A stretch of DNA of 64,000 nt from Limonium bicolor (taxonomy: Eukaryota; Streptophyta; Magnoliopsida; Caryophyllales; Plumbaginaceae): positions 1-64,000 of the forward strand of contig JAIOTZ010000034.1 in assembly GCA_023374045.1 (NCBI GenBank), written 5' to 3'. The translations under genes were made by a program, and so were the position numbers. Of this stretch, positions 1 to 64,000 are shown in pieces. Each line of letters opens with the position of its first letter. The first letter of the stretch is position 1. The notes under the pieces are model-generated. The model did no database searches. It was not told the origin of the DNA and saw only the letters and a list, made by a program, of their open reading frames with translations.

Positions 1-70
1 TGGAAATGGATTCTTTAGGTGAAGTAGAAGGTAAGGCTTCGGGACGAAGCCTTTTTTAAGGGGGGTAGAT
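1..70 (+). other. 3' end of outer element E1: stem-loop plus polypurine tract
   Basis: This is the last internal segment of a Ty3/gypsy element that continues to the left of the window. A perfect 8-bp stem, AAGGCTTC (33-40) pairing with GAAGCCTT (46-53) around a 5-nt loop, is followed by a T run and the polypurine tract AAGGGGGG (58-65), then TAGAT and the LTR. The same order occurs at 28646-28682 and, inverted, at 18517-18550 and 61670-61704. The polypurine tract primes plus-strand DNA synthesis. No coding sequence is recognisable in these 70 bases. Confidence 0.8.
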
Positions 71-2446
71 TGAGATTGAAATACACCAAAACTGAAAAAC
101 ATAATAAATGATCTAATATGGTTAATAAACATCTAAATACCATTAGGGAACACTATAAAGATTCAACAAGGCAAACCTGCCTTAAGATCGATAAACCCAA
201 AAATGTGCTTTAAGAAACCATAGAGATTGTATGACCTCAATTAGGATCCAAAGTGGATTTCTAAGTATTATATAATTATGTAATGAACACTATAAAACTA
301 TTCTCAAAGGAAACCAAGCTCTAAAACATGTTCTAACACTAAATGTGCTTCAAAATTCCTTAAAGCACGTTTTTGAGAAAATTGACTTTCTGAGTGTGTT
401 TGAGCGGGTGGTGTTAGGCATTGGATTAGACCTTGTTATACTAATGTACTATAATTTACCACATTATAAGGTCTAAATCCAAGATTTAAAAAAAATCAGA
501 AATATGGCATTCATTTGTGAATTGTAATCCAAATAGTGCATTTTTAAGCAAAATTGACTAAGTCTAGTCAATGGTCAATACAGACTCATCTATATCCTAA
601 ATGAGGCGGCAGCTTAAGGCATGGAGGACAGCACATTCAACTTTAATCAAAATATCTAGCCAATATGGTGAATCACCATTTACTATTCCATTTTCTACTT
701 TCATTCATTAAAACACATTTTCTTTCTTTCTCTTTCCTCTTGTCCCATTTCAGCTGAGCCCTAAGCAGTTCCTAAACCAAAGTTGTGTTCTTGAGTATTC
801 AAGGCAAATCAATCTCTTTTCCACCTAAGGTAATGGTTTAAGGCATATTTAGCTCTTTTTCTTCATCTCTTCATTACCTAACATGGAGCTTATAATCTAT
901 CACTTTCCATGGCTTATTCTCAGTGTTTTAAACCTTGAAAAACATCCATTCTTGGCTGAAGCAAGCTTTGGGACCAAGGTGGTCAAAATTTACATTATAA
1001 GGTAAAAACATACCTTAAGGATTCTTACTCTTCATCTGGTTTTCTTATTCTATTTTCTATGAGTTTATTCACTCATAATCTTCATATTTTCATGTTGATT
1101 CAGTGTGGTTAACCATTTGGAGCAAGGGTGGCAGAAATCAAAAGAAAAATCATTCTTTAAGGCATTTGCCAGTAAAATCTATTACCATAGCACTTGCTGT
1201 TGCCTGGCTACTCCCCATGTTTTTATGGTGAATTTAAACCATGTGGTGTTCTTGATTCAGGCCAAACCCTTTGGAGACTACCTTTAATTTAAGTTTAAAA
1301 GCTTATTTAATTTAATTTATGCTTATATAATTAAGTTTGGGGTCAAACGGTAATTACTAGTAAAATATAAAGCGTGGGCTTAAATAATAAGAATTAGGGT
1401 TTTAAAGAATTTAATAAAAATTATAACATTTTATAAAGTTTGGGTCATGTTAAAAATAGAAAAGTATGGGGTATGTAAGTAAGTAGTAATTGCCGAGAGT
1501 TTGGGTCCAATTTGGCATTAGAAGTCAAAGTTGACTATATAGGAGACTTTGACCAAGTTTGGAGAGTTTAAGGAGTTAAAATACTACCTTATAAAAAATG
1601 TTATTAAATTGTAAAAGAATTATAAGAGTTGGGGTGATAAGGTGATTTTTGAAACTTAGGGGTACTAAATGGAATTTAGAATAGACCTTGGGTTGTTAGG
1701 AATTTCAGAAGTTTATTGGTTAAATTGGAGTTAATATGAATTATAAGATAATATATGATATTTTATATCATTGTTACAAATAGGTAACAGGTAACATGGG
1801 TATAAACCAAGAATTATGAAAAGTATAAGGTTAGGAATGATATTATAACCTTTTGGTATAGTTTGGTAATTTTTGGAGTTATAATAAGGTTTTATTAAGT
1901 TATATGTATAACATATAGTTTAATGACATTAGGAAACTATATATTATAAATTGGGGAGATTTGGTAATTATACAAAGTTAGGTGGAAAGAATTAATTTAA
2001 AACAGACCCTAGGGTCTGTTCGGTAATAATATGCATTTATAACTATAGGTTATAATTATATTAAGGTTTAAGGATTATAATATAAGATATATATTATAAG
2101 TGTAACAATGGAATATAATTTGGGGTTGATTTGTAAATTATGGAAGTATAGTGGAATATAAAAAAAACTGAGAGTATAAGCGGCTGTTTGGTATTTTATA
2201 ACAATTTATAACTATAGGTTATAATTGTTTTAATGACATAAATGTCATAATATATGTTATATAACTATAATATAACATTATATAAATTATGTGGTGGATT
2301 TTGTAAATATTTAAGAAAATAGGTGCTGTTCGGTAATATGGGCATTTTTGGATGAAAATTTATAATATGGTTTTTAATGTTATAAGGGTTATAACATTTA
2401 TAAGATAAGAAATATTCATCAAAAGAGAATGAATATATTATAAAGA
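71..2446 (+). mobile_element. E1 3' LTR, left part (split by element A)
   Basis: AT-rich sequence starting directly after the polypurine tract, with a terminus of the TGAAATACACC type (position 71 or 77; a 6-bp duplication makes the exact base uncertain). It is broken at 2446 by element A, whose duplicated target AAAGA (2442-2446 and 36984-36988) marks the join, and resumes at 36989. Removing A and the 38220 hAT element leaves an LTR of about 4.4 kb. Short reading frames such as 1105-1287 have no family resemblance and I do not call them genes. Confidence 0.75.
2001..2056. repeat. palindromes inside the E1 LTR
   Basis: 2001-2020 is a perfect 20-bp palindrome (AACAGACCCT followed by its reverse complement). 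2038-2056 is an inverted repeat, TTATAAC and GTTATAA around TATAG, which recurs at about 2206-2224. They may mark small decayed insertions or LTR structure; no function can be read from the sequence. Confidence 0.6.
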
Positions 2447-4731
2447 TGAAATACCCCAAACTTAGAGATGGTGTTTAAATGATAAACTAAGATATAAGGA
2501 GGCTAAATAATGCCTTAGAAACATTTCTAATCAAAGAAAATATAAGGAAACACCAAAAGAGCAGTTTAAGCAAAAACGTGCTCTAAGCTTGGAGAGACTT
2601 GGGAGGGTACCCAAATGTTGTTCTAAGGCCTTAGTAATATCCTAAGGGTCATTTTAAATCAATTACCAAAGAAAACCAAGCTTGAAAACAAGTTAAAACA
2701 CAAAATGTGCATTAAGGAGTCGTAAAGCACGTTTTTGAAAAATTGTCTTGTAAATGAGTTTTGAATGGCTAAATGTCCATCATTACTCTTTAATTAACAT
2801 GTGTACTATATAGTATCACATTTGGAAGTCTATCTCAATGGGAAATCAAAAATTTCACAACAATGTGCCTTATTTTGTGAATAGTAAATTAATTAAGCTA
2901 GTTTATAACATAAGTCAATATAAGTGAGATATTTGGTCAACAAAGACTTAAGTACCCCTTGTTACTAATGGGGGCCGGTTTCTTATAAGGTGAGTCACCA
3001 CCTTCATGACTCATTAAGCAAATAAAGTCTTATAAAGCAAAAGTACTATTCACCTTTTACATAAATATCACACTTTAGTGATTCTCTCTCCTCACTTCTT
3101 CATTCTCCTTTGTTTCCCACGATTTCTTGCTCTCTTTCCCTTCTCCATTAACGTGAAGCATACCTCCATGCTAGCTCCATCTAGCTTTGCACACACCTTG
3201 CTCATTTTAGCTCCAAAACCAAAACAAATTACATATTCTACTTAGTTAGCTCAAGCTCTCTCTTTCTATCTTTTCAAAACTTCAAGAGCTTCATTTTGGT
3301 GCCAAGTCAAACCACCATTAGAGGAGGAAATTCAAGTTTGGAGACTCCATTGGCTTCTCCATTCTCTTAAGGTAAAGAAAGTGTAAGAAAATCTAGGTTT
3401 CCATCATTTTCTTCCTTGTCCGAAAATTTACACTCATGGGACTCCAGTTTATGCCTTGTTCTAGCTTGTTTTCTACTCTTCAAAGGATTGAGGAGGTCCT
3501 TCTTGCTTCATATCCAAGCTTGTCTTGAGAAACCAAGGTAAAACAATCACCTTAATACCTTAAAGCACATTTTTAACCTAGGGTTTGTTCCTCAGGGTTA
3601 ATGTATTATCTAGTACTCATTGGAGTCATTGGATATTGGTTAGAACATTGGCAAGGAGATATATATTGGTGACCGAGATTGAGCAAAGAAAAACCTAAGG
3701 AAGAAAGCTTTTAAAGCTTGTAAAAGAACAAGGTAAATTACTTACCTTAAGGTGTTTTTATTGTTTAAGGGAATGGGATTTAGATATGTGACGAGTTTAG
3801 TGTAGAGTTTACATTAGAAAAGGGTTATATAAAACCTAGGAGAAACAATGACTATACTTGTGAACTTGTGACTAAAGAGCAAATGAGAAGAAGAGATAGT
3901 TAAAACAATGTTGAGATGAATTATAAGAAGAATTTTATTTCAATGGGAGCCTTGTTGTGTGTATTCGCAGGTTGAAGGCAAATATATGTGGAAATTCAGT
4001 GGTTAAGATTATTGTCATTTAAGGGCCTAAGTGCCAAGCATTTAAGTTTATGCACTATAAGATGATGTGGTGTAGTTTTGGTGTAAATTGTGTATTAAGG
4101 TGTTGTGATGAGAATTTGAGTGGTATTGGTTGTTTGATGAAGAAAAACCAAGTGTTAGGATGTACTATGTACTAGAGAACCCATGGCAAAATTTAAAGGA
4201 GAACTTAAGGAAGTACTAGGAAGTTCTAGAGGTTGTCTTGATGAAAAAGGGTGAGATTAAGGTGTTCTAATGACTTATAATGACTTAGGTATCACCATGA
4301 AGGATTTAGGAATCAAGAGAATGTATTTGAGTATTTAGGACTTAGGCAAATGTTGGTAAACAGCTAGGAAGGAAATAATGTGTTGATGGATGGAAGTTTA
4401 AGTTTGTGAAGGAACTTTAAGTAAAGGCATAAAAGAATTTTAGATGGTGAAAGATGCTTGGGAGATGATGTTATAGTGGTGAGGAAAACATTTGGCATAG
4501 TGGTTACATTAGGTACGAACCACCACCTAGAAACCTAGTGGAAAACATTACAAGTGTTAGCATTTTTACAAGGAAAATGAATAATGACTAAGGTGAATCT
4601 TGGTGAATGATTTCATGTGTTTAGAGGAGGGCTTAAGGTGTATTTGAGGTGCCCAAATGAGGTTATAACATATTAGGATATATGAGGAGAAGTTTGGAGT
4701 TAAAAGAGAATTTAGAAACAAGGTTCTGGAG

Positions 4732-5131
4732 CCGACCGACCTTAGGACCGGACCTGCAAGGTCGGTCGAGGTCAGTTTACACTACCGGAGAAAGTTTCTG
4801 GAATCGACCGAACATAGGACCGGACTTACAAGTTCGGTCGGGCCTGTATTTTGTGAAGGAATTAAGTCTCTGGAATGGACCGACCTTGGGACCGGACTTA
4901 CAAGGTCGGTCGGGCATGTATTTTGTACGGTAATAAGTCTCTGGAATCGACAGGACATGGGACCGGACTTGGCAAGTTCGGTCGAGCTTAAATTTCCCTC
5001 GGGGAAACTCTCGGGAATGGACCGACCTTGGGGACCGGACTTGCAAGGTCGGTCGGGGTAGAATTTTCAAACGGTGAAGTGTTCTGGAATGGACCGACCT
5101 TAGGTAAGGTCGGTCGGAAGTTCGGTCGAGC
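4732..5131. repeat. Array of six GGTCGGTC quasi-palindromes
   Basis: About six units spaced roughly 70 bp, each of the form GACCGACCTT ... ACCGGACTT ... AAGGTCGGTC, so each can fold on itself. Units alternate between GACCGACCTT/AAGGTCGGTC and GACCGAACAT/AAGTTCGGTC forms, both sides changing together. The 3' LTR copy is at 35102-35500, and S4 has a five-unit version at 58256-58590. The role is unknown. Confidence 0.85.
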
Positions 5132-5789
5132 CTAAAAAAAATAAAAAAAAAAGAAATTTTGAATTCTAAGAATGGTAATAGGTAATAAGGTATACCTTTG
5201 GTAGGGTGGTAATGATTAGGACCCTAAGAACTTATGGAATTAAGTTAAGTTAAGTATAAGTTTTAATGTTTAAAGTTAAGTTTGTAAGCTAAGTGGCAAA
5301 GACTTAAGAGGGTATTAAATGGGAATCTTTAGGGACTAAGTGAGTTAAGTAAGGTGCAAATAACTAATGACCTAAAAATGGATGAATGATTTAGGTTTGT
5401 GAATTGGGACTCCGAAGAAGGATAATCAAACAACGATCGACGGTGAACGGTACAATCCTTCTTGTGACCTGCTTGCTAACGAGGTGTCCCTCGGCTTGTG
5501 TGCTATCTGTTTAATTGATATGACTAAAACAAGATAAAGCATGCAACCGGTTATATTTATTCTCGTTGTGTTTGTGTTATCTTTACACTAACCCGCGAGA
5601 CTTGAGATGGTTACTAACCAAGTTTAGTACTTACTGAGTTAAGAATAAGAGTTAAGTTTGGTGGTCGTTGGTTAATGCCCGTTAGGGCTTAGCTAGCACA
5701 TGTTGATTGAGATGTCTACTAACTGGAACTTGAGTGAGGAAACCCGGGACCGATCTCCGGTCATGCATGCTAAGGAAAAAGGGGCAATC

Positions 5790-7831
5790 TGTTATACCCA
5801 AAATTTCAACCCCCCCGGAGTAGTCTCTAAGGCATACGTGTTACAAAGGGCAAAGTGGTCAAAATGCACCAATGCAGGATTTTCCAAGGACATTCTCGGG
5901 ATTTTCTATTTTTCATATGACTTGTTCATTATCTCCAAACACTTCCAAATATCATGGTCATTATGAAAGGTATTTCATGATTCTCTGATAATATATATTC
6001 TGGAAATTTAGCTTTTAATTCATATTATAAGCTAATTTCTTTAATAATTAACACATGAAATAGCCTCAAAATAGAAATTAAAAGGTTTCCAAAATTAAAA
6101 TAAAATTGTCACATGGTTACCATGACTACATACAGTCATAAACCTGAAATTATTTTATTGGGAACCTTATCCCAAAATTTAAAAGAGAAATTCAATCATT
6201 TTGCAATTTTCTCTCTCCTCTGGAAAATACCGAAATAAAAACAAAATGTCACGCAATTTTAACACAAGATAGAGGATGATTTTTAGAGACTAATGCTGTT
6301 GGAATTTCGTTATTTCGACTTTTCAATAATTAGTTATGAATTATGGGAGATTCCATATTGTGCGATTTTTATCTAATAGGTTATCTATCGAAATAACCTG
6401 ATTCCAACACACAAAATTCCTAAAATTCGTTCTTTATCTTTGGTTAAAATTTCAGAATTTTTATCATCCTGCAACATATTCTAAAAATCAGATTCCCTTA
6501 GAGCACAAAATCAGCGTTTTAGATAAAGATCTTGCTCTATCAATTTGACCATGCTCTTCTATAAAAGGACCTCCCAAAAACGAATTAGGGCAGAAGAGAA
6601 CACTTCCAAAGTCAGAAAACACAGCCACAAACTTCTCCCACGTTTTAACACTTCCAAGCCTCAAATCAATACCGAAACACTGCAGAAATCACCCCGAAAT
6701 CACCAAAACTCATCCTTTCTTCTCCTATTGAAACTCCAAGCACCAAAAACACACAAAACCACCACAAAAACAGAAGAGAAACGTCCTTAACAGCATAAAG
6801 AAGAAGGAGTCAGAAGCACAATTCAAAGTCAATCCAAAACCGGCATCAACGAAGCACCAAAGATCCCCGTTGTGAAGAGTCTCACTAAATCTGAAGGTAA
6901 AACAGGTTGAAGTCTTGTTTTCTGACTTTGTTCAACTTTAACTACTCTGTGTTAAAATTTGGAATCGAATTGACTTTTTATCGCTTCTGAATTAGCGTTT
7001 GTTTTCGCTTCTGCCCAATAACTTGTTTGCTAAGTTTCGTGCTTAATTCGAATTCAAATTGAAAACTTTCAATCACTAACGTCTTGTACATCTTTCAGGC
7101 TGCACACCCATAAAATTTGAGCCAAAACACCTTCGGGAACAGCCTCAACGCCGCCGTCCGAGGGGGTCCGCACCCACGGACGTCATGTCCGGGGTCCCGG
7201 ACTCCCAGTCCGTAAGCCCGGACGCCCGGACGGCGGCGGGGGATTTTTAAATTTAAAAAATTTAGGTTTTCTAATAATGTCCGGGCCCACGGACAGCCCG
7301 TCCGTGTCCCGGACTTTACAATTTTTTTTTCTGTTTAATTCGACTTATTTTTATATAGGTTAACTGGGGTCCGTGGTTTCGGACATTAGGTCCGTGGCTA
7401 CGGACGGAAACAAAATTTGACCTAATTCTGCCTCTGAAATCCTAGTTTAGGAATCTTTAATTTTACTTTAATTTTCTGTCAAAAAATGCTAAAAAACACA
7501 AAAACAGAAGCTCGCGCACTTAGGTTAAAACGACTCGTAATAAGCCGTAAATAACCAAGTAGAGGAAAAACGACCTAGGAAGGGTAATGAAAGTAATTGA
7601 ACCCTAAATAAGTCGAATATCAAGCCCCCGAACCCGAACTCTCCTTTCCTAATTTAATCTAGGTCAAAATTAGGTGGCGACTCATAATAGGTTCCAGTGA
7701 GCTAGCTTAGGTTTTAATAATTATTGTTATATGACATAGTTATTAATCTTAGGTTATAAGTGGACCTAAAACCCGTTTAGATCCTAATCAACTTAATCCA
7801 CACAGGATAGGGTTTAAAATCGAGGCTCACA
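5790..7831 (+). mobile_element. S1: solo-LTR-like insert of a different family
   Basis: Present in the 5' LTR of A but absent from the matching place in the 3' LTR (about 36151) and in S4 (about 57583). It begins TGTTATACCC and ends GGCTCACA, so it has TG...CA ends. A TATAAAAGG box lies near 6560, followed by a leader-like stretch. Its terminal segment is unlike the A family. No matching target duplication is visible (left CAATC, right GACGG), and the left junction has lost or gained bases. No gag or pol is present. Small reading frames (5700-5966, 6545-6790) have no recognisable domain. Confidence 0.65.
7151..7407. repeat. GC-rich GTCCG/CGGAC palindrome block in S1
   Basis: A GC-rich island in AT-rich DNA with many alternating GTCCG and CGGAC words, able to form several stems. 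It differs in sequence from the blocks in B, S2 and A but is the same kind of structure, placed downstream of the TATA box of S1. Confidence 0.7.
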
Positions 7832-8667
7832 GACGGTATCTGAATCAGATCCGCCCTCCGCTTAAGGACTTGTCTTCGGACTTGTAGCCTAGGGCCGGTT
7901 GCCGGCTCAGCTACGCTAGACTCCCGTCCAGAGTAGGTGGCATTAAGATGGTGCGGTGGGATCACCTAAATCCCAGGTTCGAATTAAGCTACAACCATTC
8001 CCTTCCAGGAAAGGTTTGTATACTGAGATTAAGCTGAGATTAAGATTAAGGTAATGTAAGGAATTGAGATTAAGGAAATAAGGACTGAGGAGGGGGTTAC
8101 TAACCCACTTGATAAGGGAACGCTTGAGTCGTTCATTGTTTGTGAACTATATGTGTTCATATGTGGTTATTGTTATTGCACTTCATATTATGCTTGTGTA
8201 TGTAATCAATTTCCATGCTATCGACAATTAGTCGTCGTAGCCCCGTTAGCTTGGGGGCCATGAGAGGGTGTACCAGCATTCGTGCTGACCCCCTCGGGGG
8301 CTATTTTTACACTTGCAGGTAAGAGACCCATGAGGACGCACTACGAGAGTAGGAGCAGTTAGACTTAGGGTGGGATGTTTATTTTGAGTTCGGGTTGTGC
8401 CTGTGCACCCGACTGTTTATATTTAAACTGATGTAAGGTTGTGATTATGATTTAGCTACTTGTACTCGGTTGGCTGTGGTATTGTGGTTGGTGATGTTTT
8501 TGGTTGGTTAAGTATTTTGGATAAGTATTGTATATGTTAAGGCCGGTATATTCTAACGATCAGACCGTGGCAAGGTCCAGGTGTTTATGATTTCCGCTGC
8601 GACATATTCGTTTAAGTGTTCAGTTTTGCGATAACCACGATTGGCTTGGATGGGGTGTTACAAAAAG

Positions 8668-8695
8668 TGGTATCAGAGCGTAGTTACGCTCTGAT
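8668..8695 (+). other. Element A primer-binding site within a perfect stem
   Basis: TGGTATCAGAGC (8668-8679), complementary to the 3' end of plant initiator Met-tRNA, lies five bases after the LTR end. It overlaps a perfect 9-bp inverted repeat, ATCAGAGCG (8672-8680) and CGCTCTGAT (8687-8695), around a 6-nt loop. Element B has the same arrangement at 23553-23580. Confidence 0.92.
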
Positions 8696-9537
8696 CAAGA
8701 AATACCGGACATGAGTAACCACCGAGTTAGGATATAAGTTAAGGAATAAGTGATGGTTAAGGTGTGAGAAGTTATAGTGAGTAGAGTCAGATGACCACTA
8801 GTAAGTGTGGATCGTCTTTACCGTCTACGGACGTTATAAATTCACTAACCGAAACAGTGGTGAATACAAATCTAATGTGAGTTATGCTTGTTCAGATGGC
8901 AGGACGTCCTAGGGGAAACCGGGGTCGCGGCCAGGGTGATGATGCTTCAGGAATACCTGGAGGGTAGACGATCGCAGAGATCGTAGCTGCTGCATTAGGG
9001 CATATGGGCTATCAGCCTGGTGTGGGTGCACCACCTCCACCGCCACAACCTAGGGAACCAAACTGGGTGAAGAGTCTTGCAGATCTTCGACCCGCGCACT
9101 TTAAGGGGGAGACCGATCCCGCCAAGCTTGAGGCGTACATCTCCGAGCGGGAGACCGCCTTCGAGACCCTTGATGTCCCTGCTGGGATCAAGGTGAGCCT
9201 AGCTGCTTTCTATCTGAAGGGGGCGCCAGGCGATTGGTGGAAGCTGGTGAGGGCCGAGCATGTGGCCAACCCAGAGTTCGGCTGGGAGCTGTACACCGCC
9301 TTGCTTCGAGCAAAGTACTACCCCGCCCATGTCCAGACAAAGAAGCTCTTACAGTTGGATGCGCTTAGGCAGACGGACAAGATGACAGTGGACGAGTATT
9401 ACTCAGAGTTCACTGCCTTGCTCCGTCTTCTGCCAGGTCTTGGATACTCTGACCAGATCCTGGTGGACCGCTTCTATGGCGGGCTTAGCCATCGACTCCG
9501 CTACGGCATGGGGCCGACGAGTTACACTACCTTGCAT

Positions 9538-9623
9538 GTAATAAGAATGATTGAGATTTGAGTAAGTAATGAGTAAGATTTAGATTATGAGAAATAAGAG
9601 TGACTAATACTATGGAAAAGCAG
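9538..9623 (+). other. putative intron 1 in gag (86 nt)
   Basis: CAT|GTAATA at the donor and AAAAGCAG|G at the acceptor. The interval is AT-rich and has a branch-site-like TGACTAATAC at 9601-9610, 16 nt from the acceptor. Removal is in phase 0 and joins TTLH to ECYHAA without a change of frame. A precise insertion of filler DNA is the alternative. Confidence 0.7.
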
Positions 9624-9876
9624 GAGTGCTATCATGCCGCTGCTAAGGTGGAGATAACCGTCCAGCTGAGGGACGAGGACAATGCTAAGAGGAAGAGTGC
9701 TGGTAAGAGCTTAGAGAGTCAAGGGCAAGGAGGGTACAAGAAACAAAAGTACCAGCCTCAGGCCCAGAAAAATCAGAACCCAAAGGGGAAGGAGGAAAAG
9801 GAGAAGGCTCCGGAAGAGCCATTGAAGTTGACGTATGCTATCGCAGCTACACCCCTGCGCTCTAGGGCGCTAAAGG

Positions 9877-9956
9877 GTAAGGAATTAATATTGAATGAGA
9901 TAAGAAACAAATTATTAACCGTTTGAGATATGAGAATTGACATTATGAATCATCAG
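9877..9956 (+). other. putative intron 2 in gag (80 nt)
   Basis: Donor AGG|GTAAGG, acceptor ATCATCAG|G, AT-rich, with stops in the gag frame. Removal (phase 1) joins the Lys-rich segment to the segment that carries the zinc knuckles in the frame that encodes them. Confidence 0.68.
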
Positions 9957-10296
9957 GATCTGAGACTGAGAAGGGAGCCGGTGGTGGCTACCAACGACGC
10001 TTCATCTGTAGGTGGTGTCACAAGGACCACCCCGGGCTCGACTGTAAAGGGAATAAGGTGGAGTGCAACTTTTGTGGAGTGTATGGACACCGGGCATATG
10101 AGTGTTACCGGAACCCTGCTAGCAGAGCCTATAGGCCCGATACCAGGGGCAAGGGCAAGACCGATCAGGGAGCTGGATCTGACGGTCAGAGGAAGGTGCA
10201 GCAGCCGGCGGACAAGAACCCAAGGGTGACCCAGAAGCCGGGACCCACACTACATGGTGGACCGGGACGATGAGCCTGAACCCTCATCGAGGCCAG

Positions 10297-10430
10297 GTAC
10301 CGCTATAACCGTTTAGTAATAAAAACTACCTGCTTACCGCATTATCATGCATGTGTTGGTGAATAAATGAGTTAAGTAAGAATAAGATGAGATTAGAACT
10401 TAAGTAAGATATAACCTACTACCACTTTAG
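10297..10430 (+). other. putative intron 3 between gag and AlkB (134 nt)
   Basis: Donor CAG|GTACCG, acceptor CACTTTAG|G. Removal (phase 1) joins the frame ...EPSSRP to GRFNICYPIP..., the start of the AlkB exon. The same donor used with the acceptor at 11367 would instead join ...EPSSRP to EAQADASG..., the start of protease, also in frame. This makes 10431-11367 a candidate alternative segment. Confidence 0.65.
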
Positions 10431-11170
10431 GAAGATTCAACATCTGCTACCCAATACCATCTACACCTAACCCGGAGCACACCGACATCGAAACCATAGA
10501 CTTTCCAACCGAACAATGTCAGGTTATCCGCCCAGGTATGATTTTATTAAGGGGATACCTGACACCCGAAGCACAAATAGCCATCATCAGAAGATGCAAT
10601 CAACTAGGAATGGGACCGGGAGGTTTTTACACACCGGAGTACCCAGGGGGAGCAAGGATGAAATTAAAGATGATGAGCTTGGGCAAGGATTGGAATCCGT
10701 ATGCCAAGAATTACCAAACCATGAGGGGGCAAGATGGAGTCTCACCACCGGGAATACCTGAAGAGTTCCATCCAGTGATTACACAAGTCGTGGAAATCGC
10801 TCAGCAGTTGGAAGCTGAACCGATTCCAGACATTCAAGCAGACATATGCATTGTGAACTTCTACGAGAAGGATGGGAGACTGGGACTAAACCAGGATAAG
10901 GACGAGACAACGGAGTCTCTCGAAAGAGGGATACCCGTAGTGTCTTGGTCCATTGGGGATGATGCGGAGTTTTTATACGGCGAGCAGAAGCGTGCGGACC
11001 GTGCAAATAAGTTGGTACTTAAGTCAGGTGATGGGTTAATTATGGGAGGAGAATCGAGAATGTTATACCATGGAATTAAGCAAATCAAGCTGAATACAGC
11101 ACCGTCAGTAGTAATCAATGCGACGCATATGAGACCAGGAAGATTAAACCTAACCTTTAGACAATATTAG
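10431..11170 (+). CDS. ALKBH1-like 2-oxoglutarate/Fe(II) dioxygenase exon inside a retrotransposon
   Basis: An uninterrupted frame of 245 codons from the acceptor at 10431 to TAG at 11168. The first in-frame ATG is at 10538, but family similarity begins upstream (FNICYPIP, CQVIRPGMILLRGYL), so translation as a Gag fusion fits better than a start at 10538. AlkB-family enzymes oxidatively remove methyl groups from nucleic acid bases; plant ALKBH1 is the closest match I recognise. Counting the first Arg as residue 1: PGGFYTPEY near 59-67, DICIVNFYEKDG near 137-148, the iron site at 153-155, PVVSWSIGDDAEFLYG after 165, the second iron-binding His at 213 (LYHGI) and the 2OG-binding RPGRLNLTFRQ at the end. 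The expected HxD is NQD here (AAC at 10889), which should weaken or abolish iron binding. It lies on the same strand as gag and pol and between them. Identification is from recalled family motifs, not a search. Confidence 0.88.
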
Positions 11171-11367
11171 CCATGTAATGTTAGAAGGAGATGAGGAATG
11201 AGATGTAAAATTTAAGCTCATGTTGTAAACAGGATGGTTATGAATAAAATAACAGTGTTGTTCATATGAATTGTTACGACTCTTGTTATACCATCAATAC
11301 TCATGAAGCTTATGAACACAATTAGGTTATGGACTCGGTACGGAAGGTGCATTAAGTATACTTATAG
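11171..11367 (+). other. AlkB 3' segment with poly(A)-like signal and acceptor before protease
   Basis: Follows the AlkB stop. It holds AATAAA at 11243-11248 with T/G-rich sequence after it, which could end a gag-AlkB transcript, and finishes TTATAG at 11367, an acceptor that puts protease in frame with gag. It could be the captured 3' untranslated region of the host gene. No coding region is seen. Confidence 0.5.
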
Positions 11368-11990
11368 AGGCACAGGCCGACGCTAGCGGTACTATCCTCA
11401 CCGGCACCTTTCCGATTAATGGGATTGAGGCATCAGTTCTCTTCGACTCAGGGGCCTCGCATACCTTTGTCTCGGCATCATTCGCGAGCAGGTGGGGCTA
11501 GACAGTGATGAGCTACCCGCACTTCACGGTTACGCTCCCGTCTAGGAGAAGGTTCGTTGCACTCGTTACTACCGAGGAGCCACTTCAGAATTAAGGGAGA
11601 AGACTTTCAGTCAGTTTCATTGAGTTCAGTAAGCTAGGATTGATGTTATCTTCGGGATGAACTGGTTGGAGCGGCACAAGGGACGTATCCTCTGCGCGAG
11701 CATAGATTGCTGCTCAGGAGTCCGTCTGGGGTAACAATATCATACCGCCAGAGGCCCAGAGAGCCTTAGACTAAGATCATCACCGCCATGGCAATGTATA
11801 AAGAATTAAGGAGAAAGGAAGAAGTATACCTCTGCTATGTACAGGACATAGAGAGAGACCCGAGTTCGACCCCGACTTACCGGTAGTGTCGGAGTTCCCC
11901 GACTTATTCCACGGGAACTGCCCGGCATGCCACCCACTCGGGAGGTAGAGTTCACCATCCAGCTGCTACCTGTACCGGACCGATAGCCAA
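11368..11990 (+). pseudogene. pro: retroviral-type aspartic protease and linker, broken
   Basis: After EAQADASGTILTGTFP comes the active-site motif LFDSGASHTFVS (near 11435-11470), typical of Ty3/gypsy protease, which processes Gag-Pol. The frame meets TAG at 11499-11501 and more stops afterwards; an FGMNWL motif near 11660 is the usual downstream protease signature. The linker to RT is degraded by several small indels. No reading frame longer than 60 codons survives on this strand. Confidence 0.8.
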
Positions 11991-13163
11991 AGCACCATAC
12001 CGTATGGCTCCGGCGAGAAATGACTGAGTTAAAAGAACAATTGAAAGATTTGTTGGATAAGGGATTCATTAGACCAAGTGTGTCACCATGGGGAGCGCCA
12101 GTCCTCTTCGTGAAGAAGAAGGATGGTAGTCTCCACCTCTGCGACTACAGAGAGCTGAATGCAGTGATAGTGAAGAATAAGTACCCACTACCCGCATTGA
12201 CGATCTGTTCGATCATTGAAGGGAGCTCTGTGTTTCCAAGATTGATCTCAGATCGGGGTATCATCAGATAGCCATTAAGGAGGGAGACATTGAGAGACGG
12301 CATTCCGGACACGATATGTCCACTATGAGTTCACAGTAATGCCGTTCGGTTTGTCGAACGCACCGGCGAAGTTTATGGATCTGATGAACCGCTTGTTCCG
12401 GGAGCAGCTGGACAAGTCGGTTGTGGTGTTTATAGATGACATTCTGATATACTCGAAGTCTGAGGTTGAACATGAGGAACATCTGAGGAGGGTATTGGAA
12501 GTACTGAGGGAGAACCAGCTATACGCTAAGTTCTCCAAATGTGAGTTTTGGCTTGACCAGGTCTCTTTCCTAGGTCATGTCATCTCAGATGCTGGGATCG
12601 CAGTGGATCCAGCAAAGATTGATGCCGTACGTACTTGGCCAAGGCCGAAGACTGTTACCGACATCCGGAGCTTTCTCGGTCTGGCAGGTTACTACAGGAG
12701 GTTTGTTAGAGATTTCAGCAAGGTCGCGAAACCGATGACCAGTCTGATGAAGAAGGATGCACCGTTCTTGTGGACAGTAGACTGTGAGAGATCATTTCAG
12801 CGCTTGAAGGACTCTCTGACCACTGCACCGGTTCTGACCATTCCAGACGGTACAGAGGGCTTTGAGGTTTATTGTGATGCATCCGGCAGAGGGCTGGGTT
12901 GCGTGCTCATGCAACATGGCAAGGTGGTGGCATATGCCTCACGCCAGTTGAAGAAACATGAGGAGAACTACCCCACACATGATTTAGAGCTGGGAGCTGT
13001 AGTCTTCACTTTGAAGATATGGCGCCACTTCTTATATGGGGTTCGTGTCACGATCTACACCGATCACAAGAGTTTGAGATACATATTCACTCAGATGGAG
13101 TTAAATCTTCGACAGAGGAGATGGTTAGAGCTTCTGAAAGACTATGACATTGACCTCCAATAA
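11991..13163 (+). pseudogene. pol: reverse transcriptase and RNase H, broken
   Basis: RT begins near the PYRMAP motif (about 11996); [31 protein letters not shown] and CDYRELN follow. Frameshifts at about 12200-12300 break the segment through DLRSGYHQ. The frame from 12339 is open for 274 codons: [12 protein letters not shown], the catalytic FIDDILIYS, the RT thumb, then RNase H ([21 protein letters not shown]). TAA at 13161-13163 with a frameshift separates it from GKANVVADALSRR. RT and RNase H copy the RNA into DNA in the particle. Confidence 0.92.
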
Positions 13164-14199
13164 AAGAGGGAAGGCCAATGTTGTAGCAGATGCCCTGAGC
13201 CGTCGAGCACACTCACTCCATTCGCTAGTTTCTTTCTCCAGCTTGGTTGATGAGGTGCGAGAGGCTCAGAGGACAGATGAGTACATGAGAGAGGTCAGAC
13301 AAAAGCTAACAGATGGTACCTTTGAGAGTCAGAAATACGACTTCAGACTTCATGATGATGATCTGATCAGACTTAAGGGCCGGTTATGCATACCACGGGG
13401 CAACGCGGATCTGAAAGACCGTATACTTAGGGAATCACACTGTTCTTCAGTTTCCATCCATCCGGGAGCCTCTAAAATGTATAAAGACATGAAGAGATAC
13501 TTCTGGTGGTCAGGGATGAAGACAGATGTTACCGAGTTCGTCTTGAGGTGTCTCACATGCCAGAAGGTGAAATTCGAGCACCGAGACCAGGCGGAATGGT
13601 ACAGTCGATGCCTGTTCCAGAGTGGAAGTTCCATGATATCTCCATGGACTTCGTAGTTGGGCTTCCACTGCTAGGGGAGGTCTCAACATGATGGGTGGTG
13701 GTGGATCGCCTTACCAAAGTAGCCCGATTCATACCGATGAAGGATACTTGGAAGGTGACCAGATTAGCTGAGTATTGAGAAAGAAATCATGAGACATCAC
13801 GGCATACCAAAGACCATAGTGTCAGATAGAGATACCAGATTCCTTTCGAGGTACTGGAGAGCTACCAGAGAAGCGTTGGGTACAGAACTCAAGCTGAGTA
13901 CCGCGTTCCATCCTCAGACAGATGGTCAGACTGAGCGTACTATTCAGACACTCGAGGACATGCTGAGAGCATGTGCCTTAGACTTCCAGGGTAGTTGGAT
14001 TGACAGACTACATCTGATCGAGTTTTCATACAACAACAGCTATCACGCTTCGATCAAGATGGCACCTTTTCAAGCGTTGTACGGTAGACCATGTCGTACA
14101 CCGCTCTGCTGGGATGAGTCGAGTGAGACGGTCATTATAGGACCTGAGTACTTAGAATAAGTTAAGGCTGAAGTTCAGCAAATCAGGGAGAACATGAAA
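13144..14199 (+). pseudogene. pol: integrase N-terminal part, broken and cut by element B
   Basis: Starts with the GKANVVADALSRR linker. The zinc-binding region follows ([17 protein letters not shown] and CLTCQK), then the core with [11 protein letters not shown] (first catalytic Asp), SDRDTRF (second Asp) and TERTIQTLEDMLRA (Glu). Frameshifts lie near 13590 and 13680-13790, and a stop at 14158-14160. At 14199 the sequence is split by element B; the next residues of the same protein resume at 27884-27889. Confidence 0.92.
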
Positions 14200-14839
14200 T
14201 GTAACACCCCAACTGCTAATCTCGTCATTACCTCTTAAACTGTCCCAATTGCCAATAATCTCGCAGCGGAACTCTAAATACAACAGAGGGTGATACAACG
14301 CCGTTAGCCACCCATATGGCAAACCAGGCCTATCTCACATACAGTAACGGTCTGATGGACTGGAACAACCGAATACACAATACAAATACAATACTCAACT
14401 CATTTCTTTACTATACTGAGTCTACAATAAATGGATACCGACAACATATTCGGTCTTACACTTCCTTCAATACATAAGTAATTAAAACTACTACCCATGC
14501 AACCCACCGACCCCGTCCTACTCTCGAACGGTAACATCTTCGGTGTACCTGTAAATAAAAACATCGCCCCTAGGGGCTCAGCTTAACGCTGCATATGAAA
14601 TTCGCATACCCCGAGCGCTAACCGGGGTACGCCGACCACTTAGTCGGATATACATGGAGTTCATTTTAGTCAAACAACATGCATCAAAGCAATACAATAA
14701 GTACATGTAATGCTCAAGGAATCTACATCCAATCATGGAACACAATTCCTAACTAACATAACAAGGTTGTTAGTTGTATCTGGTTACTCTTAGGCCTCGA
14801 GGGTTATACCTCACTATGCCTTGTTTACTTATTCAATAC

Positions 14840-15000
14840 ACCCATTCTCTTGGGCTACTCGTACTATACTCACCCAACTCTGGGTTACTTATTCTCATTA
14901 TCTCACCCATCTCTGGGTTATTTATACTCATTATCTCACCCACACTCTTGGGTTATTTATACTCATTATCTCACCCACACTCTTGGGTTATTTATACTCA
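14840..15000. repeat. 35-bp tandem repeat in B LTR
   Basis: About four to five copies of a roughly 35-bp unit containing CTCATTATCTCACCCACAC and TTGGGTTATTTATA, degenerate at the left end. The right LTR has the same array at 24220-24378 with small indels. Confidence 0.8.
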
Positions 15001-16237
15001 AGCTCTTGTAGATTCTCGAGACGCTACAGGTCTCCTACGTCACGCTTGTTACTCTTATATATACTTAGGCCAAAACTCATGGCTCTCTAGCATAGTCTTA
15101 CTTCCCCGGTTTCGACCCTACTCTGGGTCTAGCATGGTGGGAAGGTTCAACTAGCTCACGGAACTCTCTCTTAGTTCCTATCTCTTTTACTTAGGTCCGA
15201 CTACTCTCGGACTACTCTCGTTCCCATATACTCCTCTCTCGGAGTTATAATAATATCATGTATATTAGTCTAGAAGCATCACTCTCGATGTTTCTAATGA
15301 CTTGGGAACATTACTTTAGTTCGGTTAATCTTAGGTTTTAAGAGTTACCATACATTTACTTTACTCATACTTTCGGTTACTTGCATATACCAGGTAAAAT
15401 CCTCATATAGGAGGTCGACCATGTCTCAAGGGAGTTACTAATCCCTCAGGTCTCTTTTACCTTCTTCACTGGTTCACATCTTCGAACTATCTTAAATCCT
15501 CTTGAAGAGGTTCACTTATCTTTCCACTCTCATTTGTTTTGTGGATTGTTTCAATGTGGTTTTCTAACCATTATCGGGTATTTACTCAACCCGTACTTCC
15601 CCTCACATTCTAGGGAGTTCATATGTTTGCATTATCGTTATACTTTAACGGATAGTTTGTGTGTTTGCACGTTTTCGTTATCATAAGCGTCGACCCGATC
15701 TATGGGTCTCTAGCCAAACGTTACTCACTACGAGTCGGTCCATTCACTATGTTAGACCACACCAGCATACAAGTATGTTAGCTCATTCAACATACAACAA
15801 GGCATACATAATCAAACAAGGGATTATTTTCATGCTTAAATCTTGATTAAGCCGGCACACAAACACACAAATCAACATAACTCGGTTAGCACGCGGAGTA
15901 TGAGAAAATCATACCTTTCAGGGGTTTTTACTTTTACTGTGTCATCTCACCTTGCTCGGGTCACACACGATCCTCTGATAACGTTTCAAACATTATTATT
16001 AATACTAAGCTCATACGGAACATAATTAAATGTTATTCCCGTATTACCCCGTTATCCCGTTATCTTGGTTTCACTCTTGTTAATTTGAGTTATCACTTCT
16101 CAACCACTTCTAACACTTTCTTACACTTCCTAGGGCCTTAACATGTCACCAAACAAGGCCTTAACATCTTATAACATCATTAACATTTAAACCCCATCAT
16201 TTCCAACCTTAAAAATGCTCTCTGTTGGTTTCTGGCG

Positions 16238-16494
16238 GTGGTCCGGGACTTGGTCCCCACCCTAAGTCCTGGACCATTACAAGGTATAACTCTCGGCTTT
16301 TATTTTCACCTGGTCCGGGACTTCATGCAGGAGTCAGGTCCCGGACCATAATGCAGGCAAAGTCTCGGCTTAAAAATTGTGGGTGGTCCGGGACTTGGGC
16401 ATGGTCTTAAGTCCCGGACCAAGCAAGCAGAGAACTCTCGGGGGTAAAATCAGGGGTGGTCCGGGACTTGGTCCTGGACCTAAGTCCCGGACCC
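16238..16494. repeat. Array of four GGTCCGGGAC...GTCCCGGACC palindromes in B left LTR
   Basis: Four units, each opening GGTCCGGGACTT and closing AAGTCCCGGACC or near variants, with 15-25 bases between, spaced about 65-85 bp. In RNA each would form a strong hairpin. The matching array is at 25602-25854, and S2 has three related units at 30970-31149. Confidence 0.85.
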
Positions 16495-18516
16495 TGCTAC
16501 AGATTTTGCAGAATTGACATTTTCTAACTCTGTTACAGGTTATCTCTTAGCCCATTGATTAACCTATCTTCACCAACTAAAATCCACATGTTTTAGCATC
16601 TAATTACCCACCTAAACCACCTTAAACCAAGCACCAAGTACACCCACCAATCTAGTTAATTTTACTTAGATTCTTACACACTTACAAGGCTAGTTATTCT
16701 CTGTTATGTTACAAGACTTGTAACAGATTTGGTTTCTTCTTTAAACCATTCAAACCTCACTTACTGATGCCATCCAAGCACTCACATGGCATTATTTTTA
16801 CTCCTAACACACCTCCTTCAAAGTTTGGTTTCCAAACCATTAACCACTCACTTAAACCTCTTAAAACACCTAGTTTCTTCCTTTGAATAGAACACTCAAG
16901 TCCATACATCCCTAGGAAATTTTGACAGCATGCCTACTTCTTAAGCATATTCACCACACTTAAATCAGCTCATAAACACTTCTTCATCCTGTTTAATGAA
17001 ACACAACAACTACAATACACCAAATTTCCCTCTTGTTTACACATATACACTAACTTGGCTTCTAGGTTTATTTTTCTCACACTCAAGCACATTAATACAT
17101 TCTGCTTCAAATAACAATATTGCAGTACCAAGGCTACGCAAGCTCAAAGTTATTTATTCAACACCCACATCAATTCCACAAGGAAAATAAAACCAATTCA
17201 AGGTAAGCTCTTTACCTTGTTTTACTTTCAGTTTTCACTCCTCTTCTTCCTCTTTCTCTTGCTCCCTCTTTCTCCTCTTGTTTTCCACACCACACAAGGG
17301 CTATGGTTTGCCAACTACAACCACCGCCCATCACACACATACAACAATCAATTCACTTTTCCTCCACAAAACCTAATATATATTTTAAGAGCTAGTTTTC
17401 AAAGTTTAATATAGATTTTACCTTAGAGAACCCAAATGGATGACTTGGCAATCAATTGGAGAAGTTTTCCAACACCCACAAAAACCCACGGTCTCGACTG
17501 AAATGAGGGGAAATTCCAATGTGAGGGAAAAATCCCACAAATGGCAAGAATGAGCTTGAAATGGCCTAAACTTATGCTTATTATTACCTTAAAGCATCAA
17601 GGAGAAGAAGAAGGGTTGAAATCTACTCTTCAAGCTTCAAAAGCTCCAACGTCAATGGAAATGAAGATGGAGGAATCGGGTTTTAATTGGGTGGAAACCG
17701 AAGCTCTCACCGAGAGGAGTTCAACGGTACAAATTTCGTGTGATTTGGTGGAGGAATGAGCAAGATAGAGGTGGGACATGGAGGGAGGTGTGCTGTTCAG
17801 TCTCGCGAGTTACAGAGGAAGAAGAAGAAGTTTGCAAATTCTGGAGCAAACCGTGAATGAAGAAAAAGAAGGTGAGAAGGTAAGTAACTTACTTTTTACT
17901 TTTACTTTATACTATTGCTTTATTTACTTATTTGTCTTGTTATTACTTAATAGCTAGCAAGCTATTAATGGGTGTACACTTATTAATTAAAACCGGCCCA
18001 CATTAATTAATAGCCCGGGTCGTTTTTCGTCTTTTCGAATTAAACGCGTTTCGTCTCCCGGTTTCGTCACTATTCACTTACCGGGTCCGTTTTCCGGAAT
18101 TTTCTCGTTTAATTAATTTTAATGGTTATTAAGCTTCCATTAATACTTAATTATAGTTATTTAATCAACTAATTTTTAGGTCCGTTTGACCACTTAAAGT
18201 CACGTTTTCGGGCTTTCTCGAAAAACGTGCTTTTATGCTTATTTAGCGTTTTAATCCATTTTTTGGATCCGTTTTCTTCGGGAATCATTCCCGTATACTA
18301 ATTAGGCCTAACTAAGCCTTAGGAATCCATCTCGGACCCTTACGAGATCATATCTCTTATTTTCTTTTAATGCGCATTTTAGCGTTTTTCGCTTTTCAAG
18401 CGTTTTCTCTTTATTTGGTTTTATTCTTCTTTTACCAATACTCTCTAGGCACAATTAGGCCTTTAATAATTTTATTAGAGTAATTAAATCGCCATTTTTA
18501 GATCCGGGGTATTAAA

Positions 18517-18550
18517 ATCTACCCCCCTTAGGAACTTTGTCCTCAAAGTT
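18517..18550 (-). other. Element B polypurine tract with upstream stem-loop
   Basis: Inverted: ATCTACCCCCCTTAGG is the complement of the polypurine tract, followed by AACTTTG (18533-18539), TCCT, CAAAGTT (18544-18550), a perfect 7-bp stem. This is the same module as in A at 28646-28682. Confidence 0.88.
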
Positions 18551-21500
18551 GGTGAATCTAAATGGTTACTCTCATGGGCGTACTATGCCAAGGTTATAAT
18601 ACATGTATAACCTTACAGACTCCACAAGTCCGTCTTATTTCACACTACACATACCACACATATATCACAGCATGTATAGCAATCAAAAATACTTTTTGTA
18701 CTCTCTCCATGGAATCGGTCCGAAGACAAGAAGGCACTACAGTCCTCGAATCCATGTTGAGTAATATACTACTGATCCCTCAGGTACCGGTCACGTTGAA
18801 CACTTACTCTTTCTGGTTCACGGCCGTTTCATGACAAATGGGCACTTACTCTCTCTGGCCCACGGTCCCTTCGGTTCTGATCAAAACGTTACACATATAC
18901 ATATCCTCAGGCACTCTGGTTGACTCACTCAACACAGGAACATCTCAGGGTACTCTCCCCGTCCCGCTGCCTTTGGAAAAATCACACACTGACACCGCCC
19001 CAACCGGTCACTTAGGACCGCCGCACGTACGGTGCAATGGTTTCAAAACTAATACACGCCCACCGTTCTACCGGTCATCAAGACTTAAGGCCACAGCCAT
19101 CGGCGGGTGATAGTTTCAAAACCAGTTTTCGTTTTTCCATCTTCATACTTGAAGAAAATTCATTTGTAAATTCCGTTTGGAAATTCTTTTTAAAACATCA
19201 CACACTACAAATCCGGTTTATGGTAGCTGTATCTTCTCTTGACGTGATTACTTGTGACCACTTATAGGGAGCTTCAAGAATCATCCAACCCTGATGTGAT
19301 CAGCATCAGTGTTGAACTATCCTTCCACCCCAATTTGTGTTCGGTTTCCCTTGATCGCTAGCAGATCAAGTTCCACCTCCCACGTCAGTTTCAAACAATC
19401 AGATAGTCAAACATTTTCATTTTCTATCTTTTATTCTTTCTAGTCACATTCATAAAACAATTCGTTTTAATTTACCTCAAATTTCCTAAAACTTAGGTCA
19501 TCCGTCATTATCATTGCTTCACTTGCTTTGCCTAGGCATCCCATACTTATGTCCTCATTAGTCAAATTATTACTCAATTAAAACACACAACATGCAACTC
19601 CAAAGGATGGAACTCACTCCATCAATCATTCTCAAATAAAATTACCTAGGGAACTCACTCCCTACAAGGTTCCACATCGGTTTCATACCAATTCGTACTC
19701 ATTATAACTCATGTCTAATCTCACTAGACATATACTATAGGGATTCTCATTCCCTAGGAGTCTCTCTACTCCTCTTTTCATAAATTTACATACTCGTTAC
19801 TTGCATCACTCATGCACAATAATCATTATTACACAATGAATGGGTACATATGTTTATGTAACATAAGTTCCAATCATCAAAACAATTTCTTTTTGTGCTA
19901 TGCACATAGTAGTTTACGCACCAATACGTAAACATACTCTAAGCGGTTTTTCTCGCCCTACCCCCTTAAAAGGGGTTACGCCCGCGTAACCAACCATATG
20001 TTATCACTGAACATTGGTTCACTAATTCGAGTATTATGAAGTGTTTTAACTTCAATGTGGTTAATTAACTCATAACCGGGTTCGGTTCTAGCCTCTAAGG
20101 CTTCAAGGGGTTTATGATATAGGTATACTTAACCCTGAATCACGGTCCACAAGCTTCTGCTGCGTGACCTGATAACTAGAGCTTAATTCGCTCTTTGGTA
20201 TTCTCAATGTATTAATCCACTCCCTTTTTTCCCTTTGTGTCTTGGGAATAAAGGTTCTCAATCGTCGCTAGGTGTCTCTTACCGTATGCGAATTCGATGA
20301 GTTATAGATTTTCTCTCCAGCTCTCTGGAAATCCATTTTTGTATAACTCTGTATACTCTCGTGGTTATTCACTACTCTTTCCGACTTATTGTCGGTTGAG
20401 GTCAAGCTACTACTCAGTATGTAGTGCTTCCTCGTTTAATTTTTATGTTTGTTTACTTGTCACTGTACAAGAATTCTTCATCTATACCACTATGCGTTAC
20501 TATGTATCAGTCCTGGGACCTGTGGGTTACTGCCCACGTTCTTTGTGCATCTTTGGCCAAAGGCCGCACGGTTATTTCTCTAGATTCCCACTCAATAGGC
20601 TTCGTTGACATTTCTTAATTCCTGGCTCTCCCACTTGATCATTACCGCACAAGTGCAATACCAAAACACTCAGTCATACAGAGTGCAGAAGCGTAAACCC
20701 TTGACAGTAAATCTCTCATGAGATAGGAATGATCATGTCTTCTTTACCACATTTCCTTATCAACTTCATATCACTAACCGAATATACTCTTACAATGGTC
20801 GCTTACTGCGTACCTTGTTCTTTCTCATTTTCATGGCATCCGCTACTACTTTAGCTTCCGCCCAGGTGTTCTCGCCATTTACACTATGGCTTGCCATTCA
20901 CTTGGCTCAACAATATACGCTATTCTTTAAATCTCTCTGCGCGCTTGCGCACTGCTTACTCTGCAGTTCATACTGTACACATACAGTGTTCACTACTCAT
21001 CCGATTACTCTATCGGTTTCCTTTTTACTGCTATCAAGGTTCCTCTTTACACACTACTATAGTTCATATGCTCCTTGGCAATATACACATGCTCAAGTTT
21101 TACTACACCGCTCTAGCGGTTTCACATTTCATGCCAACGTGGTAGCCTTTCTCTGGAGGATTCACGCAATTGCCGCTCCCTAGGCCCCACAGTAACAAGT
21201 GGTATCCCCACTCTAAAGTAGCGGTTTATTCTCCACTGTTTCTTCTATGCGTTTATGCTTATGTTCGCACTGTTTAAATCTATAGTTTGTAGTTAGTTTT
21301 ATCGGCTTACAAGCCACCTTGCCTCGAGCCATGCTCTGCGCGACTGTTTATACAAGTTTCTGCTTCTCCGTACACCATTAAATGGTTTGGAGGTATTACT
21401 GGGTTTTTGATATGGTAGTTTCATCACGCTTCCGAACATGGAAGACCCTTAAAGTATTTTGATACTAATTCATGCCCTCTGGCAAGTTAGGGTGTTCCCT

Positions 21501-23552
21501 TTTTACGTGGGATCCCTTCGGGTTCTACCCGAGTGTTTGATTTAACACTTGTATTCTCAACACGATATCTCGTTCAACTACTGTTGACTTCGGTACCCTT
21601 CACGGATTGCTCCGGGGTATTTTTGAGTCGTGCCATTACATCTGGCTTGAACTCATGGGTATATTCAGATTCTTACTCCGCCTTGCGGTTATGTATATTT
21701 TGAAATATCCCGTTTAAGGTTGTAATGTCTCCCATTATTGGGTAGATCCTTGGTACTTTTCCTTTACCTTCTTGGTCAGGTTGTCATTCTCTTCAGTGAA
21801 GTATACTGTGGGAACTCTATCCCGTTATCGAACATTAATATGTTCTTTTTAGGCTTTCGCCATATTGCTTACACTGGTATTCATTCCAGTCATTATGTAT
21901 TTCCTCCTTGATTCCTGAGACATATCCCATGTCTATACTTAATACTCTGTGCTTCTCACACTTATCCACGCTATGTCCTTAGGTCCGTCACCTTACTGGT
22001 TTCTAGACTCCCTTATCTTGGTAAGCTTCCTTGTGTTCTTCGATCATTCGAGGTGTCCAACTGTCTTGGTTTGAATTGGCTCTTTCGTCCGTAGTATGGA
22101 GTGGGCTACTTCCCGTGTTCCGTACTCTACTTGTATACATACATGGAGTATCTTATTGATACGTTGCCACTTACCCGACTAACTCATAATTGGTCTGTCA
22201 GGCCCGCAAGCTCCTTCGGAGTGCGGTCGTTCCATGTCTCGTTTAGTACACCGTAGTGTCGGTCACACGCCTAAGTGAAGTATTTGTTGCCAACTCCTCT
22301 TATATCGTCCTATGATAACTTACCGTGATTCTCTGGTTTGGTTTTCAAAAATTTGGGAGTTTTTGGAAAATTCTCTGTTTGAAAGAAAATTGGGGTTTTG
22401 AAGGTAAATTCTTCATGGCATTTCAACGCCGGTTACTTCTTACCAGGTCCAGCTTCTCGCTGACTGGTATGTTCTTTATACAATGATCAGGCTGTTATGT
22501 CTTTTCAAGGTTCGTTTCACAATTCTTAAGGTTGGTCTCACCATATTGGCTTCTCTCGCCATCTTGGTACCTGCTAAGTACTGGTAGCTTGTCAAAGCCC
22601 CTCTTAGTGGTTCTGTTTTTACTGCACTTGCCGTGGCGAGTGCGCGATACAGGCGGTATTTTGGGTTAACTCATACCGGTCATGGTATTGTTCACATTGT
22701 GTTTGGTAGCCTCGTCGGCTCTTGCTTTGATCCTATGGTCGGATAACTGCTCGTCGGGCTGCTACTTGTTCATCTTGCCATGACTGTCATTCATTTAGGT
22801 GCTTCTCCATCCTCGGAGTTCCATAATTACTTAGTTCAGTGTTCTCCCTCGTTGCTCGTTCCCACGTCGTTACCGTGGTTACCGAGGTTTACATCACTAG
22901 GCACTACCGTTGTAGTCCTATTCGGGTGTACCCCATAATTATGCTTGTAGCCGCCTAAGCTATGCCCGCTAGGTATTGCAACCTCTTCGGGTGTGGCAGG
23001 GTGGGTGTATCTACTCCTGACTAGATTCTTAGTCGGTTGATAGATCGTTGGTGGTATTATTTAGTTATGGCGGTCCGTAGACATGTGTCTCGGTTTGGTT
23101 GTTTCTCATTAATCCGCCTTGTTGCGCGGTTAGTGCTTCCTTCTTGCTACTGCTTGGCTAGCTAGGTTCTCGCGACTGCTAAGCATGTCGCCCCAAGCTG
23201 CCACAGATTCCGGTCTTCTTGGACTAGGATTTCTCGATCTTCCGCTTTTTAGTGCGGTTATTGTCGTTCCAACGGGATCCATCTCCGGGGTTTCCGGTTC
23301 TCAGGATCTACCGCGTGACAGATTCTGGTTCATATCGAAATATTAAATAAGTGCCAGATTGGGTTTCCCCGTCTCTCTGACGTTCTTCCCCAAGCTTTTA
23401 ATACGGGGGTTGTGGAGGGCGGGTGTGGTATTGTAGGTATCCAGATCATACTGGAAGTTCCTATCTAGCGCATCTCTCACGCTACCACTCAACCCTTAGC
23501 CCTAAGTCTCTATTTCCTAACTCGGTATTTCCTAAGCTCGGTATTTCCAGTC
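18551..23552 (-). pseudogene. Element B internal region, coding capacity lost
   Basis: About 5 kb that should hold gag-pol of a minus-strand element. No minus-strand frame of 60 codons or more lies wholly inside it. The only clear coding trace is AKVVADAM on the minus strand near 20855-20832, which resembles the KANVVADALSR linker between RNase H and integrase; 19956-19991 matches the end of pol. Plus-strand frames of up to 122 codons (20297-20608, 20815-21183) run against the element and show no domain. I read this as decayed pol of a related element, not a new gene. Confidence 0.6.
19956..19991 (-). other. second polypurine/stem-loop module of element B
   Basis: In element orientation: GGTTACG, CGGG, CGTAACC (stem 19974-19991, 7 bp), then CCTTTTAAGGGGGTAGGG. 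It matches the pol-end module of A (28386-28420) and of E3 (62022-62058), and sits about 1.4 kb from the LTR in B against about 0.26 kb in A. Confidence 0.78.
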
Positions 23553-23580
23553 ATCAGAGCGATACTTCGCTCTGATACCA
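23553..23580 (-). other. Element B primer-binding site within a perfect stem
   Basis: The complement of TGGTATCAGAGC lies at 23569-23580, next to the right LTR after a short T run. It overlaps the 9-bp inverted repeat ATCAGAGCG (23553-23561) and CGCTCTGAT (23568-23576). The loop differs from that of A while the stem is identical. Confidence 0.92.
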
Positions 23581-24219
23581 TTTTTTGTAACACCCCCAAA
23601 CTGCTAATCTCGTCATTACCTCTTAAACTGTCCCAATTACCAATAATCTCGGAGCGGAACTCTAAATACAACAGGGGTGATACAACGCCGTTAGCCACCC
23701 ATAGGCTAACCAGGCCCTATCTCACATACAGTAATTGTCTCATGGACTGGAACAACCGAATACAAATACAAATACAATACTCAACTCATTTCTTTACTAT
23801 ACCGAGTCTACAATAAATGGATGCCGGACAATATTCGGTCTACACTTCCTTCAATACATCTAGTAATTAAAACTACTACCCATGCAACCCACGACCCGTC
23901 CTACTCTCGAACGGTAACATCTTCGGTGTACCTGTAAAGTAAAAACATCGCCCTAGGGGCTCAGCTTAACGCTGCATATGAATTCGCATACCCCGAGCGC
24001 TAACCGGGGTACGCGACCACTTAGTCGGATACATGGAGTTCATTTTAGTCAAACAACATGCATCAAAGCAATACAATAAGTACATGTAATGCTCAAGGAA
24101 TCTACATCCAATCATGGAACACAATTCCTAACTACATAACAAGGTTGTTAGTTGTATCTGGACTCTTAGGCCTCGAGGGTTATACTCACTATGACTTGTT
24201 TATTATTCAATACACACCC

Positions 24220-24378
24220 ATTCTCTTGGGCTACTCGTACTATACTCACCCACACTCTCGGGTTACTTATTCTCATTATCTCACCCATACTCTTGGGTAT
24301 TATACTCATTATCTCACCCACACTCTTGGGTTATTTATACTCATTATCTCACCCACACTCTTGGGTTATTTATACTCA
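24220..24378. repeat. 35-bp tandem repeat, right B LTR copy
   Basis: Counterpart of the array at 14840-15000, with the same unit and number of copies apart from small indels. Confidence 0.8.
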
Positions 24379-25601
24379 AGCTCTTGTAGATCGAGACGCT
24401 ACAGGTCTCCTACGTCATGCTTGTTACTCTTTACATACTTAGGCCAAAACTCATGGCTCTCTAGCATAGTCTTACTTCCCCGGTTTCGACCCTACTCTGG
24501 GTCTAGCATGGTGGGAAGGTTCAACTAGCTCACGGAACTCTCTCTTAGTTCCTATCATCTTTTACTTAGGTCCGACTACTCTCGGACTACTCTCGTTCCC
24601 ATATACTCCTCTCTCGGAGTTATATAATATCATGTATATAGTCTAGAAGCATCACTCTCGATGTTTCTACTGACTTGGGAACATTACTTTAGTTCGGTTA
24701 ATCTTAGGTTTTAAGAGTTACCCTACATTTACTTTACTCATACTTTCGGTTACTTGCATATACCAGGTAAAATCCTCATATAGGAGGTCGACCATGTCTC
24801 AAGGGAGTTACTAATCCCTCAGGTCTCTTTTACCTTCTTCACTGGTTCACATCTTCGAACTATCTTAAATCCTCTTGAAAGAGGTTAATCTTTCCACTCT
24901 CATTTGTTTCGTGGATTTTTCAATGTGGTTTTCTAACCATTATCGGGTATTTACTCAACCCGTACTTCTCCTCACATTCTAGGGAGTTCATATGTTTGCA
25001 TTATCGTTATACTTTAACGGATAGTTTGTGTGTTGCACGTTTTCGTTATCATAAGCGTCGACCCGATCTATGGGTCTCTAGCCAAACGTTACTCACTACG
25101 AGTCGGTCCATTCACTATGTTAGACCACACCGGCATACAAGTATGTTAGCTCATTCAACATACAAAAGGCATACAAATCAAACAAGGGATTATTTTCATG
25201 CTTAAATCTTGATTAAGCCGCACACAACACACAAATCAACGTAACTCGGTTAGCACGCGGGTATGAGAAAATCATACCTTTCACCGGGGTTTTTACTTTT
25301 ACTGTGTCATCTCACCTTGCTGGGTCACACACGATCCTCTGATAACGTTTCAAACATTATTATTAATACTAAGCTCATACGAACATAATTAAATGTTATT
25401 CCCGTATTACCCTGTTATCCCGTTATCTTGGTTTCACTCTTGTTAATTTGAGTTCTCACTTCTAACCACTTCTAACACTTTCTTACACTTCCTAGGGCCT
25501 TAACATGTCACCAAACAAGGCCTTAACATCTTATAACATAATTAACATTTAAACCCCCATCATTTCCAACCTTAAAAATGCTCTCTGTTGGTTTCTGGGG
25601 G

Positions 25602-25854
25602 TGGTCCGGGACTTGGTCCCCACCCTAAGTCCCGGACCATTACAAGGTCTAAAACTCTCGGCTTTATTTTCACCTGGTCCGGGACTTCATGCAGGAGTCA
25701 GGTCCGGACCATAATGCAGGCAAAGTCTCGGCAAAAAAATTGTGGGTGGTCGGGACTTGGGCATGGACTTAAGTCCCGGACCAAGCAAGCAGAGAACTCT
25801 GGGGTAAAATTAGGGGTGGTCCGGGACTTGGTCCTAGACCTAAGTCCTGGACCC
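25602..25854. repeat. GGTCCGGGAC palindrome array, right B LTR copy
   Basis: Four units as in 16238-16494. Single-base losses such as GGTCGGGAC and AGGTCCGGACC occur inside stems here, so this copy would fold less perfectly. Confidence 0.83.
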
Positions 25855-27883
25855 TGCTACAGATTTTGCAGAATTGACATTTTCTAACTCTGTTACAGGT
25901 TATCTCTTAGCCCATTGATTAACCTATCTTCACCAACTAAAATCCACATGTTTTAGCATCTAATTACCCACCTAAACCACCTTAAACCAAGCACCAAGTA
26001 CACCCACCAATCTAGTTAATTTTACTTAGATTCTTACACACTTACAAGGCTAGTTATTCTCTGTTATGTTACAAGACTTGTAACAGATTTGGTTTCTTCT
26101 TTAAAACCATTCAAACCTCACTTACTGATGCCATCCCAAGCACTCACATGGCATTATTTTACTCCTAACACACTCTCCTTCAAAGTTTGGTTTTCCAAAC
26201 CATTAAACCACTCACTAAACCTCTTAAACACACCTAGTTTCTTCCTTTGAATAGAAACACTCAAGTCCATACATCCCTAGGAAATTTTGACAGCACATGC
26301 CTACTTCTTAAGCTATCACCACATTAAATAAGCTCATAAACACTTCTTCATTCCTGTTTAATGAAACACAACAACTACAATACACCAAATTTCCCTCTGT
26401 TTACACAATACACTAACTTGGCTTCTAGGTTTATTTTTCTCACACTCAAGCACATTAATACATTCTGCTTCAAATAACAATATTGCAGTACCAAGGCTAC
26501 GCAAGCTCAAAGTTATTTATTCAACACCCACATCAATTCCACAAGGAAAATAAAACCAATTCAAGGTAAGCTCTTTACCTTGTTTTACTTTCAGTTTTCA
26601 CTCCTTTTCTTCCTCTTTCTCTTGCTCCCTCTTTCTCCTCTTGTTTTCCACACCACACAAGGGCTATGGTTTGCCAACTACAACCACCGCCCATCACACA
26701 CATACAACAATCAATTCACTTTTCCTCCACAAAACCTAATATATATTTTAAGAGCTAGTTTTCAAAGTTTAATATAGATTTTACCTTAGAGAACCCAAAT
26801 GGATGACTTGGCAATCAATTGGAGAAGTTTTCCAACACCCACAAAAACCCACGGTCTTGACTGAAATGAGGGGAAATTCCAATGTGAGGGAAAAATCCCA
26901 CAAATGGCAAGAATGAGCTTAAAATGGCCTAAACTTATGCTTATTATTACCTTAAAGCATCAAGGAGAAGAAGAAGGGTTGAAATCTACTCTTCAAGCTT
27001 CAAAAGCTCCAACGCCAATGGAAATGAAGATGGAGGAATCGGGTTTTAATTGGGTGGAAACCGAAGCTCTCACCGAGAGGAGTTCAACGGTACAAATTTC
27101 GTGTGATTTGGTGGAGGAATGAGCAATATAGAGGTGAGACAAGGAGGGAGGTGTGCTGTTCGGTCTCGCGAGTTACAGAGGAAGAAGAAGAAGTTTGCAA
27201 ATTCTGGAGCAAACCGTGAATGAAGAAAAGAGAAGGTGAGAAGTAAGTAACTTACTTTTTACTTTTACTTTATACTATTGCTTTATTTACTTATTTGTCT
27301 TGTTCTTACTTAATAGCTAGCAAGCTATTAATGGGTGTACACTTATTAATTAAAACCGGCCCACATTAATTATAGCCGGGTCGTTTTTCGTCTTTTCGAA
27401 TTAAACGCGTTTCGTCTCCCGGTTTCATCACTATTCACTTACCGGGTCCGTTTTCCGGAATTTTCTCGTTTAATTATTTTAATGGTTATTAAGCTTCCAT
27501 TAATACTTAATTATAGTTATTTAATCAACTATAATTTTTACGGGTCCGTTTGACCCCTTAAAGTCACGTTTTCGGGCTTTCTCGAAAAACATGCTTTTAT
27601 GCTTATTTAGCGTTTTAATCCATTTTTTTGGATCCGTTTTTTCGGGAATCATTCCCGTATACTAATTAGGCCTAACTAAGCCTTAAGAATCCATCTCGGA
27701 CCCTTACGAATCATATATCTCTTATTTTCTTTTAATGCGCATTTTAGCGTTTTTCGCTTTTCAAGCGTTTTCTCTTTACTTTTGGTTTTATTCTTTTTTT
27801 ACCAATACTCTCTAGGCACAATAGGCCTTTAATAATTTTTATTAGAGAAATTAAATCGCCATTTTTAGATCCGGGGTATTAAA

Positions 27884-28368
27884 TGAAAGCTGCTCAAGAT
27901 AGGCAGAAGTCGTATGCTGATGTTCGACGACGGGACCTGGAGTTCGTAGTGGGCGACCAGGTATTTCTACGAGTTTCACCGATGAAGGTGTATTCAGGTT
28001 TGGGCAGGAAGGGCAAACTAAGCCCGAAATTTGTTGGTCCTTATGAGATTACGGGCGGTGGGCGGTGGGCCGTTGCTTACAGGTTGAATTTACCTGCTGA
28101 GCTGGGTAAAGTGCATGATGTTTTTCATGTTTCACAGCTAAAGAAATACATGCACCACCCCTCCCATGTGTTAGAACCTAAGAGGTTGACTTTGGAACCA
28201 AATATGAGATCCGTGGAGACTCCTCAAAGAATCTTGGACAGTAAGACTAGGGACACTCGCCACAAGTCAGTGCGACTGGTAAAGGTTCTCTAGTCTAACC
28301 AGGATGTCGAAGAGGCCACGTGGGAATTAGAGGATAAGATGAGGCGAAGTACCCTCTTTGTTTACTGA
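27884..28368 (+). pseudogene. pol: integrase C-terminal part and chromodomain-like tail of element A
   Basis: Continues the integrase cut at 14199; the first five bases are the duplicated target TGAAA. QDRQKSYADVRRRDLEF and GDQVFLRVSPMK are the usual GPY/F-type region with GPYEI, then VHDVFHVSQLKKY. The tail SVRLVKVL is followed by TAG (28291-28293) where the family has Trp, and VEEATWELED then continues in the same frame to TGA at 28366-28368. The chromodomain-like tail is thought to guide integration to certain chromatin. Confidence 0.9.
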
Positions 28369-28385
28369 CTAGATCGTCTGTATAG

Positions 28386-28420
28386 GGTACGGGGCGTACC
28401 TCCTTTTTAAGGGGGGTAGA
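28386..28420 (+). other. second polypurine/stem-loop module at the end of A pol
   Basis: GGTAC, GGGGC, GTACC (28386-28400), then a T run and AAGGGGGGTAGA (28409-28420). It repeats the order of the LTR-adjacent module about 260 bases downstream. It could serve as an extra plus-strand primer, like the central tract of some retroelements. Confidence 0.78.
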
Positions 28421-28645
28421 GCTTCCTCGCTTTTGAGTTAGGAAACGATCATGTTTGTCGTTTGTTTGATTGTTAAGATGTGAATCTGTGTAAGTTGCTA
28501 CACTTCGGTGTAAGTTTGAGTTATGTATAATACTTATGTATTGTATTTGAGATTGACCTTTGAGTCTTGAGATGTGTGAATGTGAATATAAGATGTGGTG
28601 TTAAGATTAAGGAATTGAGTACCGTGAATGATTAAGCACATATGT

Positions 28646-28682
28646 GAACTTTGAGGACAAAGTTCTTTTAAGGGGGGTAGAT
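28646..28682 (+). other. Element A polypurine tract with upstream stem-loop
   Basis: GAACTTTG (28646-28653), AGGA, CAAAGTTC (28658-28665) is a perfect 8-bp stem, followed by TTTTAAGGGGGGTAGAT up to the first base of the LTR. Confidence 0.92.
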
Positions 28683-29199
28683 TGAAATACCCCAAACTTA
28701 GAGATGGTGTTTAAATGATAAACTAAGATATAAGGAGGCTAAATAATGCCTTAGAAACATTAAGAAACATTTCTAATCAAAGAAAATATAAGGAAACACC
28801 AAAAGAGCAGTTTAAGCAAAAACGTGCTCTAAGCTTGGAGAGACTTGGGAGAGTACCCAAATGTTGTTCTAAGACCTCAGTAATATCCTAAGGGTCATTT
28901 TAAATCAATTACCAAAGAAAACCAAGCTTGAAAACAAGTTAAAACATAAAATGTGCTTTAAGGAGTCTTAAAGCACGTTTTTGAAAAATTGTCTTGTAAA
29001 TGAGTTTTGAATGGCTAAATGTCCATCATTACTCTTTAATTAACATGTGTACTAGATAGTATCACATTTGGAAGTCTATATCAATGGGAAATCAAAAATT
29101 TCACAAAATGTGCCTTGTTTTGTGAATAGTAAATTAATTAAGCTAGTTTATAACATAAGTCAATAAGTGAGATATTTGGTCAACAAAGACTTAAGTACC

Positions 29200-32100
29200 T
29201 GTAACACCCCTACCATTAATACAATGCTTACTTTCCAATTTCCTTACATATCAGATACACGCAGCGGATATATGCTTACATACAATGGGTGATACAATGC
29301 CGTTAGTCACCCACGTGACTAACAAGGCTACTACTTCTACATACAGCATCGGTCTGATGGACCGGAATCCCGAGTACTACAAGTCTACAATACGTTCTCC
29401 GTTTACCAAATACTACTACAATCTTCATTATCAATACTCCAAGTACAATACAGTATAATCTACATACCGAGTTTACTAGGTTCCTTATACAAGTATAATA
29501 CCTCTTCCAGTTCATACATACTCACTAAGAGACTACTTACTACCCATTCCTCACTACTACATTACTTTCTAAATACAAGGGGTGTGCTAGTTAATACACC
29601 TCTACATTCTGCTACTACTATCCAATGTGTCACCGGTCTCGTGCCTTGACCACATTCGCTTCGGGTACCTGCACACTAAAAAAATGTCCCCCGAAGGGGT
29701 CAGCTTTCGCCGAGCATGATAACCGCATACCCCGCGTACTAGTGAGGGTACGCCGACCACTTGGTCGAATACATGCGGTTGATTTCATTCAAACATACAT
29801 GCATACATGCTCTTATACACAATACAACAATACTTACGCAAGGCATACATACATACACTACATTACATACAAGGAATACAATAACCCATCCAATGCATAC
29901 TTACCTTCTTCCGAAATACACATACTCATTACATACACAATATACAATTCTTGTTAGCTTCATTGGTCCACCCGGGTTAATCGGGTGGAGATTACTCTTT
30001 TACTCGTTACTTCATACACATACATACTCATACTCATACTTACTTACGGATCCATACTTACTTACTCTTACTCTTACTCAAGTTAAGTCGTCGGGACCTC
30101 CGGCCCTGGGGACTACACCGTCCCACCTCCGGGATTTACTTGACTCACCAATCCGGGATGCTACCCATTTAAGGGATTTGGGCCGCGGACCAGTTTAAGA
30201 GTCAGGATTTGCAGCCAACCTCTTGTGACTCCGCATCCTCACGTGTGGCCGAAGCTATATCGGACTTGTACTCATTCCAATTTACTCACTTAAGTTAGGA
30301 GTTAGATAGTTAGGAATTAGCACAAGTCAACATCCAAGCCACAATAATACAATACACATATACACATACCTACGAGGTACAATACATTACACAAGTACAA
30401 TACGAGGTTCGAATACCATTCATCATCATTCATATATTTCATGAATTACACAAACTAGTGCTCAAGTCAATAAATATCAAGCACAACATAAGTCAAGCAC
30501 AGGTAAGTGCAATATAGTCCGATTCATGCATTTATCTTATTTAGGTGGTCAAATAAGCACACAAATCGGGGTAACCAGATTAGGATACAGGGCATGAAGA
30601 AATCATACCTTTCTACAATTTACGTTACCGGGTGCCTTCTTGTTTCTTTGGTTCACTCTTGTTCCTTAGTCCTTACTTGTTCCTCGGGTCTTATTCTTGA
30701 ACCAATGACTACATGCCAAATGGTTCAATTAATACTAAGCATCACAATACATACATAATTACTACTCCCGTACTTACCCCGTTATCCCGTTATTTCGGTT
30801 TAACTTAATGTTCTTAAACTTACAACTTTGTTAATTACTTCTCAAACTTGTTTACACTTCTTAGGGCCTTTAAAGGTCACCAAACAAGGCCTTAACAACT
30901 TCTAAAACCATTACCCATCAATGCCCCATGGTTAGACCCCTAAAAATCACATTTTACAAGCTTTTATAGGTGGTCCGGGACTTGGTCCGGACCCAAGGTC
31001 CCGGACCATGCACTGAAATCACATACGACCTATTTTTGATATTGGTCCGGGACTTGGTCCTGGACCTAGGTCCGGACCACCTGCTAGGATGACTCGAACT
31101 GATTTTAAGTGTGGTCCGGGACTTGGTACATACCCTAGGTCCCGGACCCTGCTAAAAACTGCTACTTGGTTGATTTTTCAACCCCAAATCAACCCTTAAT
31201 TCACCTCCAATCATTCCATAATCTTTCCACATGTTTTGTACATAATTAATCACACTTAAACACTCACTAAAACTCCTTAAATCCATGGTCCAATACTTAC
31301 TCAACTTCTTGCTCAAATTCTACAAATTTTTATTCACAATTTCATACTTTGCACACTTGTGCATTCCTACACTCCTCTTTGCATTTTGCACTTAGTTCCA
31401 ATGCCATCTTACCATTCCAATTCATTTCCAAGCAACTACAATATCTATACCCAAGTCCAACACTCTTTACCAATTCTTACACACTAATTTTTCCTCACTT
31501 CTCCAATGCATTTTTATACCCTTTGCTACAGATTTTACACTTTTTGTTTCTCATACTACAACTACCACTTCATTACTACTAACATACCTACACAATCCAA
31601 TATACACCTTGGTTCTCCCATTCACCAAGCCATCCATAAGTGTACATTTCCTACCAAATTTTGCCGTAGTTCACCTACAATTCTCACTTATCCACACATA
31701 CCAATTATCACCAAAATCATTCCTATTCTAGCCACACCCATACAAGGGTCCTACCAGCAATACAAGCAATCTTAGTACATCATTACTTCCTCAAAACACA
31801 ATATCAATACACATACACAATTCTTTGGCTCTAAGGCCTACAATCCACATGCTTGTTTCACAAATACCCAAACTTTCACAACTACAATTCTAATACATTA
31901 TTTTGGCTCCTTTAAATTGGTTTACCCATTCCCATTGTTCTAATGCATTAAAATTAAGCATTAAGAAGAAGCTCTTACCTTGAGCTTTTCATTTCCTCCA
32001 TTCTTTTCCAATTCTCCTCCCTCTCTCTTTCTTGCACAATTTGGTCACATTGGGAATGGAGTTGCCAAACTCTATTCCCATCACCCAATAACACAAAAAC

Positions 32101-33286
32101 AAGTGTAATTAACATACTAACTCATAGATTAATACTAATCCCTTGAAATGCTTAAAACAAAATTCTAGGGTTTACCTTTGGAGTGTTTTAGGAGGGGTTT
32201 TAGCCCTTGGTTCAAGAAGGTGATTCCTCCACCATTGCAAGGTTGGTATTATGCTCAAAAGAGGGAGAAAACAGAGCATTACAAATGGGCACAAATCGGT
32301 TACCAAAGGAGATGAAGAAAACTTAAGGTTCTCATGGAGATTTTTACCTTAATGGAGAGAGGGGACTCCAAACTACACATTGATGCTATTTTCTTCCCCA
32401 ATGGGATAACCCACGAAAATGAACTTCCTCATTTTTGGATTTTGAAAAGAGAGAAGTGTAGAGGAGAATGAGGGGAGTTCAAATATGTAATTTGTTTCGA
32501 TTTGGAGCTTACATGAGGATGGAGCATGAAGAAGAAGATGGAGGAGCCATTGTTGTTGGTGAGAGCTCCAAAATCGCAGCCACAAGGAGAAGAAAGAGAG
32601 GGAGTACGATGGGGAAGAAAGAAATGGGAGAGAGAGAAGAAAAAGGTGAGGAAAGAGAGTATTTTTTACTTTTTGTATTCTTTTTCTTCTTTCTTTCATC
32701 TTTTCTTTCTTTACTTATTTTTTTTTTCCTTTGTGTGTGAGAGGGAAGGGGATCGGATGCCCTACAGCCCCTTGTGGGTTTTAAAATTTTATTTACAATA
32801 GTGGACACACTAGTTGGTTTATATGCTTTTACCCACAACTTCCCGTTTTTGACAGTTTTTACTAATTTCTCGTTTTCTTGTTTTTATTGGCTCTAAAGCT
32901 TCACTAATATTTATTAATGATTATTTAGTTGACCAAAATTGTTACGAGTCTATTTGACCCGCTTAAGAGCGTTTTCCCGGTTACCTCGAAAAACGTGCTT
33001 TAAGGTTCGTTAGTGATTTTAATCCATTTTAAGGATCCGTTTTCTTCGGGATTTGTTCCCTAATATCTATTTAGACTTAATTAAGCCTTTAGAATCCTTA
33101 TATTACGCTGACCGAGGTCTTATACCTCCTATGGTTGTTTAACGCTTATTTAGCTTTTACGCTTTTTAAGCGTTTCTTTATTTCTTTTGGATTTATTTTT
33201 CCTTACCAATATTACTTAATCATTATTAGGCTCTTAAATACCCATTAGGATAATTTAATCACTATATTTAAGGTCGGGGTATTTCA
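29200..33286 (-). mobile_element. S2: solo LTR in the 3' LTR of A
   Basis: TGTAACACCCC...GGGGTATTTCA, 4087 bp, inserted between two exact copies of GTACC (29195-29199 and 33287-33291) at a site intact in the 5' LTR (about 2955). No primer-binding site, polypurine tract or pol is present, so it is a solo LTR in minus orientation. It is related to S5 (62206 on) and, more distantly, to the B LTR. The purine-rich stretch at 32530-32660 gives frames on both strands that I take as chance. Confidence 0.92.
30970..31149. repeat. Array of three GGTCCGGGAC palindromes in S2
   Basis: Three units of the form GGTCCGGGACTTGG ... GGTCC(C)GGACC, about 70 bp apart, at a position in the LTR comparable to the array of B. 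Confidence 0.83.
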
Positions 33287-35101
33287 GTACCCCTTGTTAC
33301 TAATGGGGGCCGGTTTCTTATAAGGTGAGTCACCACCTTCATGACTCATTAAGCAAATAAAGTCGTATAAAGCAAAAGTACTATTCACCTTTTACATAAA
33401 TATCACACTTTAGTGATTCTCTCTCCTCACTTCTTCATTCTCCTTTGTTTCCCACGATTTCTTGCTCTCTTTCCCTTCTCCATTAACGTGAAGCATACCT
33501 CCATGCTAGCTCCATCTAGCTTTGCACACACCTTGCTCATTTTAGCTCCAAAACCAAAACAAATTACATATTCTCCTTAGTTAGCTCAAGCTCTCTCTTT
33601 CTATCTTTTCAAAACTTCAAGAGCTTCATTTTGGTGCCAAGTCAAACCACCATTAGAGGAGGAAATTCAAGTTTGGAGACTCCATTGGCTTCTCCATTCT
33701 CTTAAGGTAAAGAAAGTGTAAGAAAATCTAGGTTTCCATCATTTTCTTCCTTTTCCGAAAATTTACACTCATGGGACTCCATGTTTATGCCTTGTTCTAG
33801 CTTGTTTTCTACTCTTCAAAGGATTGAGGAGGTTCTTCTTGCTTCATATCCAAGCTTGTCTTGAGAAACCAAGGTAAAACAATCACCTTAATACCTTAAA
33901 GCACATTTTTAACCTAGGGTTTGTTCCTTAGGGTTAATGTATTATCTAGTACTCATTGGAGTCATTGGATATTGGTTAGAACATTGGCAAGGAGATATAT
34001 ATTGGTGACCGAGATTGAGCAAAGAAAAACCTAAGGAAGAAAGCTTTTAAAGCTTGTAAAAGAACAAGGTAAATTACTTACCTTAAGGTGTTTTATTGTT
34101 TAAGGGAATGGGATTTAGATATGTGATGAGTTTAGTGTAGAGTTTACATTAGAAAAGGGTTATATAAAACCTAGGAGAAACAATGACTATACTTGTGAAC
34201 TTGTGACTAAAGAGCAAATGAGAAGAAGAGATAGTTAAAACAATGTTGAGATGAATTATAAGAAGCATTTTATTTCAATGGGAGCCTTGTTGTGTGTATT
34301 CGCAGGTTGAAGGCAAATATATGTGGAAATTCAGTGGTTAAGATTATTGTCATTTAAGGGCCTAAGTGCCAAGCATTTAAGTTTATGCACTATAAGATGA
34401 TGTGGTGTAGTTTTGGTGTAAATTGTGTGTTAAGGTGTTGTGATGAGAATTTGAGTGGTATTGGTTGTTTGATGAAGAAAAACCAAGTGTTAGGATGTAC
34501 TATGTACTAGAGAACCCATGGCAAAATTTAAAGGAGAACTTAAGTGTTTAAGATATTCTAAGGGGATTTAATGACTAAGGAAGTACTAGGAAGTTCTAGA
34601 GGTTGTCTTGATGAAAAAGGGTGAGATTAAGGTGTTCTAATGACTTATAATGACTTAGGTATCACCATGAAGGATTTAGGAATCAAGAGAATGTATTTGA
34701 GTATTTAGGACTTAGGCAAATGTTGGTAAACAACTAGGAAAGAAATAATGTGTTAATGGATGGAAGTTTAAGTTTGTGAAGGAACTTTAAGTAAAGGCAT
34801 TAAAGAATTTTAGATGGTGAAAGATGCTTGGGAGATGATGTTATAGTGGTGAGGAAAACATTTGGCATAGTGGTTACATTAGGTATGAACCACCACCTAG
34901 AAACCTAGTGGAAAACACTACAAGTGTTAGCATTTTTACAAGGAAAATGCATAATGACTAAGGTGAATCTTGGTGAATGATTTCATGTGTTTAGAGGAGG
35001 GCTTAAGGTGTATTTGAGGTGCCCAAATGAGGTTATAACGTATTAGGATATATGAGGAGAAGTTTGGAGTTAAAAGAGAATTTAGAAACAAGGTTCTGGA
35101 G

Positions 35102-35500
35102 CCGACAGACCTTAGGACCGGACCTGCAAGGTCGGTCGAGGTCAGTTTACACTACCGGAGAAAGTTTCTGGAATCGACCGAACATAGGACCGGACTTACA
35201 AGTTCGGTCAGGCCTGTATTTTGTGAAGGAATTAAGTCTCTAGAATGGACCGACCTTGGGACCGGACTTGCAAGGTCGGTCGGGCATGTATTTTGTACGG
35301 TAATAAGTCTCTGGAATCGACCGGACATGGGACCGGACTTGGCAAGTTCGGTCGAGCTTAAATTTCCCTCGGGGAAACTCTCGGGAATGGACCGACCTGG
35401 GGACCGGACTTGCAAGGTCGGTCGGGGTAGAATTTTCAAACGGTGAAGTGTTCTAGAATGGACCGACCTTAGGTAAGGTCGGTCGGAAGTTCGGTCAAGC
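35102..35500. repeat. GGTCGGTC palindrome array, 3' LTR of A
   Basis: Counterpart of 4732-5131 with the same six units and a few substitutions (for example ACCGAC to ACAGAC at the start). Confidence 0.85.
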
Positions 35501-36988
35501 CTAAAAAAAATAAAAAAAAAGAAATTTTGAATTCTAAGAATGGTAATAGGTAATAAGGTATACCTTTGGTAGGGTGGTAATGATTAGGACCCTAAGAACT
35601 TAAGGAATTAAGTTAAGTTAAGTATAAGTTTTAATGTTTAAAGTTAAGTTTGTAAGCTAAGTGGCAAAGACTTAAGAGGGTATTAAATGGGAATCTTTAG
35701 GGACTAAGTGAGTTAAGTAAGGTGCAAATAACTAATGACCTAAAAATGGATGAATGATTTAGGTTTGTGAATTGGGACCCCGAAGAAGGATAATCAAACA
35801 ACGATCGACGGTGAACGGTACAATCCTTCTTGTGACCTGCTTGCTAATGAGGTGTCCCTCGGCTTGTGTGCTATCTGTTTAATTGCTATGACTAAAACAA
35901 GATAAAGCATGCAACCGGTTATATTTATTCTCGTTGTGTTTGTGTTATCTTTACACTAACCCGCGAGACTTGAGATGGTTACTAACCAAGTTTAGTACTT
36001 ACTGAGTTAAGAATAAGAGTTAAGTTTGGTGGTCGTTGGTTAATGCCCGTTAGGGCTTAGCTAGCACATGTTAATTAAGATGTCTACTAACTGGAACTTG
36101 AGTGAGGAAACCCGGGACCGATCTCCGGTCATGCATGCTAAAGAAAAAGGGGGACGGTATCTGAATCAGATCCGCCCTCCGCTTAAGGACTTGTCTTCGG
36201 ACTTGTAGCCTAGGGCCGGTTGCCGGCTCAGCTACGCTGGACTCCCGTCCAGAGTATGTGGCATTAAGATGGTGCGGTGGGATCACCTAAATCCCAGGTT
36301 CGAATTAAGCTACAACCATTCCCTTCCAGGAAAGGTTTGTATACTGAGATTAAGCTGAGATTAAGATTAAGGTAGGGTAAGGAATTGAGATTAAGGAAAT
36401 AAGGACTGAGGAGGGGTTACTAACCCACTTGATAAGGGAACGCTTGAGTCGTTCATTGTTTGTGAACTATATGTGTTCATATGTGGTTATTGTTATTGCA
36501 CTTCATATTATGCTTGTGTATGTAATCAATTTCCATGCTATCGACAATTAGTCGTTGTAGCCCCGTTAGCTTGGGGGCCATGAGAGGGTGTACCAGCATT
36601 CGTGCTGACCCCCTCGGGGGCTATTTTTACACTTGCAGGTAAGAGACCCATGAGGACGCACTACGAGAGTAGGAGCGGTTAGACTTAGGGTGGGATGTTT
36701 ATTTTGAGTTCAGGTTGCGCTTGTGCACCCGACTATTTATATTTAAACTGATGTAAGGTTGTGATTATGATTTAGCTACTTGTACTCGGTTGGCTGTGGT
36801 ATTGTGGTTGGTGATGTTTTTGGTTGGTTAAGTATTTTGGATAAGTATTGTATATGTTATGGCCGGTATATTCTAACGATTAGACCGTGGCAAGGTCCAG
36901 GTGTTTATGATTTCCGCTGCGACATATTCGTTTAAGTGTTCAGTTTTGCGATAACCACGATTGGCTTTGGATGGGGTGTTACAAAAGA

Positions 36989-39463
36989 CTTACCATATAA
37001 CAATTAGTCCCACAATACATGTATATAAATAAATATATGTTATGGAGTGGAAAAATATAATATGGTTCGATAACCATATATTATCATAATTAAAATGATA
37101 TAAGATAAAGAGAAAAGAATTACAAACATTAGATATGGAAATTCTAATGTTATGAGTATACATGAAATAATAAGGATTTATATAATTCAAAGTATTTTTA
37201 CATATGAATTATACCACATTAAACTTGGAAAAACTAACCTTAGGAAAATAAATACTAAGGTGAGATTGATAATATATGATTAAGAATTATACATGCAATA
37301 TAGAAACAAACTATAATATACAAGGGTATATTGAATTACATGCGATAACCAAGTTCAAACTTTAAGTATATTAATATACGAGACAAGACAGCGCATGTAA
37401 TATAACGTTTTTCCAAATCCCGAGTTAAGCTGAAAACCTGACAAATGTTGTTAGTTAATAATGGGGGATTAATCAGGAGGTATTAGTGCGGTACGGGGTA
37501 CCGCAGAGTTATGTCGTTATACGGGATTCTAATCAGTAGCGTTATGTATTATTAGACTGTTAGAGACGACACGAGGAGCATCGGATCTAGCTGATTCATA
37601 CTCCACGGTTATATAATTAGGGTGAACGGTATGTTGTTACGTGTCTCTGATTGTCTCTGAGGGCTTCCTCAGTTCAGACTTCTGTGTAATCTGTGATAAG
37701 ATTGTTTGTCTGATTATGTGAATAAATATGCATGAACTGTATATTTTTAGCTGCTTATTATTTACTGTTGTTGCGTTAACAGTATTGGTTCATATATATG
37801 GACCTATATATATAAAACGAACTAGCGGCTATGGTGCTATCTTATATGTAATATAAGGATCGTCAGAAAAATGTTGTAGCACTAGGATAATAAGATATAC
37901 ATATTATCCGAGACTTTAATACGGAGCATTGGCCTTTCTAACGCCGCTCTCGTATCTAACACTGGATCTCGAGTTTACAAACTCTGGATTGGACTAACGA
38001 CCTTAGGCTGCTGTGTTAGAAAATTGGTAATGCGATGCGATGGTATAATTAATTAACATAACAAAGCCAAGAGGATGTGGCTCTTGGTGCGCGCTGTGAT
38101 CACAAAAACGATACCAGGATGTCCGCGTACGGATCCGCAAGTATCAAGAAAATTTTCCGCGAGCTAGAATGGTTCGTTGGTCGGAGACTCTACCGCTGGA
38201 GTGGCTACTGCCGTGGGTGCAGGGGCGGACCGAGGCGGGGTCCGGTGGGTCCCGGACCCCATAGCTTTTATGATAATAAAATTATTAATTTTTTAAAGTA
38301 TAGTTTTAATTAAATAAAATTGAATAAAATATTGAAAGTTGATAATAATTTATGGTAGAGACATGTTCATATATGTGAGGTTGTAAGTTTAATTATTGTC
38401 GACATATTTTTAGGTTTTTAATGTTATGAAACAAAATTACTCATTTGATCACATGTTAAAGTCTAACCTCATGTTTAACTATTTAAAAAACGAGTCTAAT
38501 TTACAAATATAACCTGTTTATTTAAAATTTAAATATTACCTTAAAATTTAATATATTAATGTTGAAAAATTTTATGACCTCACATTTATATATTACCTTC
38601 AAATTTAATATATGTTAATGTGGAAAAAAATTGTGGACCCCATAAGGTTAACTTCTGGGTCCGCCACTGCGTGGGTGACCCGCCATAGTATATGGGTAAT
38701 TTAGAGACACGTCATTTTTAACGAGACGTTGTCACTAGGTATAACCTAACATTTATTACAGTTGAGACTTGTACATTGGCGAACAGTATTGGTCTTTATA
38801 CCAAGGACGGGAGTTGATACTTGTTTATTATTCTCGTTGTTTCGCCTTGTTGTTCATTGGTTATACTGTGTGGTTTATAATATGTGTGTTGATGGTTGTG
38901 TTTATTGTATGGTTATTACTGTTAAATGTTTTACAGTTTAATTATTAAAACGGTATTGCATGTAACGAATCTCATGCTCTCGACCAATTAATTGAGGGGT
39001 TTGAGGAGGCATGACGGGGCATGTGATAACATACTCAGCAGGGGCTAATTCCATACCACAAACCATTTTTATTTCAGGAGACTAGCTGGAGGGTCGACGC
39101 GGGGCGCGACAGTTTTATTTACTTTTGGTTAGACTTGGTACGGATTGAGACTGCGGTTATTTTGGACTCGGGTTTTGTAAACCGAGGTGTATATTTGGTT
39201 AGACACTCACGCGTACGGTATATGTATAAGACGGTTTGTTGTTGTATATATTTTAGTTTTATTTAAGCACTACTATCTATCTCTTGTGGTCACTGCGGGA
39301 ACACGTTTCGTATGTTGATTATCATGTAACTCGTTATCACCCGTATGGGCGAGTGATAACAGTGACACCATTAGAACGACAGTCTATTATTTACCGCTGC
39401 GATTTATTTACTAAGTACGACGTTTATACTATAATTAGGAGCCGGATTAGTAGGGGTGTTACA
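36989..39463 (+). mobile_element. E1 3' LTR, right part
   Basis: Resumes after the second AAAGA (36984-36988) and ends TAGGGGTGTTACA at 39463. The last 120 bases resemble the end of the A LTR (CCGCTGCGA...), confirming LTR identity. The other target duplication would lie outside the window. No gene was found: the frame at 38077-38313 crosses the start of a hAT element and has no domain. Confidence 0.75.
38220..38669. mobile_element. hAT-type MITE, 450 bp
   Basis: Ends CAGGGGCGGACC and GGGTCCGCCACTG form a terminal inverted repeat. The 8-bp target CGTGGGTG is exactly duplicated at 38212-38219 and 38670-38677. There is no coding region, so it depended on a transposase made elsewhere. Confidence 0.92.
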
Positions 39464-40091
39464 CAATCAATCTAACTGGCCTGAAATTCAAAACACCCAT
39501 TTTAACCCATGAATTAACACAGACCTAGAATCTAAAAACTGGTCAATCTAAAATCTTCGACATTGAACCAAACCCAAAACAAGTGACTTGAACTACCAGG
39601 TCTATGTATAATTGTATAACATGAATTCAAAATAACTTGTTGGACTTTACTGAAAGATAACCACTTAAGTAGAGATCAACTGTTTATACTGGAATGAAGA
39701 TCCTCCATCCGGTCACCCTATGCTTAATCCGTACAAGGATAATCAACTACTGTCAATGAGGGTATAACACATCCAATAAACAATTCAACCATTTTCTGCA
39801 CTCATCAACAAGAGGTGATGCGGGATAGTTGTATCATATTGTACTATTATGTAACAAACATCTAAACTTCAGGCTCACTGAAGAGAAAGGAGAATCCTTC
39901 AAATGTTTACTTCTAGATATGATGTTTTCTAAATCTTAATACAAAAACTGCCCATCCAGAAGCCTACACCTATCCGCACACACCCCATCCCCCTCTAGAA
40001 GCCAATTTAATGGTATTTGAAACAACACCATTATAATTTACTTTTGTAAATCTGCCAAGATGTTTACTCAAAAACACAAAAGGTGCATTCA

Positions 40092-40200
40092 CAGAGGCGG
40101 ATCTAGAGGAGGGTTAGGGGGCCAGCCCCCTCCCCGAAAATTTTGAAAATCAAGTCAAATGTTTTTATAAATTTTTGAAAAAATACTGGGTCTTCTACTG
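40092..40200. mobile_element. short hAT-type MITE, 109 bp, decayed
   Basis: Starts CAGAGGCGGATC and ends TCTACTG. The flanks TGCATTCA and TGTATTCG match at 6 of 8 positions. The interior (GTTTTTATAAATTTTTGAAAA) is shared with the copy at 40518. Confidence 0.72.
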
Positions 40201-40517
40201 TGTATTCGCTACCTTTTGTTAATGACAGGAAATGATAAGGTTGCTATTGCTTGTTTTAAATGCAACAACAATTCAGAATGCCACTTCTATCATAACTTGA
40301 AGAGGTAGATCTATCCATATTTCATGATTAACATTTTTTCAACCCCACAACACAACTTGTGGCTGCTTGCATCTTATGAAGTACTCTAACTGAATCAGTG
40401 TCTTTCAAGTTTGTCAGCAACCAATTCTCTAGAGTAGAGCTAAAGAGAAGCTTCCAAGCTGTAATCTAAGGGTACACATTCTTACATAATGAACCATGTT
40501 TCTATGCTGATACACTA

Positions 40518-40692
40518 CAGAGGCGGGTACAGAGGGGGGTTATGGGGCTCTAACCCCTCCCCCACAAATTTATGAAAATTTGTAAAATGTTTTTATAAAT
40601 TTTTGAAAAAATACAAAATAATATAATGTTTTAAAGGATGATAGTGTCAACAAATTTTTTTGGCCCTAACTAAATTTCTGGATCCGCTACTG
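40518..40692. mobile_element. hAT-type MITE, 175 bp
   Basis: CAGAGGCGGGTAC ... GGATCCGCTACTG. The flanks ATACACTA and ATACACCG agree at 6 of 8 positions. Same family as 40092-40200. Confidence 0.8.
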
Positions 40693-42069
40693 ATACACCG
40701 TTCAATGCATTGCAAAGTAACCTCATACACCCTATTGCCACCTACACTTGGCTCCTTGCATCTCACCCATAATAGGACCAAATCTCAAATAAGGCACTGG
40801 AAAGAAGAAGTCCAGATCTACCAAGATGGATAGGTCATCATTCGTTCATTTCAATCAAGCTTTGGATCTGCTAAGTTAACCTCTTCACATGCAAAAGATT
40901 GTTGTACAAAGGGAAATGGTCCTCTCCCCAAATTGTATTGGAATGAAGCCCTCTCATCCTACGTGACTTGAAAAGTTAGTGATGTGATGCAAGTCATTAC
41001 AACTCAATCATTTTTTTGGGCATGTTAATGCATTATATGGTTTCTTTATGAATGTCCAATGGAGCCAAATGTAGGCTTTAGAAAAGTTCATTTTTCATGG
41101 CCATTATACCCCTCAAAGCTTTAGAAGTCCTCATGATGCGCACAACCTCATGAAGATGATATTTTTAGTGATTTCTTTCCCTTAGACGAAGCTAGTATGA
41201 AAATGAGAGATTAGAACGTCATGTGCGACTTAGTACGATTAGCTATAGTCATATATGATATATACATCTACTCACATACTATTAAGTATTTTAAAACAAA
41301 AATGGTAGTCATAACTCTCATAGAAAAAGCAAGACTCAAACTCACATACTTAAAACCCAAAAAGGATAATACTTATATTTAAGCTAAAACATTTGTAATT
41401 TTTAAAATACTTATCTATTAAAAAATTTATAAAGTTAATCATGCAAATTGATAATTTATAAACATGTCAAAAATTTTGTTATATAAACAAACAGTCTGGA
41501 GATAATGCGTGTCGCTCGATAGTTTTCACTGGCCACATGAGGTCACAGCCTATATGGTTAATGGCTTGACTATTGACTAGTCACCCAGTTAAAGGGGTTG
41601 CTATTTGTAGTACAAAATTACTAATCACCGTAGCACAAATTTTTTTAAATCATATTAACGCTGTAAACATGTAATGATGTATCCTTGTATTTTTTTTTTC
41701 CAGAAAATGATATCTGAATCTAATTTAACCAAAGAAGTTTGTAGTTAGTACCAAATTTTTCTAATTACTTCTTTGTTATAATCAATACTGAAAATCATTT
41801 TTTATTAAAAAAAGTATGGGGAGACATTTTAACGTGTTTACATTGTTAATATGATTTAAAATTAATTTGTACTGCGGCGAAGTCGACTTTACTATCTGTA
41901 GTACAATTCTTTTTCACCAAACTTAGTTGAATAAGTTGGAATGTTGTGGGGAGACCCTTAATAAATGAGAATTGACATCTGAAACGATTACGACTACTAA
42001 GTTACAACAACTAAGTTACATAACATATTGAATGACCAAATTTAAGACAAAATGGTTACAACAACTAAG

Positions 42070-45000
42070 TTACATTACATACCATTTGTCTAACCTAGAT
42101 TGTAAATGATTAATCCAAGTTCCAACAGTGTTTGGATTTATATAATAAAACCACTACGGGTAGACAGGGGGAGTGGAGAGTCATCAACCATACAAAACCT
42201 TACGAATTGACCCTGGGGGCAAACTCCAATGTGAATCTCTCCTTTTGGTCTATCACGATTGGTATGATTTTCAATTGAAAGGTATGTGCCACTTGCCATA
42301 CTTGCATATATAGTAGAGTAGAACACTATTCTCGAAGTGTACCGGGTCGCGATCACGGTCCCCATTTCAGTGCTCATCCATTTCTCAGGAGGTGCTAGCC
42401 CTTCTCTAGACCTAGCAATTTGGGTCGATGGGTCGGGTTGATATCAACCCTAACCCAACCCATTTAAAATATCATCAACCCAACCCAACCCAAAAATGGA
42501 TGGGTCAACAAATCATGACCCTAACCCAACCCGTTCAAAATCCTTCAACCCTAACCCAACCCACCCGACCCATTTTTTTAAGCATGCAATAATTTAGATG
42601 AATTAGAGTAGAAATAAAAGAAATCCAAAACATATAGTGCTAGTTGGCATACTAATTATGACGGAACAAAAGGAAGAGAAGTAATCTTGATTGATCGACC
42701 CAACTTTAAACGAGTTCCATGTCATGCGAAGAATCTAAAGTACTACACTAACTTCCCATGAATAGAATAACTAGGACATTTTAAATAATTGTTTTTTGTT
42801 ATCATTTTGAGCCTAGAGCTCTACTTCTGTTGGGGCGGAATCCTATCTAGATATGCACATGATTCTAATGCCCTTAATAAAAAAGGGAACAAAAATTAAA
42901 ATCTTCATTGTACATTAGAGAAATACACTAAGACAAATAATATAAAGTTAGAAATAATTTATAAATTGAGTGCTCACAGATTCAAACTATGACTTATAGT
43001 TTTAAAATGATTACACCCGCTTAAACTGAGAACTCATGTCTGAGAAAAGTGCAATCACAATCACTATACTTAATCGTTACCAACAGTTGAAGAACTTTTA
43101 TGCAGCATGTTATCCGCATTGCTGGCTTCAAAATTTACTAAGAGGTCTATAATCAAGATCCTACTTAAAAATATATATCACCTACTTTTGTTCACCCTTC
43201 TAGATAATTTAAGCATACCTACGTTTTCAAGAACGTAATGACAGATAGAATAGGAAAAACAAACCGTGGGCAAAGATGAAGAGCGACATAGACATGAACA
43301 ATGGTGTAGAGAATAAAGATGGAAGTGAGTCTACACAAGAGCATTAAAGTTTTCAACATTATGTTAAGTTCACATTGGGCCTTAGTTGGATATGTAGCTG
43401 GTTTGGCTGTCTGCTTAGTTAAGATTGTGTGATATTATTAAAGGTTAGATAGTTCAATTGCCAGGTCTACCCATCTCCAGTCCAACGAAGCTCTCTTAAC
43501 ATTTGGTTGTACATTGTTTCATTGAACATGTCTCTGTATGCATGGTTCACCGACTCGTTATTCTTCATTTCTTGGTACAATCCTTTATGGACTTGTTTCC
43601 ACCTATCCTGGTCTGAATACAAGTAAACAGCTACCACCCTCAATCCACAATTACCATCTCCATTAACATCAATATATCCAGATATATTGATATAGGTTGG
43701 GTTGGAAATGCTTGTAGCATGGGAAGTTGTTCATAGACATGAATCGAGTCGGATCTGATGTTCCTCTGCTCAATGATTTTCTAGATGATGGTGATCCTTG
43801 GGACTGGCTCGCTCGTGGTCGGTTATGCTCCCAAGGTGAAGGTTACCGTCGGTTTGGTCTTGAGGTCCCGGTAGGTCTGCCAATCCTAAGCTGTTCTAAA
43901 GGTTCTTCTAATTGGCATGCCAGATCTGGATGAAGGAAGTTTTGGATGTGACTGTGACATCTGGCTATCAGGGTCGGATCATCTGATTGTGCTATCTCAG
44001 CAGTAATAACACGCCATCTGTTTTACTCTACTTCCTTCTAGCATATCAGCTGTTGCTTTATGATTCTTCCAGCTTAGGGTGTACCAGAAACGATGTACAT
44101 TCCTCTTTGAACACAGGATACCACATCCATGTAGTTTAGTCTATATGTACATGGTAATCCATGAGAGGTTACCCTTGTCACACCCACAAATTAGCTATCC
44201 ATTTGAACGTAGTCCCCTACCAAACCCTCTTACTAACTCATCCAAGCATAGGATAACTAACCTTTCCTGATTAGGTCAGTAATCGGAACCCTCATGTGCT
44301 CTTTTATGCATTTCATCCTTGCAACTCGAATCGTTTTCAGGCTCCCTGATGCTAGTGTTCACGTGGTTGTTTAATTTTGGAAAATTACATCCAAAGTGTG
44401 TCTTGCACTTCTTAGTTTCGCCTTAAGAGCAGAATGAGTGCTCTAGACCCTGTCAAATTTTTAAGTAAACATTTTAGATCTATAACATGTTTTATTATCT
44501 TATAAGTTACAAGACTATCAACCGTACCGTGTTTGTCGTACTGTTGCCGAAGTGTAACACATTCTTCACCCAAGCCTCCACAAACCTTTCTTTTTGCTTC
44601 TCCCAAACTGCTGCCACATATTAATGAACCGTAGATAGCTTTTGTATGTATTCTTGAATACTTGGAGTGTCATTGTACTCCTGCTCTGTGCTTAGTACAT
44701 AAACCGATTTCACATTCAGACCACAGCTGCCGTCCTTCCTCTATTACCCATATACTTCTCAGCCTTCCCCTGCATGTTCCTACTTATGTGCCACTGACAT
44801 AGAAGATGATAAGATTCATGAAATACCTCTTGTAAGGCATTCATCAGCGGCAGACTTCTAACGGTGATAAATGTTGAGGTTTAGTGCGACCAAGGAGCTC
44901 CTTTAATTGTTGAAGAGCCCACACTGTGTGTCAGTCAATTCTGCTACAAGAAAGGCAAAGACGATGCGAAGTTCTTGCCTATACTTGTCACTCTCGATGA

Positions 45001-45850
45001 ATTAGACCAAAGGTATTTTTGCGATGTTTGTTTGTAGTGTCGCATCAATACCTATGACGTATGGAAATGCTGTAGCAGTTACCTTGAGCTAGGGTGTGCG
45101 AAGAAGATGGACCCAAGCAGTCCTGACCTCCTAAATTGTGCAATTATCCAAAATTATGTTATATATCAAGTTAATATTACAAATAAAGGATTATATGTAT
45201 TTGAAACAACGTAAGTTAACTACTTGGTTATGTCGTATAATCGTAGTAGTTGTTGTTTTCGACCAGATCATGCGACAAAGTTTGCACCATAGAATAACCA
45301 TTTCTCTTTTCAAGTTTTGTCTTTTGAATCTAGTTGTATAATCTTTCCGGGTTGCCAATGTATTGGGGTTAATTGTGCTGAGCTCTGAATAAATTACAGA
45401 AGGTGGCACACCGACTCGGTTCCTCTGATCGATGATGATCATCTCCTCCTCAGTTAGGTGCATACCCGCAAAATGACCCTCTTTCCACTCAGTAAGGTCA
45501 TGATTATGCCATCCATTAATCACATCTAACACACACCCGTAGCTTATGAAATACTCCCTCATTCTGAAAGGACAACCACATTTCTTTGATCCGGATGATC
45601 TGTGTCAGATGATGGCACCAGGTTGTTCTTGCCTTCGTGGTTTCCCATACCTCTCGCATGTTATGGAGAAATCTTGGCCCGCCTGGGAACTTTGAATTAT
45701 GGTGCAGACATGGTTGGGATGGCCAACACTATCTACCCAAGCTTTCACTTCTTTTTTACCCTTAAAAGTCTGATCTATTTCAAATAGGTAACCTGTATCC
45801 ACCACCAGAGGTCGATTATACATTTGTTGGATGTAGTCATCCATCTCTGC
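42070..45850 (-). pseudogene. MULE transposase with C-terminal OTU-like domain, broken
   Basis: Minus strand. The N-terminal DNA-binding region lies at 45844-45191 (KGKKEVKAWVDSVG, CGCPFRM, INGWHNHDLTEW, NRVGVPPSVIYSEL) and resembles FAR1/MULE proteins. Decayed core motifs follow down to about 44430 (IFFAHPSS, LPLMNALQEVFHES, HLLCQWHISRN). A Ser/Pro/Arg-rich linker leads to an OTU cysteine-protease-like domain: VNGDGNCGLRVVAVYL near 43670-43625 with the expected Asp and Cys. A hAT element (42407-43469) splits the domain, which continues as APPEKWMSTEMGTVIATRY at 42400-42340 and QGQFVRF near the end. Stops and frameshifts are frequent. Such proteins move Mutator-like DNA elements; no terminal inverted repeats were found. 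Confidence 0.85.
42407..43469. mobile_element. hAT-type element, 1063 bp, inside the OTU domain
   Basis: Terminal inverted repeats TAGACCTAGCAATT and (inverted) TAGACCTGGCAATT. The 8-bp flanks CCCTTCTC (42399-42406) and CCCATCTC (43470-43477) agree at 7 of 8. The left subterminal region (42430-42575) is dense in GGGT/ACCC words, which often bind hAT transposase. It has no coding region. Removing it and one target copy joins the two parts of the OTU frame. Confidence 0.88.
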
Positions 45851-45899
45851 ATGTTGATCTTGAAATCCTTCGTCAAAATTATCTCATCCTGAGTAAGTA

Positions 45900-47213
45900 G
45901 TTGAGTCACTTTCTTGTAATAAGGGTTGAGAGAATGTTAGAAGAATGTTAAAATATACAATATTAGTGTGACAATGATTTACAAAAATAGAAAATTGAAA
46001 ATACTTACTCCTTTTTCTCCCTCTTGCTTCAGATCAGATGTTTGGTCTAATAGGGGGAGGTGGGATACGCTGAACGTACCTAAATTGGCGAAGACAACGC
46101 TCTGGCATATATGGCTCATTCACCCCCATGTACTGCAAGGTACCCCTGTACCAAGTGCGGCCCTTGTTCTCATTCACCTTCCCTGGACCGTAGGGCAACC
46201 AATCAATCTACATTGCATCACAGGGAAATGTAAACATCAATAAGAAACAATAATGTAAATAATATAAGTTGGAATTGTTGTACCACTTACAAGTTATAGC
46301 ATCAAGATGCTTGCGGTAGTTCTCTAGCGAATGTTTATCTTTCTGTTGGGAGGTGGACCTGACCTATCTCATAGCCCACAGTCTATCATCCCCATCATGC
46401 CAATCAACACTAACTGTTGGTCTAAGAGTGGGGAAGTACGCATATATCCAGCACTACGAAAATTCAAAAAATAAATTATGCCAACTATTAATGTGAATTA
46501 ATGAAAATTTACTAGTCATTATTGTACATTAAAACACTTACCTCGAGAAGGGTCAAATAACTAGCAATGCTAGTAGAATCAGCACAAGATGCTATCCCCA
46601 GATGGCGATACAACCATGCAAGAGTACCTGCTCCCAATGCGTACTTCCGTAGCTTCACATGTCGGCTTATGGGAGTGACTAACCAGAACAGTAGAGGACT
46701 TATGCGTCCATGCCCCTTCCCAGCAAAGATGGTGGTACCGATCGCGTAGTACAGCCAACAACATGCCTACTTCATAGGCAGATTCTCCCCAGTCAAACTC
46801 CATTGAATCAGTGGACATATTTGAACAGCACCAGTATGCCACATGTAATCTGTCATCGCCTGAACGCCGTTGTCAAACTCTAAAAACCTAGCCATCGTCT
46901 CTTTAGGCTCAGTATTTGACGGGTCCCACAGAACCGATCGACCAACGATGGGGTTCCTCAGTATTTGCCATATATCATGCAGTGTGATCATCATCTCTCC
47001 AAAGGGCTTGTGGAAAGAGTTGGTGTCTGGCTGCCACCTCTCCACCAAGGTAGAGATCAATGACATGTTATTGAAAGGCCATGTGATTCTAGCAGATGAT
47101 GTAGGCCTGAATACGTAAGCATATTCCTTGCCCTTTTGCAAGGAACCTTGCTGAACAGCTAGTTCGTGATCAAACTTTTCGGGCTTTAAATCCCAAAACA
47201 CCCCGGTCCTAGA
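45900..47213 (-). pseudogene. plant mobile domain (PMD, MAIN-like) gene, broken, with introns
   Basis: Minus strand. From about 47201: SLISTLVERWQPDTNSFH, FGEMMITLHDIWQILRNPI and GRSVLW are PMD signatures. The frame stops after GENLPMK (46767) but the similarity runs on (FAGKGHGRISPLLFWL, LGAGTLAWLYRHLG). A canonical intron 46541-46454 (GTAAGT...GTAG) joins LLE to CWIYAYFPTLRP, and another, 46290-46208, joins AIT to IDWLPYGPG; MPERCLRQFRYVQ follows near 46100. PMD proteins act in heterochromatin silencing and are often carried by MULE and gypsy elements. It lies just upstream of the MULE pseudogene in the same direction, so both may be one element. Confidence 0.83.
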
Positions 47214-47329
47214 TAATTACCATGACGTTTACCACACACACACACACAAAGTAATTAAATCTACTTGATAAAGTGAAAGATAATAGAGTAAATACCTTAG
47301 TCATTGACCAAAGGTCAACAATGACATGC

Positions 47330-47928
47330 TAGAGCTGTCAAAATTTGACCCAACCCGAAAACCCGTCAGTTTTACTCGAACCCAAAACCCGACCGAACCC
47401 GAAAATATTTAAATATAATACACCCAAAACCTAATTGGATAAAACCCGAAATGACCCGAACCCAAAATGACCCGAATATTTTATAACCCGAAACCGACCC
47501 GAACCCGAAATGACCCAAAATAATAGTAATTAAAAATTAGCTAAACTCGAATAACATGAAATAATAGTGACCATAAATTGTCCTAAACTTGAATTACCCA
47601 AATAAATATGACAAAAAGTTTGATTTAAACTTAGTATATCCGAATGAAATTTAGAATAGGCATTATATTGAAAGTTCTGCAATCTATATGGTGTATATTC
47701 TTATAGAAATTAGGTATATTTATATTATAATTTTTTCAAAAAAAATTAACCATGACCTGAAATAACCGAAACCCAATTCTATCTGACACTATTACAACCC
47801 GAACCCAAAATGACCTGAACTCGAATGATTTGTACCTGAAATGACCTGAAAGTTTAATGACCCGAACGGATATTGACCCGACAAGATATGACCCAAAACC
47901 CAAACGGATAACCCGTTTGACAGGCCTA
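47330..47928. mobile_element. hAT-type MITE, 599 bp, with ACCCGAA subterminal repeats
   Basis: TAGAGCTGTCAAA and (inverted) TAGGCCTGTCAAA ends with two mismatches. The 8-bp target TGACATGC is exactly duplicated at 47322-47329 and 47929-47936. Dense ACCCGAA/ACCCAAA words fill 47350-47520 and 47750-47910. It has no coding region. A short (CA)n run lies just outside at 47231-47248. Confidence 0.93.
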
Positions 47929-47949
47929 TGACATGCCCCCGAACCTAGT

Positions 47950-48645
47950 GATGACACTAGTTAGTAGCATCCACTAGGTACAGGCACATCTTTAAGCCTC
48001 TAGTGACTGGAACAAGGGGATCCATACTGAGAGCAGCTTCCTTATCAGGTGCGCTCTCATGATCAGGGTCGACCTCTTCCTCGCCCTCATCCTCATCCTC
48101 ATACTCGTCCTCGTCCTCGTCCTCGTCCTCATCCTCGTCCTTGTCCTCCCCCTCATCAGGATGATGTTCAATGTCTCTACTAATAGTGTCTTTGCCAACG
48201 ATGTCCCGAGGATCGATATCCATGTCAACCACTGGAGAGTCTGGAGGGGTACGGGGGTCATAATAGCTACCCCTAGCAGAAGTCTATGCCTCCACATGCT
48301 CCAGGTGGCGACTACCCTTACCCTCTATAGCATACCTGGAGCTATGGAGCTTGGCCCGATCTGCAGAAGACCAACCACCAGAAGATGAAGCCACTGGCAT
48401 TTTCGACCGTGGTATGTGTGCGTAGGCGTCGAAATCATCCAATGACTGGGCAGGGTGGACAAATGAGTGGCGTGGAGGGTCAGCATGACTATGTTGTGGG
48501 TGGAAAGACGAGTGTCATGGAGGATCAACATTATTGGGTCCGGCTTGTCCAGCACCGAGTGCATGACGGTATGAAGCCGTCATTGGCTACTCCACATTCC
48601 GGTTTTCTTCTTTTTGTTGTACACGTTCTTGATAGCTTTCTTCAA
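47950..48645 (-). pseudogene. acidic low-complexity coding remnant upstream of PMD
   Basis: Minus strand, about 48420-47950. A frame with SSRYAIEGKG, YYDPRTPPDSP and VDMDIDPRD leads into a run of about 25 Asp/Glu residues made of GAG/GAC-type codons (48150-48060), then PLVPVTRGLKMCLYLVDATN. Upstream is a Lys-rich stretch starting near 48650 in another frame. It could be an exon of the PMD/MULE unit or the tail of another broken copy. The plus-strand hydrophobic frame here is only the complement of the acidic repeat. Confidence 0.4.
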
Positions 48646-48885
48646 CTTATCCATCACTACACAAGTTAAACAAAACACAATTATCGATCAGCTATACAAG
48701 TAAAACAAAAAATGCAAATCAAAGTGAACACTTAAACAACATATAAACCAAGCGATATTTAACAACATAAATGAATCAAAGCAAACACTTAAACAACAAT
48801 ATAAATAAAAAAACAATAGCAAAATACATTAATTAATATAAAAATACAAAAATCCCCAAAATGTATTGACTGACAGGATAAACCA

Positions 48886-49176
48886 TGGCTCCTCGTGTCG
48901 ATAGGCGGGGCGAGGTGAGGGCGCTCGTGTCGAAGGCCGGGGCAAGCGTCGCGAGGTCATGTCGAAGGCCGGGGTGAGCTACGCAAGTTAGTGTCGAGCT
49001 TTGGGGCGACACGCCTATTCGCTGGGGTTGCAAGGTCATGCCGAGCGTCAGGGAGGCGAGGGTGCTCGTGTCGAAGGCTGGGTGAGGCGAGCTAAGGCGT
49101 GTCGAGGCGCGGGGCGAGCGTCGCGAGTTCGGGTCGAGCTTCAGGGCGACACGCCTGTCCATTGGGGTTATGAGGC
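48886..49176. repeat. GC-rich tandem repeat cut by the E3 LTR
   Basis: GC-rich in AT-rich surroundings, with about two copies of a roughly 140-bp unit containing GCTCGTGTCGAAGGC, GCGAGCGTCGCGAG and GGGCGACACGCCT. The E3 LTR begins right after the second copy. 48660-48885 before it is AT-rich with no feature seen. Confidence 0.65.
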
Positions 49177-50694
49177 TGTAACATCCCAACTAGAAATCCA
49201 ATAAAAATAGCAAATAAAAGTCCCAAAACACACGGCAGAAAATATTACAGACGGTTGGTGCTACAACGCCGCCAGTCACCCACATGACTAGCAAGGCTAA
49301 GATCCAAATACAAATCCACATGTTACGGTCTGAGTCCTGAATACACACCGCTTATTTAAAACTCCAAAGCTACAAACAACAGTAGAGAAACTAAACAAAC
49401 TGATGTAGTCCCATAACCTGATCTCTACCCCCTACACGCGGTCGGTAATCACTTCTTCTTCAGGTACCTAAAAACATAGCCATCGAAATGGCTCAGCAAA
49501 TAATGCTGGTATGAACCCATGCAGCCCTAAGCTAGCGGGCCACCACAACTACTTGGTCATATACATGCGGTTCATTATTCAAAATGTAAACACGCATCAA
49601 ATAATACATACAAGTAGTCATACAAGGACAATAATATCCCATTGAGAAACATGACTCAAGAATGTCAAGTTAGTAATTTCTTTTAAAGCGGGTATGATAA
49701 ATCCTTCAAACGAGGTAAGACTCCCGCGCTAATGGTCGGGTAATAAATCTTGCAGGAGAGGGAACATAGTCAACTCCCGTGCTTAAATATGAGTGGGTAT
49801 AGTACCCTTGAGAGAATGTAATCCTTCTCCCAACTTAAAATGCTCCGGTATTATCCCGGTGAGTGGACAAAGTCTACACCCAAAACCACCGTCATGACGT
49901 ATACTGTATTTGAGGACGACCTGAAACAGGTACAACCTCCATAATCTCATGCATGGCCAGAACATCTAGGCTCCTCGCTTCCCGTAGTAGAACAAGGTCA
50001 GTGTCTCATAAGGATGTAGTTTGTAAGGGAAGTTAGTGAGAAAACTTGAGTGCAAGTTCTCGTACGTATACACGTAGGTACGGTTAGAATGGTTCACATA
50101 TGATTATAAAACAATCACAACAATACACAAATGTAGGAACAATGTATTTTATACAATTATCTTGGTCGTTTATTTCACACAACAGATAGCACACAAGCCG
50201 GTGTAATGCGTTAGCAAACAGGTTGCAAGAATCCATACCGTTCACCGTAGTTGTACTAGGTAAATTCCCGGACCACGTCAGGTTAAGTATAGTCCTAGAA
50301 TTGAATTAACTGAGAGTGTTATTGCAGGATAACCTCATATAAGATTCTTACGTACCATAAAATGATTACTTAGTCTCTTGTTATTTCGCGTGAGGTTTGT
50401 AGCCTTCGTTTATGGCAGTTCTCCTTTTCCCACTTTCATGATCTTATGCATAACTCATTATTTATATTTATTGTATATCTTTTGATTTATTTATTACCCT
50501 CGCATTTCTTATATGTATATATATTTATACATGTTCGTTTGATATTTATTCACATGTTAATGATTGCCCAAACGATAGTAATTCCCAAATTTGTCATCAA
50601 CCTTTATTGACCAAGCTTTACTTAATTCTCCACATAACTTTTATTTATTATCTCATAACCTCAAACATTATTTAGTGTTTACAAATTAAATTTG

Positions 50695-53503
50695 TAACAC
50701 CCCGGATTTTCTAACCTTTTATTTGGTCAATTTTTTTTTGCAATTCAAGTTTAATATTCGTAAAGCAGTGGAATCGAAACCTAAAACCCGGGTATTATTG
50801 CCACACTCGCAAACTAAACGAGTGCTAAGGCCTAAATAATTAACTCACTAACGACTATTATTATTAATAAAGTAAATACAACGCCTATTAAAATAATTTC
50901 TTACAAATGTAGAATTATCAAGCCAAAAATAAAACCCAACTATAAATAATCAGACTATGTGGAGTCGTCTTCCCAAACCTCAAGGACTTCATCAGTACCT
51001 GTGGCAAAGTCCAAACAAACATAGAAAGGGCCACAATAAAGTCAGAAAAACTGAGTAAACTACCACTTCACTCTGTAAAAAATATTTTCTCTTTTGAAAA
51101 CCATTTTAACGATATAACCACACAACACACAATTTATTTCAATAATATTAATACACAACAATAAAATTATCAATATGGTAGAATACTCCATGATTTCTTA
51201 TTAACTCAAGAATATAGTTGTCAATTTCATTTAATTATCTTCCTTGTCCCAACGCATAGCTAGGACAAAACAACTTTACTTTCTCTTTGGGTACAACACG
51301 CAGCTGTAACCCGGACCCCAACATGCAGCTGAGAATCCAACCAAGCCACTAAATCCTTAAGTGTGCACACCCCCAATAGTTCAAAGGACTAAGGAGTGAT
51401 CTAGGGCTAACTGTGTCCTAGTGCGGCCCACAGTATCTCAAACTTATGTGTCCTAATGCGGCCCGCATTTATCATCTCAACCATGTGTCCTAATACGGCC
51501 CACATGTACCATGGTATAATCTTCTTATAATTCCTTTATTCATTGTTATTATTCACCTTATAATCTCATTTTAATACACATATACCACCAAAACTCAATC
51601 ATGCCACAATAATCATGACTAAATAATTACAATTCCACATAATCATATCATTAACATTTTCACAATGATCTCTCCTCTAAAAATAATACTCAATTATTTA
51701 CCATAAAATAAACCGCGCACTTTAATATTTCCAATAGTCATTATCATAAACATTTCATTTCCAAAATAATAGTCACTCACGGACAAGAATCACAACCACT
51801 ACAAAAAGATTTATTTTACGCAGTTAATACAACATTAGTGAACGCAGTAACTTACCTGATATTTAGCAACGATTCGCAACAACCAAGCACAAAATCTATT
51901 AATGTTGTCTTTCACAAATTCGGAGCTCTACTACCTATGCGCCGCGGATTACGTAGGAAGAAAACTTACTTATCTCTCCATCTCTACTTTACCCTTTGTG
52001 TGTGAGTTGACAAGCTGGATCTTCTTCTAACTATTTTTTTTATTTTTGTTATGCATGTGTAGAGAAAGTAACAAGGCATTCGTTTTTTCCTTTGTTTGTG
52101 CCTACATATACGCTGGTAAGGTGGGGATGAGTGTCGTGTATATATGTATGTATATATATATTTGTGTGTGGAGCGAAGAGTAAATAGAGAGGAAATGAAG
52201 AAGCAATATCTTGTTGTCTGGCTCGTACAAGAATGCAAAAGAGAGATGAGTAGAGGGGGATGGGAAAGACAGGAGACTAGATTGACTGATGAAAATGAGA
52301 AGGATGGCAACACTTATATAGATGACCAGGAAGTCTAAAAAAAGTGAGGGAATGCGAACTAGAAGGAATATTAACTAATTTATTAATGAAGATACTTAAA
52401 CCATTTAATTGAATACTAGAAAACTAAAGGTTAGGAATACGTAAAGATAAACTTATTTATTAAACAAATTAAGGAAATATGGATAGACGCAACCGACGTA
52501 ATATATAGAGTCAGGAAATACGCAAGGACAAAACTAACTTATTAACTAAAGTCAGAAAATATGGAAAGATAAAACCGACTTAGTAAATAGAGTTAGGAAA
52601 TATGAAAAGATAAAATTGACCTCTTAAATTAAGTAACAACAATTATAGTATTAAAGTAAGTAACAAAAGTTAAATTAAAAATCAATCATAGCCTTTAAAA
52701 CATATAATATTTATTATAATTTTATTTTTAATAGACAAAAGTACCACATTAATAAAAAACATGAGGATCATTATTATGACATAAAAATTACAATCGACCT
52801 ATTTTAAAACATGTTATTTTATTAACACGAATTATCTTATATATGCTCGTAAATTATAGTATAATACCATAAACTATTTATTATGCTCATGAACTAATAT
52901 ACTCATAAACTATATAATAGCTGTATTTTAAATCAATATTACTCTTTGAATCATATCATTATTATTATTATTACTCCATTTTTAATAAATAAATATACCA
53001 AGTTAACTAGAGAAATACAAGGATCATTAATACGAAGATAAAAATCACAACTACCATAGTTTTAAAATAGATTATTTTATTAAATGCATTGTCTTTATTA
53101 AATACTGTATAATATGCTCGCAAACTATATAATATATTTGTAAACTAGAAAATAAATGTATTTAAAATTTAGGGGTATTTCAGAAAATACCAAAAGATGT
53201 CACCGACGTATGGTAAAACTAACTTATTAAGTGTCTGTAATAAAATCAACACCATCATTATTATAAACAAATTAATACACTAAAACGATAGAAAATACAC
53301 ATGGATCATATTATGACATCAAAATCATAACCGACTTATTTTCAAAACGGATTATTTATTAATAAGAACTACCTTTATTAAATACTACATAATGTGCTTG
53401 TAAATAATATAACATACTTATAAACTATATAATATACTCGTAATCCATATAATATAAATGTAAACTTTATAATATATTGATTTTAAAATTTAGGGGCATT
53501 TCA
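50695..53503 (-). mobile_element. S3: solo LTR
   Basis: TGTAACACCCCGG ... GGGGCATTTCA, 2809 bp, between exact AAATT copies (50690-50694 and 53504-53508). No internal region is present. The only frames (51984-52313, 52144-52338) lie in simple sequence with TATATG runs and have no domain. Confidence 0.9.
52740..53503. repeat. three degenerate tandem copies of about 260 bp in S3
   Basis: Each copy has GGATCATTA...ACATAAAAATNACAA, then TTATTTTATTAA and a run of TATAATATNCTCGTAAACTA words, starting near 52750, 53010 and 53290. The last two end in AAATTTAGGGG(T/C)ATTTCA (53180 and 53503), so the LTR terminus itself has been duplicated. Confidence 0.7.
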
Positions 53504-56500
53504 AAATTCCTTTTACTATTTAACCCATAGTTTTAATTTCCATAATTCCTTTAATCACAATTCTTTTTCTAACTCCTCCAAATATCCACATAGGACCTAT
53601 AATTATTTAAATCCAAATACTTACCCCTATATTATCGGTTATTTACAAAACAATCCCATTAATTCATACACTTAACATTTCCCCACTAATTACATTTTAC
53701 TATATAGTTTTAAGTCCTTAATTAATTAATTGATTTCCACCTCCATAATTCATTAATCCCATGGTCACAAACTTTCGAAAATTATAGTTTGTCCACACTA
53801 AGTTTCGGCCTTGCTCCTATTTTACTATAATTACATTTAACCCCAAAAACTTATATAGTTATATAACTTATAAATTAGTGTTATATTTAATTCCTTAAAT
53901 TTCGAATGGCACCAAAAACTTCCATTAATTAACTTCCGCCCCTACTTACATTCTAGATTTCATATAACTTTATAATTACAATTTCATCACCCCAAAACTT
54001 TTGTAAACTTAATATTTTATGTCATAAATCATTTTAACCAAAGTTTTCGGTCAACACTTTGACCAAAGCCTAGTTTCATTACTTAATACATTATTGTACC
54101 CTAAATTAATAATACTACTCGGCTGTGCCAAATTTTCCAGAATTTAAAAATAACCCCAAAACTTTATTAATTGTTATTTTAACTTCTAAACACTTATTTA
54201 ATTCACCCCAAATTCATAATATTAATTCCTCGCTTATATTATTCATTATTATGCCCATGACATATTATTCTCAGCTTTCACCAAATATTCCCATAACTTT
54301 CTAAAATTATTTTTTACCACAAACTTATTAAACTAGTCATTTAACACTAGTAATTATTTTTAAACTTACCCAAAACCTCTTATATACTTTTATATACTTA
54401 TATAGCTCATAAAACCCATATTACTCCATAAGTGTTTGGAAATAATAATATATTACCAATATGGTTTTCTAAAACTTGATTATAACTTAGTAATTATACA
54501 TAAATACTTTTGAGTCATAAACTCGTCCAAAAATTATTGTAAGGTCTTAGACATATTATTAGCTTAAATTAAGACAATTTCCTCCCTAGAACTTTCGGCA
54601 TTAAATAAACTTTCTATATCGTTTTTATGACTAAAAACATACCTTAAGGTATTAACTTTAGTTTTATAAATTATAATTGTTTTTGTTGGAAAATAACCTC
54701 AATATTCTTGGCCTTATTAATTTAGGGTGTTTACATAATTTTTTTCACAATTTTTAAGAGCTTAAACAAAGCTTAAAACATCAAGGATTAGCTTAATAAA
54801 CCTGCTCTAATAGGTAGATTCTCCCACTTGATTTCTTCACAAGTCCAAGAGCTTTCAAGAAGCTAGAACTCATCATATTTTTGGACATGTTCCAAAGAAA
54901 TAAAAAGTTTGGATTTATCTTAACAAGGATCTTAAGTAGATTTATAAGTAGTTTTTCAAGGATTTACCTTAGGTATTTTACCTTAGATTTTTGGCACTCC
55001 TAGGTGAATGAAAACCACTTCCTTCATGAAATTGATGAAGAAAATATGTTTATAGAGGTTGGTGTTTTCGGAACATAATTGTAGAGTATCTTAGGAATTT
55101 TTAAGCACAAACATTTACCTTAACTTGTTCTTGGTAGCTCTTTGTATTAATGTAGAATCAAGCTACCTTCCTTGGAGCTTAATTGTGCGCACACTTAAGT
55201 AGTATTTGGTTGATGTTTCTTCAAGAGTTGATGAATAGCTAGGAATTTTAACACAAAAATGGAGATATAAGTTAGAACTCCATTAATTGACTTAGGAAGT
55301 TCAAATGAAGAAAAGAGAGGAGTAGAAGAAAGCTTATTAAACCTGCCAAGTGAGGCATGAATGAAACCCATGCTTGCCGATTGATAAGTAGGAATGAAAG
55401 AACAGTTTTGTGAATTTTTTTTCTTAATGATTTGCTTTAGTTAATTAATTATTAATGATATCACTAACCCCCTCCTTGACTTAAAGAAATCGGCACTTAT
55501 TGTGCTAAGTGGAGCTCAATTCCACCGAATGCTAAGGTAAGATTAGGAGGAATTATTGTTATGTCCCATGAGAATTGTTTTATGTCTTTACTTTAGACTT
55601 TGACTAATTATTCACCCTCCACATATGTCTCCCATTTGTTCTTGTCTTCGTACTTATGGATGAAGATTAGATAATTAATCTCATAGTTGTATGGCATAAG
55701 ATCATGGTGATGTTAGGTATATGTATTTTAGTTAGTATAATTAGATCTTATCTGCTTTCCTCTAATATGCTCACACCACCATTATAGCTATGGTTTTCGG
55801 CATCTATGGCTGATACGAGAGGTGTATTATTTTTCCTTGTCTTTGTTAATTGCAACATGTAATTTCTTGAGGTATAGAACTACTTTTATTAGTTAATTCC
55901 CACTCTAACTAAAGCTAAACTAACCTTGTTTTCTTGCAGGAATTTTCGGAAATGGTAGGCATATACTATGGGGTTTGATCTTGTATTATTGTTGTATAAT
56001 GGTGGAAGGGTGACACATAAAGTTTACAAGTTAAATAGGGGATTTAAATCATCACAAGTGTATGTAGATAACCGATTTTAGTATAAATAAGCTACAGATT
56101 TTTTTGTCAATTTTGGGCACATGTACACCACGTTAATCATGGTGTTTAGTACAGATTTTTTTATTAATAGCTAGTGCATTACCGTTAATGACATGAGTTT
56201 GCTACAGATTTCTTTTGCTAATTAAGAGTACATGAACTGCCGTAGCATATGGTGATTGTTACAGAATTTTGTTTGGTTAATCCCAAGTGTATTACCATAA
56301 TCAAGTGATGATTACTTCAGATTTTTGTTTGCCTAAGTACTAGTGTATTACCGGTAATAATAAGTATATACTGGTAGATTTAAGTTGTCTTAATAATATA
56401 TACTCTTATATAAGGTAGGTACATTAGGTAGTTAATTGTTTTACTAAGTAAAAGTGTGTAAAATAAGTCCTAAATTTAATATACAAAACCGGCAATTTAG

Positions 56501-57188
56501 GCTAGATTTTATAACTTGTAATGTCTTGTATTATTTGTAATGTTATAACATTCTTTATGTATTATGATTTATATTTTGTGTTTGTAACACCCCAACTCAA
56601 TCCAATTGTGGTCTCGCAACTTAACAGCATATATATATACATGTCATAGCGGAATTCTTTACAATCCAGGACCTTGCCACGGTCTGACTACAGAATATCC
56701 GAACATTAGTACATAACAACCTTAACCAAATACATATTCTTATTACAATCCTCTCACATCCTATACATCTTACTAACTCAATTGCCATACGAGTGTACAT
56801 GCACAACTCGTAGGCCACACTTAATCCTTAACACTTGTATCCTCTTCTTACTCTCGCGACGGCCGCCTCCTGATGTACACCTGTGTAGTAAAAACAGCCC
56901 CCAAAGGGGGTCAGCACGAATGCTGGTACGATCCCCTCATGGCCCCCAAGCTAACGTGGCTACGACGACTAATTGTTGATAGCATGGAGGTTGATTAAAT
57001 GCACAACATAATAGAAAGTGCAGTAAACACAACTCAGATATGAACAATCAAAGTTCACACACAATGAACGACTTAAATGCGTTCCCTTAATTAGAGAGTT
57101 AGTTATTTAACTCCTTAAGTAATGTGCCCTCTTAATCTTAGTCCATCCTTATCTCACCTCAATCTTAGTCTTATCTTAATCTGAAAAA

Positions 57189-57418
57189 CAACCATCCTTT
57201 AATAAGGAGTGGATGTCGCTTATCTTAATCTTAATTATACAAACCATCCTTTAAAGAGGAATGGTTGCAATTCATCTTAACCTTACCTTAATCTTAAACT
57301 TAACAATACAAACCATCCTTTAATAAGGAATGGTTGCAACTTATCTTAACCTTACCTTAGCCTTAATCTTAACTTAATCTCAATATACAAACCGTTCCTG
57401 GAAGGGAATGGTTGTAGC
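57189..57418. repeat. amplified hairpin unit in S4
   Basis: Four copies of a unit containing AACCATCCTTTAATAAGGA / AATGGTTGCAAC, each an imperfect hairpin, separated by CTTAATCTTAA-rich spacers. Element A has one copy at this place (ACAACCATTCCCTTCCAGG near 7993). Confidence 0.75.
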
Positions 57419-58255
57419 TTAATTCGAACCTGGGATTTAGGTGATCCCACCGCACCATCTTAATGCCACCTACTCTGGACGGGAGTCCAGCGCAGCTGAG
57501 CCGGCAACCGGCCCTAGGCTACAAGTCCAAAGACAAGTCCTTAATCGGAGGTCGAATCTGCTATAGATAACGACCCCCTTTCCTTAGCATGCATGACCGG
57601 AGATCGGTCCCGGGTTTCCTCACTCAAGTTCCAGTTAGTAGTAATCTCAAGACCCTGTTTGTTGGTTAACCTCTTTCGGTTCATATCGTCCCTTATCAGG
57701 GGGCGTTCCTTAGTCTCACTCAATTCCTTACTAAACATTGGTTAGTAAGTTCTCACGGTATGTTGTGTTAGTTTTCAAACATCACACAACAATACAAGAA
57801 ATTAATATATTCCGGTTGCATGCTTTATCTTGTTTAGTGAGCACACAAAAACAAATAGCACACAAGCCGAGGGACACCTCGTTAGCAAGCAGGTCACAAG
57901 AGAACTGTACCGTTCACCGTTGGTCGTTCGGTTGCTTACTCTCTTCTGGAGTCCAAATCCCCAAGTCCTAAAACATTCATTCAGTTTTAGGTTATTAATC
58001 ACTTAACTTAATCCAACTTACTTAACTTACTTAACTTACTTACCCCTCAGTGATTCCCACCTAACACCTCTTAAGTCTTACAACTTAATCTCACAACTTA
58101 ACCTTAAACTTTTAAGTTTATACTTAACTTAACTTAATCCCTTAAGTTCTTAGGGTCCTAATCTTTACCACCCTACCAAGGGTATACCTTATTACCTATT
58201 ACCATCCTTAGAATTCAAAATTTCTTTTTTTTTTAATTCTTTTTTTTATTTTTAG

Positions 58256-58590
58256 GCCCGACCGAACTTCCGACCGACCTTACCTAAGGTCGGTCCATTC
58301 CAGAACATATTACCGCTTGAAAATTCTACCCCGACCGACCTTGCAAGTCCGGTCCCAAGGTCGGTCCATTCCCGAGAGTTTCCCCCGTGGGAAATTTAAG
58401 CTCGACTGAACTTGCCAAGTCCGGTCCCATGTTCGGTCGATTCTAGAGACTCAATTCCTTCACAAATAACAAGCCCGACCGAACTTGCAAGTCCGGTCCC
58501 CAAGTTCGGTCGGTTCCAGAAACTTTCTCCGGCAGTGTAGACTGAGCTCGACCGACCTTGCAGGTTCGGTCCCAAGGTCGGTCGGCTCCA
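58256..58590. repeat. GGTCGGTC palindrome array in S4
   Basis: Five units in reverse orientation, homologous to the six-unit arrays of A. The stem halves differ between copies, but units keep pairing forms such as CCGACCTTGC/GGTCGGTC. Confidence 0.83.
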
Positions 58591-61500
58591 GAACCTTGTT
58601 TCTAAATTCCCATTTGACTCCAAACTTCTCCACAAGTTCCCCCATGTATCCTAATACCATTTAGGCACTTAAACTCACCTTAGAACTTCCACCAAACTCT
58701 CCAAAACAACTTCCAAAGATCTTCTCAAACATTTACTAAATTCTTACAAACACTCCTAACACTTGTCATATATTCCTTACATTTCCAACTTGTAACCTTG
58801 CCAAAACTTCAACCAACCCAAGTGTTCCCTCCTTAACAGTCTGAGCACTTCATAAACATCATCTTCCATCTTCAATTCATTTACCAAGACTTCCTCAAGT
58901 CACCTTGCATATCCATGCACAAATTCCTCTCCTTTCCTTTGGTTACTCACCACTCTTAAACTCTTCAGCTTACCCATACATTTCTTTTCACCACTTATCA
59001 CCTTGACCTTGTTCTTCAATCTTCACTCCCATCACCTAAGTCCACTCATTACCATCTAAACTATAACCTTATTGTTCCACTACTAGCATCATCACTACTT
59101 AGGCAAGCTTCCCAAGACTTTCATTGATATATTCCCAAGTTCATACCTAAATCACCTTAAGCATTATACACCTTCTCCTTAAAACTTATGCACAAGTCTT
59201 ACATTCCTCATATCATGATTTTGGTGTGTTTAATACACTCACCAATCCTCTAATTCCTCCTAGACATCTCTAGGTCATTCTAAACCTCAAGAACTCCTTA
59301 GTTAACTCATTTCCACCCAATTTCCTTTTCATGCTCCCTAGTAAACCCTAGGGCATATTAGCTCACCACTACCACTTAAACACTTTGTTTTCTACTCAAA
59401 TTTCGCCATAGCTTCTCTAGCATCTTATCATGCCCAAATGCATTGTTTTCCTCATTCATCCATCTCACGAACATCAAGTTCTTTCTCATCACATCTCACC
59501 ACCAAACCAACTCATTCACAACAACTCATTATATTGCAATAATCTTAAATTGCATAGCACCAAGGCTCTTAAATGACATGGCTCTTAGGCCCTTAAATGA
59601 CTTAAACTTAAACACTGAATTTCCCACATATAAAAGCTTTCAACCTGCAAATACACCCATCAATCTCATAGTAATTATAATGCTCTTAAAATCCATCTTA
59701 AACTTATATTACTAACTCATTCCCATTGGCTCCTTAGTCACAAGTTCACAAGCTTATTTAAGCTCTTTTTCTTAGGTTACATAACCCATTACCTAATGTA
59801 AGCCCTAGGCTACATTGGTACCCATCTAAAACTCATTCCTTAAACCTTAAACCACCATTAGGTAAGTAATTTACCTTGTTTTCTCAAGCTTATCTTAACT
59901 TCCTCCTTAGACCTTCTTCTTGCATGAATCTCGGCCACCACTTAAACTTCCTTTGCCAATGTTCTAACCAATATTCAATGACTCACATGAGTACTAAACA
60001 GTATACTAACCTCAAGGAATGAAAACCTAGGTTAGAAATGTGTTCTAAAGCATAAAAGTGGATGATTACCTTTGAAGTCTCAAAGTAGACTTGGGCATTG
60101 AATGAAATAGGACCTCCACTAGTCCTTGGTGAATAAAAGCTAGAACAAGGCATAAAAACAAAGCCCCATGAGTAGTAAATTTTCGGCCATGGTGAGGAAG
60201 TGATGGAAACATGATTTTTCTTACATTTCCTTTACCTTAAGAGAATGGAGAAGCTAATGAGCTCTTCAAACTTGATTTTCCTCCATCAATGGAGATTTCC
60301 CATGGCTCCAAAATGAAGCTTTTCCAATTTTGTAAAGATGGAAAGCTAGAGCTTGAGCTAACTAAGAATAATCTATGCTCACTTTTTGATTTGGAGCTAA
60401 AATGGGTAACTTATGGACATTTGAAGATGAAACAAGTATGGAGCTGGTTGGGCACTGTTTGGAACAGAGAGAACAATAAGAAAACCGTGGAAGAAGAAGG
60501 GGAAATGAAGAAGAGAGGAGAGAGGTAGTCTAATAAGGATATTTGCTTTATAAAAGCAAATAGTAACTTTCTTTACTTATCTCTTCTTTTTCCTTTATTT
60601 GATGAAGTCCATTGTGACTCATCCTTAGAAAACCGGCCCCCCTATCTTAAATAAGGCTAGTCATGGTCTTTGTTGACCAACTAATTAGCTTATATTGATT
60701 AAAACTTAAACTAGTCACTATTTGGCACTATTCACTAATCAGTGCACATATTTCTAAAATTTTTGATTTCCCATTGATTTAGGCTTCCTAATGTGATACT
60801 AATTAGTACACATGTTGATTAAAGAGTAATGATGGACATTTAGCCACTGAAAACTCAATTCTAAGACAATTTCTCAAAAATGTGCTTTAAGACTTCTTAA
60901 AGCACATTTTGTGTTTTAACTTGTTTTCAAGCTTGGTTTTCTTTGCTAATTGATTTAAAATGTCCATTAGCATATTAATAAAGTCTTATAATGGTATTTG
61001 GGTGCTAATCAAACTCACTCCAAGCTTAGAGCATGTTTTTGCCCTGATTGCCCTTAAGGCACTTTCTTGTGTTTTCCTTGGTTTAAATTGTCTACCAATC
61101 TTTCTAAGGCATATTCTAGCCTTACTACATCATAATTTGATGTTTACTTAGCATACTTAGGTTTGGGGTATTTCATAAGATTATGTAAAATAAATTTTTA
61201 CCTTGTTTAAAGGTGTGTTTATATTTATTTTAGTATTTATAAATGCCTAAGAGTCCGTAAAATATTTTTACGTTGTCTGTTAGTATTTTTAACGTTCACG
61301 AATCGGACGTTGTTATGTTACGAGTTGTATAAACGTTTATGTTGATCTTTCCTTGTTGTCGCTCGCTGTAACGAGCTTGCTATGCAAGGAATTTAATCCT
61401 CGTCGTTAACCGTTCATAAACGTTTTGTGTGAATATGTTAAGGTGTTAATAAAATTATGCCCGTTCATGTTGATGGTAAAACAACCATTTTTTTTTCTTA

Positions 61501-61669
61501 CGTAAACGTTTGTGTGCATGAATTTGCATGTGCACGCGTAATACTAATTTACGTAAACGTTCGCATGCATGGATTAGCATGCGTACGTGAAGATGTTATT
61601 CTTAGTTCAATACTATCATTTCTCGTTATTTAGTAGTTTTGTCGAGTTAATTAGGTTTGGGGTATTTCA

Positions 61670-61704
61670 ATCTATCCCCCTTAAGAGGACTTCGCCCCGA
61701 AGTC
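61670..61704 (-). other. E3 polypurine tract with upstream stem-loop
   Basis: Inverted ATCTATCCCCCTTAAGAG followed by GACTTC (61688-61693), GCCCC, GAAGTC (61699-61704). Same module as in A, B and E1 with different stem bases. Confidence 0.87.
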
Positions 61705-62021
61705 TCATTTATAAATCTAAATGGTCGTGGAGAGATAAGTTCCACTAAGTATCCATGACCAAATTCTATTTCAGGGATCAAGTCCCTAGTTTCTCTAACT
61801 TTTGAACTCATAGTATATATATCTGACATAATATAAACGATCATGAAAAGTCATCCCATACAATAACTTCAATGTGGTGTAAAATGACACACATAATCCA
61901 TTCATAGTAGTGTAACGTAGTACACATCAACAAGTAACATACATACAATCATAGAGTCACACAAGTGCACAAACAGATCAAAGTGCAACGAAAGTGCACG
62001 TTATGCTAAAACGAAATAAGC

Positions 62022-62058
62022 TCTACCCCCCTTAAAAGAGGGGTACGCCCACGTACCC
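62022..62058 (-). other. second polypurine/stem-loop module of E3
   Basis: Inverted TCTACCCCCCTTAAAAGAG, then GGGTACG (62041-62047), CCCA, CGTACCC (62052-62058). It lies at the end of E3 pol, as in A and B. The spacer 61705-62021 to the LTR-adjacent module has no gene. Confidence 0.8.
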
Positions 62059-62071
62059 TAGAATAGGTTAT

Positions 62072-62205
62072 CTAGTCGGTAAATAGTGAAGGAAACTTCA
62101 CTCTTATCTCGTCCTCCAATTCCCATGTGGCCTTCTCAACCTCATGGTTCAACCATAGAACCTTCACATGTCTCACCGACTTGTTTAGAGTATCCCGGGT
62201 CTTGG
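62072..62205 (-). pseudogene. pol: end of E3 pol: chromodomain-like integrase tail
   Basis: Minus strand: TRDTLNKSVRHVKVLWLNHE, then VEKATWELEDEIRVKFPSLF and a stop at 62074-62072. It matches the A tail residue for residue in most places and keeps the Trp that is a stop codon in A. It is cut at 62205 by S5. The frame is open, so E3 pol may have been intact before S5 inserted. Confidence 0.88.
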
Positions 62206-64000
62206 TGTAACACCCCAACTACTAACAACACACTTAACAACACATCGCAGCGGAATTCATAACTCACAACATCACTTAACTCTTTGGTGTTACACGCCGT
62301 TAGCCACCCACGTGGCTAACAAGGCTAACATACATACATTGTACCGGTCTGATGGACTAAATTCCCGAGCGACCACACATAAATCTCGTTCCATGTCCAA
62401 CAGTCATTATACACTTACATTACAGCCGTACCGAGTAATTACCAACTAACGCTGATACATTTTCGGTCTTACTACACCTATAATACATCCACAATTCTCA
62501 TGACTACCACATACAACACTACCCCGTCCTACTCTCGAACGGCTTCCAGTTCCTTGTACCTGAAAAGTATGGAGCCCCCAAAGGGGGTCAGCACCTTTGC
62601 TGGTATGGTAATCCCGCAGCCCGCATGCTACCGGGCCACGCACAACTATTTGTCGTCTTAGCATGCGGTTGATTTATTTCAAACATGCACAAACTCACAC
62701 ACATATCATGCTTATAAGCAAACATCCATTAATAGAATACAGGCACAAGGTTAGCACACTCAACATAGCAACACACTTTACTTTATAACATACACAACTT
62801 AATTTCACTCTTCTTAGAGTACATGAACTTCACTTAGGGAGTGCCGGGGTGATATAAGCCCGAGCACAACATACATACATTTTCTTTACATGAGTGGCGG
62901 CCTCATATAGGACCGTACACAACATACACAATTTCCCCCTAGCTCCAATAGTGATGAGTTAGGTAAGCCTTGGTTAAGCTTGTGGGTGGTTGTAATTCAA
63001 GGAGGAAGAACAACCGTAACATAACAAAGAGGGGGTCGAAGCGAACTTAAGCTTCAACACCCTACCAACATTATACATGATTTCCCTCCTAGCCCGATGT
63101 GGAGGTCGGGTAGGTAAGCTTTGGCTAAGCTAGTGGGAGGTCGAATTCCAATGAAGGAAGACAACCCTAACATAACAGGATGGGAGTTAATTCACTATAT
63201 ATATTAACTCCCAAACAATACGCGCGACCGGGACACCCGGATTCCTCTCCATACATAACTATACTTATTAGTTAGAGGTTCCCTTATGGAACTTATCACA
63301 TACATACATCACATAGTGTTACTAACTCGGTTAGACACATAAGGGAAATCATATCCCATTCAACAACACGGATAACAGTATCCAACATCAACAACATATT
63401 AAGCAAGTAACATACATCACGCATTGTCACAACATACAATAACGCACGGATAGCCGTAGTTAGAACGTTCCCATGAGTTGGGACGTTTATTCCGAATACC
63501 GATTTCTTATGTGAACTTAAGGTCGGTTAACTATTATTTAACACATAATTTAGGTTAAGCGGTATCGGAATTAATTACGCCACAATAATAAATTACGGTA
63601 AACTCATTTCATGCTTTATCTTGCAAGGTGGCAAACACACAGAAAAACACGTTGGCATACAAGCCGGTGTAATCCGGTAGGACACAGGTTGCAAGAAAAC
63701 CATACCTGTCACCGTGGGGAATTACTTTACCGGTGTTCTCACGTTCCTCGGTTCACACTTGTTCCTTATGTCATACTCTTGAACCACTATTTAACATGTC
63801 AAATGGTTCAATTAATATTAAGGTGTTACGGTAGGTACATAATTGCTACTCCCGTACTTACCCCGTTATCCCGTTATTTCGGTTTAACTTTGTACTTAAA
63901 CTCACAACTTTCTCAATCATTTCCAACACTTGTTTATACTTCCAATGGCCTTTAAAACTCACCAAACAAGGACTAATCAACATCTAAAACCATTACCATT
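62206..64000 (-). mobile_element. S5: LTR inserted in E3 pol, truncated by the window end
   Basis: Begins TGTAACACCCCAACTAC after CTTGG (62201-62205, a possible target duplication). It is similar to S2 along its length: GCCGTTAGCCACCCACGTGG near 62300, and CCCGTACTTACCCCGTTATC near 63850. Orientation is minus by its ends. Whether it is solo or part of a full element cannot be seen. No genes are present. Confidence 0.83.

What the first reader, a model, noticed from the sequence alone, without database searches (positions are those of the whole stretch)
10297..11367. A Ty3/gypsy retrotransposon carries an ALKBH1-like dioxygenase between gag and protease
The sequence shows a 245-codon open frame with AlkB-family motifs (PGGFYTPEY, DICIVNFY, SWSIGDDAEFLYG, LYHGI, RPGRLNLTFRQ) on the same strand as gag and pol and between them, inside an element bounded by LTRs and an exact AAAGA duplication. 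From established knowledge, AlkB domains occur in some plant RNA viruses and ALKBH1 is a host nucleic-acid demethylase; I know of no LTR element with one, though I could not search. I infer capture of a host gene segment, possibly to remove methyl marks from the element's RNA or DNA.
Basis: partly seen in the sequence, partly recalled or inferred. Interest (0 to 1): 0.96.

Follow-up and report, generated by a model that had tools for sequence, protein, structure and literature searches.

The report
AlkB enzyme as retrotransposon alternative exon
A high-copy family of plant retrotransposons carries, between its gag and pol genes, a gene for a predicted AlkB-type nucleic-acid demethylase that shows the mutation pattern of a gene under selection and is likely produced as a Gag-fused protein by alternative splicing, so the element would bring its own repair enzyme along.

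The parts
2442..2446 (.). target-site duplication AAAGA, left
2447..8662 (+). 5' LTR, TG...CA, about 4.2 kb plus an insert at 5785-7831
   Evidence: pieces 95.6-99.1% identical to the 3' LTR
8668..8679 (+). primer binding site TGGTATCAGAGC (initiator tRNA-Met type, by recall)
8896..9537 (+). gag exon 1 (capsid; Retrotrans_gag), with a stop at 8965-8967 in this copy
9538..9623 (+). intron 1, predicted (family 1; gag runs on through this point in the one family-2 copy read)
9624..9876 (+). gag exon 2
9877..9956 (+). intron 2, predicted (like donor context in the one family-2 copy read)
9957..10296 (+). gag exon 3 with zinc knuckle, frameshifted in this copy
10297..10430 (+). intron 3, short form, predicted: shared donor CAG|GTACC to the AlkB acceptor TTTAG|G
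10431..11170 (+). AlkB (ALKBH1/AlkB-type dioxygenase) exon, ending in TAG; open, but the first Fe-ligand His is Asn here
10297..11367 (+). intron 3, long form, predicted: same donor to the protease acceptor, skipping AlkB
11368..11800 (+). protease (RVP_2), frameshifted in this copy
11987..13160 (+). reverse transcriptase and RNase H, broken by frameshifts in this copy
13138..14199 (+). integrase, first part (H2C2 and core), interrupted by a nested element
14200..27882 (-). nested LTR element in reverse orientation inside the integrase (not part of the AlkB element)
27883..28410 (+). integrase C-terminus and chromodomain-like tail (chromodomain matched in copy L050; stop in this copy)
28683..36983 (+). 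3' LTR with an insert at 29199-33282
36984..36988 (.). target-site duplication AAAGA, right

Best explanation
The segment holds an AlkB/ALKBH1-type dioxygenase gene between gag and protease of a chromodomain Ty3/gypsy retrotransposon, and it is likely an alternative exon: one gag splice donor is predicted to join either the AlkB exon (Gag-AlkB) or the protease exon (Gag-Pol), so that the enzyme would be carried into the element's particles and would strip methyl groups from its RNA or nascent DNA. Shown by sequence: the domain, its place, its presence in nearly all sampled copies and in a second divergent family, the substitution pattern, conserved GT and AG sites, and equal phases of the two acceptors. 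Inferred: that these sites are spliced, that keeping intron 3 gives Gag alone (a stop 6 codons past the donor in 39 of 41 copies), that a Gag-AlkB fusion enters particles, and that its job is to remove lesions such as m1A or m3C that block reverse transcription (rather than m6A marking). The unspliced RNA would be the genome that is reverse-transcribed, which keeps the introns. The window copy itself is a decayed member, probably without enzyme activity.
Against: No transcript, protein or activity data. Codons 7-41 show no constraint (17 non, 5 syn shared changes), so a free protein starting at Met42 is not excluded. In family 2 an in-frame ATG does lie in the stretch before that Met, so there a free start needs no splicing. 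Only 11 of 38 flank-chosen copies are wholly open. The flank sample is the 40 scored of 1234 candidates, best matches first. One of 41 copies lost the protease acceptor AG. The acceptors could be used in other combinations or in rare RNAs only.
Confidence: 0.58

Rival explanations
1. AlkB is a free accessory enzyme: translated on its own from an ATG near the core (Met42 in family 1), not fused to Gag; it erases marks on element or host RNA, as proposed for the orchid ORF2.
For: Codons 7-41 show no constraint; ATG at codon 42 is kept in 37 of 38; family 2 has a further in-frame ATG upstream of it; the core alone matches whole AlkB structures; the orchid enzyme is a separate ORF with m6A activity.
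Against: That Met is also nearly invariant among plant host proteins, so its conservation says little; the AlkB acceptor is intact in 38 of 38 and in phase with the gag donor in two families.
Confidence: 0.27
2. Passenger: a captured host gene piece copied along without use.
For: 27 of 38 flank-chosen copies are broken; the window copy lacks an iron ligand.
Against: Shared changes are constrained while private ones are near neutral; iron ligands intact in 38 of 38; retained in two families with synonymous divergence too high for NG86 to give a value, dN about 0.3.
Confidence: 0.07
3. The intron-like stretches are decay or indels, and gag, AlkB and pol are expressed by frameshifting or reinitiation.
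For: No RNA evidence; gag and pol of many copies are frameshifted.
Against: Donors, acceptors and phases agree across copies and families, and base composition shifts at the same borders.
Confidence: 0.08

Closest known systems
Gypsy_Pa_2799 and kin in Phalaenopsis orchids (PMC9289625; read: abstract, introduction, methods, results parts 1-2 of 3, discussion)
   Same: Large plant Ty3/gypsy elements in many copies with a resident AlkB-superfamily domain and kept cofactor residues; demethylase function is plausible here by analogy
   Different: There: Ogre/Tat lineage, tRNA-Arg PBS, 6.4-kb LTRs, gag-pol one ORF, AlkB at the end of a separate 565-aa ORF2, ALKBH5-like, activity shown in vitro. Here: chromodomain element, TGGTATCAGAGC PBS, 4.2-kb LTRs, ALKBH1/AlkB-type, between gag and protease inside an intron-like segment, further predicted introns in gag, no assay
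Ogre elements with a partially spliced intron (Neumann et al. 2003, Steinbauerova et al. 2008; seen only as cited in passages of PMC6317226, PMC12786077 and PMC3735527)
   Same: An intron-like segment in the polyprotein region whose removal joins the reading frames
   Different: [quoted passage not shown] here the intron-like segment holds an in-phase alternative coding exon, and gag has further predicted introns
BARE1 alternative splicing (PMC3735527, passages read)
   Same: An LTR element in plants using alternative splicing to make Gag-only RNA apart from genomic RNA
   Different: Copia superfamily; a 104-nt intron; no added enzyme
Plant RNA virus AlkB domains (PMC544882, abstract and passages read)
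   Same: AlkB resident in a replicating genetic parasite of plants, suggested to protect its RNA against methylation damage
   Different: Part of the replicase polyprotein of RNA viruses; viral rows shown in the fold search are 11-20% identical
NC-dUTPase of betaretroviruses (recalled, no call)
   Same: A nucleic-acid-hygiene enzyme placed between gag and pro and carried into particles as a Gag-linked protein
   Different: Made by ribosomal frameshift, not splicing; unrelated enzyme

Membership tests
AlkB/ALKBH1-type 2OG-Fe(II) dioxygenases (PF13532) | PF13532 domain above the curated cut-off | tested here: met
   142.1 bits against a cut-off of 31.2
AlkB/ALKBH1-type 2OG-Fe(II) dioxygenases (PF13532) | HxD...H iron ligands | tested here: met
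   Met in the family: H159, D161, H219 in 38 of 38; H159 and D161 in 40 of 40. The window copy alone fails: Asn at 159
AlkB/ALKBH1-type 2OG-Fe(II) dioxygenases (PF13532) | 2OG-binding RxxxxxR at the end | tested here: met
   PGRLNLTFRQY ending in 40 of 40; R243 36/38 and R249 37/38 in the flank-chosen sample
AlkB/ALKBH1-type 2OG-Fe(II) dioxygenases (PF13532) | demethylase activity | not testable with these tools
   needs purified protein
Plant chromovirus, Tekay clade | chromodomain at the integrase C-terminus | tested here: met
   Pfam Chromo E 1.7e-5, exactly at its cut-off, in copy L050; same tail unbroken in 8 of 10 copies read
Plant chromovirus, Tekay clade | PBS for tRNA-Met, 5-bp TSD, long LTRs | tested here: met
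   TGGTATCAGAGC at 8668, AAAGA, 4.2-kb LTR; the beet paper passages give a Met PBS for chromoviruses and Tekay LTRs of mostly 2.6-3.0 kb
Plant chromovirus, Tekay clade | RT groups with Tekay elements in a tree | not tested
   no RT tree was made; the 120 rows shown are Ty3/gypsy-type pol proteins at 50-74% identity, most of the named ones from plants
Orchid AlkB-Gypsy (Gypsy_Pa_2799) | Ogre/Tat lineage, tRNA-Arg PBS | tested here: not met
   chromodomain and another PBS
Orchid AlkB-Gypsy (Gypsy_Pa_2799) | ALKBH5-like domain in a separate ORF2 | tested here: not met
   by sequence the solved relatives at E up to 0.001 are rice 5xeg, AlkB and ALKBH1 only; best fold match OsALKBH1; it lies between gag and protease
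Spliced LTR elements (Ogre-like strategy) | spliced transcripts observed | not testable with these tools
   no RNA data; sites and phases only

The most novel reading that the evidence does not exclude
A clade of plant chromoviruses has turned a captured AlkB/ALKBH1 gene into a mutually exclusive exon: a single gag donor chooses between stopping (Gag), an AlkB exon (Gag-dealkylase) and the polymerase (Gag-Pol). Splicing thus both sets the Gag:Pol ratio and loads a nucleic-acid repair enzyme into the particle, a splicing-based counterpart of the retroviral NC-dUTPase, maintained across at least two anciently split families.
Probability: 0.5. Interest if true: 0.86.

Novelty: new variant of a known kind. 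Interest (0 to 1): 0.74.

Why it matters
It would be a second, independent entry of an AlkB-superfamily enzyme into plant LTR retrotransposons, of another AlkB type and in another lineage. That suggests methyl marks or alkyl lesions on their nucleic acids are a recurrent obstacle that elements evolve to remove. The predicted exon choice gives a concrete way to make Gag, Gag-enzyme and Gag-Pol from one transcript, and the many natural copies make both claims testable by RNA reads and enzyme assays.

Tried and rejected
Recent neutral fragment of the local host gene: rejected by copy sampling, the selection pattern and the trees. With bacterial rows added the host proteins still form one group (98/99), but P0004 falls apart from the other element-like rows, which hold together only weakly (94/57), and the bacterial branches are very long; so the root and the oneness of the element-like group with P0004 are unsure. 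The host's own ALKBH1 gene was not isolated: the Asparagus query listed 109 places, of which I read three, all element copies; I did not compare the 109 with the list one by one. Relatives in viral contigs: none (244 pattern matches, none confirmed). The plasmid search gave 50 records, all under 60% identity. In the pdb_via list no ALKBH5 row is among the 50 shown, which excludes nothing. The host plant was not identified; a guess at Crocus (x=8, recalled) led to an uninformative paper search. The first set of 40 copies was picked from the best AlkB matches and is biased; rates from it were first looks, and the flank-chosen set replaced them for selection. At least three of the 39 flank-chosen places are also's list. 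Row L086 (36 bases of AlkB) was dropped before the counts, and the window row was left out there. Paper searches whose listings showed no AlkB in LTR elements other than the orchid case: (long lists were seen in part only). A numeric dN/dS between families failed.

Full report
What is there. The window is contig C1787 of a 2.92-Gb assembly whose contigs C1-C8 are 136-540 Mb long; by its elements and proteins it is a plant. It holds a nest of LTR elements. The outer one has LTRs at 2447-8662 and 28683-36983, an exact AAAGA duplication, a TGGTATCAGAGC primer site at 8668, gag, protease, RT/RH, integrase and, after a nested 13.7-kb reverse element (14200-27882), the integrase C-terminus. Leaving out the three inserts, the element is about 14.7 kb. 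Three LTR pieces are 98.67% alike over 3677 columns; with the fourth piece (524 columns, 95.6%) the mean is about 98.3%. The insertion is thus fairly young. A chromodomain is matched in copy L050 (E 1.7e-5, at the Pfam cut-off), and the same tail is unbroken in 8 of 10 copies read. I therefore call it a chromovirus, Tekay-like by PBS and LTR length (compare); no RT tree was made.

A family, not a stray. A protein search of the genome scored 150 places, 142 of them without an inner stop by my count of the list (the window included), ranked by similarity and so biased. To avoid that bias I searched with the noncoding stretch downstream of AlkB (40 of 1234 candidates scored). I fetched the 39 other places: 38 hold full-length or nearly full-length AlkB, one only its last 36 bases. 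Of the 38, 11 are wholly open, 21 have a frameshift and 8 a stop. Changes seen in one copy only are near neutral (omega-like 0.85); changes shared by two (0.44) or by three or more (0.37) are constrained. This is what is expected if AlkB is needed while the element replicates and decays after each insertion. Against the fusion idea, codons 7-41 show no constraint (17 non, 5 syn shared changes), though they hold no stop and no ATG in 31 of 31 gap-free rows.

A second family. A search with the Asparagus host protein P0126 listed 109 scored places at 55-60% identity. Three were fetched. All three have a zinc-knuckle gag end (with a stop in L103), an AlkB frame and protease in the same order, with AlkB 143-151 of 244 residues identical to family 1 and synonymous divergence for which NG86 gave no value. 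Their frames also hold an in-frame ATG upstream of the core. Both families group with four unnamed database proteins (P0001-P0004; source tags ena three times, lgn once) at 100/100, apart from 28 other, mostly plant-named proteins; the same held for family 1 against 116. With bacterial rows added, the host proteins still form one group (98/99), but P0004 falls apart from the other element-like rows and the root is uncertain. One old capture followed by descent within the elements is my inference.

Intron-like architecture. Between coding stretches lie AT-rich pieces (GC 0.27-0.34 against 0.46-0.59) with CAG|GTAAT...CAG|GA, GG|GTAAG...CAG|GA and CAG|GTACC...TTTAG|GAAG or ...TACAG|AGG borders, conserved in nearly all of 41 copies (21 of them shown). 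Phases, by junction in order, fit in 41/41, 39 of 40, 40/40, 34 of 35, 40 of 41, 41/41 and 40/40 scorable copies. Two acceptors, AlkB (10431) and protease (11368), share the phase of the one gag donor (10297). In family 2 the same holds in 3 of 3 copies. In the one family-2 copy whose gag was read (L104), gag runs through the place of intron 1 (TTIQ-ECYDAA), and by my reading of that output it has a further predicted intron of its own (about 1137-1212). In the flank-chosen sample the donor GT and AlkB acceptor AG are intact in 38 of 38, against a mean 0.926 share per dinucleotide in that intron, where 39 of 128 places also reach 1.0; alone this is weak. Keeping intron 3 stops translation 6 codons past the donor in 39 of 41 copies.

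How it likely works (inference). One RNA gives Gag (intron 3 kept), Gag-AlkB (proximal acceptor) or Gag-Pol (distal acceptor); genomic RNA stays unspliced. Gag-AlkB would enter particles and remove base methylation from packaged RNA or first-strand DNA. Because the domain is AlkB/ALKBH1-like, and E. coli AlkB repairs m1A and m3C (PMC544882), I favour repair of lesions that block reverse transcription over m6A erasure, without a test. A free AlkB is the main rival.

Prior knowledge. AlkB in LTR elements was reported in 2022 in Phalaenopsis (PMC9289625): an ALKBH5-like domain in a separate ORF of Ogre/Tat elements, with m6A activity shown in vitro, not detected there in the other plant genomes of a 121-genome screen. 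Spliced plant LTR elements are known (Ogre, BARE1; passages). The listings of my paper searches showed no ALKBH1-type AlkB in a chromovirus and no AlkB as an alternative exon.

Noticed in passing
14200-27882: A second LTR element (LTRs 96.7% alike, ATGAAA on both sides) sits in reverse in the integrase; its interior gave no match to the family-1 gag or pol pieces.
   Followed up: partly
29199-33282, 5785-7831 and 57-61 kb: Further inserts in both LTRs and a third related LTR copy on the minus strand: layered nesting of related elements.
   Followed up: no
4720-5101 and 14839-15000: Internal repeats within the LTRs: about 72-bp units in the outer LTR and about 33-bp units in the nested LTR.
   Followed up: no
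L104 and window 9538-9623: Intron turnover inside gag: intron 1 is present in family 1 and absent in the family-2 copy read, which has a different predicted intron (about L104 1137-1212), odd for an element that replicates through RNA.
   Followed up: partly
P0062, P0073, P0056: Three unnamed short AlkB proteins form their own clade, beside grass ALKBH1 but at the base of the host proteins; their nature is unknown.
   Followed up: no
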